A stretch of DNA of 64,000 nt from Candidatus Hydrogenedentota bacterium (GTDB taxonomy: Bacteria > Hydrogenedentota > Hydrogenedentia > Hydrogenedentales > JAGMZX01), in NCBI GenBank assembly GCA_029556545.1, contig JAKQEQ010000056.1, positions 26,951 to 90,950 on the forward strand. The letters are read 5' to 3'. The number at the start of each line of letters is the position of its first letter. Within the stretch, counting starts at the first letter, position 1. Both the position numbers and the translations under genes were made by a program. A model generated the notes under the pieces. It did no database searches and had not been told where the DNA came from. It saw nothing but the letters and a program-made list of their open reading frames with translations. Below, in pieces: positions 1-64,000 of this stretch.

Positions 1-2
1 AT

Positions 3-404
3 CTCCAGGGTGCGATACTTGTCGCGGCAGACCTCCGCGGGGCAGACCTCACAGCGGCAAACCTGCAGGGGGCAATCCTAGCCAGGGCGGACCTCCGCAG
101 GACGGACCTGGTCGAGGCGAACCTGGCCGATGCGAATTTGGACAGGGCGAACCTCACCAAGGCGGACCTTACCAAGGCAAACCTCCAGGGGGCGCATCTC
201 GCCGAGGCAGACCTCACTCAGGCAAACCTGACCGAGGCAAACCTCCGGGGGGCGCATCTGACCCGCACGAACCTCACTCAGGCGAACCTCGACGGCGCAG
301 AACTCCAAGGGGCGGACCTGAGCAGCGCGATCATCGTCGCGGCGAAGCTTGACCGAACGCTCCGCATGAACAAGAAAAGAAATCAATGTTTTAGATATAA
401 ATAG
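3..404 (+). CDS. Pentapeptide-repeat protein, 5' end outside the window
   Basis: The reading frame is open from base 3 to the TAG at 402-404 and runs in from the left edge, so the start is not visible. Almost every fifth residue is Leu followed by a small or polar residue, as in RANLTKADLTKANLQGAHLA, which is the A(D/N)LXX pentapeptide pattern of a right-handed quadrilateral beta helix. About 23 pentads are visible. The last 14 codons, rich in Lys, Arg and Asn, abandon the repeat. An IS21-type end begins 9 bp after the stop, so this tail may be the product of truncation. Pentapeptide proteins have very diverse roles and the repeat alone gives no specific function. Confidence 0.85.
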   Translation, partial: LQGAILVAADLRGADLTAANLQGAILARADLRRTDLVEANLADANLDRANLTKADLTKANLQGAHLAEADLTQANLTEANLRGAHLTRTNLTQANLDGAELQGADLSSAIIVAAKLDRTLRMNKKRNQCFRYK

Positions 405-412
405 AGTGTATG

Positions 413-600
413 TGTGAGTAGCGGTCGAGAAGTCCGCGGATGGCAGTCCATGGGTGAGAGGCATGAGGGGTCCATTGTGCCGGTGTGGCTGCACCAGAAC
501 ATCATTCAGAGGGTCGAGAAGTCCTCTCTCTTGACTGCTGGTCGAGACTGACACCCTGCAAGTCTTTCGACTGGCGGCCCATGGGTCACCGGGACAGATG
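413..600. repeat. IS21-family end relic with repeated boxes
   Basis: A TGT at 413 is followed eight bases on by GCGGTCGAGAAGT (421-433), then TGGCAGTCCATGGGTGA. Related boxes recur at about 506 (GGTCGAGAAGTCC), 541 (GGTCGAGACTG) and 571 (TGGCGGCCCATGGGTCA). The same order, TGT-N5-GCGGTCGAGAAGT then TGGCGGTCCA, occurs at 7653, next to an istB gene. Multiple short repeats at the termini are typical of IS21-family elements, so this is probably a stranded end of the same element family. No transposase gene accompanies it. Confidence 0.55.
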
Positions 601-964
601 CGCGCCTCCCTTGTCCCCGATCGCCACCTCGATGCCAACATGACGCCACTTCGGCACGGGGATCGGGGGTCGGGGGTTGCGCCAGACGTCCGCCGCCAAG
701 ACACGCAAGCGCACCGTGAGTACGGCTTCAGCCCGCTAGAAACGACGCGGGGACATCAGGGGGGCACTCTACCCTTGGCGCATCGAAGGGCGAGCGCATC
801 GGATGGCCGCCAAGGGTATCGCGGCGGCGGCTATTTGCGGACATTGGCGGCCCGGGCAGGCAATATGGCGATGCCGCCCGAAGCGTCTTGGCCGCGCTGC
901 TCCGTCCATTTTCCGCGCGATGCGCCGGACTGCTTGCCCCGCAAGGCCGACGACGGTCCGGGGG
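601..964. other. Non-coding stretch, nothing recognised
   Basis: Between the IS end relic and the stop of the leftward gene at 965. Reading frames exist on both strands, but their composition is that of shadows (Arg/Pro/Ala-rich, no ribosome-binding site, no recognisable family). I see no RNA gene, strong hairpin or promoter. Confidence 0.4.
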
Positions 965-3931
965 CTATGGAAGCCGCACAATCGCCGCCGACCACCCTTC
1001 CGCGATGCGCACCTCACTGTAGCGTTTGCCGTCCCGTTCCATCTGTGGAACCACGAAATCGGGCCTTTCCCGTCCCGTATCGTCGAAGACGTGCGCTTCA
1101 TGCCGCGACGCGTCGTTCCAACCGAAACTGCCGCTCTTCTTCGTGATGATCTGTTCGCGCCCAATGATGTATCCCTCGTGCAATTCGACGGGCGTGATAG
1201 GGAACATGTATTGCGTCAGGTGCGGGTGGGTCGGGGTGACCGTCATGTCGTTGTACCAATGGTAGACGCAGCCGTAATCGAGCGCGGCCAGCATCACGGC
1301 GTAGGCGTCCGTCTCGCTTTGTTCCGTGAGATGGTCACCGAGGGCGATGGGAGAATACAGGTGTGCCTGCGCGCAGTGGGTAATGCTGCCCGTCTCGACG
1401 AAGCAGGGGTAATGCAGCGCGGCCATGGCGCGCGTGAAGGGGACGCCGTTTCCGATGAGCGGCCCGCGTTTCAGGATGCGTCGCGCCAGCGCCACGCGCC
1501 ACGACTCTGACAACAGCGTTACGGACGACTTGAGGCGGTTGAGGGTGAAACGGACCGGGTCTATATCGCCTGAACAGCCGTCCCACGGTTCGCCGTAGTG
1601 ATACCCCCACCGGCTGTACTCGTGTTCGTCCCAATACACGCCATTCGCGCCGATTTCATCGAAGATGATGTCGATATTCTTGGCAATCGCCCGGCCATAG
1701 CTGTTTGTCTCCGTTGGAATGAAGATTCGGTAGTAGGATTCGCCGTAATCGGCTTGCGTGCCGTCGGATCGGAGCAATCGCGCGTCGGCATAGCGTTCCG
1801 GCGCCTCGTCCAGCACGTCAATGAAGCAATGGAAGTAGACGAGACACTGGATGCCCGAAACAAGGCCGCGCCAGCGCTGGAAGGAGGCCGTGTAGTTGTC
1901 ATGCGTTACTTCCTGGAACGAAGTGCCGTGCGTATAGTGGCCTTTGTAGCGCGGGTAATCGATGGATGCGCACGCGTATCGCACACTCTTGAAACGCAGG
2001 AAATCCGCTATCTGCCGGTCGGACCATGCGTCGGTGAGCGGGCCGGCGCGCAGGAAGGCAAAGCCGCCGTCGATCGTGAAGTTGGCGTCCGTGAGCCGCC
2101 GCGCCGCGTTCAAGAAGACCCAGTAATCCGGCGCATCGGCGGGAACAACGGCCCACTCCGCCGTGTACGACGCGCCCGGGCGCAGCACAAGGTTGTTGTT
2201 CGCGATACCGGCCTTGCCCTCCACCGCGAAATTGGCAATGTGCACGCGGAACACGTCGTCAAGCGGCAGCAGCCCTATTCCTCCTTGATCCGTCGCGGCA
2301 AACGTCGTCGGGTTCGATGGGTCGGCGCGCGACCCGCTGTTGCCTCCCTGTTCAAGTCCGGACAGCCACAACCTTCGCAGCCGGTCACCGAGCACGACGT
2401 GATGCCGGTGGATGATCGGCAGGTTCGCGTCGGTCTTGTTGGTCCAGGTATCTCGGATGACGACGGCCTCCGGGCCGCCTTCCGTTCGGCGCAGTTCGAG
2501 GGTGCGATCATGATCGAAGTATGAACACCCGCTATGCACCCACGCGCCGTCGGGCGTCGAGAACCGGCTCTCGATGCGAAACGTCTCGTCGTTCACGAGG
2601 ACTTCGAGGACGGCGTCCGGCGATTCTTTGACCTCGAATGCGACGGCGTGCGTGCGCGGCGCAATGATCGGCAGTTCTCCCGAGGGCGCCTTGGCCTTCT
2701 CCTTCGCGGCGGGCGGCCGCACGCGGAACAGCAACTGTCCGTTCGCGGCGATGAGCGTGTTCTTCACGGACGCCGGGGCCGCGTGTTCGACGACGAGCGC
2801 ATTTTCGCCCGGCCGCACCAATGCGGTGACATCCCACGCAAATGTACACGCCTTGACGCCGTCTAACAGGCCGTAATGCGGGTCGGCGTCCACGCTGGTG
2901 AAATCGGGCGCGTAGAAGATGTTGAACACGTTGCCGCCGCACGTCGAATACACGTCGCCCCCGCGCGCCTTCACGCGCGCCGGCTTGTTGGCAAGCATCG
3001 CGGCCATAACCGGCGCATCGTTCAGCGTCAGCCGCAACGCGCCGGCAAATCCCGCGGGGCGATCAAAATCGAGCCGCGCTTCCATGGACAGGATCGCCTG
3101 TTTCCCTTCCGGAACCCGCGCCACCGCGAATGTGCGGGATTGTTTGCCCCCTTGTTCCACCTGCAACGCGTCGAAGACACGCAACGGGGGATCAGCGGCG
3201 GGCGCGGCGCCGTCCGCTTTGGCCAGCACCGCTGGACGCAACCGCGCGCGCGTGAGCGCCCATTTCGCGGACGATGTCGTCATGAGCGATTCCTGCCGCG
3301 GTTCCGCGCAATCGGTGTCCGAAATGCCCACTTCAATACGAAGCGTGATGCCAATCTCCGGATCGATCACGCCAAGAACGCACCACGGAATCGCCGCTTC
3401 CAAGGCATAGCCCGATGCCGTCCGCCTGGCCGCCACCGCAATATCCGCAACGGGCGCGCCCGACGGGCGATAGATGTAGACCTCTGGCGGACAATCCACG
3501 AGCGGGTCGCCGGCGGTCCCGAAATTACCGGGACTGAGCGCAATCTGAAACTGGCCCGTGCCGAACGCGTCGCGCGCGGGTTCCAGGTCCGGTTGCGCGT
3601 CGATGTAGAGTTCCACGTGATCGCCTTGCCAGATACCGTCGCCGCGCTGCGTCTGGCGCACGTTGTCGTCCGTCACGTCCACCGCAACAAACAGCGATTC
3701 CGTGCGCCAGGCCAAGCGGACGTTACCGCTCAGGTCTTCGGGCGCGCGCCAACTGCTCGCGCCCCACACCACGTGCTGCGGCTGGTCGCGCATGATGACA
3801 TTCGGGACGACCGCCCATTCGTCGAGCACGCCGTCCACCGCGATAGGCGGGTCCGGACGAAGCGGTATCGCGATGATGTCAGGCGTCTGTCCGACAGTCG
3901 CAAGACACAAGCAAACAAATGCTGGAATCAT
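965..3931 (-). CDS. Large secreted protein, CBM9-like domain plus glycosidase-like C-terminal region
   Basis: This 988-residue protein starts at the ATG at 3931, which has GGGAGGTG about 10 bases upstream. The frame is open further 5' but reads as non-protein. Residues 1-17 form a signal peptide (MIPAFVCLCLATVGQ). Residues 25-235 look like a CBM9/DOMON-type beta sandwich: IAVDGVLDEW, then LAWRTESLFVAVDVTDDN and DHVELYIDA. A second jelly-roll-like section follows to about residue 400. The C-terminal 400 residues resemble a TIM-barrel glycosidase-like fold, with GANGVYWDEHEYSRWGYHYG as the probable active-site strand region. The likely role is binding or hydrolysis of polysaccharide outside the cytoplasm; the substrate cannot be read. 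It is divergent from the diheme gene, with a 255-bp gap. The catalytic assignment is inference. Confidence 0.7.
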   Translation of the reverse strand: MIPAFVCLCLATVGQTPDIIAIPLRPDPPIAVDGVLDEWAVVPNVIMRDQPQHVVWGASSWRAPEDLSGNVRLAWRTESLFVAVDVTDDNVRQTQRGDGIWQGDHVELYIDAQPDLEPARDAFGTGQFQIALSPGNFGTAGDPLVDCPPEVYIYRPSGAPVADIAVAARRTASGYALEAAIPWCVLGVIDPEIGITLRIEVGISDTDCAEPRQESLMTTSSAKWALTRARLRPAVLAKADGAAPAADPPLRVFDALQVEQGGKQSRTFAVARVPEGKQAILSMEARLDFDRPAGFAGALRLTLNDAPVMAAMLANKPARVKARGGDVYSTCGGNVFNIFYAPDFTSVDADPHYGLLDGVKACTFAWDVTALVRPGENALVVEHAAPASVKNTLIAANGQLLFRVRPPAAKEKAKAPSGELPIIAPRTHAVAFEVKESPDAVLEVLVNDETFRIESRFSTPDGAWVHSGCSYFDHDRTLELRRTEGGPEAVVIRDTWTNKTDANLPIIHRHHVVLGDRLRRLWLSGLEQGGNSGSRADPSNPTTFAATDQGGIGLLPLDDVFRVHIANFAVEGKAGIANNNLVLRPGASYTAEWAVVPADAPDYWVFLNAARRLTDANFTIDGGFAFLRAGPLTDAWSDRQIADFLRFKSVRYACASIDYPRYKGHYTHGTSFQEVTHDNYTASFQRWRGLVSGIQCLVYFHCFIDVLDEAPERYADARLLRSDGTQADYGESYYRIFIPTETNSYGRAIAKNIDIIFDEIGANGVYWDEHEYSRWGYHYGEPWDGCSGDIDPVRFTLNRLKSSVTLLSESWRVALARRILKRGPLIGNGVPFTRAMAALHYPCFVETGSITHCAQAHLYSPIALGDHLTEQSETDAYAVMLAALDYGCVYHWYNDMTVTPTHPHLTQYMFPITPVELHEGYIIGREQIITKKSGSFGWNDASRHEAHVFDDTGRERPDFVVPQMERDGKRYSEVRIAEGWSAAIVRLP

Positions 3932-4186
3932 CACACATCCACCTCCCGCCTTCCGGTCAGGTTCACGAATGGTTCCTGACCACCATGGCCACGTTTTCCG
4001 GGCGCCGCGGCAACCGTTCACACGAGAATACCACGACCGGCGCGTTCCTGGAAGGCGTCTGGAGACTTTTTTCATGCCCGAGCGCGGGACTACGCGGCAT
4101 TGCGCTTTCACGCGGTCTGCGATAAAGTAGGACGCGAAGCAAGGAGTTTAGTGTTGCTTTGCACATGCAGGCCGGGGAGAACCGCA

Positions 4187-7105
4187 GTGAGAACATTCGC
4201 GTTGGCGCTGTTCCTGGTTGCGTTGTTCGGGGTACGGGGGGCCGAGGGGGCCGCCGTTGAAGCGGACATGGCGGCCACGGTCGGACAGGCGGGGCCCGCC
4301 GCGCCCGCCTTCGACGTGGCGCAAGTATTGCTCTGCGGCGATCTCGCGCCCGTCCCGAGTATGGCTGTCTGTGGGTTCTCGTTGATCGCGGGTGAATCGG
4401 GGCCGCAGGTGGCCTCGCTGGGCCGCGACGCATTTGCTGCGTGCATTCGGGAAGGGGAAAGGGTTGATATCGAGGTCCCGCTGACGGGCTTCATGTCCGG
4501 GGCGAGGCTGCAGGCGGCGGTTAGCGTCCTGAAAGGGGGCACTGCGCAGGCCGGGCTTTCGCTGGATGCTGCGCCGGCGCTTCGACAGATCGCCTCGGGG
4601 GAAACGGTTATTCTGGAAGCGCGCGCGGACGCAACTGCGACGGAAGGGCGGATCCGTATCGTGGTCGTGGGAGGCCCGGGTGAATCGGTGGTGCGCTGGC
4701 GCCAAGTCCGGCTTATTCAGGGACAAGACGCCCGGCCGGTTCCGGTGCTGCCCGCGCCGCCGGAGGACGAAGTGTTTCCGCCGCCGGTCTTGCCTGACTT
4801 GCGCCCCGGAATGGAGGGCGTGCTGATCGAATGGGATTGGCGCATGCGGGACGGCATCAGCACGGAACGGGAGCCGACGCCTTACGCGCGGGCCATTGAA
4901 CGCACGTTGCGGCAGGGCAACGCGCTTATCGCGAGCCTGATCGCGGACCATGTCGCGCTGGATGACGCACTGCCGCCATGGCGCGCGCTGGAAGAAGAGT
5001 TCGCCGGTCTCTCCGCCGCGGCGCCGCCCAACGACGACCCACGCTGGGAAGCGGTGTGGGTGAAGACCCACGAATTGCGCCGGTCGATCATGTTCTTGAA
5101 CCCGATCGCGCGGACCGGCCCGCTGGTTTTCGCGAAACACGCGCATTCCGTTTTCAGCCACCAATTGACGCAGTACTACGGGCGCCTTGCGCGCCCGGGC
5201 GGCGGGATTTTCGTGCTTGAGAAGCCGGGCGAATCCATGATGTGCCGCCCGCTGACGTCCGGGCAGCTTCCCGAGGGCAGTTACATGCAGCCTGAAACGA
5301 CCCACGACGGCGACCGCATTCTGTTTGCCTTCTGCGATGCGCCCTCCGTGCCGACTTGGGACGATATAGAAGCCTATCGAGGCCGATACTACCATTTGTA
5401 CGAAGTACGCCGGGACGGTTCGGGGCTGCGGCAGTTGACGGACGGACCGTACGACGACTTCTCCCCGCGTGAACTGCCGGACGGGAAGATCGTCTTCATC
5501 TCGACGCGGCGCGGCGGTTTTCATCGGTGCGGGCGCGGTCCATGCGATGTGTATACGCTCGCGCTGGCCGAGGCGGACGGAACGAACCCGCGCACGATTT
5601 CGTACCATGAGACCCAGGAGTGGGATCCGGCAGTGCTTGCCGACGGGCGGATCATCTACACGCGATGGGATTATGTGGACCGGAATGCGGTGCACTATCA
5701 GCAACTCTGGACGGCAAGGCCGGACGGTTCCGCGCCCGCCGCCTATTACGGTAACAACACGTTCAATCCCGTGGGCGTGTGGGAAGCGCGGCAAGTGCCG
5801 GGTTCGCCCTTGATTATGGCCACGGCGGCGGCGCATCACGCGATGACGGCGGGATCGATCATCCTGGTGGACAGGTCCAGGGGCGTGGACGGCCAGGAGC
5901 CGCTGCGGCGCTTGACGCCGGATGCGCCATTCCCGGAGAGCGAGACCATCGTCGCGCCCGCCAATTGGCACGCGCCGGGCAGCCCGAAGGAGTATGCGAC
6001 GCCGGAAGAGGCGCGGCGATGGCCCGGTCACTGCTACCGGTCGCCGTATCCCCTGTCGGAGACGGTTTTCCTGGCGGCCTACAGTTTCGATCCGCTGCTC
6101 GGCGAGCCGGTGGCGAACAAGGCGAACATGTTCGGCCTGTACATGGCGGACGCCTTCGGCAATCGCGAGCTCGTGTACCGCGATCTCGATATTTCGAGCC
6201 TGTGGCCGGCGCCGCTGCGGCCGCGTCCGAGGCCGGGGGTCCTGCCGCCGATCCGCGACGATCAGCTTGCCGCCGAGGGGCTGGTCTACATGCAGGACGT
6301 TTACGCCGGCAACTATGACCTGCCCGAGGGATCGGTGAAGCGCTTGCGCATCGTGCAGGTGCTGCCGAAGACCACATGGCACGCGAACGACCCGACGGTC
6401 GGTCTGGCGAATGCCTCGCCCGGAAAGCAGGTATTGGGCACGGTGCCCGTGGAGGCGGACGGTTCCGCGTGCTTCTATGCGCCCGCGCACATCCCGATCA
6501 GCTTCCAGGCCTTGGACGAACTGGGCCGCGCCGTGCAGACCATGCGGAGCCTGACCTATCTCCAGCCGGGGGAGCGGGTGTCGTGTGTGGGGTGTCACGA
6601 GCCGCGCCTGAGCGCGGCGCCCTCCTCGCGCGCCGCGCTGGCCGCGCGACGCCCGCCTTCGCGGATCGCGCCGGGACCCGACGGATCAAACCCGCTGAGC
6701 TATCCGCTGCTGGTGCAACCGGTACTCGACCGACACTGCGTGCGCTGTCACGGCGGCGAGACGCCATCGGGTCCCGGAGGGCAGCCGGTGGTGCTGACCG
6801 GCGACCCGGAAGGACGCTACACGAGGTCCTACAACGCACTCGCGCCGCGCGTGCCGTTCTCCTCTTGGGGCGAACTTGCCGCGAACGGCGAACCGGAGAC
6901 GCAGCCAGGCCGATTCGGCGCGCGCGCGAGCCGTCTGATGGACATGTTGATCGAAGGTCATCACGAGGTCCGTATGAACGCGGAGGAGATGGATCGCCTT
7001 GTCACGTGGATGGACGCGAATGCGCTGTTCTACGGCACGTTCGATCCGGCGGATCAGGCGCGCCAGCTTCTCGGCGAGCGAATCGCCGGCCCGGCGCTCA
7101 ACTGA
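4187..7105 (+). CDS. Hydrazine-synthase-alpha-like secreted diheme protein
   Basis: The 973-residue protein starts at GTG 4187 with GGGGAG 7-8 bases upstream; the frame is open earlier, but the signal peptide VRTFALALFLVALFGVRGAEG begins here. The middle (about residues 310-640) holds TolB/PD40-type propeller blades such as LYEVRRDGSGLRQLTDGPYD and DFSPRELPDGKIVFISTRRGG. The C-terminal part has two c-type heme sites, CVGCH at 800-804 and CVRCH at 851-855. This order matches the alpha-subunit-like family of hydrazine synthase, which is widespread in Planctomycetes and relatives that do not perform anammox. No beta or gamma partner is nearby, so hydrazine synthesis is not supported. A periplasmic redox or substrate-binding role is the safer reading. 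A Tat-signal gene follows after 52 bp. Confidence 0.78.
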   Translation: MRTFALALFLVALFGVRGAEGAAVEADMAATVGQAGPAAPAFDVAQVLLCGDLAPVPSMAVCGFSLIAGESGPQVASLGRDAFAACIREGERVDIEVPLTGFMSGARLQAAVSVLKGGTAQAGLSLDAAPALRQIASGETVILEARADATATEGRIRIVVVGGPGESVVRWRQVRLIQGQDARPVPVLPAPPEDEVFPPPVLPDLRPGMEGVLIEWDWRMRDGISTEREPTPYARAIERTLRQGNALIASLIADHVALDDALPPWRALEEEFAGLSAAAPPNDDPRWEAVWVKTHELRRSIMFLNPIARTGPLVFAKHAHSVFSHQLTQYYGRLARPGGGIFVLEKPGESMMCRPLTSGQLPEGSYMQPETTHDGDRILFAFCDAPSVPTWDDIEAYRGRYYHLYEVRRDGSGLRQLTDGPYDDFSPRELPDGKIVFISTRRGGFHRCGRGPCDVYTLALAEADGTNPRTISYHETQEWDPAVLADGRIIYTRWDYVDRNAVHYQQLWTARPDGSAPAAYYGNNTFNPVGVWEARQVPGSPLIMATAAAHHAMTAGSIILVDRSRGVDGQEPLRRLTPDAPFPESETIVAPANWHAPGSPKEYATPEEARRWPGHCYRSPYPLSETVFLAAYSFDPLLGEPVANKANMFGLYMADAFGNRELVYRDLDISSLWPAPLRPRPRPGVLPPIRDDQLAAEGLVYMQDVYAGNYDLPEGSVKRLRIVQVLPKTTWHANDPTVGLANASPGKQVLGTVPVEADGSACFYAPAHIPISFQALDELGRAVQTMRSLTYLQPGERVSCVGCHEPRLSAAPSSRAALAARRPPSRIAPGPDGSNPLSYPLLVQPVLDRHCVRCHGGETPSGPGGQPVVLTGDPEGRYTRSYNALAPRVPFSSWGELAANGEPETQPGRFGARASRLMDMLIEGHHEVRMNAEEMDRLVTWMDANALFYGTFDPADQARQLLGERIAGPALN

Positions 7106-7157
7106 TGATCAAGACGGACCATAAGATATCTGTTTCCAAATGTCAGGAGGTCAGCGG

Positions 7158-7652
7158 ATGAAATCGACGCGACGCGCCTTCATGAGAACCGGCGCGCTAT
7201 CGGTCTGCGCGATCTCGGCTCGTGCCGCCGCGCAGGGGCAGGCGGACCTCCCCGCGGAGATGCCGCCGCTCGATTACGGCCTTTCGTTCATCTGCCACAG
7301 CGCGGCATTCAATTCCGTGCGATTCTGGGTAGAGAGCCGGACCCGGTTCATCGACGACCGCGACGGGACCTGGATCGACTTTCACCAATGCGGCGCCTGC
7401 AAGAGCGAAAACACGTTTGCGGAGCGCGATCTGTTCATGGCGGACAATTACGATTTCCTGCCCGTTTTCGGCGGAGGCGACGTGCTCGTCTTCCGCCGTC
7501 CGGCGCGCATCAGCGATTGGTACCGCACCGTCAAGAAAACCGCCGAGCTCTGGGGATATCCGACGCTGAAATTACAAGAAGGCGCGCGTTGCGAGGAGCT
7601 AGCGACATGGGACAATATCGCGCGCGCGACCGCCGACGCAATCCCGATCGTA
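7158..7652 (+). pseudogene. Tat-signal protein, 3' end cut off by an IS element
   Basis: The ATG at 7158 has GGAGGT 7 bases upstream. The N-terminus carries a twin-arginine signal (STRRAFMRTGALSVCAISA). The exported part contains FICHSAAFNSVRFW, a CGAC motif in FHQCGACKSEN, and WDNIARATADAIPIV. I do not recognise the family. At 7653 the sequence becomes the TGT-led IS21-type end; the frame runs on only to a TGA at 7695-7697, adding some 15 residues encoded by the element. The gene is therefore truncated, probably non-functional, and was formerly co-transcribed with the diheme gene 52 bp upstream. Confidence 0.7.
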
Positions 7653-7700
7653 TGTCTGCGGCGGTCGAGAAGTGCGCGGGTGGCGGTCCAAAAGTGAAGC
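7653..7700. repeat. IS21-family terminal end
   Basis: TGT (7653) N5 GCGGTCGAGAAGT, followed by TGGCGGTCCAAAAGTG. It matches the relic at 413-450 at most positions, including the spacing from TGT to the first box. It marks the insertion point of the element whose istB lies at 7814-8575. Confidence 0.6.
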
Positions 7701-7773
7701 ACCCGCTGGATTCATTATGTAGGTGTTGATGCGGGTTGTCAAGGGGTTCTTGGGGGCTCTCTTCCCCTCTCTC

Positions 7774-7800
7774 CCTCCCCCTAGGGGGAGGCGGGTTTTT
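7774..7800 (+). terminator. Perfect palindrome followed by a T run
   Basis: CCTCCCCCTAGGGGGAGG (7774-7791) is a perfect palindrome, followed on the + strand by CGGGTTTTT. It looks like a rho-independent terminator for rightward transcription and lies just beyond the istB stop, so it probably belongs to the IS element. Confidence 0.5.
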
Positions 7801-7813
7801 CTGGAGTTTCTTT

Positions 7814-8575
7814 TTATTCTCTTTTCTTGCGTTTCTTGGCGCTTTTGAGCCGGTAACTCTCTCCATTGGCTTCGATGATGTGGACCCGATGGGTAAGCCG
7901 GTCGAGCAACGCACCTGTGAGTCGTTCGTTCCCGAGTATCTCGGTCCAGTTTTCGAAGGGCAGGTTCGTAGTGAGGATGACGCTCTGTCGTTCGTAGGCG
8001 CGGCTGAGCGCTTCGAAGAGGAGTTCGGCGCCGGTCTTGGAAAAGGGAACATAGCCGAATTCGTCGAGGATGAGGAGGTGGCATCGCGCCAAGCGTTTGA
8101 AGAGCCGTTCGAGTTGGCGGTTGTCGCGGGCTTCGAGGAGCTGGGTGACAAGCGCGGTGACGGTATGGAAGCGGACATGTTTACCCTGGGCGCAGGCAGC
8201 ATGGCCCAGCGCGGTGGCGAGGTGGGTCTTGCCCGTGCCGGGATTGCCCATGAACAGGATGTTCTCGCGCTCCTCGAGGTATTCGCCGCGCATGAGCTGC
8301 GTAATGAGCGGCCGGTTGATGGAGGGCTGGGCGGAGAAATCGAAGGTGTCCAGCGTCTTGAGGATGGGAAAGCCCGCGGCGCGGATGCGGCGTTCGGCGG
8401 CTCGTTGCTCGCGTTCGAGGCATTCGCGCTCACACAACCGGGCGAGGAACTCGATGGCGGCGTGGCCGTCTTTGGCGCAGATAGCGGCGACGGCCTTGTA
8501 CTCCCGTTTGATGGTCGGCAGTTTCAGAAGCTTGAGGTAATGATCGAGCAGCACCGTGGGGCGTTCGGGGTCCAT
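7814..8575 (-). CDS. istB: IS21-family helper ATPase IstB
   Basis: This 253-residue protein is full length for IstB. It shows the DnaC-like AAA+ signatures: Walker A GNPGTGKTH, Walker B LLILDEFGY, sensor-1 SVILTTNLPFENW, and the C-terminal LLDRLTHRVHIIEANGESYR typical of the family. IstB oligomerises on target DNA and stimulates the IstA transposase. Its start overlaps the end of an istA remnant by one base pair, as in intact IS21 elements where istA directly precedes istB. Only about 35-60 codons of istA remain, so the element cannot move by itself, although istB appears intact. Confidence 0.93.
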   Translation of the reverse strand: MDPERPTVLLDHYLKLLKLPTIKREYKAVAAICAKDGHAAIEFLARLCERECLEREQRAAERRIRAAGFPILKTLDTFDFSAQPSINRPLITQLMRGEYLEERENILFMGNPGTGKTHLATALGHAACAQGKHVRFHTVTALVTQLLEARDNRQLERLFKRLARCHLLILDEFGYVPFSKTGAELLFEALSRAYERQSVILTTNLPFENWTEILGNERLTGALLDRLTHRVHIIEANGESYRLKSAKKRKKRE

Positions 8576-8700
8576 CAGTTGAGCCCTCCGAGCAGGGCGG
8601 CATAGGCGCTCACGTCGGGGGAGTGCACAGAGATGCCTTGGAGGTGTTCGTGGCCGTCGAGCAGGAACGTCGGCGCTACCGGTCCTTCGTCCGGATGAAA
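8575..8700 (-). pseudogene. istA: IstA transposase, C-terminal remnant
   Basis: Reading leftward into the istB start, the frame ends with HLQGISVHSPDVSAYAALLG, which has the form of an IstA C-terminus; the final codons overlap istB. The catalytic DDE domain and DNA-binding domain are gone. Upstream, the same open frame passes without a stop into an unrelated HYR-like segment, so the break lies around 8700-8763. Confidence 0.55.
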
Positions 8701-8763
8701 TGGGTGGATATCCGGGAGCGGGGCCATGGTCTGACGCCAGTTGTCACGGTCACCCTCGCCGCA

Positions 8764-8979
8764 CACCTTTACCGTCACCGTGACCTCGCAGGTATCCGTC
8801 AGACCTGCGGCGTCTGTCGCAGTAAGCGTGACCGCGCTATCCGTCGAGATCATCGTGCCGCCTGGCGGGGTCTGAGTGATGACCGGTACGCCACAGTTCT
8901 CCGTGGCCACTACCTGACCCGTCAGATCGGGCAACGCCGCCTCGCAGTTCCCGTCCAGGCTCAACGGACTCTGATACAA
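8764..8979 (-). pseudogene. HYR-like surface-domain fragment
   Basis: The translation contains CGVPVITQTPPGGTMISTD, then AVTLTATDAAGLTDTCEVTV, the usual form of a HYR (hyalin-repeat, Ig-fold) module from a large exported protein. Only about one module remains, without signal peptide or anchor, and it is joined in frame to the IstA remnant. It is most likely debris of a surface-protein gene destroyed by insertion. Confidence 0.55.
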
Positions 8980-9038
8980 TTGGCCGCCTCGGTTAATGTG
9001 CCGTTACCCCTCCCAGGGGCCCGATATTGGCCCGGGGT

Positions 9039-9055
9039 CTTACGCGACGCGTAAG
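9039..9055. promoter_or_regulatory. Perfect inverted repeat upstream of the sigma-54 activator
   Basis: CTTACGCGACGCGTAAG has 8-bp arms around a single central base. It lies about 120 bp before the regulator start and 63 bp upstream of a TATAAT box, a position suited to an operator. No T run follows, so it is unlikely to be a terminator. Confidence 0.4.
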
Positions 9056-9117
9056 TGACGCATGGTACTGTCAGGGGAGTCGGCCAAGACGAGGCAAGCC
9101 GCGGGGGGACAAGGGGG

Positions 9118-9123
9118 TATAAT
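9118..9123 (+). promoter_or_regulatory. -10 box for the sigma-54 activator gene
   Basis: A consensus TATAAT lies in GGGGGTATAATGAGG, 50 bp before the ATG at 9174. I see no good -35 hexamer 16-18 bp upstream, so it may need an activator or be fortuitous. Confidence 0.4.
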
Positions 9124-9173
9124 GAGGCCGTGTCGGGAACCTCTGTCATGATATCGGCCGCGGAGTCGGGCAT

Positions 9174-10994
9174 ATGGGCGTGTATCTTGTATGTACGGCG
9201 GGAAACAGCCAGGGCAGAATCTGGCGATTTGGGCAGGGCTGGGCGACCCTGGGCCGGGCCGATGACTGTGAAGTAGTCTTGGACGACAATCTGGTGTCGC
9301 GGCAACATTGCCGGTTCCATGCCGATGCGAACGAGGTCACGTTCGAGGATCTGAAGGGGCTTAATCCGGTGCTTGTGAACGGATTACCGGTGACGCGCGC
9401 GGTCTTGCGGCCCGGGGATCAGATCGCCATTGGATCCAGTCAACTCCTAGTTGCCGGGGATGCAGCCATGCCGGGGTCCGCAGGCGGCGGCATGTCTTCG
9501 CGGCCGACCGTTTCGTGGAACGACGCAGCGCCCATATGGATGCACTCCGATACGGCGAGAGACCAGATTTCAAAGCGGCCGGGTACGATCCAGGACTTGG
9601 TGTTTCTTTACGATACCGTTCGCGTGCTGGACACCCTCCGCGGCCTTGATGAGGTTCTGCTCGAACTGAAAGAGCGGTTGTATGAACGGTTCCATCCGAC
9701 GCGCCTTTGGATAGCGCGTGTGGCGGGAAGAGAGGTCGACCTTGCCGGCATGGATGAGCAGAATAAGGCCGCGTTCCCTCATACGATGGCGCGCGACGCC
9801 GTGCAGCGCGGGCATGGGCTACTCGTGCCGGAGGTGTTGTCCGGGGACGGCCCGAGGTCCTGTAGATTCACCCTTGCGGCGCCGGTGTCGGGTGGCGGCG
9901 CGACCACCGGCATCATCGTAATGCAGACAGAGACGCCTGAAGGGGCGTATGACGAGGAAGACCTGCGGTTGCTGGTGCTGCTGAGCCAACTGCTGGGCCC
10001 AATCCTGTATTCCGTGGAGGCGTTTGAGCAACTGCGGCGGGATAACGAGTGTCTGCGTCTGGGACCGGAATATCCGCTTGAACTGATAGGGCAAAGCCGG
10101 GCCATGGGTCACATCCGGCGGTTGGCGCATCAGGCTGCGACATCGGACCTTCACATAGTCGTCACCGGGGAAACCGGCACCGGGAAGGAACTGGTCGCTC
10201 GGCTTATCCATCAACAGGGGCCGAATCGAACGCAACCCTTTATCGTTGTCAACTGCGCCGCAATTCCGAAGGACCTGTTCGAGAGCGAGTTTTTCGGCTA
10301 TGAAAAGGGCGCGTTCACTGGGGCCGCGCAGCGTGCGGAGGGGATGCTTGCCCAGGCCAACGGCGGCAGCCTCTTTCTGGATGAAGTAGGAGACCTCTCG
10401 ATCGAGAATCAAGCGCGCATACTGCGGGCCATCGAACTGGGAACGTTCCGGCGTATAGGCGGCAAGCATGAAGAGAAAGTCCGGGTGCGCGTGATCGCGG
10501 CGACGAACAAGGATCTCGCGGCAGCCATCGCGCAAGGCCAATTCAGAAAGGATTTGTATCATCGGCTCAGCGGGTTTGAAATCCACATTCCGCCGTTGCG
10601 GGAACGTCCCAGCGACATACCGGTCCTTGCGGAATACTTTCTGCAAGCGGCGCGGCACAAGTCGAAGCGCCCCTTGAGAGGTTTCTCCCCGCAAGCCATC
10701 GAGCTGCTCAAAGAGCGGCTCTGGCCGGGCAATGTGCGCGAACTGCGGACCTGCATTCTGCGCGCCGTATCCGTCACCGGTAGCGAAGAGATTCAACCCA
10801 GGGATATCCAAAGCGGGATGGCGGTCGCTATGTCGGAAGACGGTCAACCGATGATTAGTCTGGCCGACATGGAGAAACAATACATTACAACCGCTCTGCG
10901 CATGTGCGGCGGAAGCATTCGCGAAGCCGCCAAGCTTCTGCAGATTGGGCGAAGCACCCTCTACGTCAAGATCGCCGAGTACGACATCAAATAG
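9174..10994 (+). CDS. Sigma-54-dependent activator, FHA-GAF-AAA+-Fis
   Basis: This is a 606-residue enhancer-binding protein. Residues 1-95 form an FHA domain (GRADDCEVVLDD, then VSRQH), which reads phosphothreonine. Residues about 140-290 are GAF-like. Residues 302-535 are the sigma-54-interacting AAA+ domain, with Walker A GETGTGKE (332-339), loop-1 GAFTGA (379-384), Walker B SLFLDE (399-404) and the arginine-finger region RKDLYHRL. Residues 570-606 are a Fis-type HTH (SIREAAKLLQIGRSTLYVKI). All motifs needed to remodel sigma-54 polymerase are present. The FHA domain suggests control by a Ser/Thr kinase; one is encoded at 20323-22473. Two dyads and a -24/-12 promoter lie just downstream. 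Confidence 0.93.
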   Translation: MGVYLVCTAGNSQGRIWRFGQGWATLGRADDCEVVLDDNLVSRQHCRFHADANEVTFEDLKGLNPVLVNGLPVTRAVLRPGDQIAIGSSQLLVAGDAAMPGSAGGGMSSRPTVSWNDAAPIWMHSDTARDQISKRPGTIQDLVFLYDTVRVLDTLRGLDEVLLELKERLYERFHPTRLWIARVAGREVDLAGMDEQNKAAFPHTMARDAVQRGHGLLVPEVLSGDGPRSCRFTLAAPVSGGGATTGIIVMQTETPEGAYDEEDLRLLVLLSQLLGPILYSVEAFEQLRRDNECLRLGPEYPLELIGQSRAMGHIRRLAHQAATSDLHIVVTGETGTGKELVARLIHQQGPNRTQPFIVVNCAAIPKDLFESEFFGYEKGAFTGAAQRAEGMLAQANGGSLFLDEVGDLSIENQARILRAIELGTFRRIGGKHEEKVRVRVIAATNKDLAAAIAQGQFRKDLYHRLSGFEIHIPPLRERPSDIPVLAEYFLQAARHKSKRPLRGFSPQAIELLKERLWPGNVRELRTCILRAVSVTGSEEIQPRDIQSGMAVAMSEDGQPMISLADMEKQYITTALRMCGGSIREAAKLLQIGRSTLYVKIAEYDIK

Positions 10995-11004
10995 CACCTC
11001 CGCG

Positions 11005-11025
11005 GAAGTCCAGACCCTGGACTTC
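11005..11025. promoter_or_regulatory. Dyad site 1, putative enhancer for the sigma-54 activator
   Basis: GAAGTCCAG-ACC-CTGGACTTC is a perfect inverted repeat with 9-bp arms. Its core, GTCCAG-N3-CTGGAC, recurs at 11041 and 11443. It begins 11 bp after the activator stop and lies about 140 bp upstream of the -24/-12 promoter, the usual distance for an enhancer. Confidence 0.6.
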
Positions 11026-11040
11026 GCCCGCCTTCTCCCC

Positions 11041-11055
11041 GTCCAGAATATGGAC
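11041..11055. promoter_or_regulatory. Dyad site 2, putative enhancer
   Basis: GTCCAGAATATGGAC has the same core as site 1 with one arm mismatch. Cores start 33 bp apart, about three helical turns, which suits cooperative binding of two dimers on one DNA face. Confidence 0.55.
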
Positions 11056-11165
11056 GCCTGATGCACCGCGAGAAGCCGCCGGGATCACTCCCGCAGACCG
11101 CTGAGCCGCGCAAGGACACGTAAAGATAGCGTTAAATGCCGTGGCGGCGCTTCCCGCCGCCCGTC

Positions 11166-11179
11166 GGCACGATTCCTGC
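11166..11179 (+). promoter_or_regulatory. Sigma-54 (-24/-12) promoter
   Basis: GGCACGATTCCTGC keeps the two diagnostic dinucleotides, GG (11166-11167) and GC (11178-11179), separated by exactly 10 bases, and matches the GGCACG half of the consensus. Transcription would start near 11191, 50 bp before the small HTH gene and about 350 bp before the propeller-protein run. Confidence 0.6.
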
Positions 11180-11240
11180 TTTTAGTAACCGTTGTCGGGG
11201 GCCTTAATCAGAGGCAGTGGACATCTCCGGTGAGGACAAC

Positions 11241-11492
11241 ATGGGGAGTGTGGAGCGGACGACCATGAGCGGCATGCAGAGTGCGGATAGTAACTCATTG
11301 AATGCCAAGAAGAAGGCCCATATCGAGCGGGCGCTGACAATGGCGCACTCCGACCTTCAACGGGCGGCGGAACTGCTCCAGATATCCCCGCCGCGACTCC
11401 GGTACTGGATCAGGAAGCTCCAGATCGACATCTGCATTCAGAGTCCAGATTCTGGACGCCCGGGACATAGAACCCCAAGTGAGAAGGGGTGA
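11241..11492 (+). CDS. Small Fis-type helix-turn-helix protein
   Basis: The ATG at 11241 has GTGAGGA 6 bases upstream, giving 83 residues. Residues about 28-65 ([20 protein letters not shown], then RYWIRKL) match the Fis-type HTH found at the C-terminus of sigma-54 activators, but no AAA+ domain is attached. It could be a stand-alone DNA-binding modulator competing for or sharing sites with the activator encoded upstream, or a leftover from a partial duplication. Its 3' end contains a third copy of the GTCCAG-N3-CTGGAC dyad. The gene begins 47 bp before the next one and is probably the first gene of the operon. Confidence 0.65.
11443..11457. promoter_or_regulatory. Dyad site 3 inside the small HTH gene
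   Basis: GTCCAGATTCTGGAC is a perfect GTCCAG-N3-CTGGAC palindrome, 83 bp before the propeller gene start at 11540. I find no -24/-12 element between it and that start, so here it may act as an autoregulatory or roadblock site. Confidence 0.5.
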
Positions 11493-11539
11493 CTTGGCGG
11501 AATTACGACCAACGTGATGGAACTGTGGAGGCAATAGCA

Positions 11540-14500
11540 ATGAGAGTAGGTCTTCGACGGTCGGGTTTGAGAGGTGTTCTTGCAGTGCTTGTGATCCTGA
11601 GCGCAAGGACCACTCAGGCAACCGTATACTACGTCGATTCGGCCCAGCGGAACGACACCGGAGACGAATTGACATGGGGAATGGCAAAAGAGACGATCCA
11701 GGCAAGTATCAACGCCGGGGCTGGAACTGGCGAGGTCTGGGTTACCGCTGGCACTTATGGGGAGACACTTTCTCTAAGGGGCAACTGCCCCGACTTTGGC
11801 GGGTTTACGGGGACCGACACGTTGCTCGGGGAGCGAAATCGGACCTCCAATAAGACCGTGGTCGATGCGTCCACCGCCTTACCCCGCTATCACGTGGTGA
11901 CAATTGCCGGAACCACAAATTCGCGGCTAGAGGGCTTCAGGATTACGGGGGCCCTTGGGGTACGCGGTACGGAATCCTATGCTATGGGTGCCTATGAGCT
12001 AGACTTGCCGACGCCGCCGGAGGTTTTGTCGTTTGGCAATCCGTGGTTTGTAGATACTGCTGGGGCTTACGGGGTCTTTCCAACGAGTGTCCCCGGATAT
12101 CTTGATCTACAGGGGCTCGTCAATTTTGGCGCCGATGATAGTCTGTGTGCTATCGCATACAATTCATATGATGGTCTCAACTTGGGTCCGTGGGCACCGC
12201 TAAACACGTTCACCATTGGCGCACAAAAAGGGATCCTGTGGCGTCCCGTTATGAATGACGAAGGCGTCGAAGGCGCGGCTGGTGTGTCCGTGCCCGACAG
12301 GCCCATCCTTGCGCCACCTCCGCAAGGCGCCAATAAGAGAAACGGCAGTTTTAACGTATGGTGGATTGGCGATCCGGACCTTGTGCGAGGAATGGAGCTC
12401 AGGAGCGGGATGGCCACCTATCCCTACGACGCCCCGGCTCGTTGGCTTACGGGGGAGAGGGACGCATCTGTAAGCACGTCTATTTGTGTTCCCTATTTCG
12501 AAGACAGCACACCGGCTGCCGCAAGCCTTCCGCCATTGGTATCCGGCACCACCAGCCTCATATACGTTAGGAATCACGGTGGCGACTTGCTTTGCAGTAT
12601 CAGTTACCGTGATCTGGACGGGAACGATACAACGGGGACGCCAGACACGTTTGTAATCCCCGCCAATAACGTTGTTGCCTTTCGTCCCTGCATGGACGAT
12701 CCATCTACTGTGCCGGGAGGCCAGGAGACTCCCCTGGGGCAGGCGGTTCCTGACATGGTCGGTCCCCGCAAACGGGGCAGCGTGATTATCCGTTGCGAGG
12801 ACGGCCCGTACCTAAGCGGTGAACTGCTCATGAGCGCAAACAACACGTTGGGCATGTGCCAGGAGACTCTTCCAACCGCCGAGGGATCAAGTTCGCTGGT
12901 GGTTCCCTACTTCCGAGATGACGCAGCTGCCGGGGGCACATGGTATCCAAGCGCGGGCGTGACAGCTATCGTTTCGATCCACAATCTCGCCAGCAATCCC
13001 GTCACCTTTAATATCACTTATCGAAACGTCAACGGAGTCGATCACACGCCTGTGCCATCCAACTACACGCTTGCGGCGAACGCGACCGTTCTGTGGCGTC
13101 CGCACGCCGCCGATCCTGGGGTGGAAGGAGCCGCCGGTTCTGAGGTACCCGACATGACAGGGCCGGATGCGGAAGGCAGTATTTTGATCCAGTCTGCCGG
13201 GGGGCAGCTTGCGGGATTCTTGTTTCTTTCGGACGCGAAGGATAGCGCCCTTCAGACGCTTCAGCCGGCAGTGGGCCTTGGCCTGCTTGCCGCGCCGGTT
13301 TTCTGGGATGATGCAGCCGCTGATGGGAGGCTCCACCCGGGCTCGGGTGTGAAGACCGCCGTCCAACTGACGAATCTCTCCGACGCTCCAGTAACGTTGA
13401 CCGTCACCTATAACGATCCGGACGCAACCGATCGGACCCCGACCTGGAAACACTTCACCATGAAACCGTACGAGGCGATCTCGTGGCGTCCCTCAACACG
13501 GGATTTGTCATTCGAAGGACGTGGTGTTTTCATGCCGAAGATGACATTCGGAACGTTCCGTTCCGGAAGCGTGTTCATTTCAGCCTCTTCGCCCAATCTC
13601 GTGGGTTCGATCATGACCACTTCGGACGAAGGGATTGCGCTCGCGGCACTGGTGTCTAACAGCTCGGTCTACGTCACGCCGCCCGATACGGACAACGACG
13701 GCATCCCGAATAGTATCGAGGGCACTGGCGATGTGGACGGCGACACGACTGCAAATTACCTGGATCCGGATAGCGACGGCGACGGTCTGTCAGACGCTAT
13801 AGAGGGGGCCACCGACGTTGACGGCGATGGAATCCCGAATTTTCTGGACTCCGATTCCGACGGGGATGGCGTTTCCGACGCGGCGGAACGAATTGCCGGC
13901 ACGGACCCGTACGGCGGCCCGCCGCTGCAAATTACCTCCCACCCCGGAAGCATTATCCGGACCGGTGGCCAAACGGCTTCCTTCAGTGTTACAGCGACTG
14001 GCGGTTTTCCGCCACTGGGATATCAGTGGCAAAAGGACGCCGTCGATATCCCCGGTGCTTTGGACTCCACATACGCAATACCGGCAGTCTCCTGCGGTGA
14101 CGCCGGCCAGTATCGGTGTATTGCCAGCACGTATGGGGCTTCAATTCCGTCTGATGAAGCGACTCTAACGTTAACGGGGCCTACGGGCACCATTGTCATC
14201 AATGGAGACGCCGAATACGCCAATTCGAGTTTCGTAAGCCTGACTCTGTCGGCAGAGAGTTGCGCGGGTTCAAGTGTGGCCGACGTGCAGTTCAGTAACG
14301 ATAACGTAACGTGGAGCGCATGGGAACCGTATAGCGTCAACATGACGTGGACGCTGGCAGCTGGTGACGGCATGAAGACCGTGTATGCCCAGTACCGCGA
14401 CGCCGTAGGTACGGTATCGTCAGGTGATATATCGGACAGCATCACGCTGGATAGCACGCCGCCGAATCCGCCAAACGTAACCGGGCCGACGCCGACAAAC

Positions 14501-15976
14501 AACACAACGCCCACCTGGTCCTGGACTTCGGGGGGCGGCGGCAGCGGGGCGTATCTCCATCAACTTGATAATGACTCGGAGAGTGGCACATTTCTGACCA
14601 AGTGGGGAAGTTATGGACACGCTGACGGACTGTTTGATTCGCCTGTCGACGTGGCAGCGGACAGGACGGGCAATGTGTATGTTGCCGATGTCGGTAACCA
14701 CCGCGTCCAAAAGTTTTCAGCGGCTGGGGCCTATTTGGCCCAGTGGGGCACTCAGGGGAACGGCGACGGTCAATTCACTTTCCCATTAGGCGTGGCGGTG
14801 GACCGATCGGGCAACGTCTACGTCACCGAGCTGGGCGATCGTGTCCAGAAGTTCACCTCCATTGGGATGTATTTGACGCAGTGGGGAGGTTCTGGAAGCG
14901 GCGAGGGGCAGTTTTCCTATCCCAACGGCGTGGCCGTGGACCAGTCGGATAACGTATATGTGACTGACTGTTACAACCACCGCATCCAGAAGTTTTCATC
15001 GTCCGGGACCTATATCGCCCAGTATGGAAGTGAGGGGAGCGGCGAGGGGCAGTTTTCCTATCCCAACGGCGTGGCGGTCGATAAGGAAGGGAATGTCTAT
15101 GTAGCCGACAGCGGCAACCACCGTGTCCAGAAGTTTTCATCGTCCGGAACCTACCTGGCCCATTGGGGAGGAAATGGGAACGGCGACGGCCAATTCAATT
15201 TACCCTGTGGCATATCGGTCGATCAGAATGGCATGGTGTATGTCGCAGACACAGAAAACTGGCGTATTCAAGTCTTCACCTCAACCGGTACATATTTTGC
15301 CAAGTGGGGAAGTTGGGGGGACGATGACGGTCAGTTCCAGTATCCAACAGGCATATCGACTGATGGGATGGGCAACGTCTATGTGGCTGACAACGCGGTC
15401 TGCCTCATTAAGAAGTTCAGCGGAGGCGGCGCTTGGACAACTGCCACGAACTTCACGCCCGGGGTGCCCCTTCCCGAGGGGCCGCACCGACTCTATGTAC
15501 GGGAGTGTGACGATTTAGGCAACTGGTCCGCGAACGGCTTCTTCGACATTGTCGTGGATGCAACATTGCCGGTCTATACGAACGTTGTCGCCGACCCGGC
15601 GGAGGCGAGCGAAGGCGACGTGGTGATCCTCACGTTTGATGTGTCGGAGCCGTTGATTGGCGCACCCGAGGTGACGGTGAACGGGAATCCGGCGGTCCAC
15701 AGTTCCGGCAAGGCCGGCTATTGCTACCTCTATAGCGTGCTTGGCGTAGCGGACGACCCGCCGGGCCCGGCGTACATCGAGATCAGCGGCGCGGACCTGG
15801 CCGGCAACCTCGGGGCGGCGGGTAATTCCAGCGCCTTGACCATTGTCGAAGGAGACACGCAGACGGTTCCGGCGGCCGGACGCGGCGCGCTCATTTTGCT
15901 GGTCCTCGGCTTCCTACTGGCCGGGATGTGGACCGTGACGATGCGGAGACCGGCTTGGGCCAAATCGAAACGGTGA
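11540..15976 (+). CDS. Giant anchored surface protein: beta-helix-like, Ca-binding, Ig and NHL domains
   Basis: This 1478-residue protein starts at ATG 11540, with GGAGG 8 bases upstream and a signal peptide to about residue 28. The domain order is: a pectate-lyase-like start ([20 protein letters not shown]); about four related beta-sandwich modules marked by (V/F)PYFxD and (W/F)RPxxxDP; Asp-rich calcium repeats (DTDNDGIPN, then [12 protein letters not shown]); an Ig-like domain; six NHL blades ([16 protein letters not shown] type); a short Ig-like section; and a C-terminal PAAGRG, hydrophobic helix and basic tail. The last part resembles a CTERM-type sorting or anchoring signal. It is probably displayed on the cell surface for binding. 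It is the first of three anchored genes in a row. Confidence 0.82.
14897..15178 (+). repeat. Recent 141-bp duplication of an NHL blade
   Basis: Bases from 14897 and from 15038 share more than 35 identical bases at the start (both encode [15 protein letters not shown]) and again near TCCAGAAGTTTTCATCGTCC. The offset is 141 bp, or 47 residues, one propeller blade. Confidence 0.7.
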
Positions 15977-16104
15977 GGAAGGAAGCCGCTTGCTATTCGG
16001 AAAGCGATATCAGGCCGGGGCAGCCTGGACGGCCCGCCCCGGCACAGGACATAGGCAATACCTGGAACGACTTCAGGGACTGTAAGCAGTACGAGGAACT
16101 CGTC

Positions 16105-18153
16105 ATGAGGAAGATCAGGAATAGCGGTATAAGAAAGTCATGGCGCGGGCTTTCCGTCACTTTGCGGAGCCGGATCGCTATCGCAGGGTGGTTCGCCGTG
16201 ATTGCTGTTTTGGCATTGGCGCCGCGGGCTTGGGCCGTGGGGACCTATGAATTCGTTCGGCAATGGCCGGCGGATCAGTGGGCCTTCATCTACCCGACGG
16301 GCGTGGCCACGGACAGTTCAGGTCACGTATATGTGGCTGATTACAGCAGCCACTGTGTCCGGAAGTTCGCTGCGACTGGGGAGTACCTCCGCACGCTGGG
16401 GCGGAACGGGACCGCGGACGGGGAGTTCAGCGGGCCTTTCGGCATAGCCGTGGACGGTTCGGACAACGTCTACGTAGCGGACACGGAGAATCATCGGATT
16501 CAGAAGTTTGACGGCAACGGTGCCTGGCTTTTCACGTTCGGGGGCTACGGTAATGGCGACGGGGAATTCTATCGTCCTACTGGCGTGACGGTGGACGTTT
16601 CGGGCAATGTTTACGTGGCCGATTCGGCGAACCACCGGATACAGAAGTTCGATTCGAACGGCGTGTTTCTGGGTAAATGGGGCGACTTCGGACCGGGGGA
16701 TGGACAATTCAGCACCCCGGGCGGCGTAGCGACTGACGCCGCGGGAAACGTCTACGTTGCCGACGTGGACAACAACCGCATCCAGAAGTTCAGCGCCGGC
16801 GGCATAGTTCAGCCCCCCGCATACACGATGGGCTGCGGCGGTGTTGCGTTCAGCAGGCCCCACGCCTTGGCGGTGGACGGGCCGGGCAACCTGTATGTGT
16901 CCGATTACGAGAACGGCCGTATCCACAAACTGAATTCGGGCGGAACATGTCAGTTCGAATGGGCCACGAGCGGACCGCCTCTTGGCGTGGATCTGGACGC
17001 ATCGGGCAACCTCTATGTGGCCGAATCCAGCAGAGCTGTCGTAGAGGTGTTTGCGCCGGACAACACCACCCCCGTTGCTACTTGGCCCCCTTTCGGCGCG
17101 GGGCAATTCAACTGGCCGTATGGCGTCGCGGTGACTGCCGGGGGAACAATGTACGTGGCCGACTCCCGCAACAACCGCATCCAGAAGTTCGATGCTGACG
17201 GCGCGTTTGTTATGGAATGGGGGAGTTCCGGCGGCGGCAACGATCAATTTCTGTTGCCCGTCGGACTCGCCCTTGACAAAGACGGCAATGTCTATGTGAC
17301 CGATCGCGACAACCAGCGTATCCAGAAGTTCAGTCCCGCGGGGACGTACTTGCGAACATTTGGGGGGGCCGGTCAACTTACCCTGCCGAATGATGTGGCG
17401 GTGAATGCTTCCGGTTATGTCTACGTGGCCGACTACGGCGGCAACAGCGTGGCAGTATTTGATCCGGACGGAACGTATTCAGGCGCGTTGACCGGCGGGC
17501 TGGGAATCGTTGCGCCCACCGGCGTAGCGGTCGACGGCGACGGTAACGTCTACGTGTCGGGTTCAGCGTCGTCCCTAGACTACTGTATACAGAAATTCGA
17601 TTGGAACGGTGAATTTGTGATGTCCTGGGGAAGTTCCGGCACGGGTGAGGGACAGTTCACGCAGCCTGTCGGTGTTGTTGTGGACGGTTTTGGCAATGTG
17701 TATGTGGCGGAATGGGGCAACGCGCGTGTGCAGAAATTCGACCCTGACGGCCGGTTCATGACCTCGTGGGGATCCTGGGGCGGCGGGCCCGGCCAGTTCC
17801 AGGAGCCAACAATGGCGGCGGTGGACGGATTATGCAATGTCTATGTGGCGGACCCGGATAATCACCGCATTCAGAAGTTTACGTCCACCGATACGGACGA
17901 CGACGGCATATCCAACGTTGATGAAGGTTTCGACGATCCTGATGAAGACGGCATCCCCAACTATTTGGACCGGGACTCCGACAATGACGGGGTGTCCGAC
18001 GAAGAAGAACATGCGTTGAACACGGACCCCTATGACCCCGCTCATCCGGACACACTACCCCTGCACGCCTGGCCGCTTCTGCTGATGATGCTGTTTGTCA
18101 TGCTGGCCGGCGCAGGGCGGTGCAAGTGTTGGACATTACGCGGCCGCCACTGA
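16105..18153 (+). CDS. Anchored NHL double-propeller protein
   Basis: The 682-residue protein starts at ATG 16105 with GAGGAA 7 bases upstream, which puts the transmembrane part of the signal (IAIAGWFAVIAVLALAPRAWA) near residues 25-45. Twelve NHL blades follow ([20 protein letters not shown] and variants), enough for two six-bladed propellers. Then come calcium-binding Asp repeats (DTDDDGISN, DRDSDNDGVSDEEE) and a C-terminal hydrophobic helix with a Cys/Arg-rich tail. It is 128 bp downstream of the previous surface gene and shares its calcium repeats and anchor layout. It is likely a surface ligand-binding protein; the ligand is unknown. Confidence 0.85.
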   Translation: MRKIRNSGIRKSWRGLSVTLRSRIAIAGWFAVIAVLALAPRAWAVGTYEFVRQWPADQWAFIYPTGVATDSSGHVYVADYSSHCVRKFAATGEYLRTLGRNGTADGEFSGPFGIAVDGSDNVYVADTENHRIQKFDGNGAWLFTFGGYGNGDGEFYRPTGVTVDVSGNVYVADSANHRIQKFDSNGVFLGKWGDFGPGDGQFSTPGGVATDAAGNVYVADVDNNRIQKFSAGGIVQPPAYTMGCGGVAFSRPHALAVDGPGNLYVSDYENGRIHKLNSGGTCQFEWATSGPPLGVDLDASGNLYVAESSRAVVEVFAPDNTTPVATWPPFGAGQFNWPYGVAVTAGGTMYVADSRNNRIQKFDADGAFVMEWGSSGGGNDQFLLPVGLALDKDGNVYVTDRDNQRIQKFSPAGTYLRTFGGAGQLTLPNDVAVNASGYVYVADYGGNSVAVFDPDGTYSGALTGGLGIVAPTGVAVDGDGNVYVSGSASSLDYCIQKFDWNGEFVMSWGSSGTGEGQFTQPVGVVVDGFGNVYVAEWGNARVQKFDPDGRFMTSWGSWGGGPGQFQEPTMAAVDGLCNVYVADPDNHRIQKFTSTDTDDDGISNVDEGFDDPDEDGIPNYLDRDSDNDGVSDEEEHALNTDPYDPAHPDTLPLHAWPLLLMMLFVMLAGAGRCKCWTLRGRH

Positions 18154-18163
18154 TCTATTCTGT

Positions 18164-18180
18164 CCAAGCAGGATGCTTGG
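18164..18180. promoter_or_regulatory. Inverted repeat between surface genes
   Basis: CCAAGC-AGGAT-GCTTGG, 6-bp arms with a 5-base loop, shortly after the stop at 18153. It could be an attenuating hairpin or processing site; no T run follows. Confidence 0.35.
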
Positions 18181-18221
18181 AGCGGGGCGCGGAAGCGAAG
18201 GTATGAAACAAGTGGTCTTGA

Positions 18222-18236
18222 GGTCATGACATGACC
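18222..18236. promoter_or_regulatory. Perfect palindrome just before the third surface gene
   Basis: GGTCATG-A-CATGACC has 7-bp arms and ends 18 bp before the ATG at 18255, so a bound protein or RNA hairpin here could control that gene's expression. Confidence 0.4.
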
Positions 18237-18254
18237 GGTAGAAAGGAAGAAGCG

Positions 18255-20213
18255 ATGCGAACGGAGATAACAGAAACGGCAAGGGTCTTTCTGCTTGTGG
18301 CGTTGCTTTTGACGGGACTCGTCGGCGGGCGGGCCTTCGCGGGCACGACATACGCTTTGGGGCCCGAAACGGAACTGCTCGATGCGGCATTTTATGCCGG
18401 CCAGCCCGAGGACGGATCGAATATCGCGGGCCGAATGGCATATATGGGTGGCACGTCGCATGACGGGAAGACTGTCGCGTTTATCGCGGTGAATCGCGCG
18501 ACTGGGTATATGGCGTTCTTTTTGGTGACTCTCGGCGATCCGTCCAGTTGGCGGCGGCTTACAGCAGATTATCCGCTTCAAGGGGGAGCACCGATCCGTT
18601 GGACGCAGGACGATTCCCACTTTATGGTGCACGACCTGCTCGTTTCGGCGACTACCGGCGCGTTTGTCCAGATGCGGCCGTTCGGCATCATGCCGCGCTA
18701 TTCGAGCATGACCCACCTGCCGGATAACAACTGGATGGCCGCGGGTCAAGTCTACTACGGCTGGAACATCGTTCTGTTTCCCCTGTTGCCGAATGGCCAA
18801 ACCGATACTTCGCGCGATTACGTGGTAGTCACCGATTGGCGCGCCACGGCGCCGGGTGCCGGCACCTGGCCCTCCATTTCGCCCGACGGCGACACCATCA
18901 CCTTTGTCGACTCCGCGACAAGCGACACACCGGGGGTGCCCGACACGGCCGACGTTTACGTGCTCCGCAACGTGCGCCAGATCCTGGCTGCGCCCAAGAA
19001 GCCAGGAACAAAGATCAGCTCGCTCGCACCAACCAGTCTCGATGACCCCAATGTCATCGCCATTCGAGCCTCGGAGTCGCCAAATCCCGCCACTGCTCCC
19101 GATTTCTCATGGGACGGCAGCCTCGTCTTCTACAGCGAAGATTTCAACAACCAATTCCGATTCAATGATTTCCTCTACACGCTCACTCTGTCGGATTTCG
19201 ACATTCTGATCTCGAATGCGGATGGTTCCGGGGAGGACGTACGCCTTGCCAGGCCCGGAAACCAGTTTCTGATGATTCCGACTCCAGGGGGCACACGTAT
19301 TGTGTATTCCCGCGACGTGGGCTCCGCCTTGCACCTGTTTGCCACCACGCTCGTAATCAGCAACAGCGTCAGCGGCGATCCGGTCGGCGACCCCGCCGAG
19401 AATGACATCCTTACGTTGGAGCCGCAGCAGGCGTCCGACGCCAGCAATACCTCGCTTGCCGTTCCCGCCGATACTTTGGTCAATTTCCCGCCGGGAGCGC
19501 CCCAGGAGATTGCGGTCAGCACGCCGATCGAACCCGCCGTCACCCCCGAACTGCCGCCGGACGTGGACGCGATTCCAACCTTGCGGGAATTTGGGCCTCC
19601 GGGAACGACCTTTGACAAACCCGTGGTGGTCACCATCTCTTATACGGATGCCGAGGTCGCCGGTATGAACGAGGCCGAACTTCGGGTCTTCGCGTATAAC
19701 AGCGTCTCCGGCCTGTTCGATATCGAAATCACCACCATCGTCGCCCGCGACCTGGTCAACAACACGATCTCGTATACGCTGGACCATTTCTCCCTGTACG
19801 GCATCGGGGGGGACTTCTATATGGACCTGGATATGGACGGCATTCCGGACAATGAGGATCCGGACGACGACAATGACGGTATTATCGATACGGAAGACTC
19901 GCGGCCCTTTGACACCGACAATGACGGGCTGGATAACCCCGTGGATCCGGATGACGACAATGATGGAATCTCGGACTGGGGGGAGAGCGACGTGTACCAT
20001 ACCGATCCCTTGCGTCCGGATACCGATGGGGACGGGGTCGATGACGGCGTCGAGGTGCGAGAGGGCTATGACCCGCTGGATTCGGAAGACACCCCGGTAC
20101 TGCCGGCGGCCGGCATCCTTGGCCTTTTCATGATCACCCTGGGCTGTGGGCTTGCCGGTCTGTTGAAAATGCGCGGACGCAGTGGTTCAAGATCCGGGTC
20201 CGAACGGCGATAG
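18255..20213 (+). CDS. Anchored TolB-like propeller protein with calcium repeats
   Basis: This 652-residue protein starts at ATG 18255 with AAGGAAG close upstream; residues 1-28 are a signal peptide. The body has TolB/PD40-like segments (MGGTSHDGKTVAFIAVN, TWPSISPDGDTITFVDS, DFSWDGSLVFYSED). A short beta-rich section and Asp-rich calcium repeats (DDDNDGIID, DDDNDGISDWGESD) follow, ending in LPAAGILGLFMITLGCGLAG and an Arg/Ser tail. The PAAG-helix-basic end matches that of the 11540-15976 product, so both probably use one sorting system. Its function beyond surface display is not readable. Confidence 0.8.
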   Translation: MRTEITETARVFLLVALLLTGLVGGRAFAGTTYALGPETELLDAAFYAGQPEDGSNIAGRMAYMGGTSHDGKTVAFIAVNRATGYMAFFLVTLGDPSSWRRLTADYPLQGGAPIRWTQDDSHFMVHDLLVSATTGAFVQMRPFGIMPRYSSMTHLPDNNWMAAGQVYYGWNIVLFPLLPNGQTDTSRDYVVVTDWRATAPGAGTWPSISPDGDTITFVDSATSDTPGVPDTADVYVLRNVRQILAAPKKPGTKISSLAPTSLDDPNVIAIRASESPNPATAPDFSWDGSLVFYSEDFNNQFRFNDFLYTLTLSDFDILISNADGSGEDVRLARPGNQFLMIPTPGGTRIVYSRDVGSALHLFATTLVISNSVSGDPVGDPAENDILTLEPQQASDASNTSLAVPADTLVNFPPGAPQEIAVSTPIEPAVTPELPPDVDAIPTLREFGPPGTTFDKPVVVTISYTDAEVAGMNEAELRVFAYNSVSGLFDIEITTIVARDLVNNTISYTLDHFSLYGIGGDFYMDLDMDGIPDNEDPDDDNDGIIDTEDSRPFDTDNDGLDNPVDPDDDNDGISDWGESDVYHTDPLRPDTDGDGVDDGVEVREGYDPLDSEDTPVLPAAGILGLFMITLGCGLAGLLKMRGRSGSRSGSERR

Positions 20214-20243
20214 GCGGTTCGAGGACGCCGGCAAACAATACAT

Positions 20244-20262
20244 CCGGCCTGTCGCAGGCCGG
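20244..20262. terminator. GC-rich hairpin after the surface gene run
   Basis: CCGGCCTG-TCG-CAGGCCGG, a perfect 8-bp stem with a 3-base loop, 31 bp after the stop at 20213. It lacks a T run, so termination would be weak or rho-assisted. Confidence 0.4.
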
Positions 20263-20275
20263 GCGGAACACGTGC

Positions 20276-20281
20276 TATGAT
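20276..20281 (+). promoter_or_regulatory. Extended -10 box for the kinase gene
   Basis: TGC-TATGAT fits an extended -10 element (TGN before the hexamer). It is followed at 20294-20316 by TTTGCGT-N9-ACGCAAA, a perfect inverted repeat in the presumed 5' leader that could be an operator or RNA hairpin. The kinase may therefore have its own promoter inside the run. Confidence 0.4.
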
Positions 20282-20322
20282 GCGGGCGCGAGATTTGCGT
20301 TAGTCCGAGACGCAAACGTAGA

Positions 20323-22473
20323 GTGGTACGCGTGCCGCTTCAGCCGAATATGCAACTGGGCAAGTATCGCCTCCTGCGCCAGCTTGGCCGCGGAGGGATG
20401 GGGGTTGTGTACCTCGCGCAGGACGAGACGCTGGGCCGGCAAGTGGCGCTGAAACTCCTGGATCGGCCTTTGGCCGGGGGAAGAGATTTCGTCGGCCGTT
20501 TTCGCGAAGAAGCGCGGTTAATCGCGCACCTTAATCATCCCAACATTGTGCAAATTCATGCGCTGGAGCAATTCGGCGAAGACACCGCCATTGTCATGAG
20601 CTATATCGAAGGGGGATCGCTCGCGGACATAATGGCCGCCGGCAAGATCGGAGCGGCGCGGGCAGTAGCATGGATTCACGACATATCGTTGGCGCTGGCC
20701 GCGTGCCATGTGGAAGGAATAGTCCATCGAGATGTGAAACCGGGCAACATTCTGCTGGCGAAAGACGGCCGGGCGTTGCTGTCGGACTTCGGCCTTGCAA
20801 AACTGCTGTCGGATCTCTATTCCGAGTCTTTTCGAGGAAGCCGATCAAGCGGATTCTTCGTAGGCACGCCGCAGTATTCTCCTCCCGAGGCGTGGGAAGG
20901 ATGTGCCCTTAGCCCGGCTTGCGACGTGTATTCGCTCGGCATGGTTTTGTATGAAATGTTGACGGGGCGGTTGCCCTATGACGCCGAGTCGCCGCTGGCG
21001 TTGATGAAGCAGATGATCGAGCGCCCCATTCCCCCGCTGCTCGACGTGGCGCCGGGAATCTCGCCCGAGTTGAGCCGGCTTGTTGCGGCCATGTCGGAGA
21101 GGAATCCTGCGGAGCGCAGCCAGGACGCAGGCGAGGTGCTGGAGCAGTTGCGTCTACTTCCCGAATTCGGCACGGCGACGGGGTCCTATGCGCCGCCGAA
21201 CCCGTCCAGGCGATTGGCCAGACTCCCATTCCGCAGCGCGAAGACGCGGCGCAGACAATGGGGGCCCGCCTTGGTGATCGTGCTGTTATGTGCGCTCCTG
21301 GCGGGACTTGTCGTCCTTAACTTACGTAAGCGACCGGTTGCGGAGTCGGAATCTCGGGCTGTATCAACGGCGGCCGAGCCCTTTCTGCAAGGGCAACCCA
21401 AGATTTGCGATACTATTGATCTTCATGCCCGGCAGGTCTGGCAGGGGCACTGGCTGATGGTGCCGGTTGCCGCCCAGGATCTTCAGGGAACCCAATCCCC
21501 GTCCTGGGATGTCTTAGCTTCGCAGGGGACACATATTTGGCAACTCCGAGCCGATTTTCTGGACGCACAGAATGTGACTTTCACTGGATACTGGGGCGAA
21601 TACTCCGATCCTTCCGCGCGCACTTTCCGCCATGGCACCGTATCAGGCAGCGGCCGATACGTATCAGCCGATCAGGAGATGGCTGTGTCGCTCCTCTTCC
21701 GCAGTGAGTTGGACGGTTCCCAGCAGGAGCGTTCCTTCTTGGTGAAGCCCGCCAACCGCGTTGAACCCGAGGCCGCTCTAATTGGACGTCTCGAGCGGAA
21801 TGCGTATTTTCAGCCGCTCTTCTACAACGAGCTTATCCCACGCCGACTGGCCTGGGCTCAAGTGGTGGAATCGACGTTCCTGCGCAGGGCCTCTGCTTTC
21901 GCACGCATACCGCGACTCCCCGATACGGCCACTCAACCTGTGATTGACGGCGCGATCACCCGTGATGATTGGCCCGCGATGCCGGTGGACCGGTTCGACG
22001 AGGCGGGTATTGTGACGGCCCCTGCCGGCGGGACGGGAAACACGCTGCGGTTCTGCTGCAACAAGGAGTTTCTTTATGTGGGTATTGAAATCCGGCAGCC
22101 GTTGCAGGAGCCTGTGGTCACCCTGGCCATACTGAGCCGATTCAATATCCCGATCTCTGCGTCGCCAAGTTGGTCAGCCATCATTGAAAATGGGCGCATA
22201 CAAGCACAGCAGGCGATGGCGGCGGGAACGCTCGCGCAATGGACCTGCGAGTGGGAAGAAGCTCATACGAAGCATGAGGACGGGTGGCAGTTCGAGATCA
22301 GGGTGCCCTTTGAAAACATCAACCTGAAGACAGCGCCAGGCCCTGAAACACGATGGCGATGCAATGTAAGTGTCAGGGAGCGAAGCTCACAGTCGGAGGA
22401 ACCGCCGTGCTATTGGGGCACCCGGGACCATGCCAACACCGCCCAAGGTGTAATCCTATGTTTTGGCGGGTAG
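20323..22473 (+). CDS. Transmembrane Ser/Thr protein kinase with outer CBM9-like domain
   Basis: The 716-residue protein is a Hanks-type kinase at residues 14-280: glycine loop LGRGGMGVVY, VALK (Lys44), HRDVKPGN (Asp137, Asn142), DFG (155-157), and a GTPQYSPPE activation segment. One helix near 310-332 crosses the membrane. The C-terminal 200 residues resemble a CBM9/DOMON-type sugar-binding sandwich (PVIDGAITRDDWPAMPVDRF, then FLYVGIEIRQ). Architecture suggests it senses an extracytoplasmic carbohydrate and phosphorylates inside the cell; the FHA-containing sigma-54 activator encoded upstream is an attractive partner, but this is inference. It starts at GTG 20323, with GTG 20332 possible. 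Its end overlaps the next gene by 16 bp. Confidence 0.88.
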   Translation: MVRVPLQPNMQLGKYRLLRQLGRGGMGVVYLAQDETLGRQVALKLLDRPLAGGRDFVGRFREEARLIAHLNHPNIVQIHALEQFGEDTAIVMSYIEGGSLADIMAAGKIGAARAVAWIHDISLALAACHVEGIVHRDVKPGNILLAKDGRALLSDFGLAKLLSDLYSESFRGSRSSGFFVGTPQYSPPEAWEGCALSPACDVYSLGMVLYEMLTGRLPYDAESPLALMKQMIERPIPPLLDVAPGISPELSRLVAAMSERNPAERSQDAGEVLEQLRLLPEFGTATGSYAPPNPSRRLARLPFRSAKTRRRQWGPALVIVLLCALLAGLVVLNLRKRPVAESESRAVSTAAEPFLQGQPKICDTIDLHARQVWQGHWLMVPVAAQDLQGTQSPSWDVLASQGTHIWQLRADFLDAQNVTFTGYWGEYSDPSARTFRHGTVSGSGRYVSADQEMAVSLLFRSELDGSQQERSFLVKPANRVEPEAALIGRLERNAYFQPLFYNELIPRRLAWAQVVESTFLRRASAFARIPRLPDTATQPVIDGAITRDDWPAMPVDRFDEAGIVTAPAGGTGNTLRFCCNKEFLYVGIEIRQPLQEPVVTLAILSRFNIPISASPSWSAIIENGRIQAQQAMAAGTLAQWTCEWEEAHTKHEDGWQFEIRVPFENINLKTAPGPETRWRCNVSVRERSSQSEEPPCYWGTRDHANTAQGVILCFGG

Positions 22474-25205
22474 CGTCAAGCACGGGCCGTATTGGTGTAC
22501 AAGATAGCGGAATGGGTCGGCTACGCGTGCAAGTGTGCATTTGCCTGTTAGTTGCGGGGGTAGCCGTGACGGTGTCGTCTCAGGAAATGCCTGCGCGGGA
22601 TGTGTCCGCACCCTCTTCTGAGCCAAGAGAGCTCAAAGTGGTCGGAGATGTCCTCTTTTTCAGCGCCAACGACGGGATTCATGGCCGGGAATTATGGCGG
22701 TGGCGGCGAGATCCCCAGATGGGTGTGACGGGGCGCGTCGAACTTGTGGACGACCTATACGTGGGTACGCAAGGATCAGAGCCACGATTCTTGTTCGTGT
22801 ATGGGAACTGGCTGTATTTCGTCGCCGCCATTTCCGAGGGTAAAGACGTTCTATGGATATGCGGGTCTCATGAGGGGACGCCGCGCCCCGTAAAGACGGC
22901 GGCCGGCGGTTACGCGACCATGCATGTCCTTTGCGGCGCGGGTTCGAGGTGGGTCTACTTCTTTGGTCCCGACGACAGCGGAGATGCGTCCATCTTCCGG
23001 ACGGAACTGGGGTCATCAATAGCCGAACGTATCGGCTTGGACGACATCCGTCCAGAGCCGCATCAATTAGCGGCCACAACCATAGATAATATTCTCTATT
23101 TTTATAGCCACACTGGATATATCTGCTGTCTGGACGGTTCCGGTCGCGTCACTCGAATCGCGGCACTGGAGTCCAAGTTCATACCCGGCCTGCCGGGGCT
23201 TCCGGGGGGCATGTTCTTGTGGGGAGTTACCTCCGACCACGGGTGGGAGCCTTATATCACGGGCGGGACCACGGAGACGACCCGTTTGCTTCGGGATATC
23301 AAGCCAGGGCCGGCAACGTCTGTGCAGCACTTGGGTGCGACGGTTTTTGAACACGCCGCCTATTTTGCCGCCGACGACGGCGCACATGGAATCGAACTTT
23401 GGAAGACTGACGGAACCTCCGATGGCACCGTGATGATCAAGGATGTTTGTTCCGGAAGTTCGTCGAGTGATCCGCGATACTTCACGGCTGCGGGAGGGTG
23501 CCTCTTTTTTGTTGCCGATGACGGGCGGCACGGACCAGAACTGTGGACGACTGGTGGATCGCATGAAAACACTCATCTTGTACAAGACTCGATTGCAGGC
23601 CCCCAAGGTTCCGGGCCATGGTCGCTTACGGAGTTCAAAGAACGCGTATGGTTTTGCGCAAAGTCGCCGCTCAGTGGCGAAGAAATACTTTGTTCCGATG
23701 GTACGGAGGAGGGGACAAGGGTTGCTTTAGACCTTGTACCGGGACCGGGTGATTCCAGCCCGCATAATCTCACTCCATTTGTAGATGTGATGCTATTTAC
23801 TTGCGATGACGGGATTCATGGGGAAGAGTTGTGGGTCAGCGACGGCACCATGGAACAGACACGTCTGGTGCTGGATATCTGGCCGCCGTCAGCGAATCCC
23901 GGCTCAACTCCGCGTCACCTGACCGCCTTTGGCGGCAGACTTTTCTTCACGGCGAATGATGCCGAGCACGGAGAAGAATTGTGGTCAAGCGACGGCACTG
24001 AAAGCGGCACTGCACTTGTCGCCGACTTGGCGGCGGGAACAAATTCATCGTTGCCCGTGGGGCTGACACCTTCGGCGACCGGCTTGTACTTTGCCGCGGA
24101 CCACGGACTGTGGATCATCAGGGATGCGGAGTCTCCCAAGCCGGAAAGAATTGTCGGCGGCGAGACGGCCCAAGACTTCGAGCACTTGACTGTTCTTGGA
24201 AGTCGGCTTTTCTTCACGGCAAAGGAAGCTTCACACGGACGGGAACTCTGGGCGCTGGACAGTACGCGGCGGGATGCCCATGTCGTCAAGGACATATCGT
24301 CTGGACCTGACGACACCCACTTCATCAACGTTTTCACCCTCTGGGACGCCCTTTGGCTTTATGTGCAGGATTCAGAGAATCAGGCTGCATTATGGGTAAC
24401 AGATGGTACTGAATCGGGCACGGAGCGCCTCTTGAGCATCGCCATACCCTGCCAGGACTGGGATATAGACCATGTGGAGGCCATTGCGCTTCAGATCGAG
24501 AACACGACCACGCGAGAATTGACCGAAAAGGAATTGCTTGTTCCCTTAGTCTGTCCCATCCCCGGTGCACCCGAGTCGACTCGGCCGGTGTCAATCGACG
24601 GTTGGACGTATTTTGTCTGTCGCACCACCAACTATGGCGCCGAACTCTGTCGCACTGACGGAACCTTGGACGGCACGCGGCTCGTCTGCGACTTATTTCC
24701 AGGCGTCTCCAGTTCAAGCCCCAGTCATCTATGTGCCCTGGAAGACCGCATCTGTTTCATTGCCGAGCATCCACGTGAAGGACGCGTAGTCTGCGACACG
24801 GACGGAACCCCGGATGAAACGCGTCCGATGTTGGCCCGTGTGGGCGACGTGCCGGTAATTGCCGTCCGCGCGGCCGCGCTCATTTCAAGTGGCCGCTGCC
24901 TGTATGTTGTGGCCACGGATCTCCCCAACGACGCCAGTCAATCGTATTCGCTTTACGCGCTCAGAGCCGAGAAAGGGCACGCGGCTTCTATTAACGGTCT
25001 ATACACACCGATGGCGGCGTCGAATCAGTTTAGACAGATTACCCCGTTGGCGGATCGCGTCTACCTCACATTTGATGATGGAATTCATGGCGAGGAATTG
25101 TGGACCGCAGTGGATATCCCGGAATTGGCCGTCAATCCGGTGCCTCAGCTTGTCAAGGACATTCTGGTACCTGCCCAAGGTGGACCTCGCGAATCGGGCC
25201 CGTGA
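22458..25205 (+). CDS. ELWxxDGT repeat protein, secreted
   Basis: At least seven copies of the ELWxxDGT signature can be read (ELWKTDGTSDGT, ELWVSDGTMEQT, ELWSSDGTESGT and variants), each followed by a strand pair with FFxAxDxxHGxE. This defines the ELWxxDGT family, presumed beta propellers of exported proteins. The start at 22458 has AAGGTG 7 bases upstream and overlaps the kinase stop, implying translational coupling. ATG 22512 would give a more usual signal peptide (GRLRVQVCICLLVAGVAVTV), so the start is not settled. No C-terminal anchor is visible. Its coupling to the kinase suggests that it is a periplasmic or surface partner of the sensor domain. Confidence 0.82.
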   Translation: MFWRVASSTGRIGVQDSGMGRLRVQVCICLLVAGVAVTVSSQEMPARDVSAPSSEPRELKVVGDVLFFSANDGIHGRELWRWRRDPQMGVTGRVELVDDLYVGTQGSEPRFLFVYGNWLYFVAAISEGKDVLWICGSHEGTPRPVKTAAGGYATMHVLCGAGSRWVYFFGPDDSGDASIFRTELGSSIAERIGLDDIRPEPHQLAATTIDNILYFYSHTGYICCLDGSGRVTRIAALESKFIPGLPGLPGGMFLWGVTSDHGWEPYITGGTTETTRLLRDIKPGPATSVQHLGATVFEHAAYFAADDGAHGIELWKTDGTSDGTVMIKDVCSGSSSSDPRYFTAAGGCLFFVADDGRHGPELWTTGGSHENTHLVQDSIAGPQGSGPWSLTEFKERVWFCAKSPLSGEEILCSDGTEEGTRVALDLVPGPGDSSPHNLTPFVDVMLFTCDDGIHGEELWVSDGTMEQTRLVLDIWPPSANPGSTPRHLTAFGGRLFFTANDAEHGEELWSSDGTESGTALVADLAAGTNSSLPVGLTPSATGLYFAADHGLWIIRDAESPKPERIVGGETAQDFEHLTVLGSRLFFTAKEASHGRELWALDSTRRDAHVVKDISSGPDDTHFINVFTLWDALWLYVQDSENQAALWVTDGTESGTERLLSIAIPCQDWDIDHVEAIALQIENTTTRELTEKELLVPLVCPIPGAPESTRPVSIDGWTYFVCRTTNYGAELCRTDGTLDGTRLVCDLFPGVSSSSPSHLCALEDRICFIAEHPREGRVVCDTDGTPDETRPMLARVGDVPVIAVRAAALISSGRCLYVVATDLPNDASQSYSLYALRAEKGHAASINGLYTPMAASNQFRQITPLADRVYLTFDDGIHGEELWTAVDIPELAVNPVPQLVKDILVPAQGGPRESGP

Positions 25206-25232
25206 AGCGGCGCATGGGCCCTTTTCGGGCAC

Positions 25233-25264
25233 AAAAAAAGAGGACTTACGTCGCCGTAAGTCCT
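25233..25264. terminator. Strong hairpin flanked by an A run, bidirectional terminator
   Basis: AGGACTTACG-TCGC-CGTAAGTCCT, a perfect 10-bp stem with a 4-base loop (25241-25264), preceded by seven A and followed by TTT. It ends the rightward run 28 bp after the stop at 25205. The seven T on the opposite strand would also stop leftward transcription from the IS relic. Confidence 0.75.
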
Positions 25265-25274
25265 TTGATACCAA

Positions 25275-25389
25275 TTGGTATGCGGATTCCGGCGAAAGCG
25301 ATCAGCCAATCCGGGGGAAGACGACCACGTGTTCCGCAGGAAGGTGATCAGTCAATCCGGAGGAAGGCGATCACGCGTTCCGTGACATC
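25275..25389. repeat. Five contiguous 23-bp repeats, IS21-type end
   Basis: Units start at 25275, 25298, 25321, 25344 and 25367, for example GCGATCAGCCAATCCGGGGG then AAG. Each has a GATCA or GACCA box followed by AATCCGG or GTTCCG, and the two forms alternate. Back-to-back direct repeats at a terminus are characteristic of IS21-family ends, where they bind transposase. An istB fragment lies 48 bp away. The end is unrelated in sequence to those at 413 and 7653, so this is a second, distinct element. Confidence 0.65.
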
Positions 25390-25436
25390 GCATTCGTTGG
25401 TTTGAGCCGGAGCGAAGCGACGCGGGTGTTTCAACT

Positions 25437-25658
25437 TTAGTCGGCTTTTGTGTTTGAGTTCAAGCTGTTCTTTTTCTTTCGCATGGATTCTCCCTTGAGT
25501 TCGAACTTGTGGGCGTTATGCAAGAGTCTGTCCAGAATGGCGTCGGCCAGGGTGGGGTCGCCGATGCGTTCGTGCCAGCGGTTGAGTGGCGGTTGTGCGG
25601 CGATGAGGGTGGAGCGCCGCCCGTAGCGGTCCTCGGTGATTTCGAGGAGGAATAGCAT
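25437..25658 (-). pseudogene. istB: IstB C-terminal fragment
   Basis: The 73 codons encode [17 protein letters not shown], then [20 protein letters not shown], the C-terminal third of an IstB helper ATPase; Walker A and B motifs are missing. The open frame begins within a methyltransferase-like remnant in another frame. It is adjacent to the 23-bp repeat end, as istB is in intact elements. Confidence 0.75.
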
Positions 25659-25659
25659 G

Positions 25660-25768
25660 CCGAGAAATCCGGCGTCAGGGCCATCAGCACGCCGTCGAAC
25701 GACTGCGGCGCAAAGGGAAGCGCTTCGGCACTGGCTTCGTGCGTCACAATGCCACGCGCCGCCGCCAT
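25660..25768 (-). pseudogene. SAM-methyltransferase fragment
   Basis: The leftward frame reads [18 protein letters not shown], then SFDGVLM, which matches the region around motifs II and III of class I methyltransferases (acidic residue, then LPF...SFDxV). Only about 35 codons survive before the frame is broken by the istB fragment. It is probably the host gene interrupted by the element. Confidence 0.45.
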
Positions 25769-25869
25769 GTATAGTGAAAGCAGACCACTGACACGTTCGG
25801 AGGCACGACGCCCGTCAATGGCGTCCTTTTCCCCCTGGCGCGATATGGGATTTGCCGTTATTGCTCCGC

Positions 25870-28848
25870 TCAGAGCGTCGGGTCAGAAATGACTATCGGA
25901 ATGTCGCGCGTCATCAGTTGAATTTCCAGCCAGGGTAGGGTTCCTTCTTCGTCCGAAGTGATTCGACACTCGAATTCGCCCGTGGGTATAAGGAAGCCGT
26001 CAGCAATCACGGGCAAATTTCCCATGTGATTCCAATTGGAATCGTAGACCGTGGCTGTCGGCCCGCCTTCCCAGGTGAGGTATTGCCCGCTGGCTACCGC
26101 GCCTTGGACTTCCAGTTTTGCATCTCCAGCGTGCATTACGGGATTGTGCAGCTCCGTGGGAATCTCCTGCAGGGCGGTCAAACCTTCGACAGCGCCCCGC
26201 ACATTGCTGCGCGGCGGAATATAGCCAAAGCCCAGCTTGAGAAATTGGACGCGTTCGTAGTGGCTCCGTTTGCTGCCCATCCGCCAGCCCCAAGCGCCGT
26301 CTGCCCAAGCGGCCTGTGCATTCGGAATCTCAATGTAGCGGCGGTCCATGAAGGTAAGCGGCACAACGTAGTCACCGCCGGGGATCTGGAAAACGAGGAC
26401 CGCGCCGCTGCCGTCGCCGGTGACCCACATGCCGACGCCCCGGCGCGCCGTCATGTTGATCGTGCGGCTCCACTCCGGCAGGTTGTCCTCGTTCACCAAG
26501 GGGTGGTCGAAGGGATTGCCGGCCTCGAGCGTAAGTGTCGTGTCTTTGCCCTCGATGCGGGTGTCGCCCGGATTGCGCATCTCGCCCGGCGCGGGTTGGA
26601 GGAGCACGTTGCCGGCCGCCCCTTTCGTGCCGGCGCGCGACGACGCCATTCTGGCGTAATCGAAGGCGCTGTCGGCGCCCCGTTCGTCGGTGCCGCCTCC
26701 CACGTGCGCCGTCTCGGTCCGGTCACTGGAATCAAAGCCCCAAAGCACCCGAAGTATCACCCGGGGAGCCTGCGCGACAAAGGGGTTGACGAGCTGGAGC
26801 GACTCACCCGGCTTCACGAATTGCCGGGGAGAAATGGCGCCGTGTTCCTGGCCGTCCTGCCAGCGCACGTCTTCACTGCCCGGGCGCGTGAGCACCTGGG
26901 TGGGGTGAATCTCCCATTGCGCGACACCCCGGGTAAGCACGTGCACCAAGGCGGACTGTTCGTGGTGGCCCGCCTGACCCAGCAGGTCTTCCTCATGGAA
27001 CATGGTTTTGCGCATCTGTTCGCGCTGTTCCGGAGAGATAATCTGGTTGACGCGCTTCCAGTTGCTTGCCGTCTCCAGTATCTGGCCGGTCTGGCCGTGC
27101 CCCCGTAGCGTGTCGATATTGATCCCGAAGAGCGGTTCCGGCTTTAGAATGTTGTACATCGTGAAGCCGTGGGCGCATGTCTGGCTCATGCCCCAGTGCA
27201 CATCGAGCACATGGCTGGCCGGACGGAAAGGCTGATCCAGCAAGATCGGGACATTCCCCTTATGACGGCCGCGTCCTGCGTTTCTAGTAGCGTTCAGCCG
27301 GTACTCCATATGAGCGGGCGGCGCATTGCCGCCACTGCTGCCGGCCGTCACGGGGTGATCAAGATGACTGTAAACCAGAGAGGCGAATTTGAAAGCGCCC
27401 CAACTGCGGCCATTGTAGGCGTGCAATTCCAGGCCGTCGTATTCCACGTTGGCGATGCCGCACCGGTTCAGCATCTCCGCGTAATTGCGGGCCATCTCTT
27501 CCAGCAGGGACGAGTCGTTCTCGGGGAGGAGCTGCTGACCATAGGCGGAAATGAGGCCGCGCACGGCTTCGCCCGTCTCATGGGCGGCCCGGCGCGTCGC
27601 CCCCGCGCCGCGCTGGCAGTCCATCAGTCGCCACACGTCCTGGTCCGTGTCTTCGAAGGCCCCTACCCGGATGAGTTCGTCGCCGACGACCATGAATTCG
27701 TAATCGTATTCCCGGTGCAGCGCCGGCGGGTAAGTATAGCGGCGCCCAAAATCCCCGGCCGGCAACCGGAAGGGCGCGGACACGCCAGGCTCGGGACGGA
27801 ACTGGATCGTGCGGTCGGCTGGACCAACGTCTGCGGCCAGCGTTCCCCGTCCCCAGCTTGCGAGCCGCGGATCAGGCGCGTTTCCCACATACTTCGGGTC
27901 TCGTAAACCGATGCCGCCGCTGACCCAGTGTAATTTCAGGTGCATGTCCCGCGCGCGGAGATGCTCCGAAAAGGCGCGCAGGTCTTCCTCGCCGCGCGGA
28001 AACACGGCCGTATTGATGCCCCAGTTCAACTGCCGGGATGTCCAAAACGGCTCCAGGTCTCCCCCGCGCCAGGTGTCGGTGAAAAGGTAAACTTCACGCA
28101 CGCCGGCTTTCTCGGCATACGGTACGGCGGCATACAACTCCTCGGGCGTGCGCGCCGATATGTAGAAACGGCTCTGGTCATTGTACTCAGCCAGCCATTG
28201 ATCCACCCACGCACGTGCCGCCGCCAAGTCCCAGTTCCCTTCCACCCGCGGATGGGGCAGACCCTCGTTCACCCATATTCGCAGGATTGTCTCGTCCTCA
28301 TCCGCCTCATCCTTTGGCTGATAGAGGGCAAAGCCGCCTTTGGGATTCTCCGGATCGCGGTTCCAGAGATGCCGCCAATCTACCTTCACCTCGTTGCCGC
28401 CCCGAGCCTCGGTCATGTAATCCAATTCGAAAGCACGCACGGGCTGGGTCAGTTTCATCTCGAAATGCATCGAGTATTCAGGTGAAGCGGGTATCCCTTC
28501 GAGTCGTTCCACACGAAACGCGAGGTAGGATTCGCTCTGATGCATCGTCATGGTCACCCGCGGCAATCCGTCGCCACACGATGCCACCAGTGTTCCGTTT
28601 TCAATGCGCACATGGTCAAAGCGCAACGGGACGTTGTCCCGGGACATAAGATAAAAGCCAAGACCGGGGTCGCTTGTTAGCAACAATTCCTGACCCTCCA
28701 TGTGAGTTTTGAAGGATGCAGGATGTCCGTCTGAAGAGAACTGAAAAATGAACCGTGAGGTATCCAGCGGTGTTGTCGCCGACATGGAGACTGTCTGTGG
28801 CGTAAGGGCAAGGAACACTACAACCATCAGATATACATTATTTCTCAT
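25870..28848 (-). CDS. Large secreted glycosidase-like protein
   Basis: This 992-residue protein starts at ATG 28848 with AAAGGA 8 bases upstream; residues 1-23 are a signal peptide. The first 180 residues look like a beta sandwich with substrate-facing aromatic residues. The region from about 195 to 620 reads like a TIM barrel (RFYISARTPEELYAAVPYAE, then NVEYDGLELHAYNGRSWGAF, with acidic residues at strand ends). The remainder is beta-rich. I cannot assign a glycoside hydrolase family. A polysaccharide-active or binding role is inferred from the fold pattern and from the 965-3931 product, which has a similar design. It lies leftward, downstream of a palindrome at 28937-28951. Confidence 0.65.
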   Translation of the reverse strand: MRNNVYLMVVVFLALTPQTVSMSATTPLDTSRFIFQFSSDGHPASFKTHMEGQELLLTSDPGLGFYLMSRDNVPLRFDHVRIENGTLVASCGDGLPRVTMTMHQSESYLAFRVERLEGIPASPEYSMHFEMKLTQPVRAFELDYMTEARGGNEVKVDWRHLWNRDPENPKGGFALYQPKDEADEDETILRIWVNEGLPHPRVEGNWDLAAARAWVDQWLAEYNDQSRFYISARTPEELYAAVPYAEKAGVREVYLFTDTWRGGDLEPFWTSRQLNWGINTAVFPRGEEDLRAFSEHLRARDMHLKLHWVSGGIGLRDPKYVGNAPDPRLASWGRGTLAADVGPADRTIQFRPEPGVSAPFRLPAGDFGRRYTYPPALHREYDYEFMVVGDELIRVGAFEDTDQDVWRLMDCQRGAGATRRAAHETGEAVRGLISAYGQQLLPENDSSLLEEMARNYAEMLNRCGIANVEYDGLELHAYNGRSWGAFKFASLVYSHLDHPVTAGSSGGNAPPAHMEYRLNATRNAGRGRHKGNVPILLDQPFRPASHVLDVHWGMSQTCAHGFTMYNILKPEPLFGINIDTLRGHGQTGQILETASNWKRVNQIISPEQREQMRKTMFHEEDLLGQAGHHEQSALVHVLTRGVAQWEIHPTQVLTRPGSEDVRWQDGQEHGAISPRQFVKPGESLQLVNPFVAQAPRVILRVLWGFDSSDRTETAHVGGGTDERGADSAFDYARMASSRAGTKGAAGNVLLQPAPGEMRNPGDTRIEGKDTTLTLEAGNPFDHPLVNEDNLPEWSRTINMTARRGVGMWVTGDGSGAVLVFQIPGGDYVVPLTFMDRRYIEIPNAQAAWADGAWGWRMGSKRSHYERVQFLKLGFGYIPPRSNVRGAVEGLTALQEIPTELHNPVMHAGDAKLEVQGAVASGQYLTWEGGPTATVYDSNWNHMGNLPVIADGFLIPTGEFECRITSDEEGTLPWLEIQLMTRDIPIVISDPTL

Positions 28849-28936
28849 GGAGGGAATCCTTTCATTCCTGTTTTAATTTCGGTGCAATCTCTGCCTGCCT
28901 AAGCGAAAATAGTGGTCAGCCTCTTCATAAGAAAAG

Positions 28937-28951
28937 CAATGGCTGCCATTG
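28937..28951. promoter_or_regulatory. Perfect palindrome upstream of the secreted protein gene
   Basis: CAATGGC-T-GCCATTG, 7-bp arms, about 90 bp upstream of the leftward start at 28848; a plausible operator. Confidence 0.35.
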
Positions 28952-29234
28952 ATCTAAGTGCCTCGATTTTGCCGGTCTTGGAGGATGCCTGTCTGCCAGA
29001 ACTGACCCAACTCGATTAAAGATGGTTTCGGCATGCACAATTTATCCACAGTCCCGGTAGGAGTATATGGTGGGGTAAATTTGTGGCTCGATAGGCAGGA
29101 ACTGTCCTCTCCGTGCGGATAATGATGCAGGGCGAGTCTTCGCGTTCTTGGTTTAATGGACCTTGAGTTGGGGTAGGGCGGGACAGACAACGAAAGGGAT
29201 GTGTGACGAAGAGAGAAAGGCCCAAAGACACCCC

Positions 29235-29263
29235 TTGACTGCCCGCGGCAATACCTACATAAT
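29235..29263 (+). promoter_or_regulatory. Sigma-70-type promoter for the TCAD9-like gene
   Basis: TTGACT (29235-29240), 17-bp spacer, CATAAT (29258-29263). The 5' leader to the ATG at 29502 would be about 230 bases. Confidence 0.5.
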
Positions 29264-29501
29264 GAACACATCGGGCGCTTCAGTTCTAGACCGGGACCCG
29301 CGCGTGTCTCGACCGCTATAGACGGCCTCGCGTGGGCACAGGCAGGAGAGGGGGACCGAATTGGAGTAGGCCCGGCGTCGTGAGGGTTTCGAGGGCAGGG
29401 CGGTGAGGGGGTAGTTCCGTACTTGAAGGACAAGATGAACCGCGCCGGATAATTTCGCAGTTGAGTCCCAGCCACAAGTCTCGCAAAGAGGAGGGCGTGG
29501 T

Positions 29502-31736
29502 ATGGCTACGAGGAGAGCATTTGTGAACTGGCTTTCGAGGGCCAGAGAGGGCCTGCCCAACGATTTCGTCAAGCGATTGGAGAAGGAGCTTCAGGCAGTG
29601 TTTCCTGAGGCGCGGAGCATTACCGTCTGCGATCAGTTTCACGGGTACACAAACATACCCGAGCGAAAGATAGTTCTGGGCGTTGAGGTCAGGGCGCCGG
29701 AGAGCTACTCAACGCATGTGGTGAAGATTGGCGCCACTGAGGAAGTGCTGCCCGATTATGAAGGCTGGCGAGCGTGCACCGCCAAGCGCCTTTTCGCGAG
29801 CCGGATATTCTTGCCGGTGACGAAGACCGACCTGCGCGGGGACCGTGCCGCCGTGCGGTATGAGAATGCATACGTCCTCTTTGGGCCGAATGAGCGTCTG
29901 CAAAGCCCCGTCTCGCTGGAAGACGTTGTGTCCTGGACGGTGAAGGATGATAAACCCGACCCGCGTTCCGTCGAGCGCGTGATCCGGCAGATTTACACCG
30001 ACCTGGGACACTGGTTCTACGATCAAGCCAAGGACGACCCTAAGGGTGCGCTGGACTTCTACCGACGGCGCGTCCGCAAAGCCACCGGTATCTGGCGGAC
30101 GGATCAGTGGCGGCACGACTTGCGACGTGACATCATTTGGCTCCTCGCGGGCGAGAAACATCCGAAGGATAGGCTGCTGTATCTCGATCCGTGCGACTTC
30201 GTTTGCTGGGCGTGCCATACCGGGACCATTCCCCACACGTTGGTGGGTCGATCCCACGGCGACCTCCATGGCCGCAATATCCTCGTCGGCGTGCAGCGCG
30301 GCGAGGCGGAATATCCGACGGTCTTCGACTACGGTGAGATGAGTAGCAAGAACGTAATCGCCTGGGACTTCGTCAAGTTGGAGACTGAACTCAAGACCCG
30401 ACTCCTGCTTGATCTCTTCAAGGATGAATCGGTCCGGGGAACCCTCCGCAATTTTGAGGAAGACGGCGCGGCAGCTCTGACCGATGGCAATGGTTCCGCC
30501 CCGGGAAGAGTGATCCCGCGACGGATTCTCGCTTCCATGTTACGGTTTGTATTTCAATTTGAATCGCTCCTGGCCGATCTGACCGCGCAGATCTACCGGC
30601 TGGACGCCCCGGAATCCACGGAGCCGCTTTGTAGTCACTCTCCAAGCGGTAATGAGAAGTTGGATAGGGCCTTGTGCATTCTGCTTCGCATCCGCCGGGA
30701 AGCCGCTCTGGCCTTGGCCGAAGTCCACACGAACGTCCCGCATGAGCTGTGGCGCGAGGAATACAACTTTGCTTTGGCCGTTTATGCCGTGAGCACGGGC
30801 AAGTTCAACTACCGGGAATACGAATCCGCTTTCGCCCTGATTTCCGGCGGTGTGGCTGCCGCGCGCCTCGATATGGCGCAGGAGGCTGTGCTGCGGCAGA
30901 TCAACGCGAAGCGGCTGTCGCTACCGACGAGAGGGGCGGCGGCGCACTACCCATATCCAAGCTACCACGTTCCGATGATCCGTGCCCATCGGCTTTGGGC
31001 CGGCAAGCATAGCCGGCAAGCCCTCAACAGCGCTCTCGAGGCACTTGAACACGCCACGCAATGCTATGAACATGCTGTGCCACTGCTTCAAGAACAGGCC
31101 CTCCTCCTGGCGGAGGCAGGACGTCACGCCGAGGGCCAGGACCTATTGCGTCCGCTTCAGGCGCTTTGCGAGGCGTTCGGCGACTTCGAGACCCTATGCC
31201 GCATCGCGCGCTTGGCAAAAGACTTTGGAGATATCGCTCTTGATCGCGATCCGGTGCCCATTGACGAGTTGCCGAGCCATCCAGCCGCCCAGGAATACAA
31301 CACGGCTTACGACGTCTACATGCGCGCCTTCAAACTGCGCAAGGACTACTACCCAGGTGTCAACGCGGCCACCTTGGGGATCATGTTGGCGAAACCGACG
31401 GCGCGGGACACTGCGAGCGAAGTCGCCCGGCTTTGCCAACCGCTCCGCGTGGGATCACTCCCACAATCGGAGCGTTTCTGGGTCTTCGCCACCGAGGGCG
31501 AATGCGCGCTCCTCCTCGGAAAGAGCAAAGAGGCCGCGCGCTTCTATCGCCAAGCCTTGGCAGTGCTTGGTGAAAAGCAGGTGGGCATGGCGCAAAGTGC
31601 CTACAACCAAGTGTGCCGGCTGTACTGGGCGTTGGGTGAGCAACGGGTCACACCGGTGACCCGCGTGTTCAAGACCTCGCATTTTTGGTCGAATCTCGCG
31701 GCGGGCCCCTTGGGAAACTGCGATTTTGATGAGTAG
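29502..31736 (+). CDS. TCAD9-like kinase-fold protein with TPR C-terminus
   Basis: This 744-residue protein starts at ATG 29502 with AGGAGG 8 bases upstream. Residues 40-320 have an aminoglycoside-phosphotransferase-like fold: Lys75 in THVVKIG, catalytic-type loop HGDLHGRN (252-259), and Asp276 in VFDYGEM. The following WDFVKLETELKTRLL is the form I associate with ternary-complex-associated domain 9 of bacterial conflict systems. Residues about 590-740 are TPR-like (YYPGVNAATLGIMLAK, then FWVFATEGECALLLGKSKEA), resembling the TPR-S/TRAF-binding (DUF4071-like) sensors of the same systems. It may phosphorylate or only scaffold partners. It opens the conflict island and is convergent with the Nudix genes. 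Confidence 0.68.
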   Translation: MATRRAFVNWLSRAREGLPNDFVKRLEKELQAVFPEARSITVCDQFHGYTNIPERKIVLGVEVRAPESYSTHVVKIGATEEVLPDYEGWRACTAKRLFASRIFLPVTKTDLRGDRAAVRYENAYVLFGPNERLQSPVSLEDVVSWTVKDDKPDPRSVERVIRQIYTDLGHWFYDQAKDDPKGALDFYRRRVRKATGIWRTDQWRHDLRRDIIWLLAGEKHPKDRLLYLDPCDFVCWACHTGTIPHTLVGRSHGDLHGRNILVGVQRGEAEYPTVFDYGEMSSKNVIAWDFVKLETELKTRLLLDLFKDESVRGTLRNFEEDGAAALTDGNGSAPGRVIPRRILASMLRFVFQFESLLADLTAQIYRLDAPESTEPLCSHSPSGNEKLDRALCILLRIRREAALALAEVHTNVPHELWREEYNFALAVYAVSTGKFNYREYESAFALISGGVAAARLDMAQEAVLRQINAKRLSLPTRGAAAHYPYPSYHVPMIRAHRLWAGKHSRQALNSALEALEHATQCYEHAVPLLQEQALLLAEAGRHAEGQDLLRPLQALCEAFGDFETLCRIARLAKDFGDIALDRDPVPIDELPSHPAAQEYNTAYDVYMRAFKLRKDYYPGVNAATLGIMLAKPTARDTASEVARLCQPLRVGSLPQSERFWVFATEGECALLLGKSKEAARFYRQALAVLGEKQVGMAQSAYNQVCRLYWALGEQRVTPVTRVFKTSHFWSNLAAGPLGNCDFDE

Positions 31737-31758
31737 ACGCCGACAAGAATCGGGAGAC

Positions 31759-31801
31759 GACACATGTTCCTACGGACTCAATGAATTCTTGAACACGTGT
31801 C
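31759..31801. terminator. Inverted repeat between convergent genes
   Basis: GACACATGTTC and GAACACGTGTC, 11-bp arms with one mismatch and a 21-base loop, in the 107-bp gap between convergent genes ending at 31736 and 31844. No T run, so confidence as a terminator is limited. Confidence 0.4.
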
Positions 31802-31843
31802 CTCGGAACGATTTGCGATACAATCGAGTTTCCTGACTATAGG

Positions 31844-32341
31844 CTATTCCTCCTCCGTTTCCCCCTCATGGCGGCAACCTTTCATCCACTCTACGCTATT
31901 CAGCAATCGCTTCGCCGTCTCGCTGACAGGCCGTCCGTCCGTCGCCAGTTCCTTTCGAATCTCCGCCTCGCTCATCCAGCGGTTGTGTGGTTCACGATGC
32001 ACAACATCCACTGCCTCAGGCCGAATTAACTTCACCTCGAACAACTCCATCGTGTAGGCCGTATCGGACCTGGCGCTCGCGGACCACGCCACGAACTCAA
32101 GGTGGGCGACCGGCCGCGGCGACACCACGAAGTCGATATCCGGCTGTAATCCGAGTTCCTCCGTTACCTCGCGAATAATGCAATCACGGAAGGATTCGCC
32201 CGGCTCAAGATGGCCGCCCACAAGGCTGTAGGCCCGCCACTTGTCATTCCAGCGGGTCAACCATTTCGTGTCGGCTTGATCTTGATATCGAATCAACGCG
32301 ACGGAAGCAATGGATTCTCTCATCGTAGTTTCGTCTACCAT
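31844..32341 (-). CDS. Nudix hydrolase, canonical
   Basis: The protein (about 165 residues) contains a complete Nudix box, GGHLEPGESFRDCIIREVTE followed by ELGL, fitting GX5EX7REUXEEXGU, so it should hydrolyse a nucleoside diphosphate linked to another group. Before it, ESIASVALIRY and KWRAYSLVGGH form the usual first strands. No start has a clear ribosome-binding site; ATG 32341 is my choice, ATG 32323 is possible. The neighbouring leftward gene encodes a Nudix-like protein without the box. Among TIR and SLOG proteins, plausible substrates are NAD-derived or alarmone nucleotides; that is inference. Confidence 0.82.
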   Translation of the reverse strand: MVDETTMRESIASVALIRYQDQADTKWLTRWNDKWRAYSLVGGHLEPGESFRDCIIREVTEELGLQPDIDFVVSPRPVAHLEFVAWSASARSDTAYTMELFEVKLIRPEAVDVVHREPHNRWMSEAEIRKELATDGRPVSETAKRLLNSVEWMKGCRHEGETEEE

Positions 32342-32656
32342 TCGGTGTAACACGTACATTACGCATGCCGCGCGAAGACGCCACACGCATCATTGAGCAT
32401 CCGCCATTGCCTTACCCTTGATCGAGTGGCTGACGAAGACATCGTGGGGCATAGGGTTCTATTTCCCGTGGCGCTCACAACGGAGCCGATAAACAGGATA
32501 CCTCCGGACGCAAACTGATACGTGCCGTGATTCTGGCGGCTCTACACATCCAATGTCCCTTTCGGCACGAAACACCGGCAAGCCTGTTCTGGAAGACACC
32601 GGCTTCGGAACGCCGATCCGCCGGCGCCCGCGGCTCCGTTGCCAAACCACCCGACC

Positions 32657-33262
32657 TCAAGGGAAGCTCTTATTTTGCTTCCTCGCGTTCTCATCGAGAC
32701 TGCTAACCAGGAAACGCGCCGTATCGGAGATGGGTTGCAGTTGGCTATCGAGTATTTCTTCAACGGTAAGCCATTTTGTGAGACTATCCATATGCACCTT
32801 CGGCTTCCGCTCGAAATCCATTTGATAGACCCTGAAGTTATACTTCTTGATCAAACCATCGCGGTCGCCCTGGGACAGGCTGGCCGCAATCAACACTTCC
32901 CTCATGTGGTGAAAACGCGGCTTTTCTTCTTCCGCTGACGCCTTCGTGGTCACCAGGCCGCCCAACCATTCCGTCGCCGCGCGGGCGGCCGCGTGCACCC
33001 AGTCCTCCCTTCGCGCCGGTCTGCCCGGGAACGCCGGGTCCAGCCACTCCCGCTGCTTCGTCATGGGCAAGGTGAAAGATCGCCACTTCTCGTTATACAC
33101 AGTCAGAATTCTCTTCCCCCACGTGATCGCGACGACAGCCACGAAGGCATCCCGTTGATGCTGCTGCAATTGCGCCAAAACCTCCGCCAGTCGCGCCTCC
33201 AGCCCGGCCAACAGCGCGGCCGTCTGAGCTTCCGGCTGCATCTTCTTCGCTTTCTGTTCCAT
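32657..33262 (-). CDS. Degenerate Nudix-like protein
   Basis: The 201-residue protein starts at ATG 33262 with GAGGAAGAG just upstream. After a helical, Gln/Ala-rich N-terminal 50 residues, the fold follows the neighbouring Nudix strand for strand: VAVVAITWGKRILTVYNEKW then RSFTLPMTKQREW. Where the Nudix box should be there is AAARAATEWLGGL, without the REUXEE metal ligands. The C-terminal SDTARFLVSSLDE parallels SETAKRLLNSVEW of the next gene. It is thus probably a paralogue that lost catalysis and may bind a nucleotide or the partner Nudix. Promoter candidate at 33352-33380. Confidence 0.65.
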   Translation of the reverse strand: MEQKAKKMQPEAQTAALLAGLEARLAEVLAQLQQHQRDAFVAVVAITWGKRILTVYNEKWRSFTLPMTKQREWLDPAFPGRPARREDWVHAAARAATEWLGGLVTTKASAEEEKPRFHHMREVLIAASLSQGDRDGLIKKYNFRVYQMDFERKPKVHMDSLTKWLTVEEILDSQLQPISDTARFLVSSLDENARKQNKSFP

Positions 33263-33351
33263 GATCTCTTCCTCGAACCTTGCCGCACCTGCTTCTCGCC
33301 AAACGATCCCCCCAAACGGCGTCACACAGAATTGACAGTTCCCGACTCTCA

Positions 33352-33380
33352 AATGTACAAGACTTGGTCCATTGATTCAA
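33352..33380 (-). promoter_or_regulatory. Promoter for the degenerate Nudix gene
   Basis: On the minus strand TTGAAT (33380-33375), 17-bp spacer, TACATT (33357-33352); about 90 bp before the start at 33262. The rest of the 326-bp gap to the next gene shows nothing else clear. Confidence 0.45.
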
Positions 33381-33588
33381 GCCCTTCCCTCGTCGCGCTT
33401 CACCCGTTGCCGTTCACCCCTTTCCGCGCCCGTCACACACGGGGTCAGTCTCCTTGGTGGAACGTGCGCCACACTCTTACATAATACCTTCATCAGCGCA
33501 CGACGATTTGCCAAGCGAGCGTGGGCGCCGTCGGCTACCGATCGCTTGGCCACAGATCGTCATCCGTGCATTGCTTTTCGTATCCGCC

Positions 33589-35658
33589 TCATGCCCGACT
33601 CGCACCTGACCGCCGGGACGCAGAAGTACGCATGCTACGCTTAGACCGTTTTGGCGGTTCGATCTTCGCAGCGCCCGCGTCGTTTCCGAATAGTGGCTGT
33701 ACGTCAACAATGGTGTAATTGACGGGCATCCGCGAATCATGTTTCTTGGGTTGTTCACCAGACCTGTATTGGACCGAAAGAAGGACCTGCGCACCCTCCC
33801 TCTCCAAGTCCATAGACTTATCCACCAAGAGGCTCTGAAGCAACCTCCCCGTCTTGGCCTCATCATTCGTTTCAGTCTGGACTGTTAGCGAGGTTAATAG
33901 CTTCGCCAGTCCATATGTTGCAATACCGGTGAAACCACAAAGCAGGACAATCCATCTATTCGCCGACGGACTTACCGCCCCCTGGAGCTTGAAGAGTCCC
34001 GGACGATCCTTGAGAACCGTGAGAACTCCAAACGTCGTGCCTTCCGCCGGCCGTGTCCCGCGTATGCTGTGGACACACTCAAATTGCTCCCCATACCATA
34101 TTACGCAGTCCTTCTCCCCTTTTGGCGGCTTCTGGAAAAAGCAGCTTGCCTCTCGTTCAGGACAATTCTCCGTGGTCTTGTAGAAAAGATATCCGTGTTT
34201 TCCAATGCATGCTGGTTCCGCGATGTCGCATTCCCAACATCTGTTCTGTCTCCTGGAGTCCTTGTGCCGACATCGCGTTGGGTGATAAGGCGGAATTTCG
34301 TACGCTCGCGCGAGTACAAGCTCTGCGTAGTCGCTGACATCCGGGCTGCCAATGATGATTACGCTATTCGGTATCCTTTGTATCTTAGCCTCGATGGAAT
34401 TAGCCAACGTCTCCCTCTCGGCTTCCGAGTCCAGACCCTCCGTCACCTTCTCCTCCGGTGGAGCGATTGCTATCCCTGCATCGCGATAGTTGCGAGCAAG
34501 AAAAGCCGCGAGTTCACCGACTGCGGCATAATCCCACTTGTCCACATTCGTTCTGCCGCCGGGACGGTTCTTGTTGTCCGCCGCGGCGGCGCGGGCGCAG
34601 GTCAACAGCGTTAGCCCGGCCGGGGGCTTCAGCACCTTGTCCCAGATGGCCCTCAAGGGATAATCGCGCCTCTCGATGGTAAAATTGCCGTCGATCTCCG
34701 TAAGAATACTCTTTAGTTCCCTGTGCAGCGTACTCAGCCTCTTGAAGTGGATCTGCCAAAGTCCCCTGACGTCAAAAGGCGATGGCGCTCCGCATATATC
34801 TATGTTCGTTATCGGTATGGTGTCCCTGCCCAAGGCGTGCGAAAGCCCGAGAACAAAGTAGATGCCGACATTCGCCTTTCCATCATAGTGCGTCGCGTCC
34901 ACGACAAAGACCTTGGATGACGACAGTTGCCTCAGTTGATCCGAAGGCGACTCGTCGAGAAGCCCTTCGGTGATTGGTACCGCCTTAACTGTCCAAGAGC
35001 CGCTCCTATTCTGCTCTTCGACCTTTCCCGCGGCATCGACAAGTACCCGTAGATATAACTTCTTGTCTGGGAGTCCCTCACGACAACAGAAGGAAATGTT
35101 CTTTTCCGCAATGTACGACTCCTGTCGTCGCATTGCCTCCATATGGTACGAGGCCTGTACGTCAACGGTTCTGTGCTCTAGAAACTGCATGAATGTACCG
35201 TGGTCGTTCTCAGGCAATTCAAGCGGCAGTAACTCACCATAGGACAGCACCTTTCCCGCGCGCGCCAAACCACCGAGTATCTGTTCGAACCCTGAAGTAG
35301 CCGCCGCGTCGGCATCCCTGAGTATCAGCACTGTCTTGCCGAATCCCCAGGCCAGGCCCAACTCGTAGTAGACATTTGGATTTTCCTCGGTCACATCCGC
35401 TATGACCCAGTCGGCCTGCTGCATTAGCTTGCATATCTGCTGACACATCACGAAGCCTAGCTGGGATGCCTGGTCAGCGCGTTGCGGGCTGATGTGAGCA
35501 CGCTCGGCCGCCTTCTTGATAACGTTCAAGTAGATGTCATCGTATGGAAAGCCGTATGGAGAGATCACAAAGAGTTTTCTTTCGCCAGTACTCGGTTCCG
35601 GATGTTGCGGGGCTGATCTCCCCAAGATGCAATCCTGATTGGTCATGAAGCATTTCAT
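33589..35658 (-). CDS. Tandem deoxyribosyltransferase-like/SLOG-type protein, putative effector or sensor
   Basis: In this 689-residue protein, residues 25-120 carry KLFVISPYGFPYDDIYLNVI and ADWVIADVTEENPNVYYELG, the pattern of nucleoside 2-deoxyribosyltransferase-like Rossmann folds, with the Glu of YELG as the usual catalytic residue. Residues about 195-300 repeat the fold in decayed form (KVFVVDATHYDGKANVGIYF then VLG), without the Glu. A third nucleotide-binding-like unit starts at SVIIIGSPDVSDYAELVLA (about residue 435), followed by a Cys-rich stretch and the hydrophobic segment WIVLLCGFTGIATYGLAKLL. The likely ligand is a nucleotide. It could cleave or sense NAD- or nucleoside-type molecules in the island's signalling. 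It starts at ATG 35658, with ATG 35646 as an alternative. Confidence 0.6.
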   Translation of the reverse strand: MKCFMTNQDCILGRSAPQHPEPSTGERKLFVISPYGFPYDDIYLNVIKKAAERAHISPQRADQASQLGFVMCQQICKLMQQADWVIADVTEENPNVYYELGLAWGFGKTVLILRDADAAATSGFEQILGGLARAGKVLSYGELLPLELPENDHGTFMQFLEHRTVDVQASYHMEAMRRQESYIAEKNISFCCREGLPDKKLYLRVLVDAAGKVEEQNRSGSWTVKAVPITEGLLDESPSDQLRQLSSSKVFVVDATHYDGKANVGIYFVLGLSHALGRDTIPITNIDICGAPSPFDVRGLWQIHFKRLSTLHRELKSILTEIDGNFTIERRDYPLRAIWDKVLKPPAGLTLLTCARAAAADNKNRPGGRTNVDKWDYAAVGELAAFLARNYRDAGIAIAPPEEKVTEGLDSEAERETLANSIEAKIQRIPNSVIIIGSPDVSDYAELVLARAYEIPPYHPTRCRHKDSRRQNRCWECDIAEPACIGKHGYLFYKTTENCPEREASCFFQKPPKGEKDCVIWYGEQFECVHSIRGTRPAEGTTFGVLTVLKDRPGLFKLQGAVSPSANRWIVLLCGFTGIATYGLAKLLTSLTVQTETNDEAKTGRLLQSLLVDKSMDLEREGAQVLLSVQYRSGEQPKKHDSRMPVNYTIVDVQPLFGNDAGAAKIEPPKRSKRSMRTSASRRSGASRA

Positions 35659-35801
35659 GGTTATGTTTTCCTTCCTCTCTCGTGCGAATTGGGCGGTATA
35701 CTTACGGCGGGGTCGTTATTGGTGCTTCGCGGAGGCATGGACACTTCGAAGGAGCCTCGATTGAATGCTGCGATCCTCGTCTGACAATTGCTGGACAAAT
35801 C

Positions 35802-35832
35802 ATTGTATCTTGGTGTCGCCTGCGCATGTCAA
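35802..35832 (-). promoter_or_regulatory. Promoter for the leftward tandem-domain gene
   Basis: On the minus strand a consensus TTGACA (35832-35827), then GATACA at 17-bp spacing (35809-35804), or TACAAT at 19 bp. It lies in the 338-bp divergent gap shared with the TIR gene; the rest of the gap holds only the rightward -10 box at 35915. Confidence 0.55.
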
Positions 35833-35914
35833 GGTCCAACGTAGCGGGACGAGGGCAACAGGATGCAGCATCGCTATTGCGAACTCGTGGAAGCGGCGGC
35901 CCGGCGGTATTAAG

Positions 35915-35920
35915 TATAAT
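35915..35920 (+). promoter_or_regulatory. -10 box upstream of the TIR gene
   Basis: TATAAT within TTAAGTATAATGAGG, 77 bp before the GTG start at 35997. No clear -35 element. Confidence 0.35.
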
Positions 35921-35996
35921 GAGGGCAATGCGGGTTTCGTCAGACCTGCTACACGATTGCCGAACATGACGCGTACTGACGAATGAGGGAACCGCC

Positions 35997-37043
35997 GTGC
36001 ATCCCTATCGGGTGTTTGTAAGCTATTCTCGTGAAGACCGCGAGATGGTTGAGAATCTCGTTATCAGCATGGAGCGTAGCGGCCTGCGACCAGTGTGGGA
36101 CAGGGATATCCGCCCAGGGGACCCATTCTCTGAGGTCATTAAACATGGGATCAGCCATGCCCACGTGTTCATCCCGGTGCTGACCCGCAAGGGCGTGAAA
36201 CGGCCTTGGGTACATCAGGAGACCGGTTACGCGATGGGATTGGAGGTCCCCGTGCTGCCCATCGCCGTCGGCCAAGTCCCCAAACAGATGATCGCCGACT
36301 TGCATGCCCTGGAGGTCAGTCCCGAACTTACGGACCTTGTCGGTGAGGTCCTGGCTGAGGCAATCGAGAGTCTGCTGAATCGCGAGCCTCAAGAATCGGA
36401 GGCGACGTTCCGCGCCGCGCCGCTGCCCGAGATGCGTGCTGAACTGCTCGCCCGCTACACCCGCCAGGCTACGAAGCTCAATCCCTTTGGGCATGCCTTT
36501 GGACCCATGCGCCAAGCGGGGGCGCTGTCGTCCTTCTGTCTTCCCAAGGACCCGCCCGATCACCCGGTCTGGGTGTTGCGCGACGGCAGGCTGCCCCGCA
36601 GTAAGTTCCTCTATGAACGCCTGCAGAAGGAAAGGCTTGCTTTTGAGGAATATGTACGGGGGCATGGGTGCGACCTCATCCTGGATCCGTCAATTCCGTT
36701 CGAGCAGAACGGACCCGAAGCCCGCAAGCAGCGCCTGACGACCCTGTTGGAGTTTCTCAAAGACGAGAGCATCCAGAATGTGCAGGTGGCCATTCGGCCA
36801 CGCCAGGCGGCCGGCAGCCTGACGATCTGTGGGGACTGGTTCAGCGCCGAGTCGATAGCCCCGCGTCCGGGAGAAGGCTATTGGGGTACGATCTTCAGTT
36901 GGCATGCTCCCACGGTGTTGCGGAGACTTCACGAGTTCGAAAGTGATTTTGCCCGGATTCTAGAGAGCTCGGGCGTGAACGGTGCGGCTTCCAGGGAAGC
37001 CGCCATCCGTGTGGTGGAAGAGCAACTTGCGGCGACCGAATAA
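35997..37043 (+). CDS. TIR-domain protein
   Basis: The 348-residue protein starts at GTG 35997 with GAGGGAA upstream. Residues 4-130 are a TIR domain: YRVFVSYSREDREMVENL, WDRDIRPGD (BB-loop region), and the WxxxE pair Trp71/Glu75 (RPWVHQETGY), whose Glu is the NAD-glycohydrolase catalytic residue in active TIRs. The C-terminal 200 residues are unrecognised; GDWFSAESIAPRPGEGYW and FSWHAPTVLRRLHEFE look like a folded alpha/beta domain that may couple threat recognition or a second activity. It probably cleaves NAD or makes a cyclic ADP-ribose signal. The coding frame stays open after its TAA stop (see 37044-37259). Confidence 0.85.
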   Translation: MHPYRVFVSYSREDREMVENLVISMERSGLRPVWDRDIRPGDPFSEVIKHGISHAHVFIPVLTRKGVKRPWVHQETGYAMGLEVPVLPIAVGQVPKQMIADLHALEVSPELTDLVGEVLAEAIESLLNREPQESEATFRAAPLPEMRAELLARYTRQATKLNPFGHAFGPMRQAGALSSFCLPKDPPDHPVWVLRDGRLPRSKFLYERLQKERLAFEEYVRGHGCDLILDPSIPFEQNGPEARKQRLTTLLEFLKDESIQNVQVAIRPRQAAGSLTICGDWFSAESIAPRPGEGYWGTIFSWHAPTVLRRLHEFESDFARILESSGVNGAASREAAIRVVEEQLAATE

Positions 37044-37259
37044 CTGGATGAATTACTTAGATTGGCGCTGAACAGGTCGTTGTTGGAAGTGGCAAGAACC
37101 GTGATTGATGAAGGGTTGTGTCCGCAAGAAGGACGAATTCCGATACAATCCCCCAACGAGGAGACTATCGAGGACGCTTACTTGCGTGTGATTCCGTGCA
37201 AAGACATCGACGGAAGCGTGTCCATTGCGATCCTGTTTAGCCGGCTTGTCCGCGGGTAG
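37044..37259 (+). CDS. Small ORF in frame with the TIR gene stop
   Basis: Directly after the TIR gene's TAA (37041-37043) the same frame is open for 71 codons (LDELLRLALNRSLLEVARTV, then PCKDIDGSVSIAILFSRLVRG). There is no ATG in frame; TTG 37062 could start a 65-residue protein. Either the stop is a nonsense change in a formerly longer TIR protein, or this is a small separate gene with a rare start. The sequence has the composition of a folded protein, which argues against chance. No family recognised. Confidence 0.4.
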   Translation: MDELLRLALNRSLLEVARTVIDEGLCPQEGRIPIQSPNEETIEDAYLRVIPCKDIDGSVSIAILFSRLVRG

Positions 37260-37319
37260 GCAACGGCCGGTCTTGGCATAACGGACGGATTTGAGGAGAA
37301 GGCAGCCGCATCCGCCCTT

Positions 37320-40300
37320 CTATTCGGCTGCGCCAGGCGTTGCCGTGTTTCCCGTCTCTTGCGAGTCATGTTCCGCACTCCACGCCTGGAATGCGGTCAG
37401 AATCATGGAAGCTTTTTCCGCTGGCAGTGTGCTTGATTCGATGCGCATGCCAACAATGCCCGCTGGAAACTGGTGCGTACGCACCTCCTCGCCATTCCAG
37501 ATAACGACAACCTTTTCTTTGTTCGCCGTATCGCTAATCGCTTTGTAGCAAAGATCAAAGCCAGGATCATGTTGCACCATGGACCAATCCCAGCCCTGCC
37601 ACGCAAGCAGGACGTCACCCTGCGCTATTCCTGCCTCCATGGCGGGTGTTCCGGCAAACACTTCCGTAACCGTTAGCGCCGGAATAACATCCGGGACCTC
37701 GTTGCCGACCAGGTCCCAGTATTTCTCCTGAGTGCGCGTCCCTCTTGCGTCATAAGCGTATGAGATCCGCGCATAACCGTGCCGATTAAGGCATGGCTCG
37801 CCGTCCACGTCGAAATAGGCCACGCGGATTACGCTGCCGCGCGCATCGTATTCCGCGGTCTCCGCCGCGTATCCATCGTTACGGAGGCATGGTTCGCCGT
37901 CCACGCCGAAATAGGCCACACGGGTCCGGTTACCGCGCGCGTCGTATTCCGCGGTCCACCCCGCAACTCCATCTCTGTGGAGGCAGGGCTCGCCGTCCAC
38001 GCCGAAATAGGCCACGCGCGTTTGGTTGCCGCGCGCGTCGTATTCCGCGGTCAACCCCGCGTATCCATCTTTGTGAAGGCAGGGCTCACCGTCCACGCCG
38101 AAATAGGCCACGCGCGTTTGGTTGCCGCGCGCGTCGTATTCCGCGGTCCACCCCGCACTGTTCAGGACGCTGACCAGGATCAGTCTCCCATCAACACCAA
38201 AGAAGGTGCGGTGTATTTCGCTTCCGCGCGCGTCGTATTCCGCGGTCCACCCGGCATTTCCATCTCTGTGGAGGCATGGCTCGCCGTCCACTCCGAAATA
38301 GGCCATGCGGGTTCGGTTGCCGCGCGCGTCGTATTCGCCGGTGCACCCCGCAACTCCATCTCTATGGAGGCACGGTGCGCCGTCCACACCGAAATAGGCC
38401 ACGCGGGTTTGATTTCCATACTTATCGTACTCCGCGATGCACTCCGCATAGCCGTCTTCGCTCAGGCACGGCGCACCGTCCGCGTCGAAATAGGCTTCGC
38501 GGGTCCGGTTGCCGCGCCCGTCGTATTCCGCAGTCCACCCCGCTTCTCCATCTCTGTGGACGCAGGGCGCGCCGTCCGCGCCAAAATAGGCCACGCGGGT
38601 CCGGTTACCGCGATCATCGTATTCAGATCGGAGTTCCGCATAGCCGTCCTTGACCAGGCAGGGTTCACCGTCCACGCCAAAATAGGCTTCGCGGACCACG
38701 TTGCCGCGCCCGTCGTATTCGGCGGTCCACCCCGCTTCTCCATCTCTGTGGACGCAGGACGCGCCGTCCACGCCAAAATAGGCGTGGCGGATTAGGTTGC
38801 CGCGCGCGTCGTATTCGGCGGTCCATCCCGCATTTCCATCTCTGTGGAGGCACGGTTCGCCGTCAACGCCGAAATAGGCCACGCGGGTCCGGTTACCGCG
38901 CCCGTCGTATTCCGCGGCCCACCCCGTGTATCCATCTTTGTGGACGCAGGGCTCGCCGTCAACGCCGAAGTAGGCCGCGCGGGTCCGGTTACCGCGCCCG
39001 TCGTATTCCCATCGGAGTTCCGCATAGCCGTCTTTGCTCAGGCAGGGTTCACCGTCCACGCCAAAATAGGCTTCGCGGATCACGTTGCCGCGCCCGTCGT
39101 ATTCGGCGGTCCACCCCGCTTCTCCATCTCTGTGGACGCAGGGCGCGCCATCTACGCCAAAATAGGCGTGGCGGATTACGTTGTCGCGATCGTCGTATTC
39201 GGCGGTCCACCCCGCATTTCCATCTCGATGGCCGCAGGGCTCGCCGCGCACGCCAGAATAGGCCATACGGGTCCGGTTACCGCGCGCGTCGTATTCAAGT
39301 CGGAGTTCCGCATAGCCGTCTTTGACCAGGCAGGGTTCACCGTCCACGCCAAAATAGGCTTCGCGGATCACGTTGCCGCGCCCGTCGTATTCGGTGGTCC
39401 ACCCCGCTTCTCCATCTCTATGGACGCAGGGTTCGCCGTCAACACCGATATAGGCCACGCGGGTTCGGTTGCCGCGCCCGTCGTATTCGGCGGTCCACCC
39501 CGCAATTCCATCTCTATCGAGGCATGGTTTGCCATCCACGCCGAAAAAGGCCGCACGGGTCCGATTTCCATACTTATCGTATTCCGCGGTCCACTCCGCA
39601 TAGCCGTCTTCGCTCAGGCACGGCGCGCCGTCCGCGTCGAGGTATTTCTCCCTATTCGTGTTGCCAACGGAATCGAAGGCCATCTCGGCTACCGCAAAGC
39701 CTTTCTCATTCGGCCAAGGAGTCCCCTGGAGGCTAAGCCACTCGCATCGGCTCAAGTTTCCTGCCTCGTCATAACGGTAACGAACACCGGCCAGGCCGGT
39801 CTTCGTGGCCGTCGGTTTACCCTCTTGGTCGAGGTAGACGGCCTGTACTATCCGTCCGAGTTCGTCGCGCGTGTAACGCAGACCAAATAGGCCGTCCCCG
39901 TCCGGCACGGGTGTGAGACTGCCGACACCCAGGTAACGCGCCTCCTTGACAAATCCCGTGTCGGCGAAGACCAGCCGATGGCGCCCGATAGAACTCTTCG
40001 TACCGCCGGTTCTGCTTCCGGCAACGTTCAGACCGAACGCCCCGAACTGCATCGAGGTGGTGGCGCTTTCCAACACGACGCTTCCGCATTGTTCATCTCG
40101 GAAATCGAGATAGCAATATGCTTCCTCTCCCGGCTTGCGTGTCATCGGACGCTCGATCTTCTGCCGGACAAGCACCCTGTCGTTAAGGTCGAGGTAGTCG
40201 CGCCCAATCAGCGCCCCCCCATCGTCATAGTTGAAGCGTTGTATCATCGGTCGGTCGAGACGCTCGGCGTCGCGATGCGGCACGGGCGTTCCCGCGCTGT

Positions 40301-41066
40301 TCTCGTGGATGACGCGCTGCAGCCTGCGATACTGCCGGACGAAGTGGTAATGCGCGTTGCGTCGGGCAAGCCGTTCCCTGCTCAGCGGAAACAAGCCCTC
40401 GGGGATGAGATCCCGCTCGACATAGTCCGCGTAATAGGCGTGTTTCGGCACATAGTAGTCCCACGCGAGCCACCCGGAGAGGGCCATCGCCGCCAGGCAG
40501 ACTATGGCCACAGCGGCTTGGGTCAGCCGTCTCTTGCGTTCGCGGCGTTTGTGGCGGTTCCAGAGCTGGTCGAACTTGATACCGAGAATGGCGGCGACGA
40601 TCTTGACAAGCGCCTCTTCGGGCGCGAGTTCTTCGAGAGACGCACCGAGTATGACATCGCTCGTGTTGCGCAGGGCGGGCGGGTAGCACTGCCGGCCCGG
40701 GGCCTCGGCGTCGGGGGCGCCTTCCACGATGAAGGGGATGACGCGGTCGCCCCGGCCCATCGCCTGGAAATGCTGGACTTCCCGGTTAACCCATTCGGAC
40801 TGCGCGCTTTTCGGAGAGCACACAACAATCAGATAGCGCGAGTCCTGCAATTCGCGGCGGAGCGACCTTTCGAGCCCCCCCAGCCCGATGTCGGTCCGGT
40901 CGCGAAACACGGGCCGGACGTGCTTGGGCAACGTGCTTCCGGTTTCCTTGCGCAGGGCGCTGGGCAACCGGTAGGTTTCCAGTCTCTTGTGCAGCCACGC
41001 GGCCCACTTCTCGTCCTGCCGGCTGTAACTGATGAATGCGTAGTACTCGAACCGTTCCGTCGTCAT
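37320..41066 (-). CDS. Membrane-anchored TIR protein with about 22 YD-type repeats and a PDZ domain
   Basis: This 1248-residue protein has a TIR domain at residues 5-165 (YYAFISYSRQDEKWAAWL; Trp92/Glu96 in SEWVNREVQ form the WxxxE motif). A basic stretch and one transmembrane helix near 183-207 follow. Residues about 395-1125 hold about 22 copies of a 32-residue unit of the type YDARGNRTRVAYFGVDGEPC plus LHRDGNAGWTAE. A PDZ domain ends the protein (VTEVFAGTPAMEAGIAQGD, then VLLAWQGW). With TIR inside, repeats and PDZ would be in the periplasm: a receptor that turns an envelope signal into NAD cleavage. This is inference. It is leftmost in a same-strand run and 130 bp after the YbjN-like gene. 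It starts at ATG 41066. Confidence 0.82.
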   Translation of the reverse strand: MTTERFEYYAFISYSRQDEKWAAWLHKRLETYRLPSALRKETGSTLPKHVRPVFRDRTDIGLGGLERSLRRELQDSRYLIVVCSPKSAQSEWVNREVQHFQAMGRGDRVIPFIVEGAPDAEAPGRQCYPPALRNTSDVILGASLEELAPEEALVKIVAAILGIKFDQLWNRHKRRERKRRLTQAAVAIVCLAAMALSGWLAWDYYVPKHAYYADYVERDLIPEGLFPLSRERLARRNAHYHFVRQYRRLQRVIHENSAGTPVPHRDAERLDRPMIQRFNYDDGGALIGRDYLDLNDRVLVRQKIERPMTRKPGEEAYCYLDFRDEQCGSVVLESATTSMQFGAFGLNVAGSRTGGTKSSIGRHRLVFADTGFVKEARYLGVGSLTPVPDGDGLFGLRYTRDELGRIVQAVYLDQEGKPTATKTGLAGVRYRYDEAGNLSRCEWLSLQGTPWPNEKGFAVAEMAFDSVGNTNREKYLDADGAPCLSEDGYAEWTAEYDKYGNRTRAAFFGVDGKPCLDRDGIAGWTAEYDGRGNRTRVAYIGVDGEPCVHRDGEAGWTTEYDGRGNVIREAYFGVDGEPCLVKDGYAELRLEYDARGNRTRMAYSGVRGEPCGHRDGNAGWTAEYDDRDNVIRHAYFGVDGAPCVHRDGEAGWTAEYDGRGNVIREAYFGVDGEPCLSKDGYAELRWEYDGRGNRTRAAYFGVDGEPCVHKDGYTGWAAEYDGRGNRTRVAYFGVDGEPCLHRDGNAGWTAEYDARGNLIRHAYFGVDGASCVHRDGEAGWTAEYDGRGNVVREAYFGVDGEPCLVKDGYAELRSEYDDRGNRTRVAYFGADGAPCVHRDGEAGWTAEYDGRGNRTREAYFDADGAPCLSEDGYAECIAEYDKYGNQTRVAYFGVDGAPCLHRDGVAGCTGEYDARGNRTRMAYFGVDGEPCLHRDGNAGWTAEYDARGSEIHRTFFGVDGRLILVSVLNSAGWTAEYDARGNQTRVAYFGVDGEPCLHKDGYAGLTAEYDARGNQTRVAYFGVDGEPCLHRDGVAGWTAEYDARGNRTRVAYFGVDGEPCLRNDGYAAETAEYDARGSVIRVAYFDVDGEPCLNRHGYARISYAYDARGTRTQEKYWDLVGNEVPDVIPALTVTEVFAGTPAMEAGIAQGDVLLAWQGWDWSMVQHDPGFDLCYKAISDTANKEKVVVIWNGEEVRTHQFPAGIVGMRIESSTLPAEKASMILTAFQAWSAEHDSQETGNTATPGAAE
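37750..39660 (-). repeat. 96-bp tandem coding repeats
   Basis: About 20 tandem units of 96 bp encode the 32-residue YD-type repeats. Motifs such as CCGTCCACGCCGAAATAGGCC recur at about 96-bp intervals (for example near 37800, 37896, 37992, 38088). Neighbouring units are highly similar and some non-adjacent blocks look duplicated, which points to expansion by recombination. Confidence 0.85.
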
Positions 41067-41196
41067 GCTGCTCTCCCTGTCACACGCGGAGCGCCACGAT
41101 GATCTGCCCGAATTCGCGTTCCCGAGGCGTCGACAGGGATCTAGCCGCAGGCATGGCGTAACTCGTCATGAAGGAAAAGTGCGGACCAAGCTCCCG

Positions 41197-41748
41197 CTAG
41201 ATGCTGTCCAGATTTCCTGGGTCGGAGGTTGGGCCGCTCGGGCCGTGCCCGGTGATCTTCTTGAGCAAGGCGCGCAGCGCCGGGGGAAGACCGCCGCCCG
41301 TCGTCGGATCTATTTCTCCCGGATCCTTGCCCGTGTCCTTGGCCTGACCGATTCGGACGAAATTCATGTCAACCGCCATCGCGAAAAGGCGGAACATGTG
41401 GTTGAATTGAGCCTGCGTGATTTGGCCGTCCATGATCATCGCATCGGCATAGGCCATGATTTCGCCGTCGCTTGGGTCCCATCCGAACTTGACGAGACGA
41501 AGCTTGAAATTGATGGCGCCGAGGACTTTGAGCACTTCGGCCAGATTTGGGTGATCCGGTGGGCACTGCAAGTAGTATAGCGTGCGACACTGCAAGAAGG
41601 TCCCGTTGTTTTCCAGGGCGAGGATGAACTGGTAACGTCCGCACAGCCCCTGCATCCCAAGCATGCACGCCGGTCGATTTGGATCGACGAAATACTTCAG
41701 TTGTTCGCTGTCCAGGTACTTCTTCAGCAACTCGATAGTCATTGCCAT
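41197..41748 (-). CDS. YbjN-like protein
   Basis: The 183-residue protein starts at ATG 41748 with AAGGAGA 8-9 bases upstream. The fold pattern MTIELLKKYLDSEQLKYFVD, then LALENNGTFLQCRTLYYLQC and ILGAINFKLRLVKFGWDPSD-like strands, matches the YbjN/type-III-chaperone-like superfamily, small alpha-beta proteins that bind partner proteins. The C-terminal 40 residues are Gly/Pro-rich and probably disordered. It sits 61 bp after the Clp-like ATPase gene in the same direction, so it may be an adaptor that delivers substrates to that ATPase or holds the TIR protein inactive. Both roles are hypotheses. Confidence 0.68.
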   Translation of the reverse strand: MAMTIELLKKYLDSEQLKYFVDPNRPACMLGMQGLCGRYQFILALENNGTFLQCRTLYYLQCPPDHPNLAEVLKVLGAINFKLRLVKFGWDPSDGEIMAYADAMIMDGQITQAQFNHMFRLFAMAVDMNFVRIGQAKDTGKDPGEIDPTTGGGLPPALRALLKKITGHGPSGPTSDPGNLDSI

Positions 41749-41809
41749 AACGCGAATCTCCTTCGTTGTTCGGCCTCTCGGCGTGTCCGCTGCCAGGGCC
41801 GTGGCCGGT

Positions 41810-44065
41810 TCAAAGCAAGCTGATGATCAGTGCATCGTCCTCCCGATGCCGCGCGGCGTACCCCGAAAATGTGTCAACCTCTGATGAGGCCGGGTTCTCC
41901 AGTATTCTGAGGTGTATCGCTGTAATCCCGTCGAATTCGCCCTGCGCCTCGGCGACCGCAAGCTGTTCTGAGATGCGATTGCGCAGAATCGTGGTCAAGT
42001 GCCTGACACCAAAACGCGGCTGCCATTGATGCGTAAGACGTTCCACCAGCCTCGGCTCCCAGTCCAAGTGCAACCCTCTGGTTTCCGAGGTTTCGCGCAG
42101 CGCGGCGAGTTGAAGTTCGACGATGGACTCGACGGCCTCGTGCGAGAGCCCCTGAAAGAGAAACTGATGCGATATTCTCCCCATGAACTCCTCGCCGAAG
42201 CCCGCTCGCTTCAAGCCATGCGCCAGCGCTTCGGCGTCCACCGTCGGACGGTGCTTGGCCTGTTTCGTGTCATCCACAAAGCCAATAGTGCGGCCGCTTT
42301 CATAGGTGCAGCCGACATTCGTGCAGAAAATCAGGATGGCCCTGCGAAAATCCAGCGTGTTTCCGTCCATATCCTCCGTCCGGCCTTCATCCATGATTCG
42401 CAGGAGGATTTCGCCAATGCCGGGGTCGGCCTTCTCCAGTTCGTCGAACAGTACGATGGCTTCGGGCAGGTCGCGGATTTTGGAGAGAAGCCCGCCTTGC
42501 CCGCGCGCGTAGCCCACGTATCCAGGAGGAGCGCCAAGCAGGCGATTGACGACGGGGCTGCTGTCGTACCCTGATCCTTGCAGCGAATTGCAGTCCACAC
42601 GGATAAGATGTTCTCTCTGGCCGCCGCCCAGTATCCGCGAGAGCAATACCGCGGTTTCCGTCTTCCCCACACCCGTTGGCCCGGCAAACAGAAACACCCC
42701 GCGCGGCCGCCCGCCCCTTCTCCAGTTTCCGAGGGTCGCGACGAAAGCCGTGGCGATTTCGTGTAGGACGTGATCCTGGCCGATGATCTTGGCCCGAAGT
42801 TGATTATAGACCTCGGATTCGGACAGCGCTTCCGTTCGGACGATGCCGTGCCCGACGATGTCTTCCAAAGCCAGTTTGAGCGCCGCTTCCGTCAATGTCG
42901 GCAATGGCGGTTCGCTGGTGGCGCAGTAGGCGCACGCCTCGTCGAGCAGTTGAATCGACTTGTCCGGCTGATAGCGGCCGGGAAGGTACTCCTCGGTCAA
43001 TTCGACCACGCGTTGCTCGATGCTTTCCGGGAAACCAAGCGGGGCGTAGTACTCCTTCATCTTGGGAATTCGCGCCTGGAGAATGTGGACGGTGGCTTCA
43101 GCCGACGGCGAGGAGAGCCGCAGCAGGTTGAAACGGCGGGCCAGCGCCTCGTCCGGCTCGATATGATGCCTGTACTCCGACGGCGTCGTGCATCCGATAC
43201 ATACGATTTCTCCGCGCCCGAGCACCCCCTTGAACGCTTCGTTGGCGTCGGAGAACGGGCCCCGCGAGTAAACGCCGCTCTGGAAAAACGAGTGAATTTC
43301 ATCCACAAACAAAATGACGTTGGGATGCGCCTGGAGAATCTCCAGGAGCGCCTTCACCCGCTCTTCGTATTGCCCGACCACGGAGGCCCCGGAACGCAGG
43401 AAGACCGGGGAAAGCTCGAAGAGGTCCGCATCGCGGAGTTGCGGCGGAATAATGGGGTCGCCGCCCGCCAGGCGCCGCGCCAGTTCGTATACCAGGGCCG
43501 ACTTGCCCGTACCGGGATGCCCAATAACGATGACATTGCGGCGGCGCATCTTGGCGAGGTTGCGGATCAGCGCGCGCAACGGCGTGTCAACGTTAACCAT
43601 GTGGCTGCGGGGCAGTTCGACCGCCGTCAGCATGCGGCCATAAGCGCTCAGGGCCGCTACGACCTCCTCACGCTCCGGCGTCTGCCGCCACGCCGGTCTG
43701 CGCTGAAGCAAGCGCAGCGCCTCATCGACGGCAGTTGGAGACATGCCCCGGCGGCGAAGATACTCGCGGCCCGGCTCACTCGCCAGCAAGGCCGCCAACA
43801 ACTCCTCCGCAGTTATGGGATGGGAAGAGCCCGACAACCCGCGCAACACCGGCTTGAGCGCTTCCGCCACCGGTACCTTGTCCGGCGGCGTGTCGTTCCT
43901 GGGGACAGGCTCCTCCAAATAGGAGGACAACTGCGGCAGCTTGTTCTTCAGGCCGCCGTGGAAATACAACGCCGACATCAGCAGGGGCACATCAAGAGAC
44001 TCGCTTGCCCCCACAGTGCACTTGGCGACATCCAGCGCGGCGCGGCACTCGCGGTCAAGATTCAT
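41810..44065 (-). CDS. Clp/Hsp100-type double AAA+ ATPase
   Basis: This 751-residue protein has an N-terminal Clp-like helical region (residues 1-140). AAA+ module 1 has Walker A GHPGTGKS (182-189) and Walker B ILFVDEIH (251-257). Module 2 has Walker A GPTGVGKTE (462-470), GAPPGYVGY (511-519) and Walker B IVLFDELE (537-544). A D2-small domain ends the protein. There is no long coiled-coil middle domain, so it is nearer ClpA/ClpC than ClpB, yet I see no ClpP-docking loop with confidence and no clpP nearby. It should unfold or remodel proteins. Translation is coupled to the small upstream gene, whose stop is 2 bp before this ATG. It is probably the power unit of the conflict operon. Confidence 0.9.
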   Translation of the reverse strand: MNLDRECRAALDVAKCTVGASESLDVPLLMSALYFHGGLKNKLPQLSSYLEEPVPRNDTPPDKVPVAEALKPVLRGLSGSSHPITAEELLAALLASEPGREYLRRRGMSPTAVDEALRLLQRRPAWRQTPEREEVVAALSAYGRMLTAVELPRSHMVNVDTPLRALIRNLAKMRRRNVIVIGHPGTGKSALVYELARRLAGGDPIIPPQLRDADLFELSPVFLRSGASVVGQYEERVKALLEILQAHPNVILFVDEIHSFFQSGVYSRGPFSDANEAFKGVLGRGEIVCIGCTTPSEYRHHIEPDEALARRFNLLRLSSPSAEATVHILQARIPKMKEYYAPLGFPESIEQRVVELTEEYLPGRYQPDKSIQLLDEACAYCATSEPPLPTLTEAALKLALEDIVGHGIVRTEALSESEVYNQLRAKIIGQDHVLHEIATAFVATLGNWRRGGRPRGVFLFAGPTGVGKTETAVLLSRILGGGQREHLIRVDCNSLQGSGYDSSPVVNRLLGAPPGYVGYARGQGGLLSKIRDLPEAIVLFDELEKADPGIGEILLRIMDEGRTEDMDGNTLDFRRAILIFCTNVGCTYESGRTIGFVDDTKQAKHRPTVDAEALAHGLKRAGFGEEFMGRISHQFLFQGLSHEAVESIVELQLAALRETSETRGLHLDWEPRLVERLTHQWQPRFGVRHLTTILRNRISEQLAVAEAQGEFDGITAIHLRILENPASSEVDTFSGYAARHREDDALIISLL

Positions 44066-44067
44066 GC

Positions 44068-44307
44068 TTACACCATGCTGTTGAAGACAATCGGCAGGAC
44101 AGCGGCGACATGTTCAGCTTCCATGACAACGACAGGAAGCTCCAAGTCCGAAACTACGGCCTTCTCACTTGGATTGCGGTAACTACCCCACTCTGAGTAG
44201 GCCCGCGACGGGGCCACGTTTTCCACCTGCTCCCTAGTGTTGACCCACTTCTCCGGACTGAGAACCGTCGCGTCTTGGTAGACCCATCTCTCCGGCTCGT
44301 AACGCAT
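44068..44307 (-). CDS. Small conserved-looking protein ahead of the Clp-like gene
   Basis: The 79-residue protein starts at ATG 44307 with AAGGAGGAAGG upstream, a strong ribosome-binding site. Sequence MRYEPERWVYQDATVLSPEK, then WVNTREQVENVAP and LELPVVVMEAEHVAAVLPIV. No family recognised; acidic, without membrane segments. The TAA is followed by GC and the ATG of the Clp-like gene, so the two are translationally coupled and probably work together, for example as a substrate tag or inhibitor. Promoter candidate at 44384-44413. Confidence 0.6.
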   Translation of the reverse strand: MRYEPERWVYQDATVLSPEKWVNTREQVENVAPSRAYSEWGSYRNPSEKAVVSDLELPVVVMEAEHVAAVLPIVFNSMV

Positions 44308-44383
44308 GACGCCTTCCTCCTTCTCGTCTTTCCCCGCTCCCCAAAGTGACGTTGACAGAAGAGAATCACCTCGTCTGCGGGCC

Positions 44384-44413
44384 ATAATGCACAAGCGCCC
44401 CCAAGACAATCAA
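44384..44413 (-). promoter_or_regulatory. Promoter for the small protein/Clp/YbjN/TIR genes
   Basis: On the minus strand TTGATT (44413-44408), 18-bp spacer, CATTAT (44389-44384), about 77 bp before the start at 44307. The 243-bp gap to the upstream gene makes a separate promoter likely. Confidence 0.4.
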
Positions 44414-44550
44414 CCTGGCCGGATTCCCCGGCGGCGCCGGATCTTGCAGGACATCAAGCCGCGACCGCCCGTTCGGTTCAGGGAGGGCCGCGCCTTCCAG
44501 ACCAGCGCTGACGCGGGCGTCCTCCCGTCCTCCGGCGTTTCCGTCATGTC

Positions 44551-47343
44551 TCAACCTACTTGTTTGTTCGGATCGTAAATCTCGTAACCCGCATCGGCCA
44601 ACTGCTGGGGAATGTCATCGACGGCCTGATAGTCATACTTCTTCACGTCATCCGGCAGGTCGCGCCACGAAACGAGGTAGGGCTGTTTCTTCTTCTCCTC
44701 GTCTTTTACCTCGCCGTAGGTCCAGCCTTCCAGCAAACGCTCGGTGTTCCAGCGCCCGTGCTCCATCTCCGCCAGGATATCTTTCTGCGCGTCGTCGAAG
44801 TCGAACAACTTGGGCGTGCCTTGGGTGACCTTGCGCAGCCGCAGGCCCAAGCGGCGAAGCTTGGTCTCGATGTGGTCCACTTGGGCAAAGTTGGCGCGAC
44901 GGTATGTTTCCTTCAGCGTTTCCCAGTTCGCCATGGGGGGGTGTTGCTGGAGATATCGTTGCTCCTGGTTCTTCTTGAACGCTTCGTGCGCATGGCGCGC
45001 CATTCTCTCCCGCTCTTCCGGTGCAATCATCGTCGAAGTCTCCGGAGGCTGTAGGAAAGCGTTCAGGGTCTCCTGATCCGTCGGCATGAGAAGCAATCGC
45101 TTGCTGTCCTTCCAGTCCGCATCCTCAGCGATTTCCGTGGCCTCGCGGCCACTGTCGCGCAGGATGGCGGTCTGGGCGCCCATGACGAGCGCGAGCCGAT
45201 ATTCAAACGCGGAAATGACGCCGCCGTTGATGCCCAAGAGCCGCACGTCGTCGGGCCGGACGCCGGTCATGAGCAGGTCTATCCAGACTTGGATCGGGTC
45301 CAGGGGGCTGTAACCGGCGTGGTCGGTGATGCGGAAGAAGGCGTATCCCGGGTGCTTCGTGTCGCCGGCGGGAAGATGGGACGGCAGATAGGCGATCTTG
45401 GTGATTTCGCCATCGGGATCGGGGACATCGCCGACGATCCCGGGAATACCCGCCGTGGTGCCGCCGGAAATGATGGTTCCCTTGAATCCGGCAAAGGCTT
45501 GGCGGATGAGAAGCCCATATTCCTCGATGCGGGCCTGCACGCTTGCGTCACAACCGCCCGCGACGATGACAATGGGCAGGTCCTTGTTGAAGAGCGCCTC
45601 AGCGCCAGGTTCAGTGCTCGTGGCCAGACAGGTCCGTCCATCGATGTCTTCGTCGGCACAACCAAGCCACTTCTCCGGGGCTTCCGCCGCCTTCGTTGTG
45701 ATTTCCTTGAGATACGTCTGGGCTTCTTCAGCGGCGGCGGCGGCTTTTCCTGCTTCCTCGCGCGCCTTCTTGAGCTTCTCGCCGTCGGGGCCGTCTTTCA
45801 GTCTCGCGAGCTTTTCGTCCGCCTGTTTCTTCTTCTCGATAGTCTCATCAAGTCGACTGCGCGCTTCCGCTTCAAGTGCGCCCAGTTTGGCTACAATCGC
45901 CGCGGACAGGAACCAGCGCGCCCACTTCAGATGTTCAACGAGGCCGCTCTTCCGTCCTGACACGGCCAACTGGATTTCATCGAGCGCGCCGCGGACCTGC
46001 GTGATGACCGTCTCCGTGGGACTCAATTGTACGGCTTTCGCATAGGCCGTGAGGCTCGCGTAGGGATGGCCCAAGAGCAGGTGCATGAAACCGATGTCAT
46101 ACCACGCCCACGGCAGGTGCATGCCATATCGCGCGCGTTCCGACGATAGTCCAATGGCCTCCTCGAGATTGGGTCTGGCAAGAGACAGGAAGCCCATATT
46201 CTTGTTCTCGATCATCTCACACCTGATGTAACAGACAAGCGCGCGGGGATGTCTTGGGTCGGCCTGAAACGCCTTTTGGTATTGCTTGAGCGCCTGACGC
46301 CGATCCCGTTCCTCCTCGTACGTATCCCCGAGGAAACAGAAGGCGTCTGCGTCGTTCGGGTCTAGCTGCGTGGAACGCTCCAAGTGTGCGCGTCCCGCCG
46401 GGTTTCCCGTTCTCCAAAGCGCCCATCCAAGGTCGCGCTGCACTGCGGCATTGGACGATTCCGCGAAGTCAGCGAGGCTCTTGACGGCCTTCGGCCAGTC
46501 CTCGATGGCCATCGCAAGACGGGCAATCTGGTAAGCCAGTCCTTCGGAAGTGTCGTGTTTGCGCACGACCTCTAGAAGACTGATTTCTTGCCGAATGTCT
46601 CCGGGCTGCATGTAGGCGCCGAAACAGGATCGATACGTGCTGACGCCGTCCAGCATGCGAACAAAGGCATTGTCCGCGTCCTCGAGCAACGCCGCGATTC
46701 TGCCGGCCTCGCGCTCCAAGTGGCGCGGCTTCTTCTTCAAATCCGTCTTATATAGGTTGTCGTGGACGAGGTCCGCCCAAGCGTGTTGCAGCAGCGTTCG
46801 TACTTGTATTTCGGCCTTGAACTTGGGCCCGGAAGCCAAGCCTTGCGCCTGGGCTTCCTCAGCGCTTCGGCGTTCCAGAAGCGCCGGCGCCACGGCCTCA
46901 AGCCCGGGATATATCACATCCTCCCTGAACGAGACCGTAAAGTGTACTGATTGATATCCGAACTCATGGGCTTGAAGCCTGTCCGCAACGTCTTCGCTGC
47001 TGGATTCCTCGATTTCAAAGTGCCGCCTAATGAATTGACTGATCGGGTCAATCTTGTCAGTGGATTCCACAATCACGCGCACGCCACAGAGATCGCAGAA
47101 CTGGAAGGCGGGTTGAGGATACTTCTCGCGCTTTCTCAGACACTTCTCCGCGAAGCTCGGAACAGTCTTGACCCGCCCCTGCACGATGGCGATGACGCCA
47201 ACGTCCTGCGCAGCCCGCTCGAGTACTGCTTTCAACGACCGGCAGAAAGTCTCGTAGTGGGGTAGAAGCTCCTTCGCTGCCGCGACTTGTCTATCCACGA
47301 AATCCTGATCCGACTGTCTGTCCTTCCGTTCATCGCTCGACAT
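44551..47343 (-). CDS. RelA/SpoT synthetase-TPR-SLOG-RyR fusion protein
   Basis: This 930-residue protein starts at ATG 47343 with AAGGAA 8 bases upstream. Residues about 25-215 are a RelA/SpoT synthetase fold: GRVK (56-59), FCDLCGVRVIV, HEFGYQSVHF (126-135), AEIQVRTLLQHAW (178-190). There is no HD hydrolase. TPR repeats cover 265-440 (WALWRTGNPAGRAHLERSTQ) and a Lys/Glu/Ala coiled coil 490-560. A SLOG/LSDAT Rossmann domain covers 589-770, with loops AGGCDAS and ISGGTTAGIPG. An RyR domain covers about 857-915 (HGRWNTERLLEGWTYG). Plausible action: the SLOG/RyR part senses a nucleotide and switches on synthesis of an alarmone that arrests the cell. The pyrophosphate acceptor is not readable. 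Confidence 0.85.
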   Translation of the reverse strand: MSSDERKDRQSDQDFVDRQVAAAKELLPHYETFCRSLKAVLERAAQDVGVIAIVQGRVKTVPSFAEKCLRKREKYPQPAFQFCDLCGVRVIVESTDKIDPISQFIRRHFEIEESSSEDVADRLQAHEFGYQSVHFTVSFREDVIYPGLEAVAPALLERRSAEEAQAQGLASGPKFKAEIQVRTLLQHAWADLVHDNLYKTDLKKKPRHLEREAGRIAALLEDADNAFVRMLDGVSTYRSCFGAYMQPGDIRQEISLLEVVRKHDTSEGLAYQIARLAMAIEDWPKAVKSLADFAESSNAAVQRDLGWALWRTGNPAGRAHLERSTQLDPNDADAFCFLGDTYEEERDRRQALKQYQKAFQADPRHPRALVCYIRCEMIENKNMGFLSLARPNLEEAIGLSSERARYGMHLPWAWYDIGFMHLLLGHPYASLTAYAKAVQLSPTETVITQVRGALDEIQLAVSGRKSGLVEHLKWARWFLSAAIVAKLGALEAEARSRLDETIEKKKQADEKLARLKDGPDGEKLKKAREEAGKAAAAAEEAQTYLKEITTKAAEAPEKWLGCADEDIDGRTCLATSTEPGAEALFNKDLPIVIVAGGCDASVQARIEEYGLLIRQAFAGFKGTIISGGTTAGIPGIVGDVPDPDGEITKIAYLPSHLPAGDTKHPGYAFFRITDHAGYSPLDPIQVWIDLLMTGVRPDDVRLLGINGGVISAFEYRLALVMGAQTAILRDSGREATEIAEDADWKDSKRLLLMPTDQETLNAFLQPPETSTMIAPEERERMARHAHEAFKKNQEQRYLQQHPPMANWETLKETYRRANFAQVDHIETKLRRLGLRLRKVTQGTPKLFDFDDAQKDILAEMEHGRWNTERLLEGWTYGEVKDEEKKKQPYLVSWRDLPDDVKKYDYQAVDDIPQQLADAGYEIYDPNKQVG

Positions 47344-47409
47344 CTCGGGTTCCTTTTCGATCAACTTGTGTGCCAACGTAGACCGGTTTGCTCTTGGAAC
47401 GACATCTGC

Positions 47410-50400
47410 CTACATTATCCTAAAGCACCCCCTGAGCGCTATCGCGTCGAATTCATTCGGCTGCTCCTCTCGACTCCCGCGGCAACCGTTCACGGAGCAT
47501 GGGAAGCACACTTGGTAGACTCCTGGATTTCGAGGTATGGAACCTCGATATTGCGGGAGGTGATAAAGGGTGTTTCGGGACTCGTGTACGGCGGGTTCCC
47601 AAATCTCCTTGTCGCGGGCGACCGCCTCCTCATGCGCGCGGATTTCCTCCTTGGTCGCCCGCGGATACTCGAAGAAGTCGCCCTGGCCCGGACGGGTCGG
47701 CTTCCGTAGCGCGAACCGCTCGTCCTGGGGCTTGTCAAGACCGTGCCACCAGTGGTATAATCGGTTACGCGAGAGGCCTTCAGGCGTCACCCGTCTACTT
47801 GTAAAGGACTGTGGTCCGGTCTGAAGGCCTTTCGTGATCAGGTTTCTGTTCGTGATATTGTGATCGTGGTAGAAGTCCAGAATCTCCGTCCCATCCTTCA
47901 GCTCGAAGACGCTCAACGTCACGAACACCTGTTCCCCATCCAGTACGGCGGGCGCAATGTAGGTGTGCCAATACTTAATATTGCGATACTTTGCCTGGTC
48001 GTGTTCTACTTCAGTGGCAATTCGTACGGCGCGGCGGAGCAGTTCCGGCAAGCTGGCGACCGCGCGCATGATGCGCGGGTCCGCGCTGTGGGTTAGCGGC
48101 TTCTTGAACTGCTTCATGCTGAACCCGATCCGCCGCCCGTCGTGGTCGTTGACGACTTCCGTGCCCACCAGCTTCCGAAACGCCTCCTTGCCCATTTCCC
48201 GCAGCCGTTTCGGGTCGTGCTTATCGCCGAACGCGGAGGCGTCCACTTGGACGGGCCGCATGGTCTGGAGTTGGTTCCGCAGGCGGGCGCGGGCTTTGAG
48301 GTCCGGAGCAGGCATCGCGCCCTTGCTGTAAACCGACGCCTCGACCCGATCCCCTTCACCCTTCACCCTTCTCTCTTCACCCTTTCCCTCGGCCAGTCGC
48401 CACGCCTGCTTCACGAGCCCGGCGATCTCCTGGTCGGAGAACGCCTCGACGCCCGCGCCTTCCCAGACCGGCGCCAGCGTGCGGCGGACCGCCGCGGTGA
48501 ACCGCTTCCACCACCCGAGAATCCCGGAGAACTCGCCGCGCGTCACGCGCCACGCGAGCCATTCCTCAGCCGCGCGCAGTTGCGCCGCCGGCGTCACGAT
48601 CGGGTGTCCGTGTTCCTTCGCCCACGCCCGGATTTCCCCGTTCCGGGTGTGCCACAACTGGCCGAACCAATGCTTGTACGTCTCGGCCCCGAGCACGCTC
48701 CGCAGGCCCCAATGCCCGATGACCTCGTGCCACGCGACCTTCACCACGTCGCGCGCGCGGCGCATTTGCCCCGCAACCAGATAGACCGTATCGGGCGCGC
48801 CGTCCTTGGCGGGCGTGAACAGGCCCCACGCCCGCGGATGCCGGTAGCCCTCGGGCAGCCCGTCCGCCGTTTCGACCACGACCATCCGCGGCGCGCCCGG
48901 CCAGGCCGCGCGCAGTTCCCGCACGACCTCCTCGACCTCGCGCACGCGCATCCCGCCCTCGGGCCGCGCCGATTCGCTGAGCCGGCCTTCGGTGTCACGC
49001 GGCGCGGGCCGCGTCTCGCCGGTTGCCGCGTCGTATTCGATCCGCGCGCCCGGCGGGACGGCTTCCCGTTCCGTGGCGGAAAGGTGTTCCCGCTCCCACT
49101 TGTCAAGCGCCGCCCGATCGGGTATACTATGTTCTGGAAGCTCACTGGCCGCGACCTTGAGCCGTTCGTGCTCCCCGGTGACGGTGTGGGCTTCTTCTCT
49201 TTTCCTTTGGTAGGCTTGTTCTTTTTCCCTCTTCCACGTTGCAATCTGCCCCAAGTTGGCGGGGTGCGCCGTTAGCAATAGATGGACGGGTCTATTCTGG
49301 CTGATCGCATCAGGCTGAATGGCGACAACGATCGGCTTCCCGTCCACAAGCAGGTCGGTGACGAGAGAATATCGTCCGTGTTCCTCCCGAAACACCGCGA
49401 CGGGATCGGCAATGGCCGCGGGGAGCGCCTCTACGATCTCGCGGGAAAGCTGATGTTTGCGCCCGCCGATCTTGCGCATGACGCGCTGGGAAACCACCAA
49501 TGGCGCATTGCCCGCGCCGAGCATGCGCAGCCAACTCGGCGCGTTGCTGAGCCGGACCATGTCGCCCTCGCGCAACCGTCCGGAATCATATAAGGCCATA
49601 CTTGTTTGCCGGCCCAGTTCCTCCGCCGCGGTCAAGCCCTCCCGCACCGAGAAGCGTTCCCCGGTATCCTCCTCCCGCCCTGCCGGCGATTCGTCCGATC
49701 GGTCCGATTCGTCCGATACCCTTCCCCCTTCACCCTTCAGCCTTCTCCCTTCACGTCCTCCTCCTTCTCCTCGGTCTCGAGTGCGGCCTGCGCCAGCAGG
49801 CTCAGCCGGCTCGGCTTCCCTTTCGCCAGTTCGGCCAATTTCTCCTTGTACCCCTTCATCGAGGGCGAGTTGTCGGGGTTCTTGGCTCCGTCGTTGTTCG
49901 GTTTCACGTTGGACGATCTCCAATAGTTCGCGCACGGTGGTCTCGGGCACGCTCTCGCCGAACAGGCTTTCGGTCGTGGTATCGACCGCGCCCGCGAGTT
50001 CGACGTACCGGTCGAGGAACGCGCGCACCGCCGCCGCGCTGGTCCGGCTGTTGAGTTCCCGCATCAGTATAAGCGTTTCCGCCGCCCGTTCGGTAGCGAA
50101 CATGTCTTCTTGCGCCAGGTATTCGCCGAGGTTGGCCACGCGCCCGGCCGCGGCTTCGTGTTTGTACGCCATGAGTTCGGCGAGGGCCTGGCCCAGGAAC
50201 CGGGACAGATCGAGCGGCGGCTTGTCTTGCGCCACGCGCAGCAGGTTCCCGCCGCTGGCCATGATCCCGTTCACGATGCGGACCAACCCGAGGGGCTCGG
50301 CCTCTTCGATGGCCTGCGCTATCGTCTCCCGGCTTACATCGGCACGGCGCAGCACGAGCGCCAGCACGGCGCGCCGCACACGGGCCGCGGCGCCGGGCGT

Positions 50401-51066
50401 GAATCCGCCGTCGGACGTCCGGAGGTGTTCCGCGCCGGTCTCGCGTACGAACGCGAGCATGAATTCGCGGTTGCTGGCCGCGTGCACGTTCCCTTCGGCG
50501 TCGGGCCGCCACAGCCCCATGAGCTTCTTTTCTTCGAGCACCGCGGCGTCCGCGCCGGCCTGTTCGGCTTCGGTCATCTGCAAGACTTGCGGCCGGTTGC
50601 TCAACTCGGCCACGCGCCGGATGCTTACGCCGCCGGTATCGGTCATGCGCCGCACGAGCACCGGCTGCTTCATCGCCTCGGCATCGAGCCCGAGCCCGAG
50701 TTCGCGCGCCCGTGCGATGACGGCCTTCCGGTACGCAGCCGCCTTCCGGGTCGCGTAGGCCTGGCGCAGCCCGAGCACGCGCCCGTTCCCGCTCACGACC
50801 TGGCCGTGATCGTCGATCATCGGCGCACCCACGTCCGTGGTCGGGGCATCCGTGAGCCGGCTGAAATCCGGCGCGAGCGCGATGCTCGCTATCTGTTCCC
50901 GGCTCGACTGGGTGTTCCGGTTCCGTTCCTGGAGGCGTTGGTCGTAGCCTTCATCGCTGCTGGTCACGAGCGTACCCGCATCCACGACGGCCCATGCGCC
51001 GGCGACCCGGACGTCGCCCTGTGGCGTCACAGCCTCCCAACCGCCCTCGGGTTTTTCGCCGGTCAA
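47410..51066 (-). CDS. Polyvalent protein of a phage or conjugative element, possibly 5'-truncated
   Basis: About 1220 residues. Near the N-terminus is a ddrB-ParB-type domain (AWAVVDAGTLVTSSDEGY, then IDDHGQVVSGNGRVLGLR). A disordered Glu/Arg/Gly region follows, then a MuF-C-like segment (KHQLSREIVEALPAAIADPV), a zincin with HEVIGH (VAWHEVIGHWGLRSVLG), and an LPD3-like C-terminal part (DHDGRRIGFSMKQFKKPLTH). Such multi-domain polyvalent proteins travel with phage or plasmid DNA to protect it on entry. The frame is open to 51420, but beyond 51070 it is antisense to a small gene with its own promoter; TTG 51066 is only the best guess for a start. It carries intergenic-type repeats in frame. 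Confidence 0.72.
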   Translation of the reverse strand: MTGEKPEGGWEAVTPQGDVRVAGAWAVVDAGTLVTSSDEGYDQRLQERNRNTQSSREQIASIALAPDFSRLTDAPTTDVGAPMIDDHGQVVSGNGRVLGLRQAYATRKAAAYRKAVIARARELGLGLDAEAMKQPVLVRRMTDTGGVSIRRVAELSNRPQVLQMTEAEQAGADAAVLEEKKLMGLWRPDAEGNVHAASNREFMLAFVRETGAEHLRTSDGGFTPGAAARVRRAVLALVLRRADVSRETIAQAIEEAEPLGLVRIVNGIMASGGNLLRVAQDKPPLDLSRFLGQALAELMAYKHEAAAGRVANLGEYLAQEDMFATERAAETLILMRELNSRTSAAAVRAFLDRYVELAGAVDTTTESLFGESVPETTVRELLEIVQRETEQRRSQEPRQLALDEGVQGEIGRTGEREAEPAEPAGAGRTRDRGEGGGREGRRLKGEGGRVSDESDRSDESPAGREEDTGERFSVREGLTAAEELGRQTSMALYDSGRLREGDMVRLSNAPSWLRMLGAGNAPLVVSQRVMRKIGGRKHQLSREIVEALPAAIADPVAVFREEHGRYSLVTDLLVDGKPIVVAIQPDAISQNRPVHLLLTAHPANLGQIATWKREKEQAYQRKREEAHTVTGEHERLKVAASELPEHSIPDRAALDKWEREHLSATEREAVPPGARIEYDAATGETRPAPRDTEGRLSESARPEGGMRVREVEEVVRELRAAWPGAPRMVVVETADGLPEGYRHPRAWGLFTPAKDGAPDTVYLVAGQMRRARDVVKVAWHEVIGHWGLRSVLGAETYKHWFGQLWHTRNGEIRAWAKEHGHPIVTPAAQLRAAEEWLAWRVTRGEFSGILGWWKRFTAAVRRTLAPVWEGAGVEAFSDQEIAGLVKQAWRLAEGKGEERRVKGEGDRVEASVYSKGAMPAPDLKARARLRNQLQTMRPVQVDASAFGDKHDPKRLREMGKEAFRKLVGTEVVNDHDGRRIGFSMKQFKKPLTHSADPRIMRAVASLPELLRRAVRIATEVEHDQAKYRNIKYWHTYIAPAVLDGEQVFVTLSVFELKDGTEILDFYHDHNITNRNLITKGLQTGPQSFTSRRVTPEGLSRNRLYHWWHGLDKPQDERFALRKPTRPGQGDFFEYPRATKEEIRAHEEAVARDKEIWEPAVHESRNTLYHLPQYRGSIPRNPGVYQVCFPCSVNGCRGSREEQPNEFDAIALRGCFRIM
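48351..48391. repeat. CCCTTCA tandem repeats inside the polyvalent gene
   Basis: CCCCTTCACCCTTCACCCTTCTCTCTTCACCC-type 7-bp repeats, in frame, encoding a Lys/Gly/Glu/Arg-rich linker (GEERRVKGEGDRV). The same kind recurs at 49718-49760. Confidence 0.6.
49691..49760. repeat. Composite 9-bp and 7-bp repeats inside the polyvalent gene
   Basis: Three 9-bp units (TCGTCCGAT, CGGTCCGAT, TCGTCCGAT; 49691-49717) encode SDESDRSDE on the minus strand, followed by CCTTCACCCTTC-type repeats. The 9-bp unit, read on the other strand as ATCGGACGA or ATCGGACCG, differs by one base from the intergenic unit at 63822-63848. Confidence 0.6.
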
Positions 51067-51079
51067 GACCCGGTCGGAG

Positions 51080-51108
51080 TTGATTTTGGCCTTATTTTCT
51101 GGTATAAT
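51080..51108 (+). promoter_or_regulatory. Strong sigma-70-type promoter
   Basis: TTGATT (51080-51085), 17-bp spacer, consensus TATAAT (51103-51108). Start of transcription would be near 51115, with GGAGTGAG and then the ATG at 51128, so the leader is very short. The promoter lies within an A+T-rich patch. Confidence 0.65.
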
Positions 51109-51127
51109 TTTACTGGAGTGAGTAGAG

Positions 51128-51370
51128 ATGTCACTAACACCTAAAGACTTAACCCCGGAAGAAGCCGCCCCCCTCTCGGACCGCGAGGTCGGCGCGCGCG
51201 TGATGTCGTCCCGCACCTTCGACGAGCTTAAGGCGCGGCTATCGGAGACTGGCCATTGGGACGAGTCCAAGGTTCCAGGTTTGGAACGGATCGGCCGGGC
51301 CACGCGGGAACTGGGGCTGCCGGTTCCAGCGGCGATGTCCGAGTTGTCTAAGCGGAACGCTTTGGTGTAG
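51128..51370 (+). CDS. Small acidic protein with its own promoter
   Basis: The 80-residue protein MSLTPKDLTPEEAAPLSDRE, then VGARVMSSRTFDELKARLSE and so on. It has a near-consensus promoter, GGAG 9 bases before the ATG, and normal protein composition, while the opposite frame there is Ser-rich and shadow-like. No family is recognised; size and charge would suit an antitoxin, an excision or copy-control factor of the mobile element, or an anti-defence protein. It lies between the polyvalent gene and tRNA-Arg, divergent from the former. Confidence 0.6.
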   Translation: MSLTPKDLTPEEAAPLSDREVGARVMSSRTFDELKARLSETGHWDESKVPGLERIGRATRELGLPVPAAMSELSKRNALV

Positions 51371-51556
51371 ATTATGTCTTGCCATTCTTTGTAGCGGTCC
51401 GCGATCTCCCGGATGAACATCCCACACCCGCCTGAGCTACGGCTGATTGGTCTCGAATTGGCCTATAGCCGGAAAAACCCCGTGGCCTAAATTTGGCCTA
51501 CGACACACCACTTGAGGGCGCTTCAGTCCACTCAAGGGCAGATACCCCAAAACGAC

Positions 51557-51595
51557 AAAAAGCCCGAAACCGCAAGAAAACCCGCGATTTCGGGC
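51557..51595 (-). terminator. Rho-independent terminator of tRNA-Arg
   Basis: On the minus strand GCCCGAAA-T-CGC, loop, GCG-G-TTTCGGGC followed by TTTTT. It is located 9 bp after the tRNA 3' end. Confidence 0.75.
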
Positions 51596-51604
51596 GTATT
51601 TTCA

Positions 51605-51681
51605 TGGCGCGCCTGGTGCGACTCGAACGCACGACCCACGGCTTAGAAGGCCGTTGCTCTGTCCACCTGAGCTACAGGCGC
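51605..51681 (-). tRNA. tRNA-Arg, anticodon TCT
   Basis: The minus strand folds as a complete cloverleaf: acceptor GCGCCTG/CAGGCGC, D arm GCTC/GAGC, anticodon arm ACGGC-CTTCTAA-GCCGT (anticodon TCT), T arm GTGCG-TTCGAGT-CGCAC, discriminator G and encoded CCA (51607-51605). A terminator follows. tRNA 3' ends are common attachment sites; a polyvalent mobile-element gene begins about 500 bp away on the 3' side. I did not find a second copy of the tRNA 3' end in the window. Confidence 0.95.
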
Positions 51682-51801
51682 GTCTTATATGTTAAGCTAT
51701 ATAGCCTGCTCGTTGACTGGGCAGGCGCGCGGCGACGTTCGGTCAAGATGCGGGCCGCCACTCCGCAAGAGTCTATACGATGCGGGGTTCGGGCGACAAG
51801 T

Positions 51802-53289
51802 TCACTCTTGCACAGAGAAGCCGTACAGCGATGCGTTCGCCAACTCGAATTCGAGCGAGAAGGGAGCGGAACGTATGTCGTCGAGATTTCGGGGCCACGT
51901 CACGGGCGCGGCGGTGTTGTCGGCGGTAATGGGCTCGCAGTCGTCGAAGGTGAATCCGGCGACGGGCAATCCGGCGGCGTCTCGGCACTGGACGCGCACG
52001 GAACCGTCGCGGCTGTCGACGTTGAGGGTCAAGGCGCTGCCTTCAAGTCGAATGAGAGGCGTTCTCAGCGCGCCGGGTTCGGGGCCGGCGCGGCGCGCGA
52101 CGTATCGGTCGCGTCGGATCGTGACGAGGCCGATCTGCCGTTCTTCGAATCGGTTCACTTTGTGTCCGCGCGCGTAGCCGCCGTAATAGAGGTGGACCTT
52201 GTCGCCGACGATGACCTGATCATCGATCCAGGCGTGGGCGTGGTCCCAGGCGCCGGGCGCCGGGTCGGGCGCGAAGAAGGGCGCCGTGTCGCGGGTCCAG
52301 GATTCGCCGTCGCGCGTCCACGCGAGGGCGGTGTAGCCGACGCCGTATGCCTCGGGCGGGTCCGGCGGGTCGTCGGCCTTGAGGTCGTCTCGGAGTATCT
52401 TCGCCATGCCAATGATGAGGCCGCCGCGCGCGAGGTAGCCGTCCATGGCGTAGAATTGGGTTTCTCCCTCGTCGCGATCGGGGTCGGGCAGGAGGACGTA
52501 GTGCGCGGCGCCCCATATCTTCAGGTCGCGGCTGGAACTCTGCATGGTGACGCGCCGGTTCCCTGACCACCAGCCTGGGCGGTAGACGGAAATCGTGGCG
52601 ACGAAGCGCGCGCGCACCGGGTCGTGGAAGATGCTCGTGATGTCGTGGTTGTGGCGGACGACGGGGTCGGGCGCGAGATAGGACCAGGCGAGTCCGTCGG
52701 GCGACACGGCGATCTTGAGGCCGCCGTCCATGTACCAGCCGAAGACGTAGCGCTCCGCCGGGTTTTCACAGGCGGCGCCGCGATCGATCACACTGACGCC
52801 GAACTGGATCGGGCCGGGCATGTCGAGGGTGCGGGCGGGGCGGTCCCAGTGGACGCCGTCTTCGGATTCCGTGTAGCCGACGAGGGACCGGGAGGTGTTC
52901 GCGTCTTCCGTGCGGCGGCCATACCACATACGGAAGCGACCGTCGTCGCGGCGTAGAATCGTCATGTAGGGTTGGAAACAACCGTCGTTCTTCCCGGTGA
53001 CTATCGGGTTCGGGATTGTCGCGTCCCGGGTGGGGCATTGCACTTCGCGGGTGAGACGGTCCGCCGACGCGATGTAGAAGTTGTCGATGAACAGGTGGGG
53101 GCCGGGTCCGACGGGGATCGGCGCGGCTTGATCGGCGAACGCGGCGGGATCGTAGAGACACGCCTTGGCGTTTGTGAGCGGCGTGGCCTCACAAGCCGGC
53201 ATGGCGGCCTCCTGCGCGGCGCAGGGCGCGGTTATGCACGGGATGCCCGCGATCAAACCTGCCGCGATCAGGGAGAGCATCAGGCGCAT
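51802..53289 (-). CDS. Secreted five-bladed-propeller protein, GH32/GH43-like
   Basis: This 495-residue protein starts at ATG 53289 with AAGGAGA upstream. The signal peptide spans residues 1-25 (MRLMLSLIAAGLIAGIPCIT). Blade-like segments recur: PHLFIDNFYIAS, RFRMWYGRR, VGYTESEDGVHWDRP, KIAVSPDGLAWSYLAPDP, KVHLYYGGYARGHKVNRFEE. This is the layout of glycosidase-like proteins around the GH32/43/62/68 five-bladed fold that are abundant in Planctomycetes, often encoded beside sulfatases, as here. No catalytic Asp/Glu triad can be fixed by eye, so a hydrolase activity is not proven. It lies 65 bp downstream of the sulfatase gene in the same direction, so the pair is likely an operon for a sulfated polysaccharide. 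Confidence 0.75.
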   Translation of the reverse strand: MRLMLSLIAAGLIAGIPCITAPCAAQEAAMPACEATPLTNAKACLYDPAAFADQAAPIPVGPGPHLFIDNFYIASADRLTREVQCPTRDATIPNPIVTGKNDGCFQPYMTILRRDDGRFRMWYGRRTEDANTSRSLVGYTESEDGVHWDRPARTLDMPGPIQFGVSVIDRGAACENPAERYVFGWYMDGGLKIAVSPDGLAWSYLAPDPVVRHNHDITSIFHDPVRARFVATISVYRPGWWSGNRRVTMQSSSRDLKIWGAAHYVLLPDPDRDEGETQFYAMDGYLARGGLIIGMAKILRDDLKADDPPDPPEAYGVGYTALAWTRDGESWTRDTAPFFAPDPAPGAWDHAHAWIDDQVIVGDKVHLYYGGYARGHKVNRFEERQIGLVTIRRDRYVARRAGPEPGALRTPLIRLEGSALTLNVDSRDGSVRVQCRDAAGLPVAGFTFDDCEPITADNTAAPVTWPRNLDDIRSAPFSLEFELANASLYGFSVQE

Positions 53290-53354
53290 TGCGAGTCTCC
53301 TTCATTGGACGCTCCGCGCACCACCGCGCGCCGCCGGGAGGCGTGATCGCGTTC

Positions 53355-54797
53355 TCAACGTCCCTCGGCGGGCGGCGGCATCGTGGCGTCGACCTCGCGG
53401 CGCCACGCATCGAGCAGGGCGCGCAGACGGCGCGCGCGGCGCAGATGGCGTTCGGCGAGGTTGTTCGTTTCTCCGATGTCGTCGCGGAGGTGGAACAGTT
53501 CCACGTTGCCGTGTTCGTAGTGTTCGATGAGTTTCCAGTCCCCCACGCGGACGGCCCCGGCCGGGCGGCCACCCTGGTTCGAGAAATGGGGATAGTGCCA
53601 GTAGAGCGCTTCACGCCCGAGGGCGCGCGTCGGATTTCCGAAGAGCAGCCCGAGGTCGACGCCGTCCAGCACGCCGCCCGCGGCGACCGCCGTGGGATCG
53701 ACGCCGGCCAAGGCGCAGAAGGTTGGGAAGAAGTCGGTGCTCGTGACGGGGGCTTCGCATACGGTATTTGGCGGCACCGCGCCGGGCCGCCACACGATCA
53801 TGGGCTCGCGGATGCCGCCCTCGTAGAGGTAGCCCTTGCCGGCGCGGAGCGGGTGGTTGTCCGTGGCCGGCGTGAGGGGGCCTTCCTCGACGGAGAGGCC
53901 GCCGTTGTCGCTGAAGAACACGACGAGCGTATCGTTCGCGATGCCGCAGCGGCGCAGGATGTCGAGCACCGTGCCGATGCTTTCATCGACGGATTCGAGC
54001 ATGGCGGCGTAGTGCGGGTTGCGCTGCTTCGGCGCGTCGGCGAGACGGGCCAGTTTCGCCTCGTACTTCGCGATCTTGTCCGCCTTGGCCTGCAACGGGA
54101 TGTGTACCGCGTAGTGCGACAGATACAGGAAGAAGGGCCGGTCCTTGTGCGCTTCGATGAAGCGGCACGCCTCGTGCGTCAGCCGGTCGGTGAGGTACTC
54201 GCCGTCCACGCCGCCGTCGAGCGGCGGATTCCCCTTCCAGTCCGGCCAGAAGAAGCTGCGCGGCATGCCGCTCGCGCCGCCCGCGATATTCACTTCGAAA
54301 CCCTGGTCCTCCGGCCAGAAGCCCTTGCCGCCGAGGTGCCACTTGCCCACGTGACACGTGGCGTATCCGGCGTCGCGCAGCGCCTCGGCGATCGTGGTCT
54401 CTTCGAGGGGGAGTTGGTCGGCGTAAGGGGCCGTGCGGACGGGCGCGTCTTCGGGGCTCAGCGTGCCCTTCAGGAAGTTCGTCAGATGCAGCCGCGCGGG
54501 ATACTTGCCCGTCATGATGCTGGCGCGCGTCGGCGAGCACACCGGCGCGGCGGCATAGGCGTGCGTGAAACGCATCCCCTCGGCGGCCATCCGGTCCAGG
54601 TGCGGCGTCTCGTGGAAATCGCTGCCGAAACAGCCGAGGTCCGCGTAGCCCAAGTCGTCGATGAGGATGAAGACGATGTTCGGTTTGCGATCTTCCGCGG
54701 GGACGGTCCCGTGCGCGGCGCGCGGCGCGCCTCCGAGCCACATCCCGGCAGACAAGGCCGCCATCGAAAGAAACGAACGCCGGTCTAAAGTCGCCAT
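53355..54797 (-). CDS. Tat-exported sulfatase
   Basis: This 480-residue arylsulfatase-family protein has the Tat signal DRRSFLSMAALSAGMWLGG. Metal ligands lie in PNIVFILIDDLGYADLGCF. The formylglycine signature CSPTR starts at Cys87 (VCSPTRASIMTGKYPAR), so maturation by an anaerobic or aerobic sulfatase-modifying enzyme is needed. GKWHLGG and VVFFSDNGG give further active-site residues. It probably removes sulfate esters from polysaccharides in the periplasm. No modifying enzyme is encoded in the window. It starts at ATG 54797 with GGGGAGA 11-12 bases upstream. Confidence 0.94.
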   Translation of the reverse strand: MATLDRRSFLSMAALSAGMWLGGAPRAAHGTVPAEDRKPNIVFILIDDLGYADLGCFGSDFHETPHLDRMAAEGMRFTHAYAAAPVCSPTRASIMTGKYPARLHLTNFLKGTLSPEDAPVRTAPYADQLPLEETTIAEALRDAGYATCHVGKWHLGGKGFWPEDQGFEVNIAGGASGMPRSFFWPDWKGNPPLDGGVDGEYLTDRLTHEACRFIEAHKDRPFFLYLSHYAVHIPLQAKADKIAKYEAKLARLADAPKQRNPHYAAMLESVDESIGTVLDILRRCGIANDTLVVFFSDNGGLSVEEGPLTPATDNHPLRAGKGYLYEGGIREPMIVWRPGAVPPNTVCEAPVTSTDFFPTFCALAGVDPTAVAAGGVLDGVDLGLLFGNPTRALGREALYWHYPHFSNQGGRPAGAVRVGDWKLIEHYEHGNVELFHLRDDIGETNNLAERHLRRARRLRALLDAWRREVDATMPPPAEGR

Positions 54798-55081
54798 GAC
54801 TGTTCTTCTCCCCGCGTTCGGTTACCCGCAGTTAACGCGGCGCCTTGGAACGGCCGCGTCGCCGGGCGAGTAAACCAAAGAGAATGATTACGTTCGGGTT
54901 CAGCATATCGACAACCGTCAATGCCGTGGTTTGCAGGATCGGGCATTCCGTGGCGCGCGGTTGCCGGATTTTCACCGGTGACATCGCGAGTGTATTCGCG
55001 GGCGCGCGGTGTTTTCAACGGACGGACGCGCGGTCGCGGCATGCCGCTGCATCACGCAGTGCAGCCTTGCGGCGGGCAGGA

Positions 55082-55318
55082 TTAGGCGCTTTGCCGCTTG
55101 CCCCGTCTTCGGAGCACCGGCGCCAACGCGCGAAGGGCTTCGTTCACCGCCTTGCCGTCGGGGAACACGTCGAGCACTTCAGGGTCTATCACGACGACGT
55201 TTGCGCCTTCGGCGTATCGCGCCGCGGTGACACCGCGGACGGCTTCGGAGAAATCGTACTCGGGGCGCATGGTGTCCTGGGCGTTGGGACCAGAACTTCG
55301 ATCAGTGTTCTTTTCCAT
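55082..55318 (-). CDS. Small antitoxin-like conserved protein
   Basis: The 78-residue protein starts at ATG 55318 with AAAGGCGAG upstream. The core RPEYDFSEAVRGVTAARYAE, then VVVIDPEVLDVFPDGKAVNEALRAL resembles a family of small proteins frequent in cyanobacteria and other phyla that sit beside toxin-like genes. No toxin gene is adjacent here, so it is either an orphan or belongs to another role. The 284 bp upstream, towards the sulfatase, show no gene. Confidence 0.6.
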   Translation of the reverse strand: MEKNTDRSSGPNAQDTMRPEYDFSEAVRGVTAARYAEGANVVVIDPEVLDVFPDGKAVNEALRALAPVLRRRGKRQSA

Positions 55319-55430
55319 CTCGCCTTTCTTTCAGCCGGTCTCTCCGCCTCGTGATACCGGACCTGCGTCATTCAGGGCGTGATTATACACGGTTTCGCCC
55401 GGGGGACGTGGGGCTTTGGCGGCGTGGGGA

Positions 55431-55489
55431 ATGCGGAACGCGGAAGGCGGCGTGCGGAAGGCGGAAGGCGGAACGCGGAACACGGAATG
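55431..55489. repeat. GCGGAA-type short tandem repeats
   Basis: Repeated GCGGAACGCGGAAGGCGG-type units in the 274-bp gap between divergent genes. Irregular 7-bp periodicity, no coding sense. Confidence 0.55.
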
Positions 55490-55518
55490 TGTGGGGCGGC
55501 GTGGCGGGCGCGGGGGTG

Positions 55519-55527
55519 TGGTATAAT
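55519..55527 (+). promoter_or_regulatory. Extended -10 promoter element
   Basis: TGG-TATAAT (TGN before a consensus -10), 66 bp before the ATG at 55593. The -35 side is GC-rich repeat and not recognisable. Confidence 0.5.
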
Positions 55528-55592
55528 GCGCCTCTGGAAACGCGGGTGGCGGGATTGTCGATGCGGCAGGTTGGATGAGGGAGTGTCGAGGC

Positions 55593-58500
55593 ATGGTGAG
55601 GCATGTATTGCTGCTTGGTGCGTTGCTGTGCGGTGTGTGCGGCGCGGGCGTCGGGGAGGCGCCGATACTGGTGAAGCCGGGCGCACCGCCGCCGGCGGAC
55701 GTTTCGAAGGCGGCTTCGCTGAGTTTTTCGCATGAAATCTGGGGCCAGACCCATAAGGGGGAGGGCTACGTGTACGGCCCGTGGTCGCGGACAGTCGGGC
55801 TGACGGCGGTGGATATCGACCTGGACGGGGACACGGATTTCGTGTTCCCGAACACCATCGGCAATCCGCAACTCATGCGGAATCTGGGTTCGGCGAATAC
55901 GTTCTACCCCGGCGGGAGCAAGGACCTGACGTTCACGGGCTTTCCGACAAATAGCGTATGGGGCTACGGTTATGATTTCGAGGACGTGAACGGCGACAAG
56001 CGGCCCGACATGGTGGCGGAGATATATCGCCAGACGCCTTCGCGGCGCACGCTGGCCGCCTGGTTCCGCAATAACGGCCCGGACAGCAATCCGACGTTCA
56101 GCTACCAGGGCATCCTCTATACCAGCCCCCAGCAGGACCGGGTCGCGCCCATCTGGGTGAAGTTTGCGGACATTAACGGCAACGGACTCCAGGACCTGTT
56201 TGTCTGCGAAGGATTCATTGACGAGCCGTCACGGCACCATCGGGTCTTCTTCCTGCGCAACCAGGGAGCGCCGACGGCGCCGTCGTGGGCAAACCCCGTC
56301 GAGATAGTCGAGTTGGGCAATCTGCTGCCGGACCGCATTCCTCGCAGCGCGCTCAAGGCCGCCGAGGAAAGCGCTCCGTCGTTGCCGGAGTATGAGCGGC
56401 CGCTGACGGGTTTCGAGAAAGTGGACTACACCTATGCGCTCGGCGATTTTGAACTTGCGGACTGGGACTTCGACGACGCGCTTGACGTGATGTTCTACGA
56501 TCGCCGGGAGGGGCTCAAGTGGATCCCGAACGTCGGGACGGAGACGAATCCGGTGTGGAGTTCGACGCTGGGCAACGATGGACGATCGTTGTACGACCAT
56601 TCCGTCGTGGACAACATCAGTTCGTCGGAGAGTTCCTTCGCGATGCGGCGCAACCCGAAGTGGGCCAGTCCGGGGGAGGAATGGTCGGACGACGTTTTTC
56701 TGTCGGTGAACAACCTGCTGAAGACGTACCGGTACTTCTACTTTTTCATGGGGGGAACCGGTTATCGCATCGTGCAGACGCGCCCGCTGGCGTATCCCGC
56801 GGGGCAGGGCATTTCCTCGTTCTGGGACTACGACGGCGACGGCGACCATGACATGTTTCGCATCGGCATCAATTCCTCGTCACCGAACGCCTCGATGCTG
56901 CTGTTCCCGAATATCGGCATGCCGTATGCGCCGATCTGGGGCGAATACCAGGTGATCTCGGGGCTGAGCATGGGCCAGGGCGGCCCGGACAATAACGGGC
57001 GGCAGGACAACTTCACGTTCGTGGATTACGACGCCGACGGCTCGATGGAGTTGCTCGTGCAGGGCCAGGACGGGCGCGTGCGGCTGTACGCGGCGAATCC
57101 GCCGGCGGTTGCGGGCGGGCTGCCGACGTTTGAATTACTGGACGACAATTTCGGCCGGATTCTCGAACCGGGCGACGCGGACATTCTGCCGATGGGCATC
57201 GCCGCGGCCGATTTCGACCAATTCGCGGACGGCATGGCGGAGGTGTTCGTCTGTTATTACGCCCAGACCGGCGATGAGGGCGGGGCGAAGCACGTCGCCG
57301 GCAACTTCGTCATGTACGACACCTATTTCGACATGACGTTTGAGATATCCGGTCAACTTCCCGACCCGGCGGGCGGGCCGCTGGATGTCGACCTTATCGA
57401 GAATCTCGCCGTGTGCGATTTGAACCGGGACGGCAGGCCCGACCTGGTCGTGACCATCGCCAATTCTTTCTCGTACAACACGACAGCGCACTACTATTAC
57501 CGCAACGAGTGGAGTCCCGAATGGCCGTACATGGACTTTGTCTATGGCGGGACCTTGAATGTCATCCAGGAGACGGACGGGGCCTACGCACGGATGCCTG
57601 CGTTCGTGGATATCGACGCGGACGGCGACGACGACCTGTTCGTCGGGCATCACCACCATACGCGCCCGAACAGCGCGATGGAACATTATCAGCGTTTCTA
57701 CCGCAATTCGGGCGATACGGGATTGAATTACTGGCGCCGCCGCGCCGTGGCGGGGCAACTCTGGACGCTGACGTGGGGCGGACTCTACCCCGACTATAGC
57801 TTTATGCTGAACGGGAGCGGTGGTTCCATTCCCGGCGCGGGCCAGTATCGGGCCGGGCTGAACGCGCCGTGCGTGGACATCATCCAGAGCACGAATCTCG
57901 GCGAGGACGTGCGCATCTTCATTGACGTGTTTCCGCCGTTAACCGCAACGCAGGCGAAGGCCATCATCGTAGTCGGCGGCGAGCCGGGAGACGGTCTCTA
58001 TACTACTTTCCGCAATCTAGCCGGCTATGCCTATCATGTTCTTTGGGCCGAGGGCTTCACGCCCGCAAGTATCCGGTTCTTCGCGAACGGCGCGTATGAC
58101 GCCACGGGCGACGGCACGAGCGACGTGTATGCGGCGCCGACGCTGGCGAATCTGCAGCAGTCCATCAGCCAATGGGCTCGGGACACGCAGAAGCTGCTCG
58201 TCTATTTCATCGATCACGGGCAGCGCGACCGCTTCCGCGTCAACACGACGGAGTATCTTGAGGCGGCGACGCTCAACAGTTGGCTCGATACGCTCCAGAC
58301 CGGTGGACAAGGACCACAGGTCACAGTGGTCATCGACACATGCGAGGCGGCCTCGATGTTGGACGATATCAAGGGCCCGCGCCGTATCGGCGTCGCGAGT
58401 TCGGGGACGGGGCCGCTCGAGGGCGTCGCCCTGTTCGATAAGAGTCGCTATATCAGCTTCTCGTTGAACTTCTGGGTAAGCATTTTCAATGGGTCGACCT

Positions 58501-59864
58501 ATGGGGAGGCTTTCCGCCGGGCCAAGAGCGCGATAGAAGCCATCAACCCGCTGCAGCGGCCGGTCATCGACGATAACGGCAACGGCATCGGGAACGAGGC
58601 CGACGACGGGTTCGTCGCGGACGGTGTCCGGCCCGGCAGCGACTTCGAGATGCGGGGCCCGGGCGTGTTCATTGGCGACATTGCGCCGCCGCAAACGGCC
58701 TCGACGAATTCCGCGACCATCTGGCTGGCGGACGTGGCATCGAATTTCCCCGTGGATGAGGCGGGCGCGCTGATCGTGCCGCCGAACTTCCAGCGTCCGT
58801 CGTCGGACAGCGGGGACGAGCAGCCGGTAACCGGCCTCGCCTGGGCGGAGTTGACTTACAACGCCTCGATGGACCGGTGGCAGGCGTCATACAGCGGATT
58901 CAACGAAGGCGGCCTGTATCAGGTGCAGTACTTCGTAAAGGCAGGGGGGCTGTGGTACGCCTCGCCGCGCATCGGTTTCGTGGACCGCATCAACCTGGCC
59001 GACGCCTGGGAGGCGGATAATTCGGCGTCCGCCGCGAAGTGGATTCCGGTCAACACGGTGCAGGGGCACAACTTCCACGTGTCCGGCGACGAGGACTGGG
59101 TGCGCTTCACCTCGCCCGCAAGCGGCGCGGCGACCATCGCCGTGATTCAACCGCGCCTCAAGTGCCAGCCCATCGTCGAGCTGTACCGGGCCACCGACTT
59201 CAAGGCGGACGAGAAGGCCACGCCGGTTCGCACCGTGTCGAGCGCGGGTCCGGGCCAGGAGGTCGTCTTCAGCCAGACGTTCACGTCGGCGCAGCAGTAT
59301 CTGCTTCGCGTGCGGAACGCGACGGCCGGCGTCTTCGGCGAAGGCACCTCGTACCTGCTTCTGGTCGCGGTCGACACCGGCGGCATCATCCCGTCGTCGC
59401 TGCTCATCACGACCCTCGATAAGAATTCGGGCGCACCGCTTACGGGCGTCAATATATCGTTTAACAGTGTCGCCATCGGCCAGACGAGCACGGGCGGCGT
59501 CATTTCCGCGATCGTGCCCGAATTCGGCAATTACGGCGTGGTCGCGTCGAAGGCCGGTTACAAGACGGCATCGCAGACGGTGCCGGTGCGCACGACGACG
59601 GCTTCCGCCACGCTGCAGTTGGAACTGCAAGGCGGCGAGGGCGAAGGCGAGGGCGAGGGCGAGGGCGAAGGGGAAGGCGAAGGGGAAGGCGAGAAGCCGC
59701 GCTGCGGCGCGTGCGGCGTGGTGGACCCAAGGATGCCGGGCGGCGGGAATGGAAACGCCGCGATCTTCGCTATCAGCGGCATCCTGGCGTGGGTCTTCGC
59801 GGCGCGGCGGACGCGGCGCGGGGATATGGGGGTTTGCTCCCGCGAGCGGGAACAGGTCTCATAG
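55593..59864 (+). CDS. Giant secreted FG-GAP/C13-peptidase protein with (EG)n linker and anchor
   Basis: The 1423-residue protein starts at ATG 55593, which begins a signal peptide (MVRHVLLLGALLCGVCGAG). Residues about 60-720 hold FG-GAP/VCBS-like repeats (DIDLDGDTDFVFPN, DYDADGSMELLVQG, DIDADGDDDLFVGH), probably a calcium-binding propeller. Residues about 770-1030 look like a C13/caspase-type peptidase: His875 in YFIDHGQRD and Cys917 in VVIDTCEAASM form the dyad. A pre-peptidase C-terminal domain, a carboxypeptidase-regulatory-like sandwich, a (Glu-Gly)n linker, a Cys-containing turn and a hydrophobic helix with an Arg tail follow. It may cleave or anchor surface proteins; the substrate is unknown. 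Confidence 0.85.
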   Translation: MVRHVLLLGALLCGVCGAGVGEAPILVKPGAPPPADVSKAASLSFSHEIWGQTHKGEGYVYGPWSRTVGLTAVDIDLDGDTDFVFPNTIGNPQLMRNLGSANTFYPGGSKDLTFTGFPTNSVWGYGYDFEDVNGDKRPDMVAEIYRQTPSRRTLAAWFRNNGPDSNPTFSYQGILYTSPQQDRVAPIWVKFADINGNGLQDLFVCEGFIDEPSRHHRVFFLRNQGAPTAPSWANPVEIVELGNLLPDRIPRSALKAAEESAPSLPEYERPLTGFEKVDYTYALGDFELADWDFDDALDVMFYDRREGLKWIPNVGTETNPVWSSTLGNDGRSLYDHSVVDNISSSESSFAMRRNPKWASPGEEWSDDVFLSVNNLLKTYRYFYFFMGGTGYRIVQTRPLAYPAGQGISSFWDYDGDGDHDMFRIGINSSSPNASMLLFPNIGMPYAPIWGEYQVISGLSMGQGGPDNNGRQDNFTFVDYDADGSMELLVQGQDGRVRLYAANPPAVAGGLPTFELLDDNFGRILEPGDADILPMGIAAADFDQFADGMAEVFVCYYAQTGDEGGAKHVAGNFVMYDTYFDMTFEISGQLPDPAGGPLDVDLIENLAVCDLNRDGRPDLVVTIANSFSYNTTAHYYYRNEWSPEWPYMDFVYGGTLNVIQETDGAYARMPAFVDIDADGDDDLFVGHHHHTRPNSAMEHYQRFYRNSGDTGLNYWRRRAVAGQLWTLTWGGLYPDYSFMLNGSGGSIPGAGQYRAGLNAPCVDIIQSTNLGEDVRIFIDVFPPLTATQAKAIIVVGGEPGDGLYTTFRNLAGYAYHVLWAEGFTPASIRFFANGAYDATGDGTSDVYAAPTLANLQQSISQWARDTQKLLVYFIDHGQRDRFRVNTTEYLEAATLNSWLDTLQTGGQGPQVTVVIDTCEAASMLDDIKGPRRIGVASSGTGPLEGVALFDKSRYISFSLNFWVSIFNGSTYGEAFRRAKSAIEAINPLQRPVIDDNGNGIGNEADDGFVADGVRPGSDFEMRGPGVFIGDIAPPQTASTNSATIWLADVASNFPVDEAGALIVPPNFQRPSSDSGDEQPVTGLAWAELTYNASMDRWQASYSGFNEGGLYQVQYFVKAGGLWYASPRIGFVDRINLADAWEADNSASAAKWIPVNTVQGHNFHVSGDEDWVRFTSPASGAATIAVIQPRLKCQPIVELYRATDFKADEKATPVRTVSSAGPGQEVVFSQTFTSAQQYLLRVRNATAGVFGEGTSYLLLVAVDTGGIIPSSLLITTLDKNSGAPLTGVNISFNSVAIGQTSTGGVISAIVPEFGNYGVVASKAGYKTASQTVPVRTTTASATLQLELQGGEGEGEGEGEGEGEGEGEGEKPRCGACGVVDPRMPGGGNGNAAIFAISGILAWVFAARRTRRGDMGVCSREREQVS
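59634..59694 (+). repeat. GGCGAG/GGCGAA hexamer array coding (EG)n
   Basis: About ten 6-bp units encode GEGEGEGEGEGEGE between the last domain and the C-terminal anchor; likely a flexible acidic stalk and a length-variable microsatellite. Confidence 0.9.
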
Positions 59865-59893
59865 GACCCATGTAACCTATAGGACCTATGGGT
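59861..59893. repeat. ATAGGACC direct repeats within an inverted repeat
   Basis: ATAGGACC at 59861 and 59879 (18 bp apart), bounded by ACCCAT (59866-59871) and ATGGGT (59888-59893). It begins at the stop of the giant gene and could form a weak hairpin; no T run. Confidence 0.45.
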
Positions 59894-59945
59894 GTCGTTC
59901 GTGGCGGCCCGCCTGTCGCCCCTGGCGCGCTGCGTTATGCATTGC

Positions 59946-61007
59946 TCAGGGCTGCGTGAGGCTTTTCGCCTGGGACTCGGCATAGGCCCTGTAGGCCTCG
60001 TAGGCCCCGCGGGATTCCTCCTCGGCGGGTTGCGCGCGGCCACAGCGGGGCAACGGGTCCATGTAGGGGAAGTAGCCCCAATTCACGATAGCCTCGGCGT
60101 ATTTCGCGGCCAGCGCCAGCTTCTCCGCGAGCCAGGGCATCGGCGTAAAGCGCCAGGGCGCGGTCCCCGCCTGTTTGTGGCGGAGGTATTCGTCCCAGTC
60201 CCGCACATCCACTTCGCCGGTCTCGACGTTCAACCAGAACGCCGCGCCCGCCGCGCGGCACGCCCGCGCCGTCGCAGCCCAGAACGGCTCGCGCTGTTCG
60301 AGGGTAAAGGACGCGAGGTGCTCGCCGGAGTCCTGAAGCATCAGCACGTCGATGCCGGTCTGCTTGAGGGTCTCGCCCCACCACGCCGCGTATTCTTCGG
60401 GCGTCTGGTAGACAAAGCCGCGCCGCCGCGCCTCGTCGAGGAGGAAGAAGGGCGAAATGGTGACGACGGAGCCAGGGGCGGTCTCGTGGCACGCGGCCGT
60501 GACGCGCCGCCAGACGTCGCGCCAGTACGCGCTCTCCGCGAGGTTCTCCGGCGCAATCGGGTTGATCTCGTGGTTCAGATACCAGCCGTGGAAAGCGCGG
60601 CGGCGTCCATAACGCGCGTGGCAGCGGCGGGCGTAATCGGTCATCGTCGCGACCATGGCATCCGCGGTGGTCTTGCCGTACCAGCCGCCCTGCGGGAGGT
60701 CCACGATGACGCGCATGCCGGCTTCATCGGCCACGTCAAAGAGCCAACCGAGGACATCGCGCCGGGTCTCCGCCTGATCGGACGCCTCGGCGGCCCGCAG
60801 GAGGGCGGGCGTGTTCAGCAGCCATAGGAGATCGAAGCCGACGGCGCGCTGCGCCTCGACCGCCGCGCGCAGTTCCGCTTTGGTCCACGGACACTCGGGC
60901 TTGTCCACGACCCACCACAACGTGCCGCGCATGAGGGGCTGGATATCGGCCCGCGCCTGCTTGCAGCACAACAGGAACACGAGCGCAGTCAAGCATGCAT
61001 ATCTCAT
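59946..61007 (-). CDS. Secreted DUF4434-type glycosidase-like protein
   Basis: The 353-residue protein starts at ATG 61007 with GAAGG upstream. The signal peptide is MRYACLTALVFLLCCKQARA. A TIM-barrel-like pattern follows: RAVGFDLLWLLNT, GMRVIVDLPQGGWYGK, FHGWYLNHEINPI (the acidic residue after strand 4), IDVLMLQDSG, AAFWLNVETGEVD. This fits the DUF4434 family of exported glycosidase-like proteins. The activity is unproven. It is convergent with the giant peptidase gene, with an 81-bp gap. Confidence 0.75.
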   Translation of the reverse strand: MRYACLTALVFLLCCKQARADIQPLMRGTLWWVVDKPECPWTKAELRAAVEAQRAVGFDLLWLLNTPALLRAAEASDQAETRRDVLGWLFDVADEAGMRVIVDLPQGGWYGKTTADAMVATMTDYARRCHARYGRRRAFHGWYLNHEINPIAPENLAESAYWRDVWRRVTAACHETAPGSVVTISPFFLLDEARRRGFVYQTPEEYAAWWGETLKQTGIDVLMLQDSGEHLASFTLEQREPFWAATARACRAAGAAFWLNVETGEVDVRDWDEYLRHKQAGTAPWRFTPMPWLAEKLALAAKYAEAIVNWGYFPYMDPLPRCGRAQPAEEESRGAYEAYRAYAESQAKSLTQP

Positions 61008-61134
61008 TGAGAGACCTTCGTTCTCGCGGCGCGCCAGTTGCCGCGATCACCCACGACCGCAAAATACTGACCTTGACGAGAATAAGCCGCGGAATGCATT
61101 GTAAGGACGCGCACCCGTGTTTCTCCAGGCTGCT

Positions 61135-61165
61135 GAGTAAATTTGCTCAGTGTATTGAGTAAATT
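61135..61165. promoter_or_regulatory. Repeated GAGTAAATT operator-like site
   Basis: GAGTAAATT at 61135 and 61157, 22 bp (two helical turns) apart, with an overlapping imperfect inverted repeat ATTTGCTCA/TGAGTAAAT. It lies in the 320-bp divergent gap between 61007 and 61328; nothing else in the gap is recognised. Confidence 0.45.
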
Positions 61166-61327
61166 GGTGGGCGTCGCCACACACAACGCGGTTAAATGTT
61201 TGACTGGCAGGCAATTACCGATGATATCCCAGTCCGATTCTCCGCCATGTGGACAACGCGGCTGTTGGTGTATTGCGGCATCGTGGCTGATATCCTTCTT
61301 GATAGCCGTTCGCGTCTACCTCTATGA

Positions 61328-62152
61328 TTGGCCGTTGCCGGACGCGGCGGTGCGCCGACGAGGAGACGCGTCATCAGTATCGGGATTCCATATTCGCCGT
61401 TGCGCAAGTGCGCGGCGTGGGGGGTTCACCTGTTCACGGCGTTGGGCGCGGTGGCGGGGCTCATGGCGCTTGTGGCGACGACGGCCCACGAGTGGCGCGC
61501 GGCGCTACTCTGGATGGGCGCGACGATCCTCGTGGATTCACTGGACGGGACTTTGGCGCGGGTCGTCAAGGTCAAGGCCGTGCTTCCGGGTTTCGACGGG
61601 GCGTTACTCGATAACATCGTCGATTACTTCACGTATGTCATCGTACCGGCGTACTTTCTCTACGAGGCGCCGATCGTGCCGGGCCGTTTCGCGTTATTTG
61701 CGGCTGGCGCGATTACGCTGGCGTCGGCGTACCAGTTCTGCCAGGCGGACGCGAAGACGCCCGACCATTTCTTCCGGGGATTCCCCTCCTATTGGAACGT
61801 CGTGGTGTTCTATCTGTTCCTGCTGCAATGGCCCGAGTGGCTGAATCTCGCGGTGATTCTGGTATTGGCGCTCGGCGTGTTCGTGCCCGTCAAGTACCTG
61901 TACCCGAGCCGCACGCGCACGCTGCGTTCCTTGACTTGGCTGCTATCCGCGGTCTGGATCGTGATCGTGAGCTGGATCGTCCTGCACTACGACGCGGAGA
62001 CGCGCAACGGCGGCATGCGCACGCCGTTGTATCTCTCCTTCGGATACGTTCTCTATTATGTCGCGCTCAGCCTATACCTGAACCTGCGAGGCGGAGACCG
62101 CCTCGACGCCGGAGCGACGGAAGATGAGGAAGACCTCGGATCCATCGATTAG
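61328..62152 (+). CDS. pcs: CDP-alcohol phosphatidyltransferase, phosphatidylcholine-synthase-like
   Basis: The protein (about 270 residues) is an integral membrane enzyme with eight or so hydrophobic segments. The CDP-alcohol motif is VDSLDGTLARVVKVKAVLP, then FDGALLDNIVDYFTY (Asp70, Asp73, Asp95, Asp99), in the extended spacing found in phosphatidylcholine synthases. Together with HFFRGFPSYWNVVVFYLF this favours Pcs (CDP-diacylglycerol plus choline) over phosphatidylserine or glycerol-phosphate synthase. No start is convincing: TTG 61328 is the first in frame, and a GAGGAG is present near 61360 without a standard start after it. It overlaps the next gene by 29 bp. Confidence 0.8.
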   Translation: MAVAGRGGAPTRRRVISIGIPYSPLRKCAAWGVHLFTALGAVAGLMALVATTAHEWRAALLWMGATILVDSLDGTLARVVKVKAVLPGFDGALLDNIVDYFTYVIVPAYFLYEAPIVPGRFALFAAGAITLASAYQFCQADAKTPDHFFRGFPSYWNVVVFYLFLLQWPEWLNLAVILVLALGVFVPVKYLYPSRTRTLRSLTWLLSAVWIVIVSWIVLHYDAETRNGGMRTPLYLSFGYVLYYVALSLYLNLRGGDRLDAGATEDEEDLGSID

Positions 62153-63071
62153 CCGTCGCGCGATGCTCTACCGCACCGGCGCGGCGCTCGCCGCATCCAC
62201 CGCCGCCGGCGGCATGGGGCCCGCGTCCGGCGCGACGACGGAGACCGGGGATGGCGCGCCGCCGCTGCTGATCCCGACGTGGTATTACCAGCATTTCGAC
62301 GCGGATTACACGCGCGAACCGCCGGAGGAAGGGTTCGGCGGCTGGAAACAAACGACCCTCGAGTTCTCGCGCGATCACACGGCGGTGGTGGTGATGCATG
62401 CATGGGACGCGGGCACGGCAGAGGAGTTTCCGGGGTGGTGGCGCTGCGTTCCCTACATCCCGCGCGCGAACGCCGTGTTGAAGGAGGTGTTTCCGGGATT
62501 GCTGGCGGCGGTGCGCGCCTCGGACCTGCCGCTGTTTCACGTCGTGGGCGGTGGCGACTACTACAAGGAACTCCCGGGCTATCAACGCGCCCGCGCGATC
62601 GCCGGGCCGCCGGCGCCGCCGTTGCCGACAATTCCCTCGGACCCGGTCCGCGAGAAACTGAACCGGTTTCGGAGCGAACATGTCTTTGTCGGGCGCCATA
62701 ACGAGTCGGACGTAAACCGCGGCTTCGCGCACGTCGATTTTCCCGAGGAGGCGCGTCCCTTGCCCGAGGAAGGCGTCGCGGAGAACGGCGAGCAGCTTTT
62801 CGCGATCTGCAAGGAGCGGGGCGTCAATCACCTCGTCTACTGCGGTTTCGCCATCAATTGGTGTCTGCTGTTGTCGCCCGGGGGCATGGCGGAGATGCAG
62901 CGGTACGGCGTGATGTGTTCCGCGCTGCGCCAGGCCACGGTCGCGGTCGAGAACAAGGAGACGGCGCGGGACCAACTGTGCAAAGAGATTGCCCTTTGGC
63001 GGGTGGCGCTGGCCTTCGGCTTTATTTTCGACGTGGACGATTTCGTTCAGGCGATCAGCGGGAGGGATTAG
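62124..63071 (+). CDS. Tat-exported isochorismatase-fold hydrolase
   Basis: This 315-residue protein starts at ATG 62124 inside the 3' end of the phosphatidyltransferase gene. It has a twin-arginine signal (SISRRAMLYRTGAALAAST). Core strands TAVVVMHAWDAGTAEEFPG, LPLFHVVGGGDYYKELPG and HLVYCGFAINWCLLLSPGG follow the cysteine-hydrolase (isochorismatase-like) fold, with the Asp of the first strand and the Cys of NWC in the expected catalytic places. It may hydrolyse a small amide or act as a binding protein in the periplasm. The overlap suggests co-expression with lipid synthesis; a functional link is not evident. Confidence 0.78.
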   Translation: MRKTSDPSISRRAMLYRTGAALAASTAAGGMGPASGATTETGDGAPPLLIPTWYYQHFDADYTREPPEEGFGGWKQTTLEFSRDHTAVVVMHAWDAGTAEEFPGWWRCVPYIPRANAVLKEVFPGLLAAVRASDLPLFHVVGGGDYYKELPGYQRARAIAGPPAPPLPTIPSDPVREKLNRFRSEHVFVGRHNESDVNRGFAHVDFPEEARPLPEEGVAENGEQLFAICKERGVNHLVYCGFAINWCLLLSPGGMAEMQRYGVMCSALRQATVAVENKETARDQLCKEIALWRVALAFGFIFDVDDFVQAISGRD

Positions 63072-63081
63072 GCGGGATGGG

Positions 63082-63273
63082 TCAGGCGTGCGCGCCGACG
63101 CGGTGCTGTTTCGCGGCGACGAGGGTCGCGCGCTCCACCGCCAGGAGGGCGACGCTCTCGACGAGGCAGGCGGGACAGTAGGTGTGGCTTATCCGTGCGT
63201 CGCGAACCGGCGGCGCGAGGCGCCATTCGCCGTTCACTTTCGTCTTCTTGCAGACGCAGCATTGAACCGTCAT
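63082..63273 (-). CDS. Small zinc-ribbon-type protein
   Basis: The 63-residue protein starts at ATG 63273 with AAGGAGGT 8 bases upstream, which rules out the longer frame. Two CxxC knuckles, CCVCKKTKVNGEW and ISHTYCPACLVE, form a treble-clef or ribbon-like metal site. Small proteins of this kind occur widely without known function. It is convergent with the isochorismatase-fold gene (10-bp gap). Confidence 0.72.
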   Translation of the reverse strand: MTVQCCVCKKTKVNGEWRLAPPVRDARISHTYCPACLVESVALLAVERATLVAAKQHRVGAHA

Positions 63274-63374
63274 AAGCCGGACCTCCTTGTCCTGAGCGTC
63301 ATTCATCTACTACTATCGGCGGGGCCATCCCGGACTTGAGCGAGAGAATCTTTGGAAGAGGAAAGACACTGATT

Positions 63375-63791
63375 ATGCCGTTGTTGCCGCACCTGGAGAA
63401 GGAACCCGAGAACGAGCGGGAGTGGTTTGCCGCGCTTATCAGCATGGCGCGCTACCTGCGCGGCCCCGAGGGCTGCCCGTGGGACAGGCAGCAAAAAACG
63501 CGCGATTTCGCCCGGTTCGCCATCGAGGAAGGGCAGGAATTACATGAAGCCGCCGAGGCGGACGACAACGACCATATCGAGGAGGAACTGGGCGACTGTC
63601 TATTCACGTTGCTGGCCTGCGCCGCCGCCGCGGAGGAGGAAGGCCGGCTGACGCTCGAAGGCGCGATGCGGCGCATCCATGAGAAGATGGTGCGGCGTCA
63701 CGGACACGTCTTCGGCGATGAAAAGGCCGCCACGCCCGAGGAGGCGGTTAACGCCTGGAACCACGTGAAGGCGCGGGAGAAAGGCCGATAG
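63375..63791 (+). CDS. mazG: MazG-type nucleoside triphosphate pyrophosphohydrolase
   Basis: The 138-residue protein has the single-domain MazG size. Motifs: GPEGCPWDRQQ at the start of the domain, then EEGQE (ExxE pair) and EEELGD (ExxD), the Mg-binding helices, and a C-terminal VRRHGHVFGDEKAATPEEAV typical of the family. It hydrolyses NTPs to NMPs and PPi and is proposed to limit damaged nucleotides or alarmone. It starts at ATG 63375 (GAGGAAAG 12 bases upstream); TTG 63336 would add 13 residues. Confidence 0.92.
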   Translation: MPLLPHLEKEPENEREWFAALISMARYLRGPEGCPWDRQQKTRDFARFAIEEGQELHEAAEADDNDHIEEELGDCLFTLLACAAAAEEEGRLTLEGAMRRIHEKMVRRHGHVFGDEKAATPEEAVNAWNHVKAREKGR

Positions 63792-63821
63792 CAGGCCGGA
63801 GGGGAGGAATAGGGGAGTATC

Positions 63822-63848
63822 GGACGGATCGGACGGATCGGACGGATC
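63822..63848. repeat. CGGACGGAT x3 tandem repeat
   Basis: Three perfect 9-bp units after the mazG stop. A one-base variant of the same unit occurs three times inside the polyvalent gene at 49691-49717. Confidence 0.75.
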
Positions 63849-63936
63849 GCGAAGTAGTGCGATTACGAGTTGTCATGAAATCCTCCTGCGGCGGATTTCT
63901 CCCGCAGAGGATGAAAATGCGCGACGCATGTGGACT

Positions 63937-64000
63937 GCGCAAGCTTGCTTGCGCTCTTGTCCGGCAAGCTAGCTTGCTGGACGGGAAAGCTGGAGCAAGC
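63937..64000. repeat. Hairpin cluster built on GCAAGC, continuing off the edge
   Basis: GCGCAAGC-TT-GCTTGCGC (63937-63954), then GTCCGGCAAGC-TA-GCTTGCTGGAC (63959-63982, one G-T pair), then GCTGGAGCAAGC at the edge. This looks like an intergenic palindromic repeat cluster (REP-like). No gene seen from 63849 to 63936. Confidence 0.55.

Follow-up and report, generated by a model that had tools for sequence, protein, structure and literature searches.

A SLOG- and RyR-bearing alarmone synthetase with a recurrent NUDIX neighbour as a putative nucleotide-controlled switch in bacteria

Five genes on the minus strand of the window, i.e. the whole stretch of 64,000 nucleotides analysed here, raise the question whether they act together. 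A sequence-only reading had tentatively joined them into one immunity system, in which a TIR-PDZ protein gives the signal, SLOG and RyR domains read it, a RelA/SpoT-like synthetase arrests the cell and a Clp-like ATPase with a YbjN-like protein resets or licenses the complex. All five genes are real and lie where that reading had placed them (Table 1). Is this set a system that recurs in other genomes, or does the synthetase have other partners?

Table 1. Features of the window between 29.5 and 51.7 kb, with the domains of the RSH protein listed below its gene.
Feature	Coordinates	Strand	Evidence or remark
TCAD9 and TPR-S protein of ternary-complex conflict systems	29502..31736	+	left end of the putative island
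NUDIX hydrolase, different subfamily	31844..32386	-	23.6 bits vs 110-212 for the linked family
Second TIR protein, WxxxE motif	35997..37043	+	Pfam
TIR-TM-32-aa-repeat-PDZ-like protein, 1248 aa	37320..41066	-	TIR_2 2e-15; WxxxE motif with E96
YbjN-like protein, 183 aa	41197..41748	-	YbjN 1e-11
ClpA/ClpB-like double AAA+ ATPase	41810..44065	-	two AAA+ modules, ClpA 1e-102
Small protein, 79 aa from ATG at 44307	44068..44307	-	no known family
RSH synthetase-TPR-SLOG-RyR protein, 930 aa	44551..47343	-	Pfam, AlphaFold model, fold matches, alignments
Alarmone synthetase (SYN) domain, aa 20-224	46672..47286	-	alignment, SAS1/SAS2 fold matches
TPR superhelix, aa 245-480	45904..46611	-	Pfam, AlphaFold model, fold match
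TRPM-type SLOG (LSDAT) domain, aa 588-768	45040..45582	-	family Pfam, alignment, fold match
RyR Repeat12-like domain, aa 775-926	44566..45021	-	Pfam, alignment, fold match, PMC13232231
Phage-type polyvalent protein (ddrB-ParB, MuF_C, LPD3)	47410..51420	-	66 bp upstream of the RSH gene
tRNA-Arg(TCT)	51605..51681	-	right edge of the putative island

The four-part architecture assigned to the RSH protein was borne out by Pfam, by conserved residues and by a structural model. The protein matched RelA_SpoT (PF04607, 6e-16), TPRs and RyR (PF02026, 1e-14). For SLOG, the window copy reached only a marginal Pfam score (LSDAT_prok, PF18171, 0.037); PF18171 matched 10 of 11 family members, at best with 2e-8. 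The AlphaFold model, calculated from an 11-sequence alignment, was confident (pLDDT 85.8, pTM 0.78). When this model was compared with known structures, the SYN fold resembled SAS1/SAS2 (Z 14-15, 21-25% identity). CapRel was also among the fold matches, and no antitoxin was recognised, the small ORF next to the gene belonging to no known family. The SLOG fold resembled MHR1/2 of TRPM2 (9jje, Z 15.6; 8e6v, Z 15.1) as well as SLOG proteins of the LOG/Moco-carrier type (1rcu, Z 16.9; Z range 15-17 overall), although a profile search with SLOG among PDB sequences revealed no relative. The RyR fold matched the Bt-hRyR_12 chimera 6uhi (Z 15.1, 24% identity) over residues 753-926, and the Repeat12-like domain is therefore complete. 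Neither a TRP channel pore (Pfam scan and model) nor an effector domain of ThsA (SIR2, TM or Macro; Pfam scan) was found in the protein. PADLOC assigned its RSH part to the candidate phage-defence model PDC-S33. Taken together, profiles, catalytic residues and the AlphaFold model confirmed an SAS1/2-like synthetase, a TRPM2-type SLOG domain and a complete RyR Repeat12-like domain.

Conservation was counted in an alignment of 20 sequences, and for RyR positions in 19 of them, since the protein at L057 is truncated before this domain. The SYN residues R57, K59, D84, R89, FGY128-130, E178 and Q180 were invariant (20/20), and H134 was kept in 19 of 20 sequences; judged by these positions, the catalytic residues of the window synthetase are intact. 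Glutamate E714 of SLOG, which occupies the LOG-like GG+6 position, was likewise invariant (20/20). The SLOG domain may act enzymatically rather than as a sensor. RyR residues H862 and D904 were present in all 19 sequences, W865 differing once. They correspond to H75, W78 and D117 of RyDEP with identical spacing (H+3 W, W+22, +17 D). The position of RyDEP H100 is Q887 in the window copy, and the majority of members have Q, S, N, T or R there. Because this phosphate-contacting histidine is mostly replaced, the ligand may differ from that of RyDEP.

The other four genes were for the most part described correctly by the sequence-only reading. The double-AAA+ Clp-like ATPase and the YbjN-like protein were recovered by their profiles, and the 2-bp junction lies between the stop of the small ORF and the Clp-like start. 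The small ORF has a Shine-Dalgarno-like AGGAGG/GGAGG before its ATG; a 105-aa ORF upstream at the acidobacterial locus L047 has no likeness to it. In the D2 region of the Clp-like protein an IGF tripeptide, judged by eye, might serve for docking of ClpP. For the TIR-TM-repeat-PDZ protein, the TIR domain and the 32-aa repeats stood, and the transmembrane segment was assigned by eye only. The PDZ assignment is weak because the PDZ_6 score (0.001) lies under the family cut-off. The repeat of 96 nt extends over 37673-39799 with 19 register positions and 61-79% identity to the reference copy. Gaps of about 240 bp after the RSH gene and about 130 bp before the TIR-PDZ gene interrupt the row. No strong terminator was detected between the five genes, and a promoter scan, which gave no sigma-70-like sites, was uninformative.

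Relatives of the RSH protein decide whether the set recurs. A contig scan with the single whole-protein sequence gave nothing; with a SLOG-only alignment as the query, relatives were recovered. Full-length RSH-TPR-SLOG-RyR proteins occur in two further genomes of the window's phylum, and the SLOG-only search reached metagenome-assembled genomes labelled Acidobacteria, Proteobacteria, Planctomycetota, Syntrophomonadaceae, Verrucomicrobia, Anaerolineales, Akkermansiaceae and Thermoplasmatota. The family spans at least eight phyla, with 19 loci besides the window, nearly all from draft genomes and some with short flanks. It is rare, occurring in about 1% of the genomes sampled, and patchy: copies were found in 5 of 294 sampled genomes of the planctomycete seed's phylum and in 3 of 288 of the verrucomicrobial one, full-length copies in 2 of 247 genomes of the acidobacterial one (seeds included in each case), and a copy in 1 of 345 sampled genomes of the phylum of G070. 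Among viral contigs no relative of the RSH-SLOG-RyR protein was detected; on plasmids the RelA_SpoT part alone was matched (8 records) and in phages the RyR part alone. In the tree, the window protein shares a group (100/99) with L047, which is acidobacterial, and L049, which is proteobacterial; the remaining two sequences of its own phylum fall elsewhere, which indicates that the gene has moved horizontally. One of the loci, L054 (G053:C167), is titled Nitrospiraceae OTbin.67, yet the genome search places it in the window's phylum. An acidobacterial genome that also has the family encodes a different regulated alarmone synthetase, in which a sigma-54 activator AAA+ module is fused to RelA_SpoT and TPRs (L088:144-3203, G068:C90).

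The sequence-only reading had staked its system on the genes occurring together in other genomes. At this sampling, the combination of RSH-SLOG-RyR, Clp-like, YbjN-like and TIR-PDZ genes was found at 0 of the 19 loci, and neither a Clp-like nor a YbjN-like gene lay near RSH-SLOG-RyR at any of the 19. In nine genomes with an RSH-SLOG-RyR gene, no Clp match rose beyond the level of generic ClpA/B. The one true Clp ortholog in the window's phylum (G053, 46% identity) stands alone among metabolic genes, and a search of 274 genomes from the planctomycete phylum gave no Clp ortholog above 1e-100, a weak negative with no positive control there. No close YbjN relative was present in the window's phylum, and the two relatives of the TIR-repeat/TIR-PDZ protein (G029, G004) each stand alone. 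The five-gene system is therefore unsupported, and the genes for the Clp-like and YbjN-like proteins most likely represent independent cargo rather than parts of a switch.

The conserved partner of the family is a NUDIX hydrolase, which the earlier reading did not consider. A NUDIX gene of one subfamily lies on the strand of the RSH gene at 15 of the 19 non-window loci, including L055, where it is fused to the N-terminus of the RSH protein. At the 14 unfused loci the genes are usually adjacent (mostly <200 bp apart, all within about 2 kb). The linked NUDIX proteins, with an intact NUDIX box, scored 110-212 bits against a model of the linked family, and other NUDIX proteins in six whole genomes reached at most 75 bits; the linkage is therefore not a background effect. 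The PADLOC candidate phage-defence model PDC-S07 matches the NUDIX protein. The window copy has no linked NUDIX, and no member of the linked subfamily was found elsewhere in its genome (best 70.6 bits); four of the 19 other loci likewise have no linked NUDIX. At L052, where an intact NUDIX gene precedes the RSH-SLOG-RyR gene, a second, truncated NUDIX frame follows directly (L052:11021-11365).

Further neighbours recur at a part of the 19 loci: TrkA_N-RyR and AAA-RyR proteins, which both share the RyR domain (6/19 each), DUF4062-STAND proteins (6/19) and TIR proteins (7/19). The AAA-RyR partners include L051:2455-5016, L053:3227-5857, L081:11319-14042, L084:1631-4489 and L087:5478-8267; their N-terminus has no Pfam match and appears ribokinase-like by eye (VTGD...D...GGA).

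The window itself lies in a 6.1-Mb draft genome. Between 29.5 and 51.7 kb, the TCAD9/TPR-S, NUDIX, deoxyribosyltransferase-like and second TIR genes, the five genes, the polyvalent gene and tRNA-Arg follow in this order, with a G+C content mostly below that of the right flank, and the region looks like a defence or mobile island. Neither the second TIR, NUDIX, TCAD9/TPR-S and polyvalent genes nor the tRNA had been part of the earlier reading. The gene at 33589-35658 (minus strand) encodes 689 aa with an N-terminal deoxyribosyltransferase-like match (TIR/SLOG-fold kin) under the Pfam cut-off, possibly a further NAD or nucleoside enzyme in the island. The polyvalent protein gene, beside tRNA-Arg, is a probable remnant of a mobile element. 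A search for an attachment-site repeat of tRNA-Arg found none. In the congeneric genome G001, none of the RSH, Clp-like, YbjN and TIR-PDZ genes has a close relative.

We infer the ligand, the direction of control, the product and the biological role from the anatomy of the protein. RyR-domain proteins bind or hydrolyse 2'/3'cADPR, and most tested RyDEP homologues bind without cleavage (PMC13232231). The MHR1/2 SLOG of TRPM binds ADPR, and hydrolysis by NUDT9H is a proposed off-switch (PMC13143021). An NAD-derived nucleotide would be bound or processed by the SLOG domain in the manner of TRPM2 and by the RyR domain in that of RyDEP, the TPR middle would pass the nucleotide state to the synthetase, and the latter would make a (p)ppGpp-like product leading to growth arrest. 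In most relatives the neighbouring NUDIX hydrolase would destroy the nucleotide and reset the switch; TrkA-RyR, AAA-RyR, STAND or TIR neighbours could be added sensors or further outputs. The window copy is a horizontally acquired variant without the linked NUDIX, and its signal might come from the TIR proteins close by. Its role is probably phage defence or a response to NAD-damage stress, and patchy transfer together with conflict-type neighbours favours immunity over the latter. That an NAD/ADP-ribose-type nucleotide sets the activity of the synthetase via SLOG/RyR, with resetting by NUDIX and a role in one of these two processes, has in our estimation an even chance of being correct. A bolder version would make the family a defence module that is widespread and as yet undescribed: the TRPM2-type SLOG and RyR would read a (cyclic) nucleotide derived from NAD and switch on the synthetase, with NUDIX as the off-switch and RyR-bearing channel-like partners. 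This version is possible, but we regard it as doubtful.

Other explanations were weighed against this putative switch. One immunity system of all five genes could draw on the shared strand, the 2-bp junction between the small and Clp-like genes, the lack of a strong terminator and the TIR genes within 10 kb in 7 of 19 relatives; the absence of Clp and YbjN near all 19 relatives, the isolated position of Clp and TIR-PDZ relatives and the two intergenic gaps make it very improbable. What stands of the immunity reading are the NAD-signal-type sensors fused to an alarmone synthetase in an island of conflict genes. A Thoeris-like pair, in which one of the window TIR proteins makes cyclic ADPR for the RSH-SLOG-RyR protein as effector and the remaining genes are bystanders, is another proposal. 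Two WxxxE TIR genes are indeed nearby, TIR genes occur at 7 of 19 other loci, and SLOG and RyR both bind cADPR or ADPR in known proteins. Defence islands often carry TIR genes, though; the type, strand and distance of the TIR proteins vary among the loci, and 12 of 19 loci have none in the flanks covered, so that we consider such a pair unlikely.

Similarly unlikely is a housekeeping regulator, which would sense NAD breakdown (e.g. through DNA damage or starvation) and tune growth through alarmones. Patchy presence, horizontal transfer, STAND, TIR and DUF4062 neighbours at many loci and the PADLOC defence-candidate matches speak against it, even if the copies L054 and L056 stand alone beside ordinary metabolic genes and the phylum range is broad. 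Finally, RyR might be an eraser as in RyDEP, the protein destroying cyclic ADPR and the synthetase being limited by or coupled to this clearance. The invariant H862/D904 catalytic dyad with RyDEP spacing would fit such a function, but most tested RyDEP homologues bind only and H100 is replaced in the RSH-SLOG-RyR protein; we assign this explanation a low probability too.

If the putative switch operates as proposed, one protein would bring together two major alarm currencies of bacteria, the signals derived from NAD and the alarmones of the (p)ppGpp type, and would link NAD signalling directly to the stringent response; its ligand would then be accessible to simple assays in vitro. SLOG, NUDIX and RyR, which take part separately in the regulation of animal calcium channels, would already cooperate in bacteria, where channel-like TrkA-RyR proteins are encoded in the neighbourhood, and form a prokaryotic assembly of parts known from TRPM2 and ryanodine receptors. 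What prokaryotic RyR domains sense, a question raised by the RyDEP work of 2026, also becomes testable.

The literature search, which did not extend to the primary paper of 2015, gave no account of the RSH-TPR-SLOG-RyR architecture, of the linkage or fusion with NUDIX, or of an alarmone synthetase with the RyR dyad or a TRPM2-type SLOG. Earlier reviews refer to 'alarmone-based immune systems' put forward in 2015 (PMC7824862); the nucleotide-centric and alarmone-based conflict systems of Burroughs and co-workers share alarmones as signal or output and the SLOG family, and the RSH-SLOG-RyR architecture may overlap with those proposals. Like Thoeris (TIR plus SLOG effector), the window has TIR genes near the RSH gene and SLOG in a putative effector, but the RSH protein lacks SIR2 or a membrane effector, and NUDIX instead of TIR is the conserved partner. 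It shares the synthetase fold, the catalytic residues and the lack of a hydrolase domain with SAS1/SAS2 and CapRel-type toxSAS, whereas its control would be exerted by SLOG/RyR and not by an antitoxin or a phage capsid. With RyDEP and the prokaryotic and animal RyR Repeat12 (PF02026) it has the whole Repeat12-like fold and the H-x2-W plus D dyad with identical spacing in common; in the RSH family this domain is fused to a synthetase and the phosphate-contacting H is mostly Q, S, N or T. Animal TRPM2 (MHR1/2 SLOG and NUDT9H) likewise has a TRPM-type SLOG and a NUDIX domain, coupled by fusion or by neighbourhood, and an ADPR-type ligand is expected in both. The output of TRPM2 is a cation channel, whereas the RSH protein combines an alarmone synthetase with RyR and TPR domains, in the window copy without a linked NUDIX.
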